From Tetrapyrgos nigripes (Eukaryota; Basidiomycota; Agaricomycetes; Agaricales; Campanellaceae): a DNA stretch of 64,000 bases. Position 1 is the first letter of the stretch. Each line of letters begins with the position of its first letter. The notes under the pieces are model-generated. The model searched no databases. It was not told the DNA's origin and saw nothing but the letters and a program-made list of their open reading frames with translations. Below are positions 1 to 64,000 of the stretch, one piece after another. The stretch lies in assembly GCA_013368315.1 (NCBI GenBank), contig JAACJM010000123.1:186001-250000 (forward strand). Reading direction: 5' to 3'. A program made the translations under genes and the position numbers.

Positions 1-1443
1 CGCTGTTTGCTAGAAAAGGGATCTGGATACTTTGGCACCAAGATTGCAGCATGCTTGAATTGCGATTGGATGCTTTCTGCTACATGTTCTGATGGAAAAA
101 TTGAGTGTGTCATTCAAAGAAAGCACAGAATTTCAAACCTTCTAAGTGTCTGAATGAATACTCATCATCTCCATCTGCCTCATCCTCGTCACTACTCTCA
201 TAGTTATACTCCAAATCCTCCTCATCTGAGTCTGAATTATCCTCAACACTTTGATCTGAGCCATTTGACGAGTCTGAGTCTGAGTCTGACTCATCATCTG
301 CACCATAGAACCTCTCAATCACAGTTGGATCGACTCCTTCACAGTCATCATATACACCATCTTGATACATGCCCAGAAATCACATGTCCTATACAAATGT
401 TCAAAATATAGAAAAGATAAGGGGACATGTGTTCTACTCACATTAGGGCTTTTATTATGACCTTCTCCAGAAATAGGATGTGCATTCCATAGCTGACAGA
501 ACTGTGTGCAGTCTTGGTTAATTTTATCCAAGAATAGATAATGAAGGAGCCAAAGATGAGCCGGCTTCTGGATGTCAAGTCCGTGCTTCTCCTCCAACTG
601 CACAAAGAACACACGCCATGGTCTTGCAAATTCCACCTCCACTTCAACCCAGAGTCACTCTATTTGGCTGTTCCTGGTTGATCTGAAGGACTTGAAAATT
701 TGTGGAAATTTGAATAAGGTTATGGCTTACTTTCCACATGTACAAGGCACGATTAAGGCCACACCTAAGGATCATGTAGACAGAGACTTTCTTGTTCTCT
801 CCACCCCAGTCCCCACACACTCTGGAAGGTAAATCATACTTCTCAACTGCCTTTATAAATACATCCAGAACAGTTGAGGCACTGTTACTTGTGCTAGCGC
901 AAAGTCTGACAATCTAAAAAATATTAGTGTAAGAGTATGTAGGGAATCATGATACTTTCAACAAAATCCATCAATGATGCCCTGAATAACAATTCCCCAT
1001 CTGATCAGCTTGTGATGTCCATCCATGTGCCACAAAGCATTTGGTCATGAGACCTTGTACCAGTGTCGATGAGTAGCAGTATAATGCCAAAGTACTTGTC
1101 CAAGAGGGTCAACTTGGTCAATGGAATCTTGGACACATAGCCTTTGGATCTGCAAACTGTGATTATTTCGAAGGTGGCTTCTGAGATACCGAACTCCAGC
1201 TTGCAGATGGTGAACACGGAAGTCCCGGACTATGACATCAAGGTCAGAATCACTGATGTTACTGAACTTGTGGGAGTTAATATTGTATTGCTTCAGATAT
1301 TTCGACAAAGTGTTGCGGTGAATGCCAAGAACATCAGCCATCTCTGATTGGTTGATGCCTCAATGAGACGCAAATGCATCCTTGAGGACTTCAAATATAG
1401 GTACCTTCTGTGGTCAGCCTCGTTTTCCTGATCTCTCAATATT
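1..1443 (-). pseudogene. DDE integrase-core protein (agaricomycete type), 3'-truncated by window edge
   Basis: The minus strand encodes, in order, a helix-turn-helix-like start (MADVLGIHRNTL), a DDE integrase core with the first Asp in HMDGHHKLI near 1010, the second in GDWGGEN near 765 and the Glu in SQIE just before 657, then the block FARPWRVFF...HLWLLHYLFLDKIN (about 490-640), an acidic tail (130-330) and a last block AILVPKYPDPF running off the left edge. This layout recalls the transposase-derived 'integrase core domain' proteins repeated across Agaricomycetes. At least two introns are visible (around 905-960 and 663-715). Five in-frame TGA codons (380-382, 655-657, 1045-1047, 1360-1362, 1414-1416) fall where the family has Arg, and the block RVRGDRGGEN reads RVCGDWGGEN. 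All are explained by CpG C-to-T change. It is a dead copy. The family assignment is from memory of the motif order. Confidence 0.72.
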
Positions 1444-2353
1444 AACTGCATGTAACTGAGATACATTTGAGTCTCTGACTCATATCGGTCAGATCAGTTA
1501 ATGATTTTAAATTAAAAGGACAGTCACCTCTTTGCGTTGCCGGCGTTGATTATGAAATAACTTTGCAGTGCAGCCCGTGCTGCGAGATTACCATAAGACT
1601 ACCAGTATTTCCAGCTGCAGTACAACGTAGTACATACCTGCAGCACCATGACCAATACCAGCGTGCTTTTTACAACCAGCGAACCTCATACATCCCAAAA
1701 AACCCAGTCAATACTCATTTTCCCTTCCCAATTGCACCCGAAAGTCGTCCGAAGACACCAACTGCGCCACAGCTCCGTTCTTCGGCTAGCACTGACTGAG
1801 GAGGGTCTAGTCAGATTTAAATAGTAAGTGAATGAATATTTTATCAACGCGTTTTTACAAGGGTGTACGACTTGTAGTCGTATCAATAGATTTTTATTTT
1901 GCTGTCCGTGTCCCTCCCTTTTCTCGTTCTCTGTCACTAGTTCGTCATCCACTCCTTTCATCTCGAAATCTATGTTCTATGATTCAAATTTGACTATTCG
2001 CTCACTAAGTCTAAGTTTGAGTACGGCGATGACCTTGGTCTAAATTTTATATTTGAAATGGGTATACGCATCTTCTTAGTGGGTTTAAGACGATACTAAA
2101 GTACTGGATACATCATGTATGCATACGCATGTATACGATAAAACGGAGGCGAATGAATCTTTGAAAAGAGTTTCAATAGTTACATGGTATAGATCTATGA
2201 GGCGCGTGTAGGTGCTCAAATTTCAAAAATATACTGAGTAAATATGTGCTATACTACTTCACTTCTGACAAAGACGACGTGTATGAATAATGTGAAGACA
2301 AGTAGAAACGGAATAAGAAATTTGAAAACCGCGATTTCAAGAGTTTCAGTAAC
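1444..2353. other. no gene recognised
   Basis: About 0.9 kb of AT-leaning sequence. The part near 1500-1640 may hold the N-terminal exon of the integrase-like pseudogene (a minus-strand run rich in Arg, Gln and Asn), but I could not join it with confidence. I see no RNA gene or repeat in the rest. Confidence 0.3.
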
Positions 2354-3896
2354 TTATTCAGTGGCAGGTGCCTCATTTTGCTTCTCATCCTGGCCCTCCA
2401 AATGAGATTCAGCCGCTTGTACTGAGGCAAACCTGATCGATTGGGAAAGGGACATGTTATTTGCAGATTGGTTCTCGTCTTTGGAGCTTTCCAAAGCCAC
2501 AATCAGAATGATGAGAATTGGATATAGAGCCTTGGAGAGTAGAGCATTTCAGTTAGAAGTTTCGGGTAGCTAGGTATATTTAAGTGACAATTGAGAGATG
2601 TACATACCGTTAAACTTGGCATAGCACTTCCAAAAGTCTGGAATGCTATACTGTCCTTGCCGAGTAGCATATCAATGCAGATATATGTAATCTACAGACA
2701 TTCAGAAATTCAAGAAGATACATTCACAATTCATCAAAGAAGTAAGAGTGTTACTCACCCAAAGTCCACAATAAATCACTCCGGATTCCATAAACAGCAG
2801 CAAAATTTTTTGAGCTCTGGAAACCTGGTTGCCACAATGACTCAAGTTCTTTCGGATATCCTGGTTATGGAGCCTTGAGATCGTGAAGGACAATCAGTGA
2901 TTTAAATTCATAAGATACGGTGAGTCTGCAAAACGGATGGAGAAAAGGAAAAGAAGGGAATGCATACCACGCTTTGAACCCAATCAGGGATGTAGCAACC
3001 ACATTTGTAGCGAGCAGAGAGACCGTCATTGCTAACCGAGTAGGGTTTTTGCCGGTATCCTGGTAGTTGTCATGCAGTATCATAGCAGCGGCTAATCCTC
3101 CATCGACGAATGTTCCACCTAATGCGCGCAGTGCATGTGAAGGGTAAGACATAGTTACCGATTCAAGCCGTGATTTTTACACGCATCACGATTTACTCAC
3201 TTAGGGACGCCATTAAACAAATGATGAGAACACCCTTGACAAGGAGATTTCGAGGAAAAATAACCCAGGCTCGCCAGATAACGATTCCGTCTCCGATGAC
3301 AAACTATGAAAATGAATGAGATTGAGTAAGGGAAAAAGGTGGGGCAGGGGGTAGGTAAGTCTCGAGTCAAAACCTGCAACACAGATAATTGAAAAAGGAA
3401 AAAGTACTGACGTTGAACCTATCAAACATCGCAGTCGCAATCACCATGTGGTTGGTCTCCTGTACAATGTCCTCTGCGTTATTATCGGAAATATTGTATC
3501 CGTTCAATGGAATTTGCATTAGAACTGCTGACACATTGAGGATCACATCCGCGGTGGTAACCAATAACATCAGGACCACAAATGCAAGGAGGATGAGTTG
3601 TGATTTTGAGGGCCGCCGATTCTTTTGTTGTACTTGTGATCTGATAGCCCATGGATGATTGAATGAGTGGTAGTCAATATCCTTGTTTTTTATATAGCAG
3701 AATATATGAATTGAAGATGAAAATTAAAAGGGACGTACAAGATAGCATAAAAGATCGTGAACACAAGTGTAACATTGACACCATAAAGCAACCACCCAAT
3801 AGAGACTTCCAGCATCCACCCTTTCAGTATAGCCAGATCTGAACTACTCAGAGGAAGAGACTGAGACTGTTGTGGTTCTTGCAGCGTTGAAGACAT
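2354..3896 (-). CDS. polytopic membrane protein, basidiomycete seven-TM-like family
   Basis: A multi-exon gene read on the minus strand from ATG at 3896 (MSSTLQEPQQSQ) to TAA at 2354. The pieces in order are a first hydrophobic helix (WLLYGVNVTLVFTIFYAILY), a second (LILLAFVVLMLLVTTADV), the loop motif VIGDGIVIWRAWVIF with the helix LVKGVLIICLMASL, then SLLATNVVATSLIGFKAW, then ILLLFMESGVIYCGLW, then a last helix ILIIILIVALESSK and a polar tail ending EAPATE. The strings DGIVxWRAW, LATNxxATxLIxxKAW and ESGxxYCxxW typify a large, uncharacterised agaricomycete family of about seven transmembrane helices. Five or more short introns split it; I did not fix every border. No stop interrupts the exons I read. 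Function is unknown; a sensor or receptor role would be a guess. Confidence 0.68.
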
Positions 3897-5009
3897 CGAG
3901 GGTTTGCGCACAGGATCATGGAAAGATGGTTCTCCAAGTTACTTACACTTATATGTTTCTCGCTCCAGGGTCCCTACGTGTTACCCGCTTTCAGTGATTG
4001 GATTTCAGTGCAAGGAAGTTTCACCAAACGTTCTACGGATAGACGGGTGAAATATGCGAATAGATAGGTTAAAGATAAGTCTGCCATCATGCTGGTTTGA
4101 TGAACGAAGCTAGAGCTCGCTGTAAGTATGTATGGACATTGGAGCAGAGATGCAGATCATATTAAATGAGAATGAGAACAAAACTTGCAGAAGGTAACTG
4201 CGATGCATGTGGGTCCTGCCACTACTCTCTCATGATCAAAAAGCTGCATTGACAAGTGATCACGGATGGAAGGTGGACTTGAAGAGATTGATACTAGATG
4301 TACGAATTTGGAGTCTAAGACGACGAAGTCTATTACTTGCGCCTCACGCTTCCATCTTTCTCCCACTGCTGACAGCCGCGTTGCAATACGTTGTCTAAGG
4401 GGTATCGCCTTGAGATCAAATTAACGTGGTAGCATCGAGTGAGGTGAGTTAGATAGAAGCCAAAATGGGAGTTGAGGCCATCATGCGGCTCGTCCAGCAT
4501 CATACAGAGCGATTTTCAGCAAGTGTCCAAGTGTTGCAGAAACGAAGCTGAGTCGAAGTTGAGATGATGTAGTGATTCGTTCGTATTCGCATATAGTTTT
4601 GTACCCATATAGTATTGGTCTACACGAGACAGAAATAGTACTATCACGAGGGAAATATGGGCCATCGCTGCGCGTGGCACGGTATGCTCTGACCTAAACC
4701 ACAACCTTACGCACAATTACGAGGTCCTTTAGGGTCTCGTTCTTATAACCTGACGTTTCTGCGTGTGGCTATGCTCGATAACTCCACCGGTCCCCGGTGC
4801 CATTTGATCACCGTAACCGGTCATCGGCCGTTGCCGCAAAGACGCGTGATCTGCAACGCTCATCATCTTTCACCCTTACTCATCGCTGCTCACCATCCAT
4901 GAATTGATTACTTGGGCCTCGTTACTGCCACGCGAAGCGGTGGCCCACAGCTCCTTCATAAGTTAGTCCTTCTGCTTAGCCATAGTATCCCGAACCTGCT
5001 AAACCAGCT
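3897..5009. other. intergenic, one short dispersed repeat
   Basis: Apart from the repeat copy at 4715-4957, listed separately, I see no coding or RNA feature here. A short reversed copy of the right end of that repeat lies at about 4660-4682. Confidence 0.35.
4715..4957 (+). repeat. short dispersed repeat family A, copy 1
   Basis: Shares ordered blocks with 6425-6654: a start resembling ATTACGAGG(T/C)CC, then GTGTGGCTATGCT, then a CCACCGGT block, and an end CTCGTTA...GCCACGCG(A/C)AGCG followed by TGGCCCAC. The end block can fold into a small hairpin (GCCACGCGAAGCGGTGGC). The same start and end blocks recur in the 50-52 kb hairpins. No protein or clear target duplication is visible. It may be a SINE or a MITE. 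Confidence 0.5.
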
Positions 5010-5017
5010 GTTCTTTG

Positions 5018-5603
5018 TAGTGTTGTAACGGTTCGACTACGGCTGGCTCCGGCTCGGCTCCAAACGGCTCCTTATGTAAATGGCTCGGCTCGGCTTTTAG
5101 ATCCGGCTAGTCACGACTCGCGTCGCTAAAATTCCGTGAAAACCACTTCCCTTCTAGATATGTAGATAGGAATGTAGGAGTGAGACCTTAGAAGTCATAT
5201 TGACACTCCAGGAGTGAAATCGAGCTTCTAGATATGGTATGCGCGCTCTGAACCAAGAGATACATCATTTTCCTTAATATTGTGCTAAAATTAGAAATTA
5301 AATTACCGCGAGAACTGATCAAATTAAGGCACAACGACTTTTTTGAGTTACGGTCTCATGGTCTTTCTTGCTCAAAGTACACCGAACTTGCTCCAAAGAC
5401 ACTCCCTGATGTCAGCTACTGAGACAGTACACTTTTGGTTAATTTATGGTGTCGCTAGAGGGCAGTCTCTTTGAGGGAATTTGACCCGGCTTTTTACGAC
5501 TCGAGCCAGAGTCGGTCGAGAGCCACCTGGAGCCGAGCCGCGGCTCAAAAACCGGCTCGGCTCAGCGGCTCCCTGGAGCCGAGCCGGACCGTTTACAACA
5601 CTA
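5018..5603. mobile_element. non-autonomous hAT-type MITE, 586 bp
   Basis: The ends are inverted repeats: the left starts TAGTGTTGTAACGG and the right end read in reverse is TAGTGTTGTAAACGG. The element is flanked by identical 8-bp direct repeats GTTCTTTG at 5010-5017 and 5604-5611. An 8-bp duplication plus a TAGNG terminus is the hAT signature. Both subterminal regions are packed with GGCTCGGCT / GAGCCGAGCC motifs in opposite orientation, typical of hAT transposase binding repeats. There is no coding capacity, so it would need a transposase in trans. Confidence 0.88.
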
Positions 5604-5611
5604 GTTCTTTG

Positions 5612-7605
5612 TCCATTTTCAACTCGTATAGCGTGCGCTGATAAAAATTTGATAGCAACGTATTCTGGAAGGTGGGCCTGCATTGCAAGTGCGAGTCGTA
5701 AAGAAGAGTCGAGTTTAGAGAAATATAAAATATATTACAGAATGGCCACGGTTCATGACGTCATACCAACTGTAATGCGTCCGCTGTCTTCTTTGGCTCT
5801 TACCATCACCATACCCCACTTTCCCTTTCCTGCTTACCTAAAACACATTTTACTGTGCTCGCATATTTCCAGAGCTATTTGTCGACCTGTCTTAGAAGAA
5901 CTATAAAGGCGGAAGAAGTTTCGTGGAACGCAAAGCTCAGCAAGTCATCAGCCAGTCACTCACGGTCACGGATCGAGGGAAGAGAGGAACACAAACGGAA
6001 TAGTGACTGGAGCAAGAGGCGATAGGAAGGAAGTTAGGGGGGGACTTGAGAGCGTCGACTGGACCATGGTTTACGGGAAAGTATGTAACGGATGGGAACT
6101 CTGGTGAGTAGTACTTTGATGTTGCTACGGATGGGCATGAAAGACCAGGAAGAGTAATACAACGCGTTTTCGAGGTTTCAAATTTCTCGCTTCTCTTCCT
6201 CTAAACGAAACCAAGTACACACGTCTGTACTGTGAATGGTCCTGCATCCCTCTCTATGACATCTACAACATGTCTTCGTCCCTTCCTAAAGGTTTCAATG
6301 CGATACTGTCTGACCATTTTTCTCGGGGTGATGCTATAGCGAGGGTACGTCGTGGTCTTCATCATATATATTCTTTCTTTTAAGTTGCTGATAGGATTTC
6401 CTGAGTCTCCCCACAAACCCATACCATTACGAGGCCCTTTTAAGGGACAAACCTGCCGTTTGCTGTGTGGCTATGCTGAAATGGTCCACCGGTTCGGTTA
6501 TTTTTTGCATTCCGATCCCGATGTCGGCAATTGCCATATTGTCTTGGCATCAATGATCATTCAGTCGGCACACCATGCTGGTCTCATCACGGTTTACAGG
6601 GGCTCGTTATCGTGCCACGCGCAGCGATGGCCCACATTTCCTTCGTCCGAGTCGTTCTCCAAGATACACTTTGATGTATGATATCTTCCCCTCAGACAAT
6701 GGGAAGCCAGAGCCATAAAGATTAAGGAATTCCCTTACTTGGTGCAACACTACATACTGGAATCAACATAAGCCCAATTTGGGCCCAAGTGAGAGATGCC
6801 TCCTGCACCTCTCGTACCCAAGGCCCTCCAACTCATTCCTATTCACAATGAACGCGGCACCCTGCCATTGGGATAGGATGGCTAGTTACTCTGCCTCGAA
6901 GCGTATGGAGGCAGACAAAAGCCAAAATGATTGACACTGACGTGATTACGGGCTACTTTGGCTATGTTATGCGAAATCCTGCTGACGACAGTTGCTTCTA
7001 CGTCCATCACCGTGACGACGGGATTGCGACGCGAGCGACGGTCCTGATTAAGACGAAGAAATTTGGTGTACTTAGACTCACTGCCTCTTTCGCTATCTGC
7101 ATGTGCAATCTGCATGCTCTTCCTTGTTCATCCACTAATCGACGTCGTCCGGCGACTCGGAGCAGTAAGTGGTACAAGTTGATATCACCAATGATAGAAT
7201 AGAATTACTTCGTGTGCTGGCGGTCATCGAGAACTCGAGCTTCTAGCTGCTTCTTGACGCAATAAATCCTTGATCTCACACCTCAATCAGGAAACTAAGA
7301 TGGTCTCCCGCCAGAAGATGATACAGAACACTTGGATCACGATGGTTTTGAATTCGCTCTGCGGCCACTCTTACCCACTATTTACTCCGGGGCTCTGATG
7401 ATTGATCTGATCTGAGAAGGTGAGACGAGCTGTGTTCAATGATGCTGGGATCAGAAGGACCAGTGTGTGAGGATCCGAGCCTTAGGCACGGGATCAATAT
7501 TGAGATCTGTATTAAAAAGCAAGTGTCCTGGCCTGTAAACGAGGCTGATACCTATGATTCCCTCTCACCACCTACTCACTTATCCTCCCTAGGCTGTAAT
7601 ACGAC
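5612..7605. other. no gene recognised; contains repeat family A copy 2
   Basis: Two kilobases with only short, unconvincing reading frames. Apart from the repeat at 6425-6654, I could not identify a gene, RNA or element here. Confidence 0.3.
6425..6654 (+). repeat. short dispersed repeat family A, copy 2
   Basis: Second copy of the repeat at 4715-4957, in the same orientation and about 230 bp long. It starts CATTACGAGGCCC, has GTGTGGCTATGCT and CCACCGGTTCGG internally, and ends with the hairpin block GCCACGCGCAGCGATGGC. Divergence is high, with end blocks better kept than the middle. Confidence 0.48.
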
Positions 7606-9676
7606 ATGAACTCAACATCTGAGGCTAACTTACCTCCTCCGAATCTCTCAATTGGCGCTATTGAAGTAGCGGAGAAATTTGTGACGTTGTGAGTGCTGAT
7701 TTTATGCTCTCGAATCTCTCTTTCTTATACTGATGACGACAACGAATTCGGTTCTGGAAGTCTGTTTGGTATAGGAACGATTCAGACTTTCATCTTCTTC
7801 AAGACCAATAAATATGTTTATTACTGGAACAAAGTCGCGGTAAGTGTTTTTAGTCATAGTCATGAACTGAGGTGCTACATGCTTACCCCAAAATGTTTAG
7901 GTATTTTTAGTCTGGTAACTATCACCTTCAATATCCATCTCCCAAGCCGCACAAACTTAAATTAGGCGATCTTTACTCTCTGTGCTGCTTTATAGGCTCT
8001 TCAGCGCACTTCACGTTCTGACAATACATCATCTGACATATCATTATCTTGTAACAACCAAGGGGAATCTCGACGGACCAATGGTTGCTTCATATACCGT
8101 CAGTAGGAAATCTATAACATTACTTCTACTAAGTTGATTAATCCCAACAAATTCCTAGGCGAACGTGGTAGCCCAGGTGTGCAATTCTCTGAATTCTTAG
8201 CACGAAGAATGGAGCTTAGACTCCTTCATCTATAGTTGCTATTGTCAAATCTCACTCAACTGTACGTATCGTTAAGAGGAATGCCCATGCATCATGCTTA
8301 CTGCAATAATGGTTCATGCTACGATCAATAGGCTTTATTTCCTGCGTCTATCTCGTAGTAAGTGCTGCACATATATTGCACCATCGTGCATTGCTCAATG
8401 AGCTTGCCGCGGTGTAGTATTCCCCCGACACAACAAATATCGGATTCCGATATTCTGTGTCTTGGTGCGTACTCAGTTTGTGAATGATGGCTCTATATTC
8501 ACCGTCTGTATTCACTGTAATCTTCGTTGTTGCAGGCGATTCTGATCTTTTTCAGCACAGGTATGTCCCAAGTCAAAGTCGTAGCTATCCGAGTACGCTA
8601 AAATCATTTTCTGTTTATAAAGTTGCAAATATGGGTAAGATTCTATGCAAAGAGAAAAACCATACCTGATAACCCACCATTCTTGAGTTTAGTGATATTA
8701 GTTGGAATGTGAGTAACCTTCCCTTTCTGCCTCCGAATACCAGTCTACCCAAAGACTTCGAACTATAGCTCCAGATTCCAGACCCTTTCTACTCTTTTGC
8801 ATCGTCCGGAGCATTCTACGAAAGTGAGTTAAAGGCACTGTGGTGAATTTAATGATGGACTTATCGACATCACGAATTCTTCAGAGAGAGGCGGCTTTCG
8901 AAGCAGTTGTCCTATTTGGATTCTGTGATACCTCAGCCATTGACTTCTGCCTTACACTGGCGTTGTTCTATGCGCTGAGGAGATCGGGAAGAATGTTTGG
9001 ATGGTAAGCTTTTGCTAAGTACGGTATCTCATCAATTAATTTTCGGATTCAAATTACTAACGCAGGACTGATTCGAATTTCATGGCGCTGGCTTCGTACA
9101 TGATAAATACTGGGTTTCTGGCAAGGTGTGTTAGTATCTCCTATGAATACTGAATGACGCTGAAAATGATATCTTGCCAGCTTTTTCTCCGTGTCATGTA
9201 TCATTACCGTACGCCAGGCAATGTATCATCGCTTGATCGAGCTTGTCATTCATGGAATCCTCCTTCTTTCCAGTATTTGCTGATGAAGTACAACCTCGTG
9301 TATCAAGCACTGAGAAATTTCTCTACGGAGTTTTATGCGGTCTCCTTTCTCGCAATGTAAGTCTCCATCTCTACCGGCGGGGTTCACTTCAATACCTACC
9401 AGTTACTGAAAATATCTTTAAAGGGTCAACGCCCCGTATTACTTTGACACTCTGCATGAAGAGAGAACACGGAGCCTCTACATCGAACGCGATACATCGC
9501 ACACTCGTTCGACTTCATTCCATAGTGGTAGCCATCAGACTACCAGTGCGACACAAGATTTCGAGATGAATACACCAACTCGAAAGACAATTAACGAAGT
9601 GGGCTTGCCGTTGTTCAACAGATCTAGCAGCTCTCCTCCCCATACGATTCAGGTATGTGTTTTAGTAGCTTTCTGA
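7606..9676 (+). CDS. DUF6534-type polytopic membrane protein
   Basis: A multi-exon gene starting at ATG 7606 (MNSTSEANLPPP). The first five exons join in frame at 7606-7688, 7761-7839, 7901-7914 (a 14-nt exon), 7996-8098 and 8159-8176. They give GAIEVAEKFV, LFGIGTIQTFIFF, WLFSALHVLTIHHLTYHYL and further hydrophobic helices. The C-terminal exons (about 8886-9676) give DTSAIDFCLTLALFYALRRSG, then SNFMALASYMINTGFLA, then LRNFSTEFYAVSFLAM, then a Ser/Thr-rich cytosolic-looking tail ending at TGA 9674-9676. The order D(T/A)-x-I-x-x-x-LxLALxYxLRRS, MIxTGxLxxxF and SFLAxLNAR is that of the DUF6534 C-terminal half of seven-TM agaricomycete proteins. Exons between 8177 and 8885 are not resolved. No disabling change was found. 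The molecular role of the family is unknown. Confidence 0.66.
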
Positions 9677-10487
9677 GTATCAAACTTGACTTTTCCTGAT
9701 CGTAATCTTTACTTGATACTTGATAAAGCCTATACAGCAATCAGTGCTAGAAGTGAATATGATACGAGAGCAACGTCGGGCTATCGAGAGTATATACACA
9801 AGTCGCCACTGATTCGCAGAATTCTTTGTACTACCCCATATAATCAAGACTTCCTTCTCTTTTTCGCTTGAAAATACCATTCGGACCATTTGGACTTGTA
9901 AACTTACTGAAGTACTGCACGTAGCTATGGTAATATGGTCGGGCTTGGTAGGGGTCGGGCCGATCGGCGGGTTACACCTTTGATAGTTGCTAGTGTTGGC
10001 AATTGAAGCTACTGAAGTCTTCAGACCCCAGTGAGAGCTTGAGATATGGAATGTTTTCAGTCTTACCGAAGGTATTTGAGAACATCGGTAGCAAAAGAGG
10101 GGCAATTGCAATGACGATCAAGAACGAGATGCCCGGTCCAAAAACAACGCGCTGGCATGACGTCAACGGTCTAGACTGTGTCTAGACGTTTCGGTTGTCG
10201 GGAAGGACAGACACCGGCTTAGGGGTGGGAGATTGCACCCATGGAAAAGATTTGGGAGGTCGCTCTGCGACTAAATTAACTCAGCCTAAAGGCCTCATAA
10301 CTTTAAGCTGCATTTGGGACGAGTGAATGCTGTTCTAAAAAAAAACGACATCTAAAACGCTCAAAATCCTGTCCTCTCTGTTTGGACATTTCGGTGGCTA
10401 GGACGTGTTGATGAATAGAGCAACGCACTGTAGAAGTTACTTGATACCATCGTTTGCCATGCAGACCGGTGGAAATAGCTCACTCTG
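9677..10487. other. no gene recognised
   Basis: A minus-strand open frame of 143 codons lies here, but its composition looks random and it has no recognisable motif. I see no repeat boundary or RNA gene. Confidence 0.3.
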
Positions 10488-10849
10488 TTGCCAGGCAGGT
10501 CATGTCATGGAGTGAGACTTTACCCAAACACTTCTCCTCGATCAAGAGTTTCCCGATGCTCGAGCGATTCATCTGTCTCGCCTATCATGATCTCCGAAGC
10601 TCTTTTCAATTTCATTCGTGAACGTGTTCCAGGCGTCCAAACTCTTCATACTTTTGTCTTCTCTCCTTTCTCGACATCAATGCAGACGCTTCTCCCCATT
10701 CGCAATCTGACCGCAGTAGAACTTGTGTCGTCGGGGAATGACAATATCTCCAATACTTTGGGAGTGTCAAAACCTTGTCACACTGCGCTACAGACTGATG
10801 GGGAGGAGTTTTGGCACCCAGCCGATGCCACGCATTCCTGAGCAATTCC

Positions 10850-12274
10850 TAGGGAATAGCGCGGGTTCACGGGTAATTGGCGGGTCAGGGGGTACGGGTT
10901 TGACGGGTACGGGTACGGGTAAGGTTTTATCAACCCGCATCAAACCCGCGACCCGCCGCACGGGTAATCAGACCCGCCAGTACTGGGGGCCGCCGCTGTC
11001 GGCACTACCTTTGAAAATTTAGAAACTGTATAGTTTACCAGACTCGTACATAGTCACATACCTACGAGATGTACTGTAGCAACAACAAAAAAAAAAAAAA
11101 ACCTTCTCCTCTTCCTCTCTCAATGGCACCTCGCCCTGAGCCACCCGTTCCACAGCATCTGCAAACTACGGACAAAAAGCGGAAGACCAACCCTACTGTC
11201 AAAGCCACCGGCAACGACCCAATTGATTCTACGCTCCCATCAAAGATTCGAAGTTTGATCCTGCTATACGTGCTGCCGTCTCACTGGCCAAGAAGACCCT
11301 GAACAAGTATTACGGAAAATTCGACTACTCTGAGGTGTATCGTGTCGCTATGAGTAAGTAAACCCTCCCCGAGTCCTACATTATTATTGTATTGACAGTA
11401 CTCACGCAAAACAGTTTTACATCCACGCCACAAGCTGACTGGCCTGATTCTTGGGTTGCGACTGCGAAGGAAATTGTACGGGAGGTATATGATAGAGACT
11501 ACAAGCACACCAGTGGTGAGGAGCCGATGGACGTTGACAAGCCTGCTTCACCTGTTGCGTCGAAGGTGAGTTTGTCAATTCGACTTAACGGCTAGGCTAC
11601 TCATCTTTACATAGAAGCATAATCGTTTCGATGATTTACCGGCACTTAAAGCCCCTAAGGCAGGCGAGCTTGGTGACGAGCTTGATCGTTACCTCAGCGC
11701 AGACGTTGAAGCTACGGACGACGTTCTCGGATGGTGGTATGGAAGGAAGAAAGATTTCCCTACTCTTTATCGTATGGGACTGGATTACCTGACTATACCC
11801 GGTGCGTTCACTATCTTCAACTCATATATCTTGTCTAATTAATATTACCTCTAGCAACTTCGACGGACGTTGAGCATGTATTCAGTAGGGGCCGATTCCT
11901 TCTACCCTATGTTCGCAATCGGCTTTCTGCTGATACAACACGCGCTCTTATGTGCCTTCAGCAATGGAGTTTGATGGGGCTTATACAAGATGAGGATGTA
12001 ATGACCGTTGCAAAGCTACCAGAGATTGAGGTTAGTGATCAAAACGCAGAGGATATTGAGATGCCAGAGGGTTACGATGATATCGTAGACGTACTCAGTG
12101 ATATGTAGCTAAGTAGTATATAAATGTACCCGGCATATACCCGTATCCCGCGGGTTTTGCTTCTGACCCGTCTGCCCCGCTGCTACCCTTGACCCGTCAT
12201 CACGGGTACGGGTTTTGGCGGGTACGGGTACGGGTCAGAAAATTTGACCCGCGGGATACCCGTACTGTTCCCTA
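10850..12274 (+). mobile_element. internally deleted hAT transposon, 1425 bp
   Basis: Bounded by identical 8-bp target duplications GCAATTCC at 10842-10849 and 12275-12282, with short inverted ends TAGGGAA / TTCCCTA. Both subterminal regions are arrays of GGGTACGGGT / ACCCGTACCC motifs in opposite orientation, typical of hAT ends. The inside keeps only the C-terminal part of a transposase. It interrupts an LRR-like gene. Confidence 0.93.
11123..12108 (+). pseudogene. hAT transposase, C-terminal remnant with dimerisation domain
   Basis: The recognisable part is the hAT C-terminal dimerisation region: DDVLGWWYGRKKDFPTLYRM, then LDYLTIPATSTDVEHVFSRG, then RNRLSADTTRALMCLQQW, ending at TAG 12106-12108. 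Upstream pieces KFDPAIRAAVSLAKKTLNKYY, VLHPRHKL and WPDSWVATAKEIVREVYDRDY also match the family order. Introns are visible at about 11351-11398, 11564-11614 and 11801-11854. The BED zinc finger and most of the RNase-H-like catalytic core are missing, and the frame changes twice (near 11245 and between VLHPRHKL and WPDSW). The protein cannot be functional, so this copy is non-autonomous. Confidence 0.85.
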
Positions 12275-12905
12275 GCAATTCCCCACCTCTGTCCGTAATC
12301 TAGCGATCTTGCTTGGTAACTTAGTGCGTCGTGACTCGGCGGTCATTATTACCGCTATTCCTGGCCTCGACAGCACTTTTCCGGATATTCATTCGGTCAA
12401 ATTGTCCCTTCACGACTTTGACATTGCATGAAATTCGCATTTCTAACATCGATGTTGTCTCCTTGCTCCAATCCACTCCATGCTGGATATCAAGGAGTGT
12501 CCGCCTGACCCAGAGTTGTCAACTGGGCTGAGGCTAGAGGATCTTCCTGTTATGCAGCGCTTTCTATAGAGCTATGCTCGTTCTGGAATCTGAGCTCATC
12601 TTTCCCACATCTCAATTCCAGTCTGACGAGTTCTTATCCGTACTGATATGTACCCCGTTGGTGCCGAAGCTCACTAGACTCAAACTGAGCGTATTGGTGT
12701 ACAAGTTCGATGTGGCCGCCTTCACAGGTACAATTCTATCTCGGACGAAGCATGTGGTGAAAGAGAGTGGTAGTAACGAAGATGGTAGAGGTGTCAAGTA
12801 TCTCCACCATGTTTACCTTCTGTGGAACGAAATCACAGGTCTAAGCTCTGAGGGATGTTTTAACACCATTGTGATGACGCGGGTTAAAAAAGCTGGCTGG
12901 TAGGG

Positions 12906-14262
12906 ACTGAGCGAGGGTATGAATTTTTCAATTCAGATAGCCGTTCTGGTCAGATACTTCGTATAGACAGAAATTGGTATGAAAGCGGCCGGGGTGAACA
13001 GAAATTATTGCGATTGAATCAGAGTACGAAAGAGTCAGTGCTTAGTGAAGAGAAAACCCAAACAGATCTTTTCAAGCCTACATAATACCTATCCCGCTTC
13101 CCATTCATAGACCGAGGAACCTTATCCCAAGTCACTTAGGTATAGATTTTCCAAGGCTCTAATTGAAGTTTGTGTTCCAGCATGTAAGAAAGATGAGGAG
13201 GAGCAGGAAGACAAGAGAAGAGAAAAACAAGAACAAAATCGGGGAGTGAAGACACCTTTAATGTAGTCTACTTGATCGTGCAGTGGAGCGACGACGGATC
13301 GGAACGGACTCCGGAGTCCGTTTCTGGCAGTTTAGGAGAAACATTACATTCTACGTTTCAATAATCAAAGTGTGCTACTTCAAGTTTCATACGAGTATAT
13401 ATCCAAGCAGTAACGTTAAATGTCCTAACTCTCGTTGTCTTTTATTCACTTCTGAGGTCGCTCGGATTCTCTTTTCTTGTCTTTTGTTTCTTTTACCGCT
13501 CTGCCATCCCCATCCTACTACCTATCATTTGTACGTCGATGATTCATCTTGATGAAGATGGGGCGATCAGAAACTCTCTACCGCTACATCTATTCTTGGA
13601 TAGATGGGCCTCCCTCAGTGTATCTATGCACGCTTCATTCCGTCCTCATTGCCTTTGGATTCATTCCTACATTTTCCAAAGTCTACTTCCAACAATTTCG
13701 CATTTAGCACTTCACATTTCTCTGATTCACCTCTCTATGTCTTGACTCCAATGTCTTCTTTTCATCTTCATTGTTTAGTCCCAGTGAAAATTGACCATGG
13801 GTCCAGATGGGCGGCAATGGGAGAAGATGGAAATCTGGTTCCCCCATGCAACTCCCATGACCCTGCCATCATTTTGTCGTTTTACATCACAATGATGGGA
13901 ATTTATGGGAAAATATGGCAAATTCCATGAATTAGTACAGTACCATATCGTTCAGTAGTCTACAGGCATCAACGTTCACAATTCCTTCCATTCCCATCTC
14001 CACCCATCTCCACCCATGTCCAGCCATCTCGTCACATCTCAAGCCGCTTGACCTCATTCCACCCTCCCATCCCAGCTGCGCCGGCCTTGCCCCATGTCCT
14101 CACATCTATCGCCATCCCGCATCTTGTAATATACCTCCACCCGTGTCTATAGTCAGCAAACAATAAAGCTAATAAAATGTAGCGAAGACACATACCATTG
14201 CTTGTCTGGCTTCGTGTTCTTTCTGAGATGAAGACGGTCAGCATGTACGGACGAAAGACTAG
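12906..14262. other. no gene recognised; ATGG-rich low-complexity stretch
   Basis: Open frames here are short and unconvincing. Between about 13790 and 14035 the sequence is biased, with many ATGGG/CCCAT words in both orientations, suggesting an old palindromic or simple-sequence repeat. No boundary could be set. Confidence 0.3.
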
Positions 14263-14541
14263 CACTGGGTGCAAACACTTGTAATTCCTTGGATATACAG
14301 AGGAATTACATAAGACTTACACTGGTACACTCAATATGTAAGTCCACTTGACTTACTGAAGTATTACCAGAGACCAAGAAAAATAGAACAATTATATATG
14401 ACCATTGTAAGGCATGAAGTCTCACAGTGGTCCTTGGTAATACTTCTGTAAGTCAAGTGGACTTACATATTGAGTGTACCAGTGTAAGTCTTGTGTAATT
14501 CCTCTGTATATCCAAGGAATTACAAGTGTTTGCACCCAGTG
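14263..14541. mobile_element. palindromic MITE with terminal inverted repeats over 110 bp
   Basis: The left arm starting CACTGGGTGCAAACAC and the right arm ending with its reverse complement match over roughly 110-120 bp with only a few mismatches, leaving a central spacer of about 40 bp. TA lies just outside both ends (14260-14261 with one extra G, and 14542-14543), fitting a Tc1/mariner-type TA target. There is no coding capacity. The near-identity of the arms implies a recent element or frequent self-correction. Confidence 0.85.
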
Positions 14542-15744
14542 TAGGAACACAAACAACTTACAGCAATGGCATTGCGAAAGTCCGCTGTGTTGCACATATC
14601 TCGCCTAGAACTACAAAAGGGTTGATTAGACAAAAAGTACCAAGTACCATATACACTGCTTACTGTGATTCAGTCAGCTGAACATTCTGCTACTGCAGTT
14701 AGGATGAGGCTGGAGAATCTGTCTTGGCTGGGTCATTGCGAGCTGTATTTGAGCCTTAAGTGAGGTTGAGGGATGGTTAAAGGCGAGACCAAACGAGAGG
14801 ATGAGGACAGAGGGATATCAGAAACAAGGTAACCCAAAAGTGAGGAGTTGCACACCTGAAGTTCGTCCCTCTTCTCGTCTCAAAACGGCCAACTAGAATC
14901 ACCAGACTACTTGTTCCAAGTGTCGTCATGCCATGCTGCCCTGACACGTCTGCCTTGTCCTGAGATGCACTGTACACGTACTGAGATGGAGGGGGTATTG
15001 AGTAGGAGAGGGGAAGAGAGGGTAGCGAGCAAGGGAGAGTGATGATGGTAGTTGGGGAGAGAGTCGTCTTCGAGCAAAATTGTTTGGGGATGCGTCGTTT
15101 TACGTTGGGGCAATGATGACGTTGGTCTGTCGGTGTGCCATTGACGAAGGAACTCACTGAGTCGGACTTTCTCTCCTAGGCCTGCATCCCCAGCCGCCAA
15201 TATGTCCTATCAAATCCCTCAAGTGACTGGAATGATAGCTTGGAGCGTCCTCTGAACCAAGCTAAAGGTTAAACCCGATGTCTAAGCGCACAATCTCCAA
15301 TGCCGTCAACATCCAGCTCAACGTCAATGGCCTCTACCACACAATTACAGGCACATCATCATGCTGATTCGTTCTGTATACAGCTTATCAAGTTTTATCA
15401 AGTCTTTATGGGGTCTCTCATCTGAGACCTCAAGACAGTGCTGTCGGCGTATCCATGGCCCTGGGAGCTCCCTAACACTAGCGCTGCAGCCGCCGTATCT
15501 CATCTCTGAGCAGCACTCCAACACCTCTTTCCTCACACCCGCCACTCGCTCAACTGCACACTAGAATCCTGTCATCTTCTGTCCACTCCCATTCTTCCCT
15601 CTAGCTTGTTATCCTCACTCGCTCCAGCATACATAATGTGTCTCTAGCATGTCTCACCATGACTAATTTCCCTGAGGTAAGCGGGCCGGTTACCTACTGA
15701 GGCTGCCCCTCCATCGCCAGACATGATCTCCTACATCTCAGCCT
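14542..15744. other. no gene recognised
   Basis: Minus-strand frames at 14777-15200 show no recognisable domain and overlap each other in different frames. I see no RNA or repeat structure. Confidence 0.25.
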
Positions 15745-16046
15745 CAATGTTCTCCTTCCCGTCCTCAGTCCCATCCTCGTTCCTCTCCCCTTCCTGCTCC
15801 ATCTTCACCATTCTATGCCTTCACGGTGAATGTTGGGCTCACTAGCGTCCAGGATCTTCCTTATCTCTTCACCAGCTTCGCTCCTCACATGATCCTCAAT
15901 ATTCTCCTTCCCGTCCTCAGTTCCATCTTCGTTGCTCTTCCTTTCCTGCTCCATCTTCACCATTCTATGCCCTCGCAGTGAACGTTGGGCTCACTAGCGT
16001 TCAGGGTCTTCCTTATCTCTTCACCAGCTTCGCTCCTCACATGATG
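15745..16046. repeat. tandem duplication, unit about 152 bp, two copies
   Basis: The block from TCTCCTTCCCGTCCTCAG to CTTCGCTCCTCACATGAT occurs at about 15751 and again at about 15903, offset by 152 bp, with around ten substitutions between copies. The sequence is pyrimidine-rich on the plus strand. No coding role is evident. Confidence 0.85.
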
Positions 16047-17113
16047 CATCCCCTCACTCTAGCTCTCCTAACGTTTCACCTCTCAGTCCCTTCACCTCTG
16101 CTACCTCTCCCCTCTCCCTCTCCCCCATCTCCTATGCCTCTGCGCTTCGCCAATTCACGGACTACACCCTAACCTGCCCGCTCTTCTTTATCACATACCT
16201 CTCGTACCGCACATATCTCACCTGCCCCATGTACTCCTTCCCCCTGTCCTTATCCAATAGATTCATTTCCCTCCATTGTTACTGTTCACACATCATTCAT
16301 GTCCTCTCTCAATCTCGATCCCTGGAGTGATCGCTGTAACACACACAACAATACCGCTATCAACTTCTCTTCATCGAGATCACTACCATTGCCATTCCGT
16401 CGCCACTCCTTCACTGTCACTTTGCCTCACTTCGCCCTACTCCGTCTTTTCCCTACCTCAGCAATTGTTGCCACTCGTCACCACTCATCTACGTACATAT
16501 AGCACCATACCCATATACACTAAGCTGCGTCTTCATAAGGCCTCTATATGTCTATATCACTACCTTCAAATCAACTCTTCCTCATCAAAGTTACTGCCAA
16601 TGCTGCACAGCAGTTTTATCTTTTGTGCCCACAGCTATTGACGCTCGGGGTCCTCACCGTAAAAAATAATCTTTAATGTCTGGAGTGTAGGGGGTGTATG
16701 TTCGTCTGTAGGACTTTCGGGAGCGGCCCCACAGCGTAAATATTAGGAAGAATCGGGCTCTAGACGAGATGACCCTCTTCAAGAACCCTGAGTATCCCAA
16801 AGCCGTCGCCACGGCGGCAAAGGAAATTGAAAGGAAGTCAACCCACTCCTTCAAGAATTATCGAATCGACGTCCGCAATTCAGTCTTCCTCAGGCTGGGA
16901 TTATTACCCCTTTCAATTGTTTTCTACCTCGTTTCCTTTTAGAATTCTGTCTATTATTACTGTCCCCCGTTACAGTACGATCTGCAGACATGCTCGATAC
17001 GTTGCGGGAATAGTATTAATACTCAGAGGGGTATTCCTTGTAGCGAGTGGCTGGGGTGTAGCAGATTGATGAGGTGGACATTTTCGCATCCGGCCGCTTG
17101 CCTCAGTTGAAAA
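16047..17113. other. no gene recognised
   Basis: Pyrimidine-rich on the plus strand up to about 16650, then mixed. No convincing coding region, RNA or repeat was found before the transposon end at 17114. Confidence 0.25.
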
Positions 17114-17199
17114 CCGGTACTGGTAAATTTGCGGACACCCCTTGCGGACACCTTGAAGGGTTGCGGACACCCTGTAGATAGGATTGTAGATACTGTATG

Positions 17200-18060
17200 A
17201 GACTGTACCTCCTGTGTCAAGTGTATATCTTGCCTCAGAGACACTTTCAAGGTCTTGTCCACAGAGTGTAAAAATCTTCAAAAAGTGGGATAAGCACAGC
17301 CACAAATTTTTTTTTTTGATATGTTTCCACAGATAATTTCTCTAAAGAGTGCTAAGAGAAGATTCATACATCCTCATGAGTCAAATATCATTGTGAAATT
17401 GCAATGCTGAAGACACTCAAAATGTTTTTCACAAATCTCAAGTGCTTTGAGAAGCTGACTGCCAGCATCTGCACTTGTCAACTTTGAATATCAACTAGTT
17501 AGTGGTATAAGAGACAGGTCATAGCATGTTTCTGGAAGATATACATTATAATAACTCCAAGGTAATCTGTACTCACCATAATTTTAACATTTGGACCTGT
17601 CAACTTTGAATATTAAACAACTGATGGTATTGGGGTCATGTCTTAGCATGTTTGTACAAGAGAAGACATTGTAATAGCTTCAGAATCAGTTGTACTGATT
17701 GTAATCCTGTTTTGCACTTGTAACACTTTGTAGACACCTTGCGGATACCTTGCGGATACCTTGCGGACACCTTGCGGACACCTTGTGGACACCCTGTATA
17801 CAGTCTCAGGAGTGCCAGTTACAACCCTGATGCATTCCAGCACTGTCAACAGAATGTAAACTTTTTGAAAAAAAGTGGGAGAAGCACAGCCACAAATTTT
17901 TCTGAGAGGACATTTTGCAGACACCTTGTGGACACCCTGTAGACAGCCTCAGGAGTGCCAGTTACAATACTGATGCATTCCAACACTGCCCACAGAGTGT
18001 AAACTTTCTGAAAAAAGTAGGATAAGCACAGCCACAATCCTTTTCCTGATGTTTTTACAG
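17200..18060. repeat. subterminal repeats of the 7.8-kb transposon
   Basis: A block running from the GCGGACACC words through 'cagtctcaggagtgccagttacaa' to 'aagtgggataagcacagcc' appears at about 17200-17310, 17740-17900 and 17910-18040, with CTTGCGGACAC or similar words in runs at 17730-17790. The same block occurs twice in the deletion derivative (52080-52160 and 52620-52730). Arrays like this at one end of a DNA transposon are usually transposase binding sites. Confidence 0.75.
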
Positions 18061-18233
18061 ATAATCTCCATACAGGATTCCAAGAGAATATTCCTACAGA
18101 CTCACAAGTCAATCTCTCCATGAACTTGTGACACTGAAGGCACTCAAAATTTTTCTCATGCACCTCAAGTGCATTGAAATGCTTACTGTCAGTCTTAACA
18201 ATTGTCAACTTTGAATATCAAAGAATTTACTGT

Positions 18234-18368
18234 ATTAGGATCAGGTCGTAGCCTCTTTATACAGGGTAATACATTGTAATTAGGATCAGGTCATAGCCTC
18301 TTTATACAGGGTAATACATTGTAATTAGGATCAGGTCGTAGCCTCTTTATACAGGGTAATACATTGTA
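18234..18368. repeat. 45-bp tandem repeat, three copies
   Basis: The unit starting ATTAGGATCAGGTCGTAGCC repeats at 18234, 18279 and 18324 with one base changed in the middle copy. It lies just downstream of the transposase gene's stop, inside the element. The near identity points to recent expansion. Confidence 0.95.
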
Positions 18369-18425
18369 ATAGCTTTACAATAATTTCATTCTAATTTCTG
18401 CAAATAGACAATTTTAGCAAAGAGA

Positions 18426-21400
18426 CTACTTTCTTTGCCTGCGTAGCCTCTTGTATTGGTGTTGATCTTCTGTCTCATGATTTTCCCTTTCTGCAACAAG
18501 TTTGCGCTTGGAACGTGTTGATTGATATGGTAGATGATGCTCTGTTGGCTCTGTAGCAATTCCCTTGTTTAATTCTCCAACTTTTTGTAAAGCCTCTTTG
18601 GAACTGTTTAAGATTTTCTCTTTGAACCGTGGCTTTGGTTTGGGTCTGGGAGGTGCTTTCTTCTCTTCCTCTATCCGCTTTGCTTTGTTTTCTGCCTCAA
18701 TCTTTTCCCGTATAACCTTGCACTGTTCACCCTCCTGGAAGATTAATTAGAAACAAATTCAGAAGAAAAATGATATTACTTTACCTCAAGGTCAGATTCT
18801 GTAGCATGTTGGATATCAGGTGCATATTTCTCTGGACCATCATAGGGCCACCATGAATCCTCTGGAGGACCAACATCTAGGCCCCATTGCTCTCTTCCTG
18901 CTTTGCCTGCCTTTGCTGATCTATCAAACATTGCTGCTTCTAATATCATGAGTGCTTCCCCATCCACATCTGCCCTTTGTATTTTGTCCTTTCCATCCAC
19001 AGTCTTTCCAGTGAAATCCACTAGTCGCTGCCATGCCTGCTGAAGAATCAAACATTCTATTTCCTGAACAGATGATCCCTCTTTAACGTGTTCCAGAAAT
19101 GTTTCCCGTTGAGAATGAGCTAAGAAGAGTGTACGAGCATGTGCAAAACACAATTCAAAATCAGCAGCTGTGAAATCTTTTCCAATTCCAGCAACATTTT
19201 CATGAATCCAGTTCAAAATTCGAGCCCTGTCATCTGTAGTGATCCCACCTGTAAAGTATGATGGACAAGGATGTCCAAACATTGATGTGAGAGCAATGTA
19301 ACCTTCTGGCAATGTGTATCCCAAGTCAATGTCTTCAAGGTATAGAGACAGGGCAGGAACACACTCTACAGACAGTTCTGAAAAGTCGGAGCTAATTGTG
19401 GAAAGCAGAATCTCCTGAAGAGTGATCTTGTGCTTGTATAATGCCTTGTCAACTTCAGTGTTATAGGGAAAAGCTCGCCAGTCAGTGGCAACATCTTCTG
19501 GATCACGTTCCTCATGTATCCGGGTAAATTTGCCCAGCTAAGAAGATATGTATTAGACTTTTTCAAGCACTGGAATCGTAAAAGACATACCCTGATTGCT
19601 CGTTGACCCTCACGGTCGCCATAGAGCCCATCAACTATCCTGCTTATGGGGATACCTTCTAATATCTTGTTTGCATTCTCATGTTTGATGCCCCGCCACA
19701 TCTTGACTGTCCACTTGCCTTTTTCCCCATGGAGAAGACGGCCTGGATAATAAAATTTATCTCTGGCAGTCATCTGAAGTAAGACAGTCCTCCCAGCACT
19801 GATGTAGATTAGTCAAAGAGAATCAATTTTAGGGCTAATAAACTTACTAGAGTCGATTAGCAACATCCTGCAACATTTGAGTACAATTGGGTGGTCTGAT
19901 TTCCAACCTCTTTGAGGCCAACAGTGATTGACCACTGCAGACATGACATATGAATGCTCCCTCAATTGTTGGTTCTAACCGATTGACAAGGCAGGCTAAA
20001 TGTGACCACTGCTGACATTGATCACATTGCACTGTGTCCTGTTTTACACTGTCACGATGACCATCATTCTCAGTGCCACATTGACAGAGTATAGGAAGGG
20101 GTGACGAAGGTGGTGGAGAACTAGAGAGAATTGTCCGTGATGGTGTCACTGGACATCCAGAGCTTGCGTTGGAATGAGGTGAAATTGATTGAATTACTTG
20201 TTGGTCAGAGTCTGTTTGTTGATACTCTGTAACTGAGTAATGTGGTTTCCATCTCTTGGTTTCCTCCACTTTCATGACTCTGTACCCAGCCTTGACCAAA
20301 GTGGCTGAATTGGTCCCATCTAGCTGTATATCAAGCTTTTCTTGTGCTGTTTTGATACAGTCTTGGTGGAATTTCTTCTGAGCATTGACACCACCTTCAA
20401 GGCTATAGAAACTGCAAACAGTGTGATAACCAGAAAGTGATGTTTTTCCACCCAGCAAATCTGCAATCTTCCCCTTCAACTGCTGGGCATAGCCATTGTG
20501 CTCCATGCCATCATACAAAAAAGCAACTGATTTTCCACCAGTTGTTGGGATAAGTGTAATACATCTGAAATGTGTTCCGTTTGAAAACATCCGGCCCACA
20601 AGCTTGTATACAGCACCACTCTTTTTGCTAGATGATTTGGTGTCTAGATACATCGCACAAGGAAAATCCCAATCAGGTTGCTTGCCCTCCTCACTCACAC
20701 CTGGCCGAATAATGAGTACAGAGGGAATCCAGCTGACAAATTCCATTTTTTGGCAACTTCCTTGACAATATATATCTGGATCATTTGTACCCTCTCTTGT
20801 GTGATGTCTCCAGCATTCTTCAAAGCTCTGTGGAACCTCCAGTGAAGACAAGTTAAAGAGTGACTCAAACCAGTTGCCTATATTGCCTTTAAAGAGATTA
20901 AAGTCCCTTGCAGCTGGTTCCTGCCATTGAGAATTTGTGACGCGAGGATGCCCAACCTGATAGTGACCCTCACTGCAACTGGAGACCCTTTGAATGACAG
21001 GAAGAAAGAATCTGACTGCATCTGGACAAATGGGACCATCACAACGCTTGGCATTTGGGGCTGTAATCAAGTAGTACAGCCAATACTAGAGAAATAATAA
21101 GTTTCAAAATGTTAAAAATTGATTATAACAGTCTTACTAGAGCAGAATGGTATTCATGTTCCTGCATTCATATAAACTGAGCATATCTGAGTATTATAAA
21201 AAGAGATCAACTTACTATATGATATGAGGTCTCTTCTCCTGACAAACAACGGGGTAGCCCAGCGAGTATGTGTCTAAACCTATCACGTATGTTCTGAAGT
21301 TTTTGTGATCCATCATCCTCAGAGTGAGATCCTGCAAAAGTAGAGAGTGGCCATGCTCTCCGGTCACTCAGAGTTTTGTGCAAGTATGAAATTGGCCACT

Positions 21401-24400
21401 TGGTGGGATCCTGTCCAGCACAAGGAGCAGCAAAGCTTGCAAACTCTTCCCAATGTCCATGACACATTAGTGTAATATACACAAGATGCAATGATGTATC
21501 AAGCCAGCAAGAGTTACGTGACCATGGGTAGCTAGCAAATTCCTTGGTAATTGCCAGATCTATTGACAGTGGAGCAGATAAATCAGGTCTTTTTTCCTTT
21601 CCCTGTGACATCTTCTTTTTGGATACAGGAATTTTATCATGTTTGGAAGAAAAGCTATCCAAGACTGGAATCTTGATCTGTTGCTCCTTTTTTGCCTTTT
21701 TAGGTGATGAAGGCAACTCATCTTCAGAACCAGAGCTACTGAGAGCTAAAATCTTGACATGCTTTTGTTTCTTAGATTTTCTGAGGTCGGACTGAGTATC
21801 AGGGGCGCGACCCTCCCTGAGTGCAGAGCGGTCACGTTTTCTAGGGGAAGGGGTATGACTTTGACTGCTGCGTCTACGTTTTGGGGTTTCTGGTATTGTT
21901 GTAGCTGCAAGCCGATCAAGCTTACGCTGGCGCTGAGATCGGCCATACCGAATTGGTTGGCCAACTGCATTGAAGATCAGTGAGAGATATTCTCAAAAAT
22001 TAGACCAAACCTACTACTATAAGAGTCATACAGGCCTTGAAAATGCTGTGAGACTAGGAGCAAACCATCACATCCAGGAACAATATCCTTGTTTTGGCCT
22101 GGCAGAAAATTGAGTAATATTCTGAGACATATATCAGGATTCCTTACCAGCAATAGTGTATATAACAGAGTGCAGAGATTCCTCTGCATTTGTTGTATCA
22201 GGAAGCTTGGAGGCAAGTGTGCTATCCATTGTTCGTTGACTCCTAAAAATCATACTAGCATGTTCAGGAGCTAGCCACCATCTCTGCCATGCTTCCAGCC
22301 CTGGCCATCTCTCTTGCATTATCTTCACTAATTGATTGAATACACCGGAATTCTCTGTCTCAACCATCTGCCTGCAGGTTTCTAGAAAGTTGTCTCTTGA
22401 TTCTGGTGGCACATGGTTACCAAGCCGAGAAACACGTGTCATAGATTTCTCAAAATGATATTTACATCCCTTGATAAGTTCCTGGGCAGCCTTCTCAAGC
22501 TCAGCACGTGTCCGAGTGTTGTCCTTCCAGTCCATAAAACAATCAACAAATGCAGATATAAAACCAAGTCGTTGTGCATCACTAAAATCAACAACCTTTT
22601 TGATTCAAATCAGTGAGATATAATTTAATTTAGTCTTGATAAAGAGTTCTCACCAATGCAAACAATTCATCTTTAATTTCCATGTCATATTCTAGTGCAG
22701 CTTCAAAAATGCTCTTAATCACACTAGTAAAATGCCAATGGTAATGCCGAGTGGTGACCCCATTGGCAAAGCTGAACATGCAGGGGACCCATCTATCAAT
22801 TCCTGGACAGAATGTGGTGGTTGAAATCAACACAGAATTGAGGTCTGACCAGTACTTGTGTGCTCCATCTGTTAACATTCCTTCCAGTGGCAAAGGTCCT
22901 TCTATTAATACTGCCTTTGGCAAAAGTTGATCTCGCATCCACTTGGTGTGAAATGATATGACACATTCATCCTATTTGTTTGTTTATTTATCTTAGTTAC
23001 TGAAAGGTCCAAACAGGTAGATATTAGTGAACTTACCTCTCTACCCACAGTATTTTCTCTCATGATGACTTCATCACGGTGCCGCTTGATCCAAGAGTGG
23101 AACTGATTGATAAATGATGATCCAACTTCTGATTTTGCACTGTTTTTGAAATTCTTGCGGTGATATCGGAAAGTATCGGGGTTTCCAAGGCATTGTCCAA
23201 TCTCTCGTGCTGGTTTTGTTTTACCCTCAGAGTCTTTGCCAGCTGCATAGCTTTGCAAGGGAGTTTGATCTTGATTAATTTGAAGATGCTCTTTGGTATC
23301 TTTTGACTCCTGGGCTGTCAGATGCTTGACGTAGGGAAGCCTGGGATGGTTGTGGGGTTGACCATTGATGTATCGATATTTACAAGTTGAGATATCTGTG
23401 CCAACCTGACCATATTCAATAAGGTAGGAACGGGATTCACAAGGGAAATGTTCAAGTGAGGCACCACACTGACACTGTTGTGTTATTGTCTGCTTTTCCA
23501 GTGATTTAGCATGCGTTTTAGGTCGAGTGATGATATCACAATTTTCATTCCTGCACCGGAGTATACCGAGACATTGCTTGTAGCTCTCTCTGCCCTGGGA
23601 TATTGTTTCACCATTCACTGTAAAACTTTGACCATTCTTTCCATTAGCTCCACTGGAGCCCCGTGTAGCCCACTGAACTGCAAGATTCTTATGTGCACTA
23701 AAAGTCGAGTAGTCCAGGTCAATAGCAAATTTTCCATTTGGGAACCCATTCCAAAATCCACCTTCAAGCAAGTCAATGCGGGTGAATGGCACACTCATAT
23801 CATTTTTGTGACGACACTGAGGTGCTGGTGGAGATTCAAGTGGAACAAATGTAGTCAGATGAGCAGGATCTGTTAGATCTACAGGATATACTGCTATATT
23901 TGTAGGGTGAGCTGGAGCAGATGGGACTATGACAGTTTTGTCTTGAATTGGTTTCTGCAGTGCTGGTACAGTAGATGGGGGCTGAACAGTCAAAGGTGCA
24001 TTATTCTGAGTGTTATGCCCAGCTATAAATTCACTCAGACACCATTCCACAGTTAAAGGGACTTCCACATACCATTGGAGATGCTTGTAATGTGATGCAA
24101 TTGACTGTCACCAGTGCTTCCCTTCATTTTGGAAAAAAAACCTATAAGAAGAATGATAAGTTTTAAGGTATATTCATCAAGAAGTGATTGATATAGTAAA
24201 GATCTTACCCTCACTCCAGACCTGGACCTGCACCATCTCTGCATTGGTAGCACTCAGATTTATATTCATCTGATGGTTGTCTTTCACTCTAGGACTGGCA
24301 TCCTTAGGTGCAGGTTTGCAAGGTAGATCTTTTCAAATAGCTCAGATTGACACCATTTAGCTATGATAGCAAATTCTACATACCACAGTTGGCTATGCTG

Positions 24401-24801
24401 TCCTCTGGAACCTGAATTGAAGAGTTTGTGTATTCTAAATTTAAAAATAGGAGTAAAAATAGAAGTCAGTGCAAACTGCATGATTGTGATAGCATCAACA
24501 AAATACACACCATTGATGACAGATTTGCTCATTGTATGAGGTGGCTCCTCATTGCTGTGAAGTTGCTCAGTCTCCAAGTCTGGATACAGAAATATGGCCA
24601 GCTTTCTACGCCAGCCTTGCTATAAAAACTTAGACTACATACTTGAACTATACATATTTGGAGGAGGATACTTACAAACAAGCTCATCTTTACAAAAGTG
24701 AGCCAACGAAATGTCGAAAGTGTTGAAGATTCAAAAGTGTCCAGGTCACAAGTCCAAACCTTTAGCTTCCTGCACAAAAGGCCATCATTCTGATTACTCA
24801 T
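18426..24801 (-). CDS. transposase fusion: WRKY-GCM1 zinc finger, DDE core, USP-like peptidase, PHD finger
   Basis: One spliced minus-strand gene from ATG 24801 (MSNQNDGLLCRKL) to TAG 18426-18428. Domain order: a WRKY-GCM1-type finger (YKQCLGILRCRNENC near 23570, CQCGASLEHFPC near 23470, GQPHNHP near 23350); a DDE core (GMLTDGAHKYW near 22875, VVDFSDAQRLGF near 22580, LPDTTNAEESLH near 22185); a basic linker (21600-21950); a deubiquitinase-like domain with Cys box NSCWLDTSLHLVYITL (near 21500), His region GTHFRCI (near 20570) and YDGMEHNGYAQ (near 20505); a C4HC3 PHD finger (CQCG...CDQCQQWSHLACL...CHVC, 19925-20090); and a conserved C-terminal region (YYPGRLL..WTVKMWRG, 19690-19750; then 18776-19324). 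The Lys/Arg-rich tail ends RRQRK. I found no stop or frameshift inside the exons, in contrast to most elements nearby. Some exon borders are not fixed. Confidence 0.78.
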
Positions 24802-25071
24802 AGCAGGTGGTAGGAGTGTTTGTATTATCCCATAAACTAATAGAAACAATGGTTTTTGACAAGAATAGGTTCATAGCAATGAAAAATGGGTGTCCGCAGG
24901 GTGTCCGCAAGGGGGTGTCCGCAAATTTCTCATACCCGCAAGAAATACAGAGTGACAAGAAATACAAGTTTCATTGTACAGCAGCTTTGCAATAGGGTAA
25001 GAATTTTAAACTAAGAGACCATCATGGAATAAGTATGAGTAGGGTAGGGTAAAGGGGCCAGGGGGATAGTA

Positions 25072-25830
25072 TTAGGGAGGAGAGTCAGCAAGAGATGAAT
25101 TAGCAAGGCCTTCAAGAGCCTCCTGGATAATAGTGTGAGAAATACCATTGTGAACACAAAAATCTTCTAAAGAAGCATAAACTCTATCCAGCTCCTGCTT
25201 CTTATAAACCTCCACCATAGCCTTTAAGACAATCTCATCAATACACCTCCAGTAAAGGAGGAAAGCCAGAGAGGTCCAACCACCAAGTTTAGCTACCATT
25301 TCAGGTGGGAGGCCATCCAGTAGATGGAATACCGCTCCACCAATATGAAAGCTATGTCCCAGAACATCACACATTGCCTCCTTCTTCCAAATGTCAAAAC
25401 AACAATCCAGAAAGTCAGATTTTACCATATGCTGAGGCACCCCTTGGTCATCGAAGTAACTGAACATGGAATAATCTTCGGGGATGTTGGTGTTCAATTG
25501 GTAATAGAGTCCAACAGCCTGGACACCACAGATACCATATGGTTCTGAAATTCTGGCCATGAGGATCACATCAGTACCCAATTCACGAGTAGACTTGGTC
25601 CAAGGGAGGTGGAAGCTTAGACAAGGAACATCTCTTTCCATCTATTGTTTGAAGATAGTAGAGTGGGGAGCATGATGGCGAGGATCAAATTTTGATCTGG
25701 AAGGAATGGTGAGTTTGCCAAGACAGCGACATGCCAAGAAAGAAATGATGGTGACAGCCAATACTGCTTGATGGAAAGGTTTAGAGAAGTTCAGGTGTTT
25801 CCAAAGGATCTGGAGGTGGTGATATGTCAC
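25072..25830 (-). pseudogene. tyrosine recombinase of the DIRS-like element
   Basis: Readable family blocks are VLAVTIISFLACRCLGKLTIPS near 25700-25760, GHSFHIGGAVFHLLDGLPPE near 25320-25370, and KLGGWTSLAFLLYWRCIDEI with the nucleophilic Tyr near 25250. In this family the two Arg of the R-H-R-Y set sit in CCRRLGEL and HSFRIGGA. Here the first block reads CRCLGKL and the second HSFHIGGA, both explained by CpG transitions. A TAG stop follows FKQ at about 25642. The enzyme cannot be active as encoded. Confidence 0.8.
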
Positions 25831-26612
25831 TGGAGACTGGAGAGGGTGTTTGAGGTGGGCTCCTTCTCAATTACCATTTCTACGACACATTTGAACCCAA
25901 CGTTCTCCACCACACCAAGGGGCATGCTTCATATCATGCCACATCTTGAGACTGGAGAGCCAGTTGTTGAGAGAGGACCCTGAGACCTTCCCGAGGTAAT
26001 GGTTAATAAACACTGCTGGCATGCAGATTTGTTCATCTACCTTGTATAAATTACAGAACTGGTTGAATCGCAGAAGGCCTGCAGAGTAAGATTCTAGTGA
26101 TTCTGCAACAACAGAGCCTCCCGCTGTTGCCTCAGCTACATTGCTTCCATAAAGTTCATTCCTCTTTGCCCAATGTTCCAGAGACCATGGAGTTTCCCAA
26201 TCCTGGAGATGATGCTTAGCAAGAACGTGAGGTCACAGGGAAGACGGATCTATCTGGTTTTCAGTTCTAGGCTGTCTTGAGGCCATGTGGGAAGGGTCTA
26301 GGAAGGGTTGAGATGATACAGCAGGGTTTGGAGACAGTTGCAGCAGAGCAGGAGAATGAGATGTTGATAGCAGTTGGGGTAATGAGGAAGGATTAACGGG
26401 CAGAGTATTGGGATTGCCAGAGACAGGTATGGGAATTGAACAGCAGCATAGTAAAAGGGAATGATGAGGGGAAGCTGAGTAATAGCAGCCTCAGAAGGTG
26501 CTGGAGGTGATGAAGGGCATGGAACAACATCACTCTTCCAGCAGCAGAAATCTAGGAGACTAAAGGAAAGTTAGGGAAAGGAAAGGGGCAGGGTGTGGAT
26601 TTGGTAATGAAC
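25831..26612 (-). other. degenerate linker of the DIRS-like element
   Basis: Lies between the RNase H and recombinase segments, where related elements encode a variable Ser/Pro-rich linker and the recombinase N-terminal helices. No clean frame spans it. Parts near 25860-26270 look like the recombinase core-binding region but carry stops. Confidence 0.4.
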
Positions 26613-27148
26613 CTAGGCATAGAAAAGGACATTGCAAAGCTCCTCTGGCAAGTGGAGGGCATCAGGGAGCTGATCAGCAACCTTGAACTGACCAAGCTGT
26701 CTGTGCGACAACTCGTCAGCCAGGTTCATAGCTGACTCCATGTAAATCAGGGTAGGGAAAAGGAAGAGAGGATTCAGGACATCAAATGTCCTCTGAATGG
26801 ACATGTTCATCCAGTAGTTTGGACTGCGGGCTTTGGTGACAGCTCCGAGTGTATAATGATGCACTTGTCTTTATAGCCCAGGTAGGCCAGCCAGTGGACC
26901 AGGAGTTCGACAGCCACTGTCTCTAACCAACAGATATCTCGACCTGGCTCCTTCCATGTATTGGAAAGGCGATAACACACCCAATTTGGGCCAATGGCTA
27001 TGCTGATGCCCCAATCAGTCAAGGCATCAACATAAAGTTGATGGTCCACTGGCGAGGATCTGGGAACGAGTTGGTGAGAGTAGGTGGGGTCCAAAAGGAT
27101 CTCTCTCCACCACTTAAGGTCCTTTATGAGGATGCGGTGATACGCCAT
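26613..27148 (-). pseudogene. RNase H domain of the DIRS-like element
   Basis: The minus strand gives YVDALTDWGISIAIGPNWVC with the first catalytic Asp, then GRDICWLETVAVELLVHWLA with the Glu, then IIIHSE where the family has HSDNQG. A small deletion with frame change near 26855 removes the third catalytic Asp; the frame then resumes as GAVTKARSPNYWMNMSIQRT. The segment begins with the RT-RNase H connector DLKWWREILLDP. It is a broken copy. Confidence 0.8.
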
Positions 27149-27330
27149 ACAAATTCATGGTTAATAACCCAAAACTAGCGCTAATACATGTCTAAGTTAC
27201 TCTTAAATGGATAATAACGACTAGAGTGAGTCCCGAACTGCTAGTCAAAGTACTAGGAATTAGGTATATAACCTAAGGGATGTTAATGGTCAATACTTAC
27301 GGATAAGAATAAGACTTGTTCAAAGTATTA
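27149..27330. other. left part of an unidentified insert in the DIRS-like element
   Basis: About 180 bp between the RNase H fragment and the left end of the Harbinger-like element. Together with 35183-36664 it should be one insert of roughly 1.66 kb, because the Harbinger-like element sits at a TA inside it. No reading frame or terminal structure is recognisable. Confidence 0.45.
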
Positions 27331-27855
27331 GACAGTTTGCACAGCCATGAGCCTGCCCGAAATGGCACGTGCGCGTCACGAACCACCCGAGAAGCTGAGT
27401 TGTGCCTGCACCAGTCGAAAATTGGGCATTTCTGTATTTCTCGTACATTACACTGCTCACATCACCTGTAACACGTCGTACTACTCAAATGGAAGTTGTT
27501 TTGCTCCAGCAACAGCAAAATTTCCAACAGCTTCTCCTTAAAATTGTGGATGTCGTTGAAGAGAAAGAGAGTGATGCAGAAAGTGGTTCACGGCCTGGTG
27601 GACCAGTAGACTTGGATGAGCTGGCAGATACAGTGTGGTTAGAACAGTTTCGGTGCGTCCTTGTGCATTGTCAACCGCAACACCAGCTCACATACCCTTA
27701 AACAGGTTTACTCGCAACGAAATATATCAACTCACAGAGGTCCTTGACTTACCACCATTTGTGCACTGCAAGGAGAACAGAATAAAGGAGGATCGCGTCA
27801 CAGCCCTTTGCATGCTCCTCAGACGTCTTGCCTATCCTGGTCGTCTAGCAGACAT

Positions 27856-27860
27856 CTGTA
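27856..27860. repeat. Copia target duplication, left (CTGTA)
   Basis: CTGTA directly abuts the left LTR and is repeated at 34927-34931 after the right LTR. Copy B of the host element has a single CCATA at this site, a CpG variant of the same sequence. Confidence 0.95.
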
Positions 27861-28229
27861 TGTTAAGCAGGCATGGTACGGTCCTGTACACTACTAAGCA
27901 GAGTGGCAACTACGCTACTTACCTGGGGATAAGAGATAGCTTGTTAGGCTTGTTAGAGGCTTGTTAGAGCGATGTGGGTTAAGTATGAAACTTGTTATTT
28001 GGAGGACTATCTACGAGTCCTTATATACCTTTGAGGAGGTACAAATACATGTAAACTAATACTAGAGTAACAATAAGATTCTATTGTACTTGATAGTACA
28101 ATGCTGGTTTCGTACACTATTGTCGTACTACACTCATTGTCTATATAATCTTATTGTTCTATTTATAACTACTACTATTGTTCTACATAGATGACGTTGA
28201 TGGCTGCAACTGAATGCGCCAATTCAACA
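27861..28229 (-). repeat. Copia 3' LTR (369 bp)
   Basis: Identical to 34558-34926 except for two adjacent bases (CA at 27899-27900 against TG at 34596-34597). In element orientation it starts TGTTGAATTGG and ends GCTTAACA. Just inside it, read on the minus strand, lies the purine run AGCAAGGGGGAG (28230-28241), the expected polypurine tract for plus-strand priming. Confidence 0.96.
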
Positions 28230-28345
28230 CTCCCCCTTGCTAAGCAGCACGGTAGTGTGCGTAAGCATAGGTAGGCGCTGTAAGCAGCCATGGAAGGAAG
28301 GGATCAAGTGCCTCGACGTTTTCGATGCGATTTATAGGACTTTCT

Positions 28346-30594
28346 TCAATTATAAAACTGAAGTCCTAATTGTTTCCTGAACTTCTCAAACTTTACTCGA
28401 TCTAGAGCTTTAGTGAGTAGATCTGCAGGGTTATTGCTTCCTTCAATGAAGAATAACTTGACTGTCTCGTCGATGACTTTTTCTCGAACAAAATGATATC
28501 GAATATCAATGTGCTTGGTTTGCTTATCCGTGACAGGGTTTGATGCAATAAAAATTGATCCCTGATTGTCACCATAAATTGGAATAGCGTGGAGAGGATA
28601 TTCAATTTCACTGAGAAGAGTCTTGAACCAGCAGACTTGTCGACTGCAGTCACTAAGTGCCATGTATTCAGCTTCAGTCGAAGATAGAGCAACTGTCTTT
28701 TGTTGTCTAGACGTCCAGCTAAATGGTGCTTGGGCTAATTGTAGAAAGAAGCCAGTTTGAGATTTGCGAGATCCAGGATCTGATCCCCAATCGGAGTCTG
28801 TATAGGCTGATAAGCCTTCTCCCCCTCGACCGTTGTACACAAGAGCATATTTTCTAGTGCCAACGAGGTAACGGCAAATGTCTTTTGCCTTATTGTAATG
28901 TTCTTGTGAGGGGTTTGCAGCAAGATGCGCAAGTTTTGTGACAGCAAAGGAGATATCAGGATGTGTTCCTAACATTAAATAGAGTAAGGATCCGATTATC
29001 TCTTGATAACTTTGACGAAGAGTATAATTGACAGGAGTGTCTTCTGGAAGAGGAAGAGGGTGATAATTGCCAGGTAATGGGGTAGCAGAAGCTTTCGCGT
29101 TTTGCATTCCATAAGTCTCTAGGATTTTATCCAGATAAGCGCACTGGTCTAAAGAGACCTTGCTGCCTTTCCTGGTAATTCTCATCCTAAGGAATTCTTT
29201 AGCATCACCTAGATCCCTACATTCCCATCTCTTCATAAAGTTTCTTTTGAGTCGTAAGACTAAGGTTTTGTTAGTTCCACAGAATATAGCATCATCCACA
29301 TAGACTACGGCAATGACGATAGAATTTTCAATAAGATTTTTGTTGGCGTCATAGCGTTTGTGAATGAAGATTCCGGTGTCGGAAATGATTCGTTTAAAAC
29401 CAAGTTCCGCCATGGACTTATCAAGACTTTTCCACCATGCAAGTCCTGCTTGTTTGAGTCCGTAAAGAGCACGAAGAAGCCGGATGACTTTATGCTCTTG
29501 TCCTTTTACTTTAAAAGCTTCCGGTTGTTCCATATAGATTTCTTCATCGAGTAAGCCATATAAATAGGCTGATCGGACATCGACACCAGACACGTGCCAG
29601 CCCTTAAGTGTGGCTAAAGCGAAGATTAAGCGCACAGTCTCGAAACGAACAACAGGCGAATATATTTGATCAAAGTCTATGCCTTCGACCTGTGAAAAAC
29701 CTTTTGCAACGAGTCTTGCCTTTTTACGACCATCAGTTTTTGATAACTTTCCTATCTGTAGGTCTTTCGACCAATTCATAGGTGTCGCGCTTGCGAAGAG
29801 CCTCTAGTTCTTCGCAGCAAGCGACTTTCCATTCCTCTTGCTCAGCTATAGGTAAGCGAGCAATATCTTTGAATGTCCATTCGCGAATATTACGAACATT
29901 CAGTTGATTCCCATCATTTTTCGAAGTAACTTTCTGAATAAGCAAGTGGGAATCGATTTCTCCAGGAGCAATTGCCTGCATAAGCAAGAAATTTATAGAT
30001 ACTCCCCCTTCCTGGCATGGTTCTGCCATTTCTTCTGATTCAGGGCGTGCAGAGTCATCACTCTTGGCTTGCTGCTCCCCCTGGGGTGCGCTTCCGGATG
30101 CAGAACTAGGTCTGGGAACCTGTTGCTCTGCAGCTTGTTGACGTCGGTGTTCTCTCCGAGCGTCTCTCTCTGCTTTAGCTTTTGCTTCCGCTCTTTTATC
30201 AGCCGCGATTTGAGGTTCAAGATTGCGTGTAACTTGTACGGGGTGTTTATCTCCGTACCGTTTGTTTGGTTCACTAACACGCTCGCTTCGACGTGTTGGT
30301 TCTCCGTAATTCCGTCTTGGTCTAGTGACTTTTCGAGGTGCCACAGGAGGTGGTGTCTCCCTTGGAGGTGGCGTTATAGGCCTTCTAGGTTCTAAGTCAC
30401 TATCCGGGGATGAAGGCGGCGGATCCTGTTCAGGCTCGTCGTCACGAAACTGATCAGGTCTCCTTATGGAAGGGATGCGAGGAGGACGATGATTAAAATC
30501 TTCATCATCATCGTCAGGGATTGTTTGTGGTAGAGGAGTGTCATCGTTTTGTGACGACTCGATAGGAAGTTGTTTCGAACTACGAGATTGAGTT
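28346..30594 (-). pseudogene. Copia pol part 2: linker, reverse transcriptase, RNase H
   Basis: Starts in a Pro/Glu/Arg-rich linker (DDDDEDFNHRPPRIPSIRRP), then IPIAEQEEWKVACCEELEAL-like sequence, then the RT (ARLVAKGFSQVEGIDFDQIY, YSPVVRFETVR, LRALYGLKQAGLAWWKSL, and YVDD in VVYVDDAIFCG near 29290), then RNase H (AYTDSDWGSDPGSRKSQTGF, SSTEAEYMAL, YGDNQGSIFIA) and a C-terminal HIDIRYHFVREKV, ending near 28346. Near 29745 the frame shifts and the expected RWVFDIK block between KVIKN and DGRKKARL is missing, consistent with a deletion of about 22-23 nt. Near 30630 another indel separates it from the integrase frame. Confidence 0.9.
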
Positions 30595-31659
30595 TTACAT
30601 TGAGGAAAAGTCTTCCTCAAACACGGCTTGCGGGGATGTAAATTCCGCATTGTTTGTACGCATGAAAAGATTTCCACGTTCTCCCGGTGCTACACCAAGA
30701 TACGTCATGAGTTCTGACTTGGAAGCGAGCTTGTTCTTTCGAGTTTCCTCGGGTTTAAAGACATAAGCTCCACAGCCAAAAACTCGCAAATGATCGATAC
30801 GCGGTTTTTCTTTTTCAAGCATTTCAAATGGAGTTATCCACTTGTGTCGTCGTAAGGGAGTACGTCGATAGACATACAATCCATGACGGACAGCATATTC
30901 CCACCAAGATTCCGGTAGACACGCTAGCTTCATCATTGCCAGTGCCTTATCCATTAGCGTGCGTATAAAGCGTTCTGCTCGACCATTCTGTTGATGAATG
31001 TATGGTGCACTGTTAAGGATTCTAATACCCTTCTCGAGTAACATTTCTCGATAGGTACCTTTGATGAATTCACCACCCATATCAGACATCCACTGTTCGA
31101 CTTTCGTCTTATATTGAGTTTCTACCATTGCAAGGAACTGGCGAGTGGCAGTCAGTGGTTGTTTTTTGTCTTTAAGAAGTTGTATCCAAGCATCTGAAGT
31201 GTAATCGTCAAAGAAGACGATTATATACTTGTACTTGTGGTAGGATATCGTGGGGTATTCATGTAAATCCGTATGGATAATTTGGAAAGGACGAGTAGCA
31301 CGTCGTTCGTTAGGAGGGTAAGCCTGTCTGGGAGTTTTGCCTTCAAGACAGCCTTTGCACAAAGGAAGTTCTTTTGGAATGATGAATTCAGGAGTGCCAA
31401 GGGTGTGTTGTCGGACATGTTTTAGAACATCACGAGAGGGATGTCCTATTCGACGATGTAAGATCTCGTAGTTGATAAGATAAATCAAAAGATTGGCTTT
31501 AGAAGCGACAATTTTCGATTTGTGTGGAAGATAGTATAGCGTTTCTTCCGGTATACGCTTTGAGAAAGTCAAGAATGTTGTATTTCTCGAGATGGTGATA
31601 TGATCGGAGTTACCGCGCATAAGCATGTTGTCATTTAAGAATTGACCGACAGATAAGAG
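30595..31659 (-). pseudogene. Copia integrase
   Basis: The zinc-binding part is HRRIGHPSRDVLKHVRQH...CKGCLEGKT (about 31330-31470). The DDE core has IIHTDLHEYP, MSDMGGEF and HQQNGRAERF (near 30990) as its three acidic positions, followed by the conserved LRVFGCGAYVF and YLGVAPGERG. The frame is open from just after the TGA at 31660-31662, but it has no natural start there: it is the continuation of the gag-protease frame. It ends FEEDFSSM with a frame change into the linker. Confidence 0.9.
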
Positions 31660-34275
31660 TCATTGATTTAGATCGGGAATATAATAGACCGGATATAATT
31701 TCATAACTCTTTTACGTTGAGAGATCAGGACTGTTCTGGATGCACGAATGTTCGTGAATCCATTGGCAGTTTTCACTGGAATTGGTTTTATATAACTCAA
31801 TTCAACAAAGTCATTGATGTCAAACGTAAAATGTGCTGATGCTCCAGAGTCAAGTAACCATCCATCACCGAAGTGGATTTTGACGGTGTTAGATCTCTTC
31901 TTCTTACATTTCTGGCATAGTGAGAACAGAGTGCCACAGGCACATAGATATTTATTGTCACCAGGACTAGTATACAGATCATTATAAATAAAAGGGGTTG
32001 ATGAACCCAGAGGAGCGGTATGTAATAAATATATACATGAAGAACCTGCTTCCATCTTACGAGCTGCTGGAAAAAGCGCATCAGTACTTTTATTCATAAG
32101 ATCTGAAGTGAGATCTGACCTGAGATACCCATTGTCCATGCCGGAGACTTCAGAGTCTAAGGACCAGCCATAATTATTTGCGGCATTGACGGTAACCATG
32201 GCGGAGGTAGAAGGTCGTGGACTTGGAACTCTGTCTGACCATATGTCCTCTACAGGTGATGTAGGGAGGCTCATCCTGCTGAGCGATGGCGGAGTCAACA
32301 TGTACTCAAGGTCGCTGGTTTCGGATAGGCTCGGAGACATGCTCTGGAGTTCTGGCATTGAACTCGGAGTCAGGACCCTGGAAGGTAATTCCATCCCTCC
32401 TAGTCCGATTGTTGCATCTCTCTGCCAATCGAGCAGCTCGTTGTACCTTCCATCCTCATTTTGGAGATGAGGAGTTAGCCATTCCCATCCCGTTGAAGTC
32501 ATTCCAGGTGTTGGGCTTGCAACACGACTGGATGGCAGGGATTGAGTGGTCATGCCACTGGGATGTGCAGGCGGTGAGCCACTTGGCATTTCGCTGCAGG
32601 CTGCAGCAATGCGTTGGACCAGTGAAAGAGTGCCCGTTGGGACAACAGTGTTCAGTGCTGCTCGGAGTGGTTCCCCATAGATGTGTAGGGAATCCTCGGG
32701 ATTCTGGAATCTCTCCCCAAGGTGAATTCCGCACTCCATCATCTCAGCAGCAGGATCCGAGGCAAGACGGTCGATAAGTGGAACAGGGGTCCGGATGTCC
32801 TGTAAATCCTTTACACCTGACTCCGTCATTGTGGAGCCAAACACACTTCCGAGTTCCGAAGTGTTCACCAGAGTGTCCTCGTTCCAACTGGCATCTTCTC
32901 CTTGAGCGCATGCCATATCGGCATCTGAACCGGTCTGAGTTCCGGGATATTCACCATTCCAACCATTCCAGTTACCATCATCACCCCAACCATCAGAAGA
33001 TGATTTAAGGTTATTCCAATAGATGCGTTCCGTGAGAGTGCGTTTAGAACGAGGAGCAGGGGTAAGGGGAGTGAAGGAGGAAAGATCGGGATGAGACATG
33101 ACGACATCCTCTAGAGTAGCAATAGTCTCACCAGATGGTCTAGCGCCAATATCGCATGCAAGGTTGATAGCTCTTTTGGTACCTGTGAAGAAGGCGTCAA
33201 AAGGCTTTTCCGTTTCCATGAAGAATGGCTTACGGGAATCAACTGCAGCAGGCGTGTCGACGACGGTGACTGTGTGCATCATGGGAGACATGTCCCCATG
33301 AGCGAGATGTGCTTGGCCATGTCTCTTGGCCTGCTCATACTTTCCAGCTCGACCTCCTCGACGGAAATGAGCTTTTCCCTTGCCCTTTCCTTTCCCCTTT
33401 CCCTTGTTATCTCCATTAGAGCCACTGGCTCTGTTAGCGCCGCTGCTGCTGCCACTAGGGCGCTGCTGCTGCTGCTGTTGGAAACTAGGGTTACCGTCCT
33501 TTCGCTTGACAGCTGAAAGACGGTTGGCATGGGCTTTCCCTGAAGGCCCCTTGAAAGCTCCTTGGCGAGATTCCCAGATATTAACAATCTCAGTCTGAAG
33601 TTCATCAAGACTTTGATTGTCGACCTGCGTGATGGAGCATTGAGTATACTGATTGATGAGATACTCATATCTGGGAGGGAGTTTGGAGATGATGAACATG
33701 ACGATTAGGAAATTGGCGACTTTCGTCATGGAGGTGCCTGAGGGGTCATCAGTAGGGATACCGGCGGCACTGACCCTATCGAAGTGCATGCGAATAAGTT
33801 CGACCACAGCACTAGGATTAGCATCATTTGGAATGATGATGGAAGTGGCACGTTTGAAATCCGTGTAGATTGCAGAAACTCCAGGTTTCCCGTAGGTCTT
33901 CTTGAGAAAGACCCAAATTGCTGTGGCAGTAGTCATTCCGAGTGTCTTCTGACGAACGGGAGGAGAAAGACGAAGTTTGATAGACCCAATGGCCTTATCG
34001 TTCTTCTCATCCCAGTCAGCCTGTTTCTTTCGAGCCGCCGTGATTGCCTCAGTTTGAGCCGCCGTATCTTCAGCGGATAGAGGGGAGACGGTACTCACTT
34101 CGGCATCACTGGGGCGATCAGAGCTAAGGACTGAACTAAGTCCAGTAGCCTGGAGCCAGGCAAGAAGAATGTTGGCCCAGATGTTGAAATCAACACCGGC
34201 GAAGACGGGGACAGTGGTCATCAGGACGTTGGAAGACATCTTTGATAATTTCTGGGGAAGGTCAACTGTCAGCAT
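31660..34275 (-). CDS. Copia Gag and protease polyprotein, ended by a TGA stop
   Basis: ATG at 34275, with a second Met at 34239 (MSSNVLMTTVPVFAGVD) that may be the real start. The N-terminal part is Copia Gag (FNIWANILLAWLQATGL, AIGSIKLRLSPPVRQK). A Gln-rich run and a GKGKGKGK basic tract replace the usual CCHC knuckle. A long acidic and Ser/Pro-rich spacer (about 32100-33050) follows, then CACGTLFSLCQKC and the aspartic protease motif WLLDSGASAHFTFD near 31850. It ends YYIPDLNQ then TGA; related elements continue with Arg-Leu-Leu-Ser-Val-Gly, so the TGA most simply replaces CGA. Confidence 0.9.
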   Translation of the reverse strand: MLTVDLPQKLSKMSSNVLMTTVPVFAGVDFNIWANILLAWLQATGLSSVLSSDRPSDAEVSTVSPLSAEDTAAQTEAITAARKKQADWDEKNDKAIGSIKLRLSPPVRQKTLGMTTATAIWVFLKKTYGKPGVSAIYTDFKRATSIIIPNDANPSAVVELIRMHFDRVSAAGIPTDDPSGTSMTKVANFLIVMFIISKLPPRYEYLINQYTQCSITQVDNQSLDELQTEIVNIWESRQGAFKGPSGKAHANRLSAVKRKDGNPSFQQQQQQRPSGSSSGANRASGSNGDNKGKGKGKGKGKAHFRRGGRAGKYEQAKRHGQAHLAHGDMSPMMHTVTVVDTPAAVDSRKPFFMETEKPFDAFFTGTKRAINLACDIGARPSGETIATLEDVVMSHPDLSSFTPLTPAPRSKRTLTERIYWNNLKSSSDGWGDDGNWNGWNGEYPGTQTGSDADMACAQGEDASWNEDTLVNTSELGSVFGSTMTESGVKDLQDIRTPVPLIDRLASDPAAEMMECGIHLGERFQNPEDSLHIYGEPLRAALNTVVPTGTLSLVQRIAAACSEMPSGSPPAHPSGMTTQSLPSSRVASPTPGMTSTGWEWLTPHLQNEDGRYNELLDWQRDATIGLGGMELPSRVLTPSSMPELQSMSPSLSETSDLEYMLTPPSLSRMSLPTSPVEDIWSDRVPSPRPSTSAMVTVNAANNYGWSLDSEVSGMDNGYLRSDLTSDLMNKSTDALFPAARKMEAGSSCIYLLHTAPLGSSTPFIYNDLYTSPGDNKYLCACGTLFSLCQKCKKKRSNTVKIHFGDGWLLDSGASAHFTFDINDFVELSYIKPIPVKTANGFTNIRASRTVLISQRKRVMKLYPVYYIPDLNQ

Positions 34276-34539
34276 TTATCCATATGCAGAATAAGAAGGC
34301 AGCATTAAATGCACCATGCAAAAGTGAAGAGAGGCAGCGATGAACGCGCCATGACAGTGACTACTCCCCTAGATTGTTAACGACTGCAGCTGGACATAAG
34401 TCCTGCACTGTTGGACGTATCATCAAGCCATTAAAGGTGACGCAGGCTGCCACAAAGGGCGCCACAGGCAGCCATGAAGGCGCCATCCAGGTAGTATGCA
34501 AAGTCTATGGTTTGCAGCCATTGAAGGCGCTCCCAAGGG
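34276..34539 (-). other. Copia 5' untranslated leader
   Basis: Sequence between the primer binding site and the gag ATG. It contains several copies of GGCGCC/GGCAGCC-like words (34440-34540) and no long frame on the coding strand. Confidence 0.6.
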
Positions 34540-34542
34540 CCT

Positions 34543-34557
34543 TCGGGGCCCATAACC
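34543..34557 (-). promoter_or_regulatory. Copia primer binding site, initiator tRNA-Met anticodon arm
   Basis: Directly inside the 5' LTR the minus strand reads GGTTATGGGCCCCG. Its complement, GGGCCCATAACC on the plus strand, matches the anticodon stem-loop of eukaryotic initiator tRNA-Met. Drosophila copia uses the same internal tRNA site through a half-molecule primer, so the same priming mode is inferred here. Confidence 0.85.
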
Positions 34558-34926
34558 TGTTAAGCAGGCATGGTACGGTCCTGTACACTACTAAGTGGAG
34601 TGGCAACTACGCTACTTACCTGGGGATAAGAGATAGCTTGTTAGGCTTGTTAGAGGCTTGTTAGAGCGATGTGGGTTAAGTATGAAACTTGTTATTTGGA
34701 GGACTATCTACGAGTCCTTATATACCTTTGAGGAGGTACAAATACATGTAAACTAATACTAGAGTAACAATAAGATTCTATTGTACTTGATAGTACAATG
34801 CTGGTTTCGTACACTATTGTCGTACTACACTCATTGTCTATATAATCTTATTGTTCTATTTATAACTACTACTATTGTTCTACATAGATGACGTTGATGG
34901 CTGCAACTGAATGCGCCAATTCAACA
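34558..34926 (-). repeat. Copia 5' LTR (369 bp)
   Basis: Pairs with 27861-28229 at 367 of 369 positions by eye. In element orientation it starts TGTTGAATTGG and ends GCTTAACA, directly before the primer binding site. Confidence 0.96.
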
Positions 34927-34931
34927 CTGTA
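34927..34931. repeat. Copia target duplication, right (CTGTA)
   Basis: Second copy of the 5-bp target site that ends at 27860. The Harbinger-like element resumes at 34932. Confidence 0.95.
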
Positions 34932-35182
34932 TGCAGTTCGGCTGGGAGCGAAGTCGTTTCTCTCGTATCACTCGTGTCACAGCTGCGACAATCTTCAACT
35001 GTTGGAAACATCTACTCCGGTCTGGTCATTTTCGATGGCTTGTCGACAAGTAATGGGCATTTTACAGAAAGGAGATGGGGATTATACAGTCTACATGTCT
35101 ATGGTGGGCGCAACTCAGGGTTTCGAGCAGTTCGTGACGTGCATGTGCCATTTCGGGCAGGCTCGTGGCTGCGCAAACTGTC

Positions 35183-36664
35183 TATTATAACAGATACATA
35201 CTAGGGGATACAGCTATAGTAGCAGACCCACCTAACTACAAAGTCTACAAAGACTTAACAAACCTGCTATAGCAGCCTAATACCGCTAGTACGACTCAAG
35301 GGAAAAAGAAGGAGGAGAAACGCCCCTATTCATGGGTACGTGTTGGCATTACAAACCCAGATTGAAGGCTTAGACCGCTAGATCTGAAAGGACATGTCAC
35401 CATCGGAGAATTCAGATATATGGGATTCTAACCCGGATATATACAAACTTGCGGTGCACATCTACAGATGATTAGAATGGCAAACTGGCACAATATTTAT
35501 ATCAATAGAAAGCTAGAAACCATAGCTTTCAGATGGTACAAAGGGGAGGAACTAGCGGCAACAATACTAAGTGTCTAAAGTGTTGCGAAGTTCACTAACG
35601 TAATAAGGTCCAAAGTAGAGGGATTACTGATTCGGGCATAAGTATTACCAAAAGCAGTACTTACTGAGATCACTACGGATTGGCATCTTAAAGATAAGTG
35701 TGGTACTATCCTTTGCTATACTACGCTAGTTCGTAAGGCTTGAGCATTACTATTGAAGAGCTGGACTCGGATTAGCGGTGTACAAGTTTAACTAGCGGTG
35801 TAAAGGAATAAGTATACGTTCAAAACTATAGAGAACAAAAGGAGGAGACTAGATATGAGGATACCCTAAACCCACAGGATTAGCAGTATTCCGAAGTGTA
35901 GTCATAAGTGGAGCCATCTGAGTCAGGTAGGCTACAGCTGCCAGCACCAGAGAGTACCATATGAGTAACAAGAGTGGGGCAAGGGATGGAGAAATCCCTA
36001 CTACGAAAATTAGATAATATTCAAGTTTCCTGTATACCCTAATTAGAAGGTACCTACTAGATCCAGTAGTTACTACGCTCACAGACTAGCAGTTAGAGTA
36101 GATTTTCTGTTTTCTTTGATATATTTTAGCGGACATTGAAAAGAAATGTAAAACTGTATAGTTGTAGCTACGAGTAGTATAAAAGGACCAGGTATTACTA
36201 GTAGCTACCCAAGCAACGGACTGTAGAGTATCAGGATTCTTCCTATTTAGCGGTAGAGACTGTGAAACACGGACAAGAGCTTCTAAACAAACTTATCATA
36301 CTCACATGGAGTCTAAACATACAGTGTTGGTTAAATCAGTGTTGAATATATTTGTTGGTTGTTTTGTGTTTATAACTTGTGTCCTCGAGACTTGGAAACT
36401 GTGTCTAAGGCATTGGCGCCTTCAAATAGAATTGAACTGGTTGAATTGATATTGTGTGTGTGCCTTCATGCATTTGTGTGTTTTGTGGCAATAGCCTTTG
36501 TGTGTGCCTTCGTGCAAACCTTTACAAGAATCCCCCAAAAGATCTCTAAACTGTGGACTAAATTGAAGAGTATTCTACTTACTAGATACACTCGCAAAAC
36601 AAACTATATAGGTTTTTCTGGTTGTGTTCTGTGTGCTAAGAGCACTTACTAGAGAAACAGCCTA
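35183..36664. other. right part of an unidentified insert in the DIRS-like element
   Basis: About 1.5 kb between the Harbinger-like element and the RT fragment. The plus strand near 35330-35560 gives an amino-acid-like run (KGHVTIGEFRYMGF, a stop, then QMIRMANWHNIYINRKLETI) with several stops, suggesting an old gag-like or other coding region. The stretch 36280-36640 is rich in T and G. No termini, LTR or known domain could be assigned. Confidence 0.5.
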
Positions 36665-38100
36665 TTAGTGGGAGGGGTAACAGAATGAAAAATAGTCACC
36701 TTTGAAAGATGACATGAAGTTTGAGATGGAAGGTAGGTGAGTACAGCCTTCACAGTAGATGAAAGAGCAATGACAAAGAATGCCATGGATATTCTCAACG
36801 ATCTTGAGTTGGCATTGATGGCACATGTTATTGCGAATAAAATCGTCTATACAAGTGAAGTACTTGAGATGTTTCTCCTCTGGCAAGGAGACACGCTTTA
36901 GCACCAAGTCCCAAAGGAATCCAATGAAAACAGTGATGAAGTCAAATTCATCGTCTCCCTTGTCCTTCGTATGCCAAGGCGTTCTAAGATCCTCAATCCA
37001 CTTTAACATCAGGGCCTTATCATAAGGATACTGAAATTCCGCAGATCCATCTGCCGAGTGTAAAGTCAAGACCGGTTCATTGGCACTGCGAAATCGTCTT
37101 TGTAATGCGCCACTGGCCTGACACCCCAAGCATGCCACAATAGCATTGCCAATCATACCCGCATTTCTGCTGGCTGAGGCTGTACCAAAGGGAACACAAT
37201 GGTCAATGTAGAAGGAGGAATCCTCACCCCTGACAACCAAGAAGGGTTTATGATGCGGAAGGGCAGGGCAAGTTCTATGGAACTTTTCAAGGTCAAGGGT
37301 GCAGATTTTGGTTCCAGCAGGGGCAGAGGCAACCTATAGCAGGGTGGGTAAGTAATGGTGTAGCAGGGTAAATAGGGCAGGGTGCAGGGTATAACAGGGT
37401 AGGGTGCAGGGTATATCAGGGTATAAGAGGGGGAAAAAAAAAGGTACCCAAACGGACATACAGGGTATATGAATGGAAATGACTTACCGTATCTGCAACT
37501 CTAGCAGCAGTATCAATGTGGGTAGGGAAATGCTCTTTTTTAATGTAAGAGTTGACCGACGGCTGCTCTGGCACCTCCTTGGAGAAGTGGCGACAGACTC
37601 TGAACCTCGGTGGTAACCCTGGGCCATACTCAGAAATCGCTACAATGAGAGGAGAGACTAGGACAGGACCTTGTAATATAGTCTCAACCTCCTGCAAAGT
37701 ATATGGACCCGAGAAGCAGCCAGCGTCTACCTCTCCCTTGATGTAATCAGCTACCACTTGGGGGTGCTCACGACAGGTGAAGTGGTTATGATGGACATAA
37801 GACTGGTCTAGGGCAGGTAGTTCCCCAATTGGGTAGCCATTGCGAAGGTTGTTAACAAGAAGTGGGTATGAATGTGAAAGGTCATGTTGGCTGATAGCTA
37901 CTTTGAAAGTGTCTGCGTCATATGGTGTAACGATGCGATTAAATATGTTGTTATGGTTGGGAGATGAATTAGCGAGGGGAAGACGGTAGTGTATAGAACC
38001 AGAGAAATCATGGTAGGGAAGGGAAAGAGCATTCTCCAAGGCATCAAGAAAGGTAGACGAGGTGCTTTTGGTCATCTCAATAGTACCCAGGTGAGCCGTT
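36665..38100 (-). pseudogene. reverse transcriptase of the DIRS-like element
   Basis: Two exons around an apparent intron (about 37334-37488, rich in AGGGTA repeats). The first gives DYIKGEVDAGCFSGPYTLQE, RFRVCRHFSKEVPEQPSVNS and FPTHIDTAARVADT; the second gives APAGTKICTLDLEKFHRT, FYIDHCVPFGTASASRNAG, ITVFIGFLWDLVLKRVSLP and KIVENIHGILCHCSFIY. The catalytic motif Y-x-D-D is present as YKDD at 37093-37104 but in another frame, between two compensating frame changes, so the main frame has unrelated residues there. Confidence 0.78.
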
Positions 38101-38103
38101 CGT

Positions 38104-39567
38104 TCAGGTAGAGTTTGATCTGGGGTCAGAGGTGACAGTGCAGTCACAGTGGAAGGCAAAGGCGTAGTGGTTGGGGCTGCCACAGAATGAGCAGACGTGC
38201 TCATGGACACAATCTTTGCAGTGCGCTGAACCCTTCTTGGTGCTGAAGATGTTGAAACCAAGGCAGATCTGCTTGTTGTAAGGGGTGAAGAGGGATCGGT
38301 TCTTGATACGAGCCCACTTGGTACCAAGATTGGAAGGGTGCTGGGCAATGGCATGGCCGAGGCCACCACAGGCAAGGCAGCAGGAAGGACCCTTCTTCTC
38401 CTTGCCACCTGCTGGAAAGGGCTGCTGCCTGGCCAAGGATGTGGAAGGTTGGGTATGGACGGGCCCACTCGAAGGTGGACGGCTGCTCACGACTGTCTCA
38501 GCAATCAGTGTTTCAGTCTTCTTCAAGGTCTGCACTTCCCAGTATTTAGAGGCATATACTGCCTCATTGAACTCAATATGGAAGTTTTCCCAGTCCTGTC
38601 TAAGCTCCTTCTCAATCGGCTTCCACCATTTGTAGCTGTCATAGGAGTCGGGCTGGTGAATGAAGAAAGAACCATGTTTCTGATAGAATAGAGCATACAA
38701 ATTACCATCCGGGCCATCCAGATCCCTACTAGCCATGAAGTTATAGTAGTGGTCTAAAGCCTGGATGGCCTCATGATGTTGAAGACCCTCAGTAGGGTCC
38801 TCAGCAGGGGCCAGCTTCAGCTTCTTCCCTAACGCCTCTAGATCCACCACTATCTCCTTAGCACCAGAATCCGGGTTACGCCAAAGTTTGGTAGGGATAG
38901 ACAATCCCATTTGCATGATCTTGACCAGGTTATCAGTTGTAAAGAAGGGAAGGGGAACATGGAAATGGTTCACCATAATCTTGAGAAGTCGGGGGTATTC
39001 AATCACTACCGGTTGTCCAGGGGTCTTCTTGATGGGGATAAAGACAGGAGTGATGGCTGGGTCTTTAAGGACGGGCGGAGCATTACCTCCATTAGCGTTG
39101 GCATTGGCGATGGCATTGGCATTAGTCAAAGTGAGGCGCTCGGCCTGTTCCTGCAACCAAGCTGTGTGTTCCTTCTCCCTCTGCATCTTCTGCGCTTCTC
39201 TCTCCTCCTCCTCTTTCTTCTCCTTCACATCCTCCTCATTGGCCCAGAAATGGAAACGAGAACTGAGGAGATTGCCCCACATTTCCCTCCACATTTTCAA
39301 TTTTTGGATGTGCTGGAACTCATGGTCTTCTATCATCACCAGAGACACCGTGTCTGAGCCATCGGGTTTACTTGGGTCGCTGAGATGCTCAAGACATTTT
39401 TGACGCCGGGCGATGTTGACCTTCTCGATCTCAGTGTTCTTTCGGAGTCTGACCTCTAGAGGAGCAGCCTTGAGGGCCGCTGCAACTCTCAGGTTGGTGT
39501 GGGTACATCTCTTGGACACGTCAAAATCCTCAGTGCGCTTTGACGTTCCCCGGTTCCAGAGAGGCAT
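38104..39567 (-). CDS. Gag-like protein of the DIRS-like element
   Basis: ATG at 39567 (MPLWNRGTSKRTEDFDVSKR), open for 487 codons to the stop at 38104. An N-terminal globular part is followed by a Glu/Lys-rich coiled-coil-like stretch (KEKKEEEEREAQKMQREKEH, about 39150-39230), a central region (HYYNFMASRDLDGPDGNLYA) and a C-terminal Cys/His cluster (CCLACGGLGHAIAQH, then CLGFNIF...CKDCVHEHVCSFCGSPNHYAF). The order matches the first ORF of agaricomycete DIRS-like elements. This is the least damaged part of the element. RT begins in another frame just past its end. Confidence 0.75.
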   Translation of the reverse strand: MPLWNRGTSKRTEDFDVSKRCTHTNLRVAAALKAAPLEVRLRKNTEIEKVNIARRQKCLEHLSDPSKPDGSDTVSLVMIEDHEFQHIQKLKMWREMWGNLLSSRFHFWANEEDVKEKKEEEEREAQKMQREKEHTAWLQEQAERLTLTNANAIANANANGGNAPPVLKDPAITPVFIPIKKTPGQPVVIEYPRLLKIMVNHFHVPLPFFTTDNLVKIMQMGLSIPTKLWRNPDSGAKEIVVDLEALGKKLKLAPAEDPTEGLQHHEAIQALDHYYNFMASRDLDGPDGNLYALFYQKHGSFFIHQPDSYDSYKWWKPIEKELRQDWENFHIEFNEAVYASKYWEVQTLKKTETLIAETVVSSRPPSSGPVHTQPSTSLARQQPFPAGGKEKKGPSCCLACGGLGHAIAQHPSNLGTKWARIKNRSLFTPYNKQICLGFNIFSTKKGSAHCKDCVHEHVCSFCGSPNHYAFAFHCDCTVTSDPRSNST

Positions 39568-40017
39568 GATGGGATTTGTTAGGGGTTGGGCATGGGAGAC
39601 GAACTGGCAACTAAAAAACAAAGCAAATTTGTTTTTAGGATGAAGGGTATCGAGACGGACTCGGATACCAGTGGAATGATGGGAGGTGCTGTGAGGAATG
39701 AACGAGAGGGATTTTGAGGCAAAAGACGCGTTCTTGAGCGAGAGAAATCGAAAAGAAGGTATGCGTCCTAGGAGCGAGCGTCGGACGAGATGGAAGGCGG
39801 GAGCAAAGCGAATACCAAATCTGCCTTACACGGGAGATTTGTCAGCGAAGGCATAGCCACTCCTTACGCTAGCTTATCCTAAGATAAGCACTTCGTACTT
39901 ATCGCGGAACGCGCTATGCCAAGAAATGTGACTGGCGCATTTGTTTGGTTTTTGCTTTCAGCTGTTTGGCCGAGGCTTGGTAAATAAATATTCCTTTGTC
40001 CCAAACCACTGCCAATA
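39568..40017. other. 5' flank of the DIRS-like element
   Basis: Probably leader or terminal region of the DIRS-like element followed by flanking DNA up to the Harbinger-like copy B. No gene is visible. Confidence 0.35.
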
Positions 40018-40798
40018 GACAGTTTGCGCAGCCACGAGCCTGCCAGAAATGGCACGTGCGCATCACGAACCGCCCGAGAAGCTGAGTTGCGCCTGCACCA
40101 GTCGAAAATTGGGCATTTCTGTATTTCTCGTACATTACACTGCTCACATCACCTGTAACACGTCGTACTACTCAAATGGAAGTTGTTTTGCTCCAGCAAC
40201 AGCAAAATTTCCAACAGCTTCTCCTTAAAATTGTGGATGTCGTTGAAGAGAAAGAGAGTGATGCAGAAAGTGGTTCACGGCCTGGTGGACCGGTAGACTT
40301 GGATGAGCTGGCAGATACAGTGTGGTTAGAACAGTTTCGGTGCGTCCTTGTGCATTGTCAACCGCAACACCAGCTCACATACCCTTAAACAGGTTTACTC
40401 GCAACGAAATATATCAACTCACGGAGGTCCTTGACTTACCACCATTCGTGCACTGCAAGGAGAACAGAATAAAGGAGGATCGCGTCACAGCCCTTTGCAT
40501 GCTCCTCAGACGTCTTGCCTATCCTGGTCGTCTAGCAGACATCCATATGCAGTTCGGCTGGGAGCGAAGTCGTTTCTCTCGTATCACTCGTGTCACAGCT
40601 GCGACAATCTTCAACCGTTGGAAACATCTACTCCGGTCTGGTCATTTTCGATGGCTTGTCGACGAGTAATGGGCATTTTACGGAAAGGAGATGGGGATTA
40701 TACAGTCTACGTGTCTACGGTGGGCGCAACTCAGGGTTTCGAGCGGTTTGTGACGCACATGTGCCATTTCAGGCAGGCTCGTGGCTGCACAAACTGTC
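40018..40798 (+). mobile_element. Harbinger/ISL2EU-like element copy B, uninterrupted, 781 bp
   Basis: Inverted ends of about 45 bp start GACAGTTTGC; TA lies at 40016-40017 and 40799-40800. The plus strand encodes MEVVLLQQQQNFQQLLLKIV from 40176, has an intron with donor GTGCGT and acceptor ACAG (about 40339-40392), then FTRNEIYQLTEVLDLPPF, MLLRRLAYPGRLADI and ITRVTAATIFNRWKHLLRSG, ending in a stop near 40669. This is the N-terminal HTH part of a PIF/Harbinger-type (DDE_4) transposase. The acidic triad region is absent. Superfamily placement between Harbinger and ISL2EU is uncertain because the flank is TA rather than TWA. Confidence 0.83.
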
Positions 40799-42397
40799 TA
40801 ATCTCACTTTTGCTCACCCTCAACCTCGCTCTGAATAGGATATCCAGAACCTTAACCATGCTAAACAGACACTGAACTTCAAATTGCGTGAAATATCGTG
40901 TTGGAGACCAGGAAAAGTAAAGTTACGAGCTAAGGAACGGTAATGGGTTGTGACCTACGTTCCTTTTCCAACGAAGACACGGGTTTCCGTCGTGTTAAGG
41001 TATTCGCACATCGAGTCTATGAAAGATGAAAAGGTCTCACAAGAGGTGGACGATAGGGCAATTGGAAAGGAAGAAGTAGAAGAACTTTTTGCAGTCGAGC
41101 GTTGAGTTTGTACGCCGGTCTCTGTACTGAGTAGTCAGTAAGTGCTCAATATTCAACACTTCAAGATGGCAATGGCTCACTCTACCGGAAGTAGACACAG
41201 CCTAAGGCACTCGTCAATAACCCCGCTGGCCTGATGCATGGTCTAGTCAAGGGGGTCCAAAAAGAATTAAATTATACCGGGGGTCGGAAAAAAAATTTGC
41301 GCCCCCATCAAGGGAACCTACCTACCTTACCTTCCTTATATAGTAGGTTACCTGCTTAATATAGCAATAGCATGTGACTTATGATTACATAAATTATTTG
41401 AACTGCTGTGCTAGTCAGAAGCTTTGCGAAACCTTCAACGAAAAATTGACTGCAACGTGGTCAAAGCAGTATTATCAGACCTTAGATGCATTGTGAACAA
41501 CATGTATTACTGCCAACAGTGAGCGAAAAATTGTTCTAAGGCGCATTTTCGGGGGGGTCAAAAAAAAAAAAATTCGCCTCCTCCAGAGGAACCTACCTAC
41601 CAACCCCCGGTACGGGATTTCCCGGTCCGGACCCCCTTGGGTCTAGTAGCAGGTTTTTCCCTTCGGGCTCCTCCTTCCTCAATCTATCTATCTAGGTTGT
41701 CCTAAGTTAGGAGAAGTCCCGGGTTCAATTCCCGTACAGGCCCTCGCAGTGGTTCATTGTGATGTTTTTGGGTTTTTTATGGCCAGATTCATTGAAACAT
41801 CGCAGTACAGGTCAAGCCGAGCTATCAAACGCTGAAAAGACACACAGTGGGCTATAAAACTCACTAGTTACGCACAGGATTATTCTTTTTGATCTTGAGG
41901 CAATATAAGTGTAGTTCCAGTACTTAACGCCCCTCGTTGAAAGGAGGTGGAACGTACTGGTCACCTATATGGCATCCATGGTGTATTCACCCTCCGCAGC
42001 CACTCGAGGCTTCCTCAGCCGTAGCACTCCGACACTTTTGACTGCTCGACGGCACTGTGCTCGGTGAAGTACATCGACACATATCGAGAGTTTGAGAGAA
42101 TAGATGTGATTGTGGCAAGATTGTGGTGATTCTAAGTACTTCTGCATCGTATCGGGTCGGATCAGGGCTTTGCAATTGGTGTTGCTAAAGAGCGAGCCCG
42201 TAGCGAATAGACAGCTGCATACTTGAGGAACGTTGGCGGTATATACGTGATTCTGGTGATTCCTCGGGGAAAAGCGATGTGAAAGACGTGAAGATTCGAG
42301 TAGATTTCCGCAAAAGGAAAGTGTGAAGGCGGATATGACGTGACCTGTCTTCTCTTCTTAAAGACGCGACAATCTTCATCCGTCGTTGCTGGACGCC
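40799..42397. other. upstream region of the trehalose gene; no further gene
   Basis: Contains two G/C-run and A-run blocks, each followed by GGAACCTACCTACC (about 41275-41335 and 41545-41605), suggesting a small duplicated repeat, and a tRNA-like T-arm word (GGGTTCAATTCCC near 41730) without the rest of a tRNA. The promoter of the plus-strand gene starting at 42398 must lie here, but no specific element is secure. Confidence 0.4.
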
Positions 42398-45300
42398 ATG
42401 TCATCCTCCCTGCGCAACCACAGGGTCATCATCGCCTCCCTTTTCCTCCCCAACACCGTCGTACTTGGCCCAGACGAACCGGAATACTACTCGTACCAGT
42501 CTCCTCAACCGCAAAAACGCTCACCCGAGATTACTGTCCCGGATGTCGTTCTTCGTCTCCAGAAAGACAAGGCTAAGCCTGTCTTGACATCCCAGATCTC
42601 AAGTGCTCATCCACATCTACCTTCATCGGCTCTGGGAACTCCTTCCTCGCCCAGTGTACCAACAGTAGCGAATGCGCCAGGTACAGGTGTCATACCCACA
42701 TTGACATCGACGATGGCTGGGACCCCTCCTACGGTGACTCCGGGGACGACGAATGCCGTTAAATCTATCGTTCAGGACCTCAAGGACCGGGCAACGGCAC
42801 GAAAGAGCGGTGCTCTAAGTGCCAATGTACCACTCACTACTGCACCGCTGTCACCAGGGGCGACTACTGCCGAAATAGCGAATCCCTTTTCGAAACCTGG
42901 AAGTGTTAGCGGCAGTGGTGCTGCTAGTGGTGCTGTGACGCCTGGGTTGGCTAAACAAGGTGTGTTTTCGTCTTGTTACTCCTACTTCACAATTAAGTAT
43001 TTACATCTCATACAGCTGTCACTCATGGTCATCATGGTCATGGTGGAGCACATCGATCTCCACTCTCTCGTGTCGGGTCTTCTGTCGCAATACCCAAACG
43101 CGACGCGTCAGCTGCTCATCCCGCTCCAGTTTCCGCTTCAGACATACCTGTCCCACCTATCCCTGTCACCAGGCACCGAACCCTCTCTCGTCGAACATTC
43201 CGGCGGCAATCCTCCACGGCTCTCTCGTCTTCTTATACTTCCGGTTCAGGACGTTCCAAATCGAAGAGACGCACCCCGGGAGCGGGTAGTACCGCATCGA
43301 TTTCGTCTATTATGTCAGCGTCTTCGACAGCGTCCATTTCTGGAGCTGAAGCATTGGATACACCGAGTTATCCTTCACCAAGTCCTTCAGGTGACGATAT
43401 CTCGACAATGTCGGATTCAGCGACGTTTTATGACGAGGATGAGGGGCATGCAGGTGAGGGCTTTCTTTCGTTACTTTTCTTGACTTCCCGTCATTTCGGT
43501 TTTTTTTTTTTTTGCTCGTGGTAGTCCCGTACTGACCCAGCATCCACATAGACGAAGAAGACGAAGACGAGTTCCACATCGAGCCCAACTCACACTGTAA
43601 CGCGGGCCTCAAAAATGCCGTCGACTCTGTCTCACCCTGGTCTTCCGCTCCTGACGCCAACTTCGTCAGAACAACCTCCCCTACATCCACATCTCCCGTC
43701 GCTACCTCCCCTGGTGCTGGCCCCGGTACTCCCAGTGTCGGTCAGACTCACAAACCTTCTCGTACTCGCACAGGAAGCCGCACATCCTTTTCTAACCCCA
43801 ACGCGTTCTCAACTGATTTACGTGATCGCCCTCTTCGTCAAAAGCTTTGGGTAGGAACGCTTGGAACGAGGACGGACGATTGGAGACCTGAGCTAAGGGG
43901 AAAGGTAGAGGATAAGTTGAGTAAAGAGTTTGAGAATGAGGTAGTGTGGGTTGAGGATGGGGTTTTTGAGGGGGCTTATGATGAGTTTTGTCATCAGGTG
44001 AAGCTTCATTAATGATTTATTTCAATATTTGGCGTTTTACTGATGTTATGGACTTTCTAGGTCCTCTGGCCCACTCTTCACTATACCGTCCCTGATGCGC
44101 CTAAGACGAAGCTTCTCGTGTATTCCTCGCCGACGTCCAAGGCTTATAAGGATTACGTTGAGGTTAATAGGAAGGTTGCGGAGAAGATTAAGGAGATTTA
44201 TAGGTCGGTATCCTTATCTTTCTTTCTGCGTCCATTTCTGCAGTTGTAGCCATCTTCTTGCTTCTTTTCTGGCTTGGTCCTTCTTTCCAATCTTCCCTTT
44301 GTCCTTATATTATACTCTTTTTTCATCAAGATACTGACTATATGCGCATATATAGGGAAGGCGACGTTGTTTGGGTCAACGACTACCACCTTATGTTGGT
44401 ACCGAGAATGTTACGAGCATTGGGCATTGCTGGAGCTGTAGGTGAGTCAATCAGAGCGCATATACACGCCTTGTTCTTCTTTCCTCTACATATGATAACT
44501 AAATATATTCTATCTTTTCTTCGTCGTCTCCTTCAGGCTTCTTCCTCCACGTCTCTTTCCCCTCGTCCGAAATCCTTCGCTGCCTCCCCGTCCGTATCCC
44601 TCTCCTACGTGGTATCCTCGGCGCCGACCTGGTAGGCTTCCAAACAGCCAACCTCGCCCGACACTTCCGTCAAACCTGTGGTCGAGTCCTCGGTGTCGAA
44701 GCCTTACCTAGAGGTGTCGTCGTCGGTGACGAAGCCGATGACGAAGATGCCTATGATGCTTTCGAGAAATTGAAAGCTGGGAAGAAGACGGAGAGCAGTA
44801 GTGAAAGTGATTCCGATGATGCAACCGACCCGAGAAAGAAGAAGGATCCTTATTATGCACCTTTAACGCTCACAGGCGATAACGCCAGCGCCTCTGGACT
44901 CACTCGGTTCGTCAATGTTGGAGTTTTCCCCATGGGTATCGATGTTGGTCGTCTTAAGGAGAGGAGAAAGAGTCCTGAAGTAGAGGAATGGGTCGAGGTG
45001 TTGAAGTCCCGGTACAAGAGCGGAAAGAACCAGAAAGTCAAGTTGGTCGTCGGGAGGGACAAGTTGGACGACGTGCAAGGCGTCAAACAAAAAGTCCAAG
45101 CTTTTGAACTATTCCTCGAAAAACACCCCGAATGGGTCGGAAAGGTCGTCCTTATCCAAATTGCCTTACCTTCCCCCCCACCACCTACTTCCCCCTCTGA
45201 AGGCGGACACTCTAAACCAGCTCACTCCGCCGCAGCTCATTTCTCTTCACTCTCCAACGATTCATCAGCATCTACTGCGGCTTCGACAGATATCACCTCT

Positions 45301-47160
45301 ACTATTCTCTCCAAAGTCGCACAAATCAATTCAAAATGGAGTTCGTTGACGTATCAGCCGATTGTATTTTTACATACGGCGGAAGTGGATTGGAATCAGT
45401 ATTTGGCCTTGCTTTCGGTTGCTGATGCATTTTTGGTGACAAGTTTGAGGGAGGGAATGGCATTGAGGACGCATGAGTTTGTGGTTGTGCAGGAGGGGAG
45501 GGGGAAGGATAATAGCAACGGCAAACCCAAGGGCACTGATACCGATACCAACGCTGAGGCTGACCCCGATGCGGCTCTCTCAGACCAAGAAGGAACACTC
45601 ATCCTATCAGAATTTACTGGCTCATACTCGTACTCTGGATTCCGTTCCTGCATTGCTATTAATCCATGGGATACGCGTGGTACGGCGGATGCTATAGCCA
45701 AGGCATTGATGATGGATAAAGAAGAAGCTAAAAGTCGGTGGGAAGAACTGAGCGAACACGTCGAGACGCAGACGGCTCAGGCTTTCGTCAGAGGCTTCTT
45801 GGGAAGGTGTGTGAGAGCTGCAGCTGAGAATAGGGGATTGGGGGCGTATAAGAAGAGGAAGCATGCTACTAGGAGGAATGTAGGAGAAGATGGTGACGAA
45901 CTCGAAGAAGAAGATGACGATGATGAGAGGACCGAGGTCGAAGAGGTGGATACGAGGAAGGTCAAGCTGAAATGGAAACATGCGAATAAGAGATTAGTAT
46001 TTGTGGATTGGGAAGGGACGTTGGTTGGGGATTGGTTGCCGATTCCGAAAGAGTTGCAGTTGCAGAGGGAGTTGGGGCTTTCGAGGGTGATTTCGAGGGA
46101 AGATGAGGATGCAGAAAACCCACAGAATGAAGATATGAAGGAGAAGGTGCTGAAAGAGTTGAGTGAGAAGGAAAAGAGGAAAGAGGAAGAGTTCCAGAGA
46201 GCGATTGAAGTGTTGAAGAAATTGGCGGCAGACCCGAAGAAGAATGAGGTTTGGGTACTGAGTGGGTTACCGGTCAAGGGAGTGTTGGAAAAAGTGGAGA
46301 AGGAGCTTGGTGGTAACATTGGCATTGTGTGAGTATCTCGTGCCTTTTCCTGGAGCAATATGAGCTGTCGCTGACGAAACGGGTGTAGGGCTGAAAACGG
46401 GTGCTTCATCAAGACACGGGCAGCACCCACCTCTACGCGTTCCGGAGCAGAACGGCAACAGCAACAACAAGGCTCGCCATGGTTGAATATGGTAGCAAAC
46501 CTCAATATGACTTGGAAGAGTTCTTGTTTGGAAATTTTGAACTACGTGAGTTGATTTCTGATTTTCACGTTCCGTGCGCTGACTATATACATCTTCCTAG
46601 TTCACGGAACGCACACCAGGCTCTTTCGTCGAAGAACGTGCAGCATCCGTGGTTTGGAGGTTCTGGACGGGCCCTACCGATGATATTGCAGACAGACAAT
46701 GGGCTAGACGTCAGGCTGCTGAAGCGCAAAACCATATATTCGACAGGCAAGTATCTGTCACTAGTCTTCATCTATCTACTCTAACCTTCCCTTCTACAGT
46801 CTCGGTGAACGCTATGGTCTTCGCATCATCCCCGGTACCAACTCTTTCCTCGTTCTCCCAAATAACATTTCTCGTTCCTCTGCCGTTGGAGCCATCCTTC
46901 ACCCTGGAGGCCCAGCGCATTCACCTCTCGTTGGCCGCTCAGCTTGGATGGTTTCAGAAACCGACAGCGTTCCTATGGTACCCGAAGAGTGGGATTTCGT
47001 GTTGGCGGTCAGTGGAGACGAGAAGTTGTTGAGGAGGTTGGGAGAGCTAGACCAGTGTGAGACTATGACTATCTCTACCAGTGGGAAGGGCAGCGATGCC
47101 AAATGGAGGATGAGTAGTGGCAGAGCTGGGGAGGTGTTGGGTGAGTTGGCGAATGCGTAA
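42398..47160 (+). CDS. TSL1/TPS3-like regulatory subunit of trehalose-6-phosphate synthase complex
   Basis: Nine exons that join in frame: 42398-42959, 43016-43453, 43552-43997, 44061-44203, 44356-44441, 44537-46328, 46389-46545, 46601-46746 and 46800-47160; 1376 codons plus TAA. Residues 1-24 (MSSSLRNHRVIIASLFLPNT) resemble the start of TSL1/TPS3, followed by a Ser/Pro/Thr-rich region of about 350 residues. The glucosyltransferase domain follows (LWVGTLGTRTDDW, VLWPTLHYTVPDAP, EGDVVWVNDYHLMLVPRMLR, LGADLVGFQTANLARHFRQT), then a phosphatase-like domain (VFVDWEGTLV, GIVAENGCFIKT, FTERTPGSFVEER). The usual VDRLDYIKG is VGRDKLDDVQG and RDGMN is REGMA; the HAD motif DxDGT is DWEGT and GDDxTDE is GDEKLL. 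Both active sites are degenerate, as in regulatory TSL1/TPS3 rather than TPS1 or TPS2. Intron 8 uses a GC donor. Expected role: scaffold and regulator of cytosolic trehalose synthesis under stress. Confidence 0.93.
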
Positions 47161-47483
47161 GTCTTGTACGAAAAGCTTAAGCTTGTAAGAAGAAACAACA
47201 TGTACAATTTTGGACGATATACGAGCTGTAAAGAAGAACACAAACGCATATAGAATACATAGAATAGATCTCTGTAGCGGTAAGTACTGTAACTCTTATA
47301 AAATGTAATCGTTATCCCTAAGGCCTAAGAGACTAGTACTGTGACGTTACTGTCTTTCTCTACTCTCAATTCTCAATTCTCTCGTTCCATCTTCAACAGT
47401 ACGAAGGAGACGGATATTCCTAAATACAAAGAGTAATGGGAGCAAACTGGGACTCGAGGCCTAACTTCGGACTCGGAGGTCAG
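47161..47483. other. convergent intergenic region
   Basis: Separates the plus-strand trehalose gene from a minus-strand F-box-like pseudogene. It should hold both 3' ends. No other feature seen. Confidence 0.5.
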
Positions 47484-48341
47484 TCAGCGTAAACTCCAAA
47501 TCAAATTTTCGAAAAACCCCATTTTAAGCTCCTGGTCCTCACTCAACTTCTGTTTGCTCTGTATGTCCGCCAGCTGATCCAAACGATGTTGAAGATACTG
47601 TTCCGCGGATGTGTCAATATCAGAGGGCCTTTTTAGCTTGACGAGTCCAACTGTATTTCCCCCTGAAACGAAGTGCAAAATCTTTCGAACGAAAGAGGAG
47701 TTTGCGTGTATGGGGCGTAACTCTAAGGTCTCCCTTGCATCCTCCCTCGTTCTCGCCTGAATAACCCGGCGCCACATCTCTCTGTCAGTAGCTAGGATAT
47801 CTAATTTGGAACCCTCTTTGGCAATATCCCAGTAAAGCTTGTTGTCTGTCTGGCGTATTCGCTTGGCCAATTGTATACGAGCCTGGGTATCCGGCGAGAA
47901 AGATGAGGGCGGGCACTGGGATGCATGTGAGGAAAGGGGCTCGCAGTCGAGGATGACAGAACGCGATATTTCATGAATCGTCTGAGTGTACTGGAATGTG
48001 ATCCTCGAGCAACGAGTGGGCAAAAGGTTGAACAGCGTTTTCATAGGTGATGATCCTGGTAACAGAATATAGGATTGGTGAAGGAGGCGAGGGTGATAAT
48101 AGAGAACTTCGATGAGTTTCGACGCATAAGATGTACTTGGAATATAAAAATCCCTAGAGAAGATCTCCAAGAAGACCGCTTGCCAGGTTGTGTTCGCCAG
48201 GAAGGATTATTTCATGAAATTGGCTCGGTCCTTGAATGATAGAGAGGTCGAGGGAATATTCCAGAATGTGAGTATAATGAGATGGATGAGTTCGACGGGA
48301 AGACTCGGATAAGGAGTACTAATGCTGTTGCTGGTGGCCAT
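47484..48341 (-). pseudogene. F-box-like agaricomycete protein with one in-frame stop
   Basis: ATG at 48341 gives MATSNSISTPYPSLPVELIH then LIILTFWNIPSTSLSFKDRA, an F-box-like start (LPxELIxLII), then ANFMK, TAA (48207-48209), SFLANTTWQAVFLEIFSRDF and YIPSTSYASKLIEVLYYHPR, and runs open to 47484 with a charged C-terminal part (IRQTDNKLYWDIAKEGSKLD). The sequence across the stop reads as one family pattern (F-M-x-S-S-x-L-V-N-x-T-W), so I treat the TAA as a disabling point mutation; a missed short intron is possible but no GT-AG pair removes it cleanly. Related genes occur in many near-identical copies in this group of fungi. Confidence 0.6.
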
Positions 48342-49234
48342 GTTGAGTGATGGCAGTTCAAGACGAATGAGTGTTGCAATCTAAGACCACCATGTCCGAC
48401 GTTTATAAGTTTTTGGAGATGAGACCGGGGTAGTAAAGTCAAACCGCGGATAGGGGTCATTTACCCCTTTGTTCAGTAGCTTGAATTTATTTCTCATCAA
48501 GTACACTTTGAATATGTTCTTTTGGAGATCCGTACAAGCTCGCCATGCAGATGCTGCTTTAGTGTATTGGAGATGGCTCGACATGGCAGAAAGCGCTGAT
48601 ACGGCGTTGAGAATGTCCTTAAGGGTTTATAGAGTAGGGTGGGGCTTTTCGAAGAGGACCAAGAGCAGAACGCATTAAAATCATGTGCTTCGCGTCTTTT
48701 GAGATGATTGTACGGTGTTCTGGAGGAAGGAAAATCATCTTTTCCGAGTAGGTTTTCTAGGAAAGGTATCCTAAATTTTCAAGTTGACGTGTTCACGAAT
48801 GACACCTCGACAGCCATGATTGAGGATGTACGTACGCTTTAGTGGGACTATAGTATATCAAATCATCCGTAAAAGCAGCGCGAAATGGCTTCAAGTCCCC
48901 AAGTAGTCGCCTGGGCCAAAACTGGGTCGAAGTAAGAGACAAGAGGTGATGTACCTAGCCGAGCAGCCGGCGACGTGACACCGGACCAGGTGGCGCGACT
49001 TACCCTTACAGCAGCCTTACTGCGTCTCAGTTGGTCTCAGAATGAAAGCTACAACATCCTCGGACCTTATACTCTAGTTTAGTTACCGCATGAGAGGATG
49101 AATATATGTAAAGCTAAGGAAATCCGTCCGAACAACGTGAAAGAGGAATAAATGGCGCATAATTACCATTACCCCGTAAAGTCTACACAATCATAACGCT
49201 TAACATTAGGTCTCCGTCTTGACACTAACCTAAT
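48342..49234. other. no gene recognised; upstream of U6 candidate
   Basis: Includes the 5' flank of the F-box-like pseudogene and the region upstream of the U6 candidate. No TATA box at the usual -30 distance from 49235 is obvious. Confidence 0.35.
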
Positions 49235-49354
49235 GTCCCCTTCGGGGTGACATACGAAAAAATTGGAACGATACAGAGAAGATTAACATGGCCCCTGCAC
49301 AAGGATGACACGCTTTCCCGGAGTGGTAGACCTACGGGTCTCAATATTTATTTT
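49235..49354 (+). ncRNA. U6 spliceosomal snRNA candidate, atypical catalytic triad
   Basis: The 5' part can form a stem capped by UUCG (CCCCTTCGGGG). Then comes the hallmark block AAATTGGAACGATACAGAGA, with the ACAGAGA box at 49273-49279, then AGATTAACATGGCCCCTGCA and CAAGGATGACACGC, the internal stem-loop of U6. The match to fungal and animal U6 is near perfect over about 65 nt. The exception is the position after ATTA: the invariant AGC triad reads AAC here. The 3' tail is longer than usual and ends at T-rich ATTTATTTT near 49346-49354. It is either a functional gene with a very unusual change or a U6 pseudogene. The end coordinate is approximate. Confidence 0.85.
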
Positions 49355-50584
49355 GTTCACTCTAGCTACAGAATAGTAATAGGAGGGAGGCGTTCTATAG
49401 AGTTTTAGACGAGAAATGTCCTTTTTTTACTAGAAATTATTTATTTTACAATTACTGAGTACATACTAAAGTGCGTCTCAGCCATTTCCTAGACCTTCCC
49501 ATCTCTTCGCTAGCCCCAAGGTCCCAACCTTCAATTTCTTCATTCTCGTCACCTTCATTTACTCCTCGCCCGAATCTTCATCACTATAATAAGAATGGTC
49601 ATATCCTCTCGCAACAGTGACCCATCGGCCGGTCCCAGTTGGAATAAATCCGTACATCATATCGCAACCTCCCACTGAGGAATTTTCCTCTTATATCCTC
49701 CATATCATCTGTATCAATCTCGGTTGGGAAAAAAACAACGTTCATCACCATGTACGCCAGTGCTGAGCCTTCTCGTTAAAGCGATTCATAGGAACCACCA
49801 GAATTTCCGGAGGATTGGTGCGACTAAGTACTTAAAGTTGAAGACGACAACGATTGGGCCTGGGGTTTGCTCGATTTCGGAATAGTACTTCGTCCTCCCC
49901 CAATGGTCACTCTAGTATTCGTCGATGCGTTCTTCCACGTTCTTCAATAAATTCATAATCTTCCTACACTTTCAACTCCACCATCTAGCTAAACAATTCG
50001 AAAGACAAGTCCAATCAGTTATATTTAAAATCATAAAGTATTGAGTTCAATTCAGCATTGGAGAGAACCTTCTAAAGATACTTACAGTCTGTACGCGTTT
50101 TTCCCCATCGATTTCTCCTGTCACGGCCATCTGGTCATCTCAAAAACAGCTCCGAGTCGCAAGACGTTCCGTTTTCAAAGTGTACAGTATGAACTGCTTG
50201 CTATCCGTCGGCGGATATGGGTATGCACCCATTTGGCGAATCCAAAATTTTGTGAAGGCACATTCTGTCGAATCTAGAAACAACTGGCGCATAGGAGAAT
50301 GTTACCATCGTATTCATCTATTGACTAGCAGTAGTCAACGTTCAACTCTTCGACTTCTTACTGCTACCGGGGTATATTATTGACCGGTTCTTTGAATTTC
50401 ATGTTCGGGCATCGGCTGCGTCCTCAACGGAAGACCTGCTGCACTGGCAGTAAGCCTCTTTGCACCCATTAGTTTAAGAGAGGTATTGATATCTTTTCGC
50501 ACTGCGCAGATGAAGCACGCCGGTACGACGCGACGCCAGGGGTAAGTTGCAGCAATAGACATACATACCTCGTAATACTGGGGA
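49355..50584. other. no gene recognised; possible coding remnants
   Basis: On the minus strand around 49600-49770 a run with an amino-acid-like pattern (NVVFFPTEIDTDDMEDIRGK) is visible, but stops and frame changes surround it. The rest shows no clear feature. Confidence 0.3.
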
Positions 50585-50630
50585 CTGGGGAAAGGTGCCA
50601 CTGCTTCGCATGGCAAATTACGAGGCCCAT
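50585..50630 (-). repeat. short hairpin repeat family B, copy 1
   Basis: Reads GGTGCCACTGCTTCGCATGG followed by CAAATTACGAGGCC. Read in reverse it matches the right-end block of repeat family A (GGCCTCGTTA...GCCACGCGAAGCGGTGGC). Confidence 0.55.
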
Positions 50631-50931
50631 TGTATAAGTAAGTAATACTGTAAATTTGACTAAAAATTGGATAGAGCTTAATATCTTCTGTAATGACACC
50701 TTGAACGTTGGGTGGAGGAGCCCATAGTGGTTCAGAGAGCGGCAGTTGGACTTGCGACGGCTGCTGAGGGAAGGTAAATACGCCTGAAGCTCGTCATGGT
50801 TGGTGGGCGGCAAGGCAGAAATGAGCTATGACGTATTGAGCGTCAGTTCGGGTACTTCGGAGCGCTGTGGTGGCGTGTAAAAGTTAGAACCCGTGAGAAC
50901 CTTTGCTACTCAATTGAGGGGTCGACATAAG

Positions 50932-50994
50932 TTAACTCGGCCTAAAGGGCCTCGTAAAAGGTGCCACTGCTTTGCGTAGCAAATTACGAGGCCT
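50932..50994 (-). repeat. short hairpin repeat family B, copy 2, with both family A ends
   Basis: Reads TAACTCGGCCTAAAGGGCC, TCGTAAAAGGTGCCACTGC, then TTTGCGTAGCAAATTACGAGGCC. GGCCTCGTAA and TTACGAGGCC form an inverted pair around an inner GCTACGCAAAGC-like hairpin. In reverse it contains both the start block and the end block of family A without the middle. Confidence 0.6.
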
Positions 50995-51043
50995 GTTTGT
51001 CCAGCCAAAATTCTTTTTAGACATACCTACCTCGGCATAATAT

Positions 51044-51430
51044 CTACTTACAGCTTCCACGCAGATCAAACGTAGATTCAGTGATGGTACCCCGAACATT
51101 GTGTATTCGTGCTTTGGCCTTCAGCATAAGCTTGGACGTTTGAATGTTCATTGAACCATGACCTCGTAAGTGGAGATTTTTTAATAGAACATAGCACATC
51201 AGCACGAGGTCATGAAGAGTGGCCTGACAGGAGCCTTCTGGCATGGCGTTCAATAAAGTTCCTGGCTGGTCACCAAGTCGTAAGCCGACGTATAAATTGA
51301 CGCACAAGTTCCCGCTAAGCACGGTGGCTTGAGAATGTTCAACTACAACTTCAAATTCGACTTCAGGTTTCTCGGTACTTAGTCCTTCTCGGTCAAGAAA
51401 ACAAATGATTGACAGATGGGCAAGTAGCAT
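51044..51430 (-). CDS. hypothetical protein, 128 codons
   Basis: ATG at 51430 (MLLAHLSIICFLDREGLS). Composition looks protein-like (PEVEFEVVVEHSQATVLSGN, YVGLRLGDQPGTLLNAMPEG, LVLMCYVLLKNLHLRGHGSM), but I recognise no family. Part of the same DNA (51110-51275) is repeated in shortened form at 51608-51690, so this may belong to a repeat. Low confidence that it is a gene. Confidence 0.3.
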   Translation of the reverse strand: MLLAHLSIICFLDREGLSTEKPEVEFEVVVEHSQATVLSGNLCVNLYVGLRLGDQPGTLLNAMPEGSCQATLHDLVLMCYVLLKNLHLRGHGSMNIQTSKLMLKAKARIHNVRGTITESTFDLRGSCK

Positions 51431-51607
51431 GTATGGAGTACGAGTACGAGGACGTATACGGGGTACACTTTAAATTCCGTCCGCCGATGGTCCCATAGTA
51501 CACTTCTGCTGACCATGGCTATATGATACCCCATCCCACCTACAGTACGGCCGTGGTCGGTCTGCATCCGGTTCTAACTTATACTATGTTTATGATCGCA
51601 TTCATGC

Positions 51608-51690
51608 ATGTGCCTTGGCCTTCAGCACAAGCTTGGACGTTTGAACCTTCTGGCACGGCATTGAATAAAGTTCCTGGCTGATCACTGAGG
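51608..51690. repeat. partial direct repeat of 51110-51275 with internal deletion
   Basis: CCTTGGCCTTCAGCACAAGC and GGCATTGAATAAAGTTCCTG match two blocks at about 51117 and 51243; the roughly 75 bp between them is missing in the second copy. Confidence 0.75.
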
Positions 51691-51923
51691 AAGGGACATG
51701 GGACGAGGTCGGACGAGGGACGAGCAATCTGCAAGGAACGCCAACGAGTGCAGAAGAGTTCTAGTAAAGCTTTGAGATTCAGGTCCTGGAATTCGAGTTG
51801 CAGCCGAATGTTAGTAACTTGAAGGTATAAAAGCTCCTCGCATCTGGCCCTACTTTCCTCAGACTTAGTCTGCCGTTACTCAGCTACTCACTGCTCAGTG
51901 TGAAGGTGAAACATTGCACAACT

Positions 51924-51967
51924 GGGGAAAGGTGCCGCTACTTCACATGGCAAGTCACGAGACCCTT
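51924..51967 (-). repeat. short hairpin repeat family B, copy 3
   Basis: Reads GGGGAAAGGTGCCGCTACTT then CACATGGCAAGTCACGAGACC, a diverged copy of the hairpin at 50585-50630. Most differences are C/T or G/A. Confidence 0.5.
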
Positions 51968-51985
51968 GGAATATATGATATACAA

Positions 51986-53336
51986 CGGTATAGGTAAAGT
52001 TGCGGACACCCTGCAGATAGGATTGTAGAACACTGTATGAGACTGTATGTCCTATACCAATGTATATCTTACCTCAGAGACACTTTCAAAGTCTTGTATC
52101 TGAATTCCACAAAGTGTAAAAATCTTCAAAAAAGTGGGATAAGCACAGCCACAATTTTTTTTCCTGATATGTTTCCACAGATAATCTCTCTACAGGACAC
52201 CAAGAGAAGATCTCTACACCCTCATGAGTCAATCTCATTGTGAAATTGCAATGCTGAAGACACTCAAAATTTTTCTCATGCATCTTAAGTGCTTTGAGGC
52301 TTGCTGCTAGCATTTGCACTTGTCAACTTTGAATATCAAATGATTGGTTACCATGATTGGTGGTATTATGCTCATGTCTTAGCATGTTTCTGGAAGATAT
52401 ACATTGTAATAACTTCAAGATAATTTGTACTCATTGTAGTTTTAACATTTGCACTTGTCAACTTTGAATATCAAACAATTGATGTTATTAGGGTCATGTC
52501 TTAGCATGCTTCTACAAGATAATACATTTTAATAGCTTCAAGATAGTTTGTACTCATTGTAATTTTTGCTGTACACTTTCAACACCTTGCGGACACCTTG
52601 TGGACACCTTGTGGACACCTAAGAAAGCATATCTTACCTCAGAGACACTTTCAAAGTCTTGTATCTGATGTCCAACAAAGTGTAAAAATCTTCAAAAAAG
52701 TGGGATAAGCACAGCCACAAATTTTTTCCCAATGTTTCCACAGATAATCTTTCTGCAGGATACCAAGAGAAGATTCCTACACCCTCACTAGTCAATCTCT
52801 CTGTGAAATTGCAACACTGAAGACACTTAAAATGTTTCTCATGCATCTCAAGTGCTTTGAGATGCTTGCTGCCAGCATTTGCACTTGTCAACTTTGAATA
52901 TCAGACAATTAATGGTATTAGGGTCATGTCTTAGCATTTTTCTACAAGATATACATTGTAATAGCTTTATAATAATTTGTACTCATTGTAATTTCTGGGA
53001 ATAGCCAATTTGTAAAGAGACTATTTTCTCTGCCTCTGTGGTCTCTTAGATTGGTGTCCATCCTCTGTCTCTTCACTTCCCTTTTCTGCATTAAGTCTGT
53101 GCTTGGAACGTGTTGATTGATATGGCTGATGAGGTTCTGTTGGCTGTGTAGCAATTTTCACAAGTCTGAGACTTAGGTGCCTGCACAAAAGGCCATCATT
53201 CTTATTATTCATAGCAGGTGGTAGGAATGTTTGTACTATCCCATAAAATAAGAGGAACAATGGTTTTGAGAAGGAATAAGTCCATAGCAATGAAAATATG
53301 GGTGTCTGCAGGGTGTCTGCAAATTTTTCATACCCA
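51986..53336 (-). mobile_element. deletion derivative of the 7.8-kb MULE-like transposon
   Basis: Flanked by a perfect 9-bp direct repeat GATATACAA (51977-51985 and 53337-53345). The left end matches 17116 onward (TTGCGGACACCCTG then CAGATAGGATTGTAGA). The right end matches the other element's right end (ATGGGTGTCTGCAGGGTGTC). Inside, only the transposase gene's first exon (MNNKNDGLLCRHL) and last codons (STRSKHRLNAEKG...RQRK) remain, joined near 53170; the whole DDE-USP-PHD part is gone. The subterminal repeat block is present twice. Confidence 0.92.
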
Positions 53337-54631
53337 GATATACAATATATTCACTAAGCTTAATGGCTCTCAGCCTCTCATTCTCTTGTTGCAAAGCAAC
53401 AAAACTCTTGTGGTCTATAATGCATGCCAAATAGTAATTACTATGTATATGTACATGGGAAGGGATGAGACATGATAAAAGAGAAGCCAAAGATACTGCT
53501 GGACCACAGACACATGCAACATGACGGATTAGCAGTTCTTGATGACGTTTGAAGGGTGGTGGTGGCAGCATCGTTGAAGGAAAGAGAGGCTTGGAGGTAT
53601 TGTGAGCATACTAGAAAGACAAGAGAAATGAGGAAAGCATTAGACACTGAACGTGTAACGACCAAATACATATATGCACTTGAAAGGTACTGAAAAGGAC
53701 ATTAGGGGACAGGACACGAATCCTTAACAAACCTTGAGAAAATATGGAGTAGAAGCAACATAGACCATGCAGATGTTTGAAAGGGATAAGGTCAGGACAC
53801 TTGAAGGAATATGGCAATTTCTCAATGGGAGCTAAAAGATTGACACATCACACACAAAAAAGGGTCAAGGGGAGACAAAGATAAGCATCTGTTGTGCAGC
53901 CAAAGTGTCCCATTTTCCCCACAAAGCTCTATCTATGCTTTTAAAATGACCTTAGAAGGTTTAGAGGTAGCAACAGTGATGCAGAGAGCAGTTCTTGATG
54001 TCCTGTGATGGCTGCTGGCATCAGCTAATCAGCTCAAGGTAGCCCACCACAATCCAATACTGGCCACCCAGCTCCATAATGCCACTGCAGACCCTTGATG
54101 GATACCATTGGCACCAACTGTGAATGAAGGATATTCACAAACGTAGTGGCATGACATGGCCAGCACTGCCATGATGGTGATGGTGTCCGTTCTGATACAT
54201 AGTGTAGTGTTTTTGACAATATATTCCATGATAGAATGAGGAGGCCATTGGATTCCATCAGAGAATGAAGGCGCAATTTGAACCAATGGTTGAATAAGCT
54301 TGCCATTGTATTCCATCATTGGAAGGCCTGTCCACCATATTCCAGATTTGAATATCATAGCCATGGTATTCCAATGTTGAATCACATCACTGGTCAATTC
54401 CAGTTTGGCTATCATTTGACAGGGCTTAGCATTGTAGCCTCTTGAAATGACAACCCATGCAATATGCATGCTGATATTGACAATTATACCATTATACAAA
54501 TGCCAATTACAGTTCACCAAAACATAGTATAGTAATAGTAGTACATAGCAGGATAGAAAACACAATAGCAAAGCATACAATGCAGCAATATAATGAATGG
54601 AGACTGAACTTGAAAGAGAAAAAAAATATAA
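53337..54631. other. no gene recognised; palindrome-like ATGGAAT words
   Basis: Minus-strand frames near 53240-53571 (coiled-coil-like ALQQENERLRAIKLSEY, cut by the transposon derivative) and 54029-54580 have no recognisable domain. Between 54080 and 54400 words such as GCCATTGTATTCCAT recur four to five times at spacings of about 60 bp, suggesting a simple repeat. Confidence 0.35.
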
Positions 54632-56480
54632 CTACTCGCCAACAGGTGCATGGTCATCCTTGCCATTAGCTGCCTCTTCACCATCCCCACCCACATTAGC
54701 ACCTTCCTCCACCATAGCCTTCTGTCGAGCCTCTTCCTCAGCCTTCTTCCTTGCCTCTTCTGCCAGCTCCTTTGCCTCTTCTTCTGCTTTCTTCTGCCTA
54801 GCTTCACAACAGGCTTGACAAACATTTGAAGCTTCTTCAACTTGGCATCTGGTTCCTTTTCATTGACATTGGGCTTGTCTTCAGACTCGACCTGTTTAGG
54901 AAGGACTTGACTTTGAAAGAATGTTTGTCAGAGAGCAAAGATACAAATAGTTGATAAAGTCTTACACATTGAGGTACTTCATCGTCTCTTTGACCCACTC
55001 ATCCTCGGGATCGTCAAAGTATGTGATGAGTTTCTTGTAGAAGGTTCACAAGTTGAACTTGCCATCAATGGTGCACCAGGATGTCTTGGTACAGAGAGCA
55101 AAGTGTACCTGAAAAGAGGAGAGACAAAAAGCAATCAGATATGAAAAGGTGAAAGCTGAAAGTTGACAGCATACCTGACATCTGACATTCGCAATCAACT
55201 GTGGCCACTGGAAGATCCTGAGGACTCGGAGCCATTGAAGATGGAGTTTTTGCCACAGAGATAGTGTTTGAGGGACTATGAAATGATTAGTTGCCAACGA
55301 AAACAAATGGATAACTCATGTGTATGAAAAGGTAGCCACATCCTAAACCAGCTTTGGGGTCTTCAGGATTATAAAGGTCAGCATCATACATAAACATGGC
55401 ACTGCTTTCATCACTGATGATGATCTCCTTGGCGAGAACCTTGGTAACAAACCTGAAGCACACTGTCAGTAAGAAGTAAAAAGAAAGGATCTTCTTGGTA
55501 CTGGGCATACAAATGCCAAGGTACAAGCAAAGGTGCAATCATCTTGTGATTAAAACCACAATCTGACTTCAGTGCAGTTGAAGGAAGGGGAGGATGGAGC
55601 ACGTCTACTGATGGATCAAGCAGGATGTATTCTCAAATTGCATTTTTGAAGTTTGCCGTGTTGGTACCACATGCATTCTTAGAAGTACGAGTGATCTAGA
55701 ATGATTTAACTAGTAAGGATTCAGAGAGACAATGAGAAGTTGATGAGGTACCATCCCAATAAATAACTGTAGGCCAGCTGTGTCCCATTTGAAACAATTC
55801 ATTGTATCAAGAAGGTCTGGCATCATTTCCATGAGACGCTTGTACAAGTCAACGTATTCTTGATCTGCTTCAAAGCTAGGAGACAATATCAGTAAAATAT
55901 ATTGTGTGAAAGTTAATCTATACATACCCTTCTGAGTTGTCTGCAGCACTGTCTTTAGCTAAAGCGTCTTTGCTGCAGAATGCATAAATGAATAGTGTCA
56001 GAGCATATACATGTAAAAGAGTACATATATGTACCTTTGATGAGTTGAAGGTTTGCTGTCTTAAGTATCTTCACCACTACAGACATAGATGGGTACCATC
56101 AGTGAAAAATATAAGAAAGAGTGGGTATATGTGTACCTAGGAGATTCATCACAGCTATCTTGACGTTCTTCACCACTGGAGCCATAGAAAGATCATGTCA
56201 GTAAAAGAAAGGCACTAAAAAGACACATATATATACACCTGGAAGCACCTTCGTCCTCATCTTCATCCAAAGATATACCATGGGAACCAATGTCAAAGCC
56301 TTCAGCACGTAGACCATGGTTGAAAACATTGTTGATAACAATGAAACGATGTAAGCCACAGTGTATAAAGCCAGCTTTATGGTGGTACTTGGTGTAAAGG
56401 TGAGTACCTGGTAGTGACTCAAATAGAGTAAGGGAATACACATGCTGGGAGACCTTTACTCTTCTTGGGTCCTTGTCCAT
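54632..56480 (-). pseudogene. DUF6698-type protein, three in-frame TGA codons
   Basis: Spliced minus-strand gene with ATG at 56480 (MDKDPRRVKVSQHVYSL) and TAG at 54632-54634. The family blocks are EYVDLYKRLMEMMPDLLDTM, EYILLDPSVDVLHPPLPS, DCGFNHKMIAPLLVPWHLYA, MYDADLYNPEDPKAGLG, LCTKTSWCTIDGKFNL and FYKKLITYFDDPEDEWVKET, then an acidic and Lys/Glu/Ala-rich coiled-coil tail ending DDHAPVGE. This order is that of DUF6698 proteins, an expanded and uncharacterised agaricomycete family. TGA codons at 55633-55635, 55195-55197 and 55046-55048 interrupt the exons, each where CGA would restore the frame. A 604-bp hAT-like element lies 17 bp upstream of the ATG. Confidence 0.72.
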
Positions 56481-56497
56481 TATTCATCAAGTGTTTA

Positions 56498-57101
56498 CAG
56501 TCTTGCTGCGGTCTGGGTTGGGCCTGGCCCTCGTCAAATTTTCTGGCCCTTGACCTGACCCTTGAGGGCTGGGTCAGGCCAGGGCCAGTGGCTGTGTTGA
56601 CCCTGCTGGCCAGGGTCAGGTCAGGTTGGGTCAGGTCTGGACCTATTTTTCAGACATCTTAGAAAAAGCACAGATAGGTACTTCAGCAGTACTTAATTTC
56701 AATGTATGTACATATATGACTTACATATGCAGCATTTGATGTTAAATTTAGGCCAAAAGTATCCAAGTCATTGCTGCAGAGCATGCGTAAAATCTCGGCA
56801 CCTGCTGAATACTGTTCTTTTACCTCACACCTAACTCGAATGGCATGCATACTTATGCCTATATTGTTAATACGCCTAGAATTACATCAGAAAATTTACT
56901 ATGACTTTTTTTAGGTTACTAAACCCTGCCATCTTGATAGTCAAGGGCCAAGGGGGCTGACCCCAGGTCGGCCTCCTCACCAGCACCTGGCCCTTGACCC
57001 AACCCTTGAGGGCTGGGCCAGGCCAGGGTCAGTGGCTGTACAGGGTCATCGGGGTCGGTCCAGGGCAGGTCAGTGGCCAATGGGGTCATGACCCAGACCT
57101 G
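56498..57101. mobile_element. non-autonomous hAT-like element, 604 bp
   Basis: Perfect 8-bp direct repeats AGTGTTTA flank it (56490-56497 and 57102-57109). The left end is CAG then GGTCTGGGTTGGGCC nine bases on; the right end read in reverse is CAGGTCTGGGTCATGACC. Both subterminal zones are dense in GGGTCAGG / CCTGACCC and GGGCCAGG words, like the GGGTACGGG arrays of the hAT element at 10850. No coding capacity. Confidence 0.83.
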
Positions 57102-57230
57102 AGTGTTTAACAAGCTAGGTATGGGCTGCATTCTTTGTCTTTTCTTCTTTTGTTGCTGGTACTTGAGGACGGCAGTCACAAGAGATGGGAGAGCAGTCAC
57201 GAGATAGGCGAGAGGAGCAAGAAGAGGGTC

Positions 57231-57862
57231 TGTTAAGTCCGGGCGGATCCTAGTGTTAGGAAACACGTTGGACCCGAGTGGAAGTCTTGTTGGAGTTTTA
57301 GGAAAGGATGAAGACGGACCTGGGCGGAACCGGTAGTCTCTGGAAATGAAGTATAGGGAAGACACGGAATGGAATCCGTTAGGATGATACTTTGTTGTCT
57401 GAAGTCGAATGAAGTTAGGAGACCAGCTAATTCGATTTTAGACTTAAGCTATCTACTACAAAGTTGCTAGCTTAAGTACTACTTCGGAAACTATCGGAAT
57501 GAATAGGAGTAAGATAGGAATGGTTCAGAAATGAAGGAAAAGCACATGGTGCTATTGGAGATGGATGGAGCACTGCAGAACGAAGTGGAAACAAAGTGGA
57601 AACAAAGTGGAACGGATTGGAGATGAAGTGGAGTAGCTTTGGAGATTAGATACGAGCTATCCGGTAGTTATCCGAAATGAATCACGAGTTCCCGGACGGG
57701 ATCCGTGTGTGGAGATTAATAGTGGAGCTCGGATATGAAATTGGAAATGAATGATCGGAAAGTGTTCGGGATGGAAGGGAATGAAGTTCGAAATAAAAGG
57801 AAAAGAAGTTCGGAAAAGAATCGGATACGATCAGAAGCATATACGGAAGCATAGATATTACA
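57231..57862 (-). repeat. putative Gypsy 3' LTR (about 632 bp)
   Basis: In element orientation it would start TGTAATATCTATGC and end GGACTTAACA, giving TGT...ACA ends. The purine tract AAGAGGGGGATAC (57863-57875) sits directly before its start, as expected for a 3' LTR. The partner LTR is outside the window, so the left limit is only a best guess. Confidence 0.55.
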
Positions 57863-57875
57863 GTATCCCCCTCTT
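57863..57875 (-). promoter_or_regulatory. Gypsy polypurine tract
   Basis: The minus strand reads AAGAGGGGGATAC immediately before the putative LTR start TGTAATATC. This is the normal position for plus-strand primer generation. Confidence 0.65.
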
Positions 57876-58150
57876 AGGCCTCGAGCCCTTGAGAGGCATG
57901 GAAATGAATAGTAGTCCGTCGGAATGAAGTTGAAAGGACAATAGAAAAAAATAGAAAAGGGGTGGACCCCGGAAAATGAACAATGGAATCGGAAATGAAT
58001 GGAAACGATCGGGATTGTGAATGGTTTCTAAATTAAGGAATTTGTAACGAAATGAACAGGAAACAATAAGGATGGTCCGTGCGCGTATTCGAAAACGTAT
58101 AAAAGGGAGAGGTCCTCGGAAGCAGAGCAAAACCAACTTCACCGTTATCA

Positions 58151-59181
58151 ATGTCTTCCACCACTTCCTACGTTCCCCTTGACGTTTCCAAGCTCCTGAT
58201 GGAGTATATGACTGAATGGACAACGTCCAACGCGAAACCTCCGGCTCCTGTGCATCCCGAACCTTTGGTGGAGAAAGTGATCGAAGATGGTATGAGGGTG
58301 ACGGAAAAACATCAGGTCCGTCAGGAAAACAAGAATGGTACGTGACCGGTTTTGAATTGGGTTTTCCCCGGATGCTAACAGAATCAACTTTAGCTCGACA
58401 AGCATATGAAGCTCTGATGGAGGAATATGAGGCTGCAGAGGAGTTGATGGAGTTGTGGTTGGAGCAGCGGAAAGACGCGGAAAAGGCGAAGAAGGAGGAA
58501 TTGGAGGCTGAGGAGAGGAAACGGCTGGAGGAATGGGTAAGGAAGGAGAAGGAATGAACGGAACGGACGGGACGGGGTCCAGAGGTGGAGATGGAGCATT
58601 CCAATGCGGGCCCGTCAGAGAAGGCGAGAGGAAAAAGAAAAGCGAATCCCGGACCGAGTAGTCCTCGTGCGGCTCGGAGGCGACGTAGGGACGAGGGATC
58701 TGGGGATGAAGACTCGGAGAGTGAGGAAGAGGTTGAGGTGGAGAAGGGAGAGGCATATGCCGAGGTACGTTTGTTTTTCTGTTTTTCTTTACCTTCGGAT
58801 TTTGACCTTGATTTTGTATAGCGGTGTTCACGGTGTACCCGACTCGGTTTGGAGTGCACGTCCCAAGGCGACGGGAAACGTGCTTGCGAGTCCTGCACGG
58901 CATCACGCGTGGGGTGTAGCTTCACCGGTCGGAAATCCGTCCTTCCCGATGTCTCGACCCTTTGTGCCATACAGTTGGCCCAACTCCGTCGCATCATCCA
59001 TATAGGGAATGTTCTAGAAGCGATGGCAGAATCGTCGAACATCCCGCTTCCCAAAATGGAGGATGAGGAGTGGACGGGAATGGAGGCAAGGTTGCTGGAC
59101 ATGCCAGATTCGCTCGGAAAGCCGAAGAAGAAAGGAAAGGGGAAGAAACCGAGGTCAAAGGCAGTGGTAGAGGAAGATTGA
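58151..59181 (+). pseudogene. Zn2Cys6-type protein gene carried antisense inside the Gypsy element
   Basis: Three exons join in frame: 58151-58337, 58394-58764 and 58822-59181, total 306 codons. The N-terminal part is MSSTTSYVPLDVSKLLMEYM; the middle is a long Glu/Lys-rich coiled coil (ARQAYEALMEEYEAAEELME onward), then an acidic patch (EGSGDEDSESEEEVEVEKGE). The third exon has CSRC, LGLEC, ACESC and RVGC with spacing C-x2-C-x6-C-x9-C-x2-C-x6-C, the fungal binuclear zinc cluster pattern, then a helical stretch and a Lys-rich tail. One in-frame TGA at 58555-58557 lies where CGA (Arg) fits. The gene converges on pol. A DNA- or chromatin-binding role is inferred only from the cluster. Confidence 0.72.
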
Positions 59182-59405
59182 GGAAAGGGACGGTTGCGCG
59201 CCAGACGTGATGGACATGAACTCTTGTATATAGATTTTTTGTAATGGATACTCGACCGGACCCGGATGGGCAAAAATTTTCTTGGAACAAATTTCGAGTG
59301 AAGTTAAGATGTGATCGGAGTAAAAGGAAAAAATGAGAAAAATTAGAATAAATTGAAATTAGTGAAGAGCGCTGGAAGGGACGGAAAACGTCGGAACGAT
59401 AAGGA

Positions 59406-59852
59406 TTAAGATGAAATTGGAAGAGGACCGGGTTTGTTCGGATTCTTTTGATGATACTCGTCTATAGCTTCTTCGGCTGTCAGCTCATCCGCGGGAAGCC
59501 AGGAAAATTCTTCGTCGGTGCCTTCGTAACCAGACCATTGTACCAAATATAGTAGAGGACATTTCTGACGGCGCCGATCGATTTTCGAGTCTAAGATTTC
59601 GGTGATTTCGTATTCAAGTTCACCTTCAATCTCGACCGGAGCGGGCGGATCTGGGATACGATTCGGAATCGTGTTCGGGACAGCGGGTTCTAGTTGGGAC
59701 ACATGGAAAACAGGGTGGATTCCACGGAGATAGTCAGGGAGCTTTATGCCATAAGAAAGAGAGCTCGGACGAGAGATAACTTTGAATGGACCAAGGAATT
59801 TCTCGGAGAACTTTGGAGTGGGTCTTGTAGTTTTTATGTGTTTTGCGGACAC
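59406..59852 (-). CDS. Gypsy integrase C-terminus and chromodomain
   Basis: Continues the pol polyprotein after a one-base frame change. FSEKFLGPFKVISRPSSLSY is the GPF/Y module, followed by LRGIHPVFHVSQLEPAVPNT, and YEITEILDSKIDRRRQK, YLVQWSGYEGTDEEFSWLPA and DELTAEEAIDEYHQ form a chromodomain (Y-x-V/I-E-x-I-L; YLVxWxGY; E-x-SWxP). Chromodomains of this kind direct integration to heterochromatin by binding methylated histone H3. Confidence 0.92.
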   Translation of the reverse strand: MSAKHIKTTRPTPKFSEKFLGPFKVISRPSSLSYGIKLPDYLRGIHPVFHVSQLEPAVPNTIPNRIPDPPAPVEIEGELEYEITEILDSKIDRRRQKCPLLYLVQWSGYEGTDEEFSWLPADELTAEEAIDEYHQKNPNKPGPLPISS

Positions 59853-62800
59853 AAAAAACCTCGGAGCCGATAGGGATTTCTGGTAAATCTAGACGGCGTT
59901 TGTCAGCCTGTACTTTGTAACGTTTCTGAGCTTCTCGAATCTCATCCCGAAGGAAACGATGAAGTTCCTCGAGATTGACAACGAAATGTCGGGCGCACTC
60001 GGAAGCGAGATTGTAGTCGGGATGAACCGTTGAGTTTGGGTGAAACCCTTTATTTGCGAAGAAGGGTGTGATTCTGGTGGAAGCGTTCGGAGCGTTGTTG
60101 TAAGCGAACTCAGCGATGGGGAGTAGGGAAGACCAATTATCCTGTTGGTAAGAACAATAGATTCGGATGTACTGCTCGAGTGTCTGATTGGTGCGCTCGG
60201 TTTGTCCATCGGCTTCCGGGTGATAACCCGAAGTGAAATGAAGTTCCATATTCAAAGCTTTTCCTAAGGATTGGAAAAAATGGGAAACGAATTCGGAACC
60301 GCAGTCGGAAGTGACATGGTTAGGAACACCATGCTTAGAAAAAACATGAAGAACGAATAATTCCGCGAGCTGTTCCGATGTAATGGTATCGTGAGTTGGA
60401 ATGAAGATTCCTTGTTTGGATGCGCGGTCCACAATTACCAGGATTGCTGTGTATCCGTTGGAATCCGGTAGTTGTTCAATAAAATCCATGGAAATTGAGT
60501 CCCACGGACGGACCGGTACGGGAAGTGGCTTTAGGAGACCATAAGGACGGTGTCGACGAGGCTTGTTACAACCACAAACCGTACAGGACGTGACATAATC
60601 CTGAACGAATTCTCGGACCTTTGGCCAGGTATAGTGGCATCGGATAAGGTCAAGCATCCAGTTTTGTCCGAAGTGTCCTGCTAGGGAATGGTCGTGGTGT
60701 TGTCGCAAAACTTGAAGTCTAAGGTCGGAAGCACCAGGAACGAATATCCTATCGTCCAAGCGTAATAACCCGGATTCATCGAGCTTCCATCGGGATGATA
60801 AGGAATCCTTAGCTAGTTTGAGACCGGCTTGTGATTCCGGATCGGAAGTGTAGGATTCTCGGATTGTGGAATGGAGTTTCTCGATATCCATGATAATGCA
60901 TGCACGGAGTGCGGGTCCTTCGAGGAAAGAGGCTCGGAGCGATTCGGAAAGTTGTTCTTGGGTGAAGACTGGGTGGAAATTCTGCGGATTAACCTTGGCA
61001 TAGTCGCTATCCCCCTCTTTTGGGTAGACGTCCCATCGTCTAGTGAGTGAGTCGGGTTTTGCACCTAATTTACCCGGTCGGAACCAAATAATGAGATTGA
61101 AGGCGGAAAGATACTCGGACCATCGGACTTGTCGTCGTGTTAGAATTTTGGTGGTTGAAAAATATTCCAAATTCTTGTGATCGGTAACGACATCGATAGG
61201 GGATCCGGAACCTTCCAAATAGTGTCGCCAGATTCGGAAAGCTTCAAAAATAGCAAGCAATTCCTTGTCGTGAACATTGTAATTGAGTTCAGCGGATTGT
61301 AAGGTGCGGGAATGGAATGCAATGGGATGAATCTCTCCGGAATCGTACTGGAGAGAGAGGATTGCGGCGATAGCGTAGTCGGAAGCGTCGGTTTCGACGA
61401 TGATCTTTTGGTTCGGAACCCAATGACCAAGGATCGGAGCGGAAGTAAAAGCGTGCTTAAGGTAATCGAACGATTCCTGGCATGCCTGCGTCCATTTCCA
61501 CTGGATAGCTTTTCGGGTGAGACGGGTTAAGGGTACGACAATATCCGAATAATTGAAGATGAAGCGTCTGTAAAATTTACAGAAGCCTAGGAAAGATTGT
61601 ATATCCCGGACCTTCCGAGGAACGGGCCATTCCAGGATAGTTCGGATTTTGGAAGGATCCATCGTTAACCCTTCGGGGGAGAGAATGTAACCTAGATACT
61701 CCACAGTATCAACGGAAAAGAAACATTTTTCGGGATTGACAAAGAGTCCGTGCTCTCGGAGCCGACGGAATACTTCGCGAACATGCTTCTGATGGTCTTC
61801 CTCATTGTCGGAATAGATCAGGACGTCGTCGAGATAAATGATGATGGTGACGTCGAGGAGATCCTTTAGGATGTCGTTGATAAATCGCTGAAAGGCGGCG
61901 GGAGCATTGCTAAGACCAAAAGGCATCACTTTCCATTCGAAGGATCCGTAGCGGGTCCAGAAAGCGGTTTTCCATTCATCCCCCTCAGCGATGCGGACCA
62001 AGTGGTAAGCGTGACGGAGATCCAACTTGGTATAGATTTTCGCGCGCCGGGGAGTGTCTAAAAGCTCGGAAATAAGTGGAAGGGGATACCTATCCTTCTT
62101 CGTGATGGCATTGAGGCCACGGAAGTCAACGCAAAGCCGAAGCTCTCCGTTTTTCTTCTTCACAAAGAGGACCGGAGCCGCGAAGGGCGAGGATGAAGGT
62201 TTAATAAAACCTATAGTCAGATGTTTGTCGATAAATTTTCGTAATTCTCCTAATTCCCTGTCGGATACCGGATAAATCCGGGCAATCAGCGGAGCTGCAC
62301 CTTCGACAAGATCAATTTTGAGGTCGTAGGGGCGATGCGGAGCCAGTTTATCCGAAAGCCTTTCGTCAAACACATCGGAATAGTCAGCTAAATATTCGGG
62401 AGCCTTTGGAGAAGATGGGGTTTCCGAATTTGAGGCTTTCGCATGAACCTCAGCATCCGAAGTTAACTGGAGCGCCATTGGTTCAAGCTGATCCTGTTTG
62501 CAACAGCGAAGGAAAGCTGCTGCTCCGATGATGCTAATGCGGGTGTCGTCAATGGAAGATGCCATTTGTGAGACGGAAGGATAGGAATAGATGGGTTCGT
62601 ATGGCCATGATGTTTTAGAACGAATGGGTGGCGTTACAGCCGGAAGCGGTTTGGAAACCAGAGAATCCGGGTCAGCCTCAGAAGGCGACACACAGGGTTC
62701 AGAGCTCGGGGTAACAGCAACCGGTTCGGGGTCACGGAAATCGATGTTTCCTTTTACCCAGTCAACCAACGGGTTGTAGCGGGAAAGGAAACTATATCCG

Positions 62801-63198
62801 AGGACTCCCTTACAAGTTGAGTCGAGATTAGTGACGTAGAAGTCAAGAGGAATTCGTTCCCCCTTCGGAAAGTAAACGGAAAGACGGCATACTTTATTCA
62901 GGGTGCAGGGTACGGAACCATCAAGTAAGCGTAGACGAACGGGAGGAATGGAAAGGGTAGGTAGGGAATGTTCGGAAACGTAAGTAGAGTCGATAAAACA
63001 ATCTGAGGAACCAGAATCCAAAAGCGACGGAAACGAAATGGAAAGTTCGGGTTTAGTATATGAGGGAATAGAAAGTGGAATGACTAAGGATTTAATGGAA
63101 AGAGCGGCGGCATTGAGAGTAACCTCCTGATTGGCACAATCCCGGTCAACGCAACTCCGACCTCGTGCCGAGGCATCAGAGTCGCTGACTATTTTGGG
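59734..63198 (-). CDS. Gypsy Pol: protease, reverse transcriptase, RNase H, integrase
   Basis: The pol frame enters at the shift site 63192-63198 (PKIVSDSDASARG onward). Domains in order: protease LLDSGSSDCFID (near 63015); RT with PSSSPFAAPVLFVKKKNGEL, LRLCVDFRGLNAITKKDRYP, MPFGLSNAPAAFQRFIND and YLDDVLIYS (near 61830); RNase H with ETDASDYAIAAILSL and ELNYNVHDKELLAIFEAFRI; integrase zinc site HHDHSLAGHFGQ...CTVCGC; and the DDE residues in SMDFIEQLPD, TSDCGSEFVS and HPEADGQTERTNQ. The frame breaks at a run of six A (59853-59858 on the plus strand), where five would keep it open into the GPF/Y-chromodomain part. Confidence 0.95.
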   Translation of the reverse strand, partial: PKIVSDSDASARGRSCVDRDCANQEVTLNAAALSIKSLVIPLSIPSYTKPELSISFPSLLDSGSSDCFIDSTYVSEHSLPTLSIPPVRLRLLDGSVPCTLNKVCRLSVYFPKGERIPLDFYVTNLDSTCKGVLGYSFLSRYNPLVDWVKGNIDFRDPEPVAVTPSSEPCVSPSEADPDSLVSKPLPAVTPPIRSKTSWPYEPIYSYPSVSQMASSIDDTRISIIGAAAFLRCCKQDQLEPMALQLTSDAEVHAKASNSETPSSPKAPEYLADYSDVFDERLSDKLAPHRPYDLKIDLVEGAAPLIARIYPVSDRELGELRKFIDKHLTIGFIKPSSSPFAAPVLFVKKKNGELRLCVDFRGLNAITKKDRYPLPLISELLDTPRRAKIYTKLDLRHAYHLVRIAEGDEWKTAFWTRYGSFEWKVMPFGLSNAPAAFQRFINDILKDLLDVTIIIYLDDVLIYSDNEEDHQKHVREVFRRLREHGLFVNPEKCFFSVDTVEYLGYILSPEGLTMDPSKIRTILEWPVPRKVRDIQSFLGFCKFYRRFIFNYSDIVVPLTRLTRKAIQWKWTQACQESFDYLKHAFTSAPILGHWVPNQKIIVETDASDYAIAAILSLQYDSGEIHPIAFHSRTLQSAELNYNVHDKELLAIFEAFRIWRHYLEGSGSPIDVVTDHKNLEYFSTTKILTRRQVRWSEYLSAFNLIIWFRPGKLGAKPDSLTRRWDVYPKEGDSDYAKVNPQNFHPVFTQEQLSESLRASFLEGPALRACIIMDIEKLHSTIRESYTSDPESQAGLKLAKDSLSSRWKLDESGLLRLDDRIFVPGASDLRLQVLRQHHDHSLAGHFGQNWMLDLIRCHYTWPKVREFVQDYVTSCTVCGCNKPRRHRPYGLLKPLPVPVRPWDSISMDFIEQLPDSNGYTAILVIVDRASKQGIFIPTHDTITSEQLAELFVLHVFSKHGVPNHVTSDCGSEFVSHFFQSLGKALNMELHFTSGYHPEADGQTERTNQTLEQYIRIYCSYQQDNWSSLLPIAEFAYNNAPNASTRITPFFANKGFHPNSTVHPDYNLASECARHFVVNLEELHRFLRDEIREAQKRYKVQADKRRLDLPEIPIGSEVFCVRKTHKNYKTHSKVLREIPWSIQSYLSSELSFLWHKAP

Positions 63199-64000
63199 GA
63201 CTGCGTGGAAGCAGTGCCAGTCACGGAAGTACTACTGGACGAGGTGTTTTCCGTGTTTGCAGCTCGGCCGCGAGCTTCATTCGCCGCCTTCCGCTTGTTA
63301 CAATCATCCGTCAAATGCTTCCCGCCACAGAACATACAGAGATTGTTCTTCTTGCGGCGGTCCCTTTCGTCCTGGGATAGCTTTCCGTCTTTTCCGAGCT
63401 TGTTAGCCCAAGGTTTCTTCTGACCGGAAGGGAACGAAGACGACGAGGATGAATTAGAGTTGGGATTATAATTGGAATTGGAGGAATTGGAGGAATTTCC
63501 GGATTTCCCACCTTTACCGGAGTTTGAGGACTTTCCGGAGCCGGATCCAGAACTATTACCTCCCGAGCCTTTCCCCCCGGAATTCCCTTTTCCTCCGCTC
63601 CCTTCTTCCCGTTTCTTTTCAGTTTGGCGACGCCAGTAGCGGGAATCGATTCGGAGAACCTGGGATTTGAGGTGGGGAAGGTTCGTTTCCTCATAGACTA
63701 GGGCAAGGGCATCCTTGATTCGCGGAGCCAAACCCTTTCGGAAAAAGTGTTGCAAAGAATTCTCATCCCAAGCGACCTGCGAAGCAAGTTGTTGGAACTT
63801 GACGCAGTATTTCGCAGCCCGATCGGAATCCTTCATGAATAGGGCCTCCAATCGGTCCTCAGCATCTCCGACCTCATCGAAGACCCCGAAGTTATCCTTC
63901 AGCTCCTTGACGGAAATACCAAAGTCAAGGGTCCACGGAGCGGGTTCCTCGGGATCCGGGTTGAGGATTTCCGGTTCAAAGAATTCGAGTGCGGTGCCGG
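63189..64000 (-). CDS. Gypsy Gag, 5'-truncated by window edge
   Basis: The frame runs in from the right edge (ALEFFEPEILNPDPEEPAPW, FGISVKELKDNFGVFDE) through the capsid-like part (DRLEALFMKDSDRAAKYCVK, FFRKGLAPRIKDALALVYEE) and a long Gly/Ser/Asn low-complexity region (63430-63600) to a CCHC zinc knuckle CMFCGGKHLTDDC (near 63320). It ends TQSPK then TAG at 63189-63191. The stop is overlapped by the -1 shift site into pol. Confidence 0.92.
   Translation of the reverse strand, partial: GTALEFFEPEILNPDPEEPAPWTLDFGISVKELKDNFGVFDEVGDAEDRLEALFMKDSDRAAKYCVKFQQLASQVAWDENSLQHFFRKGLAPRIKDALALVYEETNLPHLKSQVLRIDSRYWRRQTEKKREEGSGGKGNSGGKGSGGNSSGSGSGKSSNSGKGGKSGNSSNSSNSNYNPNSNSSSSSSFPSGQKKPWANKLGKDGKLSQDERDRRKKNNLCMFCGGKHLTDDCNKRKAANEARGRAANTENTSSSSTSVTGTASTQSPK
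63192..63198 (-). promoter_or_regulatory. -1 programmed ribosomal frameshift heptamer CCCAAAA
   Basis: On the minus strand, in gag frame, the codons are TCC CCA AAA TAG. C-CCA-AAA fits the X-XXY-YYZ slippery rule, and a -1 slip gives CCC AAA ATA GTC, the open pol frame. The stop directly follows. A downstream pseudoknot or stem-loop was not modelled. Confidence 0.85.

What the first reader, a model, noticed from the sequence alone, without database searches (positions are those of the whole stretch)
18426..24801. Transposase fused to a deubiquitinase-like domain and a PHD finger
One apparently intact gene joins a GCM-type DNA-binding finger and DDE core to a Cys-box/His-box peptidase resembling USP enzymes and to a C4HC3 PHD finger. 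A transposon that could read histone marks and remove ubiquitin would have direct means to act on silenced chromatin or on its own stability. I do not know of a functional description of this combination.
Basis: partly seen in the sequence, partly recalled or inferred. Interest (0 to 1): 0.85.

Follow-up and report, generated by a model that had tools for sequence, protein, structure and literature searches.

The report
Mushroom transposon carrying a deubiquitinase-type protease
A jumping gene in a mushroom genome encodes one large protein that joins the DNA-cutting enzyme to a protease of the ubiquitin-removing type and to parts that probably read chromatin; relatives in other mushroom-forming fungi carry the same combination, but its activity has not been tested.

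The parts
17115..24938 (-). DNA transposon, 7824 bp, end to end
   Evidence: Ends CGGTACTGGTAAATTTGCGG... and CGGGTATGAGAAATTTGCGG... located; the same ends occur at other copies, two of which have their own 9-bp duplications
17115..17153 (+). terminal inverted repeat on the 3' side of the gene (inner limit approximate)
   Evidence: 15-bp core AAATTTGCGGACACC exact at 17125-17139
24900..24938 (-). terminal inverted repeat on the 5' side of the gene (inner limit approximate)
   Evidence: 15-bp core exact at 24914-24928 on the minus strand
17733..17793 (+). 11-bp minisatellite (GACACCTTGCG, 5.5 copies) inside the 3' end of the element
   Evidence: Tandem Repeats Finder;
18426..24801 (-). transposase gene, 14 exons, 1855 aa, no internal stop
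   Evidence: splice model completed (all introns GT-AG); P0001 from the same species is 94% identical over residues 480-1420 of the query
23340..23756 (-). GCM/WRKY-type zinc finger (6 Cys, 2 His ligands)
   Evidence: positions; each ligand kept in 35-41 of the 36-42 rows with a letter; Pfam GCM above cut-off in relative P0008; the window's own exon has no GCM hit
22152..22890 (-). DDE transposase core: D 22867-22869, D 22587-22589, CxxH 22455-22466, E 22182-22184
   Evidence: positions; D, D and E in 48 of 48 rows with a letter; RNase H order in the model of P0040
22015..22098 (-). additional 84-bp exon missed by the first gene model
   Evidence: matches the gene model of relative P0002
20390..21548 (-). 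USP-type cysteine peptidase domain (one 130-bp intron inside)
   Evidence: positions; fold of relatives; conservation; dN/dS
21507..21509 (-). catalytic Cys (RNSCWLD)
   Evidence: register with Cys450 of USP35 and Cys77 of USP30 worked out from aligned ranges
20570..20572 (-). catalytic His (THFRC)
   Evidence: 80 of 80 proteins with a letter
20510..20512 (-). third triad residue Asp (YDGM)
   Evidence: Asp in 74 and Asn in 7 of 81 rows with a letter
20765..20977 (-). four conserved Cys/His residues between Cys and His boxes (C 20975-20977, H 20963-20965, C 20813-20815, C 20765-20767), probable zinc site
   Evidence: conservation
19937..20086 (-). PHD finger (C4HC3)
   Evidence: Pfam PF00628 E 5.8e-6, above cut-off; family profile best PDB match Bye1, E 7.6e-13
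19687..19849 (-). possible Tudor-like segment (YAGRTVLL..FYYPGRLL..WTVKMWRGI)
   Evidence: family profile finds four PDB chains at E 0.11-0.97, two of them PHF20L1; no Pfam hit of note

Best explanation
This is an autonomous-looking cut-and-paste DNA transposon of mushroom-forming fungi. Its single protein has, in order: a GCM-type finger (binds the element's ends; inferred), a DDE nuclease core (cuts and joins DNA; inferred from residues, predicted topology, inverted repeats and 9-bp duplications), a USP-type cysteine isopeptidase with an intact Cys-His-Asp/Asn triad (fold shown by prediction on relatives, activity inferred), a PHD finger and a possible Tudor-like segment (chromatin tethering; inferred). 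The most likely working (about 0.4) is that the peptidase removes ubiquitin from proteins at the transposon-bound chromatin or from the transpososome itself, while the PHD part holds the complex on marked chromatin. This would let the complex persist and act where host ubiquitin signals would otherwise degrade or block it. The confidence given is for identity and catalytic competence, not for the substrate.
Confidence: 0.82

Rival explanations
1. The USP-fold domain is a SUMO (or other ubiquitin-like) isopeptidase, like USPL1, rather than a deubiquitinase; it would work like the Ulp1 domains of plant and animal transposons.
Against: Nearly all of the 50 entries shown for each model are ubiquitin-type USPs or Pan2, but many are the same few proteins, so this is weak; neither list excludes SUMO.
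Confidence: 0.25
2. The domain is a pseudo-enzyme used for binding or assembly, as in Pan2.
For: Pan2 pseudo-hydrolase is among the top matches. 26 of 91 predicted proteins lack the Cys segment.
Against: No substitution of Cys, His or Asp/Asn at any aligned letter; covered genomic places in this species keep all three, apart from extra off-frame alignments at C560 and C301.
Confidence: 0.08
3. A host gene beside or inside a transposon, or a gene-model fusion, rather than a true transposon protein.
For: Some database proteins are clearly chimeric gene models (P0002 with PF00840; P0085 with KDZ).
Against: The same four domains occur in 50 of 91 proteins and no order is ever broken. The gene lies wholly between the ends of a multicopy element.
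Confidence: 0.02
4. The element belongs to the published Rehavkus group, so far recorded from arthropods and annelids, and the peptidase is an overlooked or added part.
For: Shared features: PHD in the transposase, minisatellite before the 3' inverted repeat, 9-bp duplications (PMC6446971 passages).
Against: Fungal host; no Rehavkus sequence was available to compare; the main text of that paper has no occurrence of peptidase, ubiquitin, USP or GCM.
Confidence: 0.3

Closest known systems
Ginger1 and Mutator transposons with Ulp1 (some with PHD) (PMC2836005, passages)
   Same: DDE transposase followed by a ubiquitin/SUMO-type cysteine peptidase, in at least one family (Ginger1-9_HM) with a PHD
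   Different: Ulp1 or OTU peptidase, not USP; no fungal host for these in the passages seen
Kaonashi MULEs of plants, Ulp1/C48 (PMC6117577, passages)
   Same: Mutator-type element multiplied with a peptidase domain
   Different: C48 peptidase; no PHD or USP mentioned in the passages seen
Helitrons with VTD deubiquitinases (PMC9741609, passages)
   Same: transposon-encoded deubiquitinase with conserved active site; VTDs also occur in agaricomycetes
   Different: rolling-circle element; VTD active site is Asp-x-His, here His precedes Asp/Asn by 15-22 residues
Trichomonas transposase_11 with a peptidase C19 domain (XP_001314237.1, as cited in PMC2836005)
   Same: transposase joined to a C19 (USP) domain
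   Different: different transposase family and host; one protein mentioned in a discussion; not compared here
Rehavkus (PMC6446971, passages)
   Same: PHD finger, minisatellite before the 3' inverted repeat, 9-bp duplications
   Different: recorded from arthropods and annelids; peptidase and GCM not mentioned in the main text
USP deubiquitinases (USP7, USP12, USP30, USP35; SAGA's)
   Same: fold, order of Cys and His boxes, triad
   Different: 8-16% identity in structural alignments; no Pfam UCH hit; part of a transposase

Membership tests
USP peptidase (C19) | USP catalytic fold | tested here: met
USP peptidase (C19) | Cys box before His box, with Asp/Asn after the His | tested here: met
   63/63, 80/80 and 81/81 proteins with a letter, of 89 aligned; His to Asp/Asn 15-22, mostly 16-17
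USP peptidase (C19) | detectable by the public sequence profile | tested here: not met
   no UCH/USP match in Pfam; best PDB profile match USP12 at E 0.2; none in the 60 rows
USP peptidase (C19) | removes ubiquitin | not testable with these tools
   needs an assay
USPL1-type SUMO isopeptidase (C98) | fold and SUMO specificity | tested here: inconclusive
VTD deubiquitinase | Asp-x-His active-site motif (PMC9741609) | tested here: not met
   Asp/Asn follows His by 15-22 residues
OTU peptidase | OTU fold and motifs | tested here: inconclusive
   not among the 50 rows shown for either model, which the tool says is no exclusion
PHD finger | C4HC3 pattern, Pfam PF00628 | tested here: met
   E 5.8e-6, 26.7 bits against cut-off 24
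GCM/WRKY-GCM1 finger | Pfam GCM match | tested here: inconclusive
   window exon none; P0008 above cut-off; P0016, P0018 and P0041 below it; P0085 none; none in the 6; 6 Cys and 2 His kept
DDE transposase | D, D, E on RNase H order | tested here: met
   48/48 rows with a letter each; strand and helix order in the P0040 model; no solved DDE structure was compared
Mutator/MULE superfamily | 9-11 bp target-site duplication | tested here: met
   9 bp at C46, C295 and a deletion copy in the window; not at the window's full copy
Mutator/MULE superfamily | MULE domain PF10551 or profile similarity to it | tested here: not met
   no hit; the window is not among 26 MULE matches in the genome; hhalign probability about 2% against 3 MULE frames, E 0.019 against 0.27 for a reversed control
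Rehavkus | PHD, minisatellite before the 3' inverted repeat, 9-bp duplication | tested here: met
   against the passages of PMC6446971
Rehavkus | transposase homology | not tested
   no Rehavkus sequence was at hand
KDZ transposons | KDZ domain PF18758 | tested here: not met
   no hit in window pieces; P0085 has one, probably in a chimeric gene model

The most novel reading that the evidence does not exclude
A previously undescribed lineage of DNA transposons, spread through Agaricomycetes, carries a chromatin-editing cassette in its transposase: PHD and Tudor-like readers plus an active USP that strips ubiquitin from histones (a portable counterpart of the SAGA deubiquitinase module) at donor or target sites, so that the element opens or tolerates its own chromatin.
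Probability: 0.25. Interest if true: 0.82.

Novelty: new variant of a known kind. Interest (0 to 1): 0.62.

Why it matters
Unrelated transposons and some viruses have repeatedly taken up ubiquitin or SUMO peptidases, and what the peptidase does for the element is not established in the papers I saw. Here the peptidase is present in nearly every relative found, with an unsubstituted triad, in one chain with the nuclease and chromatin-reader-type domains, and young copies with 9-bp duplications exist. That makes the question directly testable: compare transposition with and without the catalytic Cys, and identify the modified substrate. It also adds a USP class that the Pfam profile does not see; the database lists these proteins mostly as hypothetical.

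Tried and rejected
Pfam scans of exon pieces and of spliced regions gave nothing above cut-off for the DDE or peptidase parts; only the PHD scored. Profile-profile comparison of the DDE part with three MULE frames from the same genome was not significant, though better than the reversed control and the other domains; the alignment near the first D looks in register but I do not count it. A 30-residue Cys-box query against PDB sequences found nothing, so the resemblance to USPL1's Cys box stays a recollection. A profile of full-length proteins against PDB was filled by PHD fingers. Fold searches of the 1065-residue model were filled by USPs, so the GCM and DDE parts were not compared with solved structures; OTU, Ulp1 and VTD entries were absent from the rows shown, which excludes nothing. 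In the viral library the top match was an uncharacterised bracovirus protein aligned over 533 columns, followed mostly by viral ubiquitin hydrolases; I could not identify the first. The Tudor-like match is below significance. Host-gene or gene-fusion artefact was rejected.

Literature: the ten searches listed no paper that I recognised as describing a USP-bearing fungal transposon. Several returned far more papers than the 8-20 listed (598, 2847, 548 and 145), only open-licence papers are held, and Repbase was not available.

Full report
What was checked. The finding puts one intact gene at 18426-24801 joining a GCM-type finger, a DDE core, a USP-like peptidase and a PHD finger. I spliced the minus strand by eye at GT-AG introns. 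The frame is open from 24801 to the stop at 18426 (1827 aa, 13 exons). The gene model of relative P0002 includes a stretch that this splice lacks; it lies in an 84-bp exon at 22015-22098. The completed model has 14 exons, 13 GT-AG introns of 49-130 bp and 1855 codons before a single, terminal stop. Residue numbers refer to the 13-exon version; window coordinates are unaffected.

Where it is. The genome has 98.5 Mb in 587 contigs. P0001 (94% identical over the searched region) and P0002-P0003 are from Tetrapyrgos nigripes, and their contig lengths (1,265,835; 173,044; 161,001) equal those of contigs C6, C178 and C187 of the window's genome. So the window is from this agaric (lineage).

The element. 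The ends are CGGTACTGGTAAATTTGCGG at 17115 and CGGGTATGAGAAATTTGCGG, read inward, at 24938, giving 7824 bp. I fetched both expected ends of nine other places and looked for the exact end motifs: nine 5' flanks and five 3' flanks were read, the window's included. C46 and C295 carry their own 9-bp duplications. The window copy does not: its 3' flank GTTGAAAAC matches the 5' flank of the C51 copy, and the 3' flank of C51 matches the 5' flank of C301; C150's 3' flank had no partner. Such swaps between near-identical copies point to exchange or to assembly error. A 1351-bp deletion copy lies in the same window at 51986-53336, flanked by GATATACAA on both sides. An 11-bp minisatellite sits inside the 3' end.

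Copies. Exon 10 matches 60 stretches of the genome and exon 9 matches 51 (lower bounds, and one copy can give several stretches). Exon-10 matches at 98-100% occur at eight places, the window included (C150 over part of the exon; C46 has one stop), plus a split one (C301). Further groups are about 85%, 76%, 66% and 27-40% identical. The terminal 120 bp match 43 stretches, more than there are close coding copies, as expected if deletion copies are moved in trans.

The peptidase: residues. 89 of 91 sequences (90 database proteins and the window's; some are close copies) gave 98 domain rows. Cys is Cys in 63 of 63 rows with a letter, His is His in 80 of 80, and the third residue is Asp in 74 and Asn in 7 of 81; gaps are 35, 18 and 17. 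Counted by protein the numbers are again 63, 80 and 81; 56 proteins show all three, and 22 show His and Asp/Asn without a Cys letter. His to Asp/Asn is 15-22 residues, mostly 16-17. Four Cys/His residues between the boxes are nearly invariant, a likely zinc site. By text pattern 30 of 91 proteins lack a Cys box. Three of these have it in a variant form (P0030, P0060, P0081), one has no domain hit (P0086), and 26 start the domain late or skip the segment. In P0050, P0055, P0061 and P0066 (Mycena) the text passes from just before the Cys to MEPMF, MKPMF or MQPMF, as if the Cys helix had been spliced out; whether that is a model error or a real loss could not be checked. In the T. nigripes loci fetched (L009-L075; lower-ranked matches were not fetched), 38 of 39 place-keys had coverage of the Cys and all had Cys; 35 had His and 35 Asp (two places are counted twice, and C560 and C301 also gave extra alignments with other letters or a stop). 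dN/dS of the peptidase pieces is 0.11-0.44; the near-identical C201-C145 pair gives 0.71 in one piece; pairs with dS of 3 or more and short overlaps were not printed. The DDE pieces range from 0.09 to 0.33, the same pair excepted.

Other parts. The DDE residues D, D and E are kept in 48 of 48 rows with a letter, and the CxxH in 48 of 49 and 48 of 48. In the P0040 model the first D lies on strand 254-259, the second just after strand 328-330 and the E on helix 464-477, the canonical order. Homology to MULEs is not shown: PF10551 does not hit, and hhalign against three MULE frames of the same genome gives about 2% probability. The GCM-like finger has 6 Cys and 2 His kept in nearly all rows, and P0008 passes Pfam's GCM cut-off, three others fall below it. 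The PHD passes Pfam and resembles Bye1, ASH1L, SHPRH and EBS. The Trp before the Ser-His is kept in 31 of 38 rows, while the residue three before the third Cys is Ala in 18 of 38, so a full methyl-lysine cage is not evident; the cage positions are recalled. After the PHD, a segment GKGALARxGxYWYPVRLI..WxVKWWRG finds four PDB chains at E 0.11-0.97, two of them named PHF20L1 and a third aligned alike; that these are Tudor domains is recalled. Hence Tudor-like, not proven.

Spread. A profile search gave 79 proteins, all from Agaricomycetes by my reading of the genus names (classes were not looked up). With profiles of the four domains, USP is in 78, DDE in 79, GCM in 62 and PHD in 56 of the 79; the order is never broken in any of 91. 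The profiles were built from members of the set, and the search favours full-length relatives, so a USP-less sister family could have been missed.

How it most likely works. Shown: the sequence architecture, the mobility marks, the predicted USP fold of relatives and the conserved triad. Inferred: isopeptidase activity; ubiquitin as substrate (SUMO is the main rival); action at the transpososome or nearby chromatin; tethering by PHD and Tudor-like parts. Published suggestions for other transposons are help in DNA repair (PMC2836005) and protection of transposition proteins from the proteasome (PMC9741609); both fit here as well.

What is known. In PMC2836005 (passages) Ginger1 transposases carry Ulp1 or OTU domains, one also a PHD; Mutators with Ulp1 are cited from hydra, lancelet and plants, and a Trichomonas transposase with a C19 domain. 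PMC9741609 (passages) reports VTD deubiquitinases, many in Helitrons, and others in agaricomycetes. PMC6446971 (passages) lists Rehavkus with PHD, minisatellite and 9-bp duplications. PMC6117577, PMC10799480, PMC12730594, PMC13359780 and PMC12062965 were seen in passages only. A 2006 study that links WRKY-GCM1 fingers with Mutator-like transposases is recalled, not read. So the kind is known; this USP-bearing family is a new variant as far as my capped searches reach.

Noticed in passing
window 51986-53336: 1351-bp deletion copy of the same element with a perfect 9-bp duplication GATATACAA and recognisable inverted repeats: a non-autonomous derivative.
   Followed up: yes
window 17106-17114 and 24939-24947; C51, C301: Flanks of near-identical copies are swapped: the window's 3' flank equals the 5' flank of C51, and C51's 3' flank equals C301's 5' flank. 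Exchange between copies or assembly error.
   Followed up: partly
P0002 (contig length equal to C178) and P0077: Database gene models join the transposase to PF00840 (named cellobiosidase) and to PF07250/PF09118, so copies may sit in genes.
   Followed up: no
P0050, P0055, P0061, P0066 (Mycena): Four gene models lack the Cys helix at nearly the same junction while the rest of the domain continues: shared annotation error or real loss.
   Followed up: partly
window 19687-19849: Possible Tudor-like segment after the PHD, weakly matched to PHF20L1 chains.
   Followed up: partly
window 25072-25641, minus strand: ORF that looks by eye like the end of a tyrosine recombinase; no Pfam hit of note.
   Followed up: no
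window 28346-34275 and 59734-63851, minus strand: ORFs that read by eye like a Copia-type and a Gypsy-type retrotransposon; not tested.
   Followed up: no
window 44770-46332, plus strand: ORF that reads by eye like a trehalose-phosphate synthase; not tested.
   Followed up: no
model of P0040 against viral structures: Best match is an uncharacterised bracovirus protein, O92526, over 533 columns (E 1.4e-11); possibly a related transposase in an insect virus, not identified.
   Followed up: no
P0085 (Suillus hirtellus): Gene model carrying a KDZ transposase match ahead of this family's domains, probably a nested or chimeric model.
   Followed up: partly
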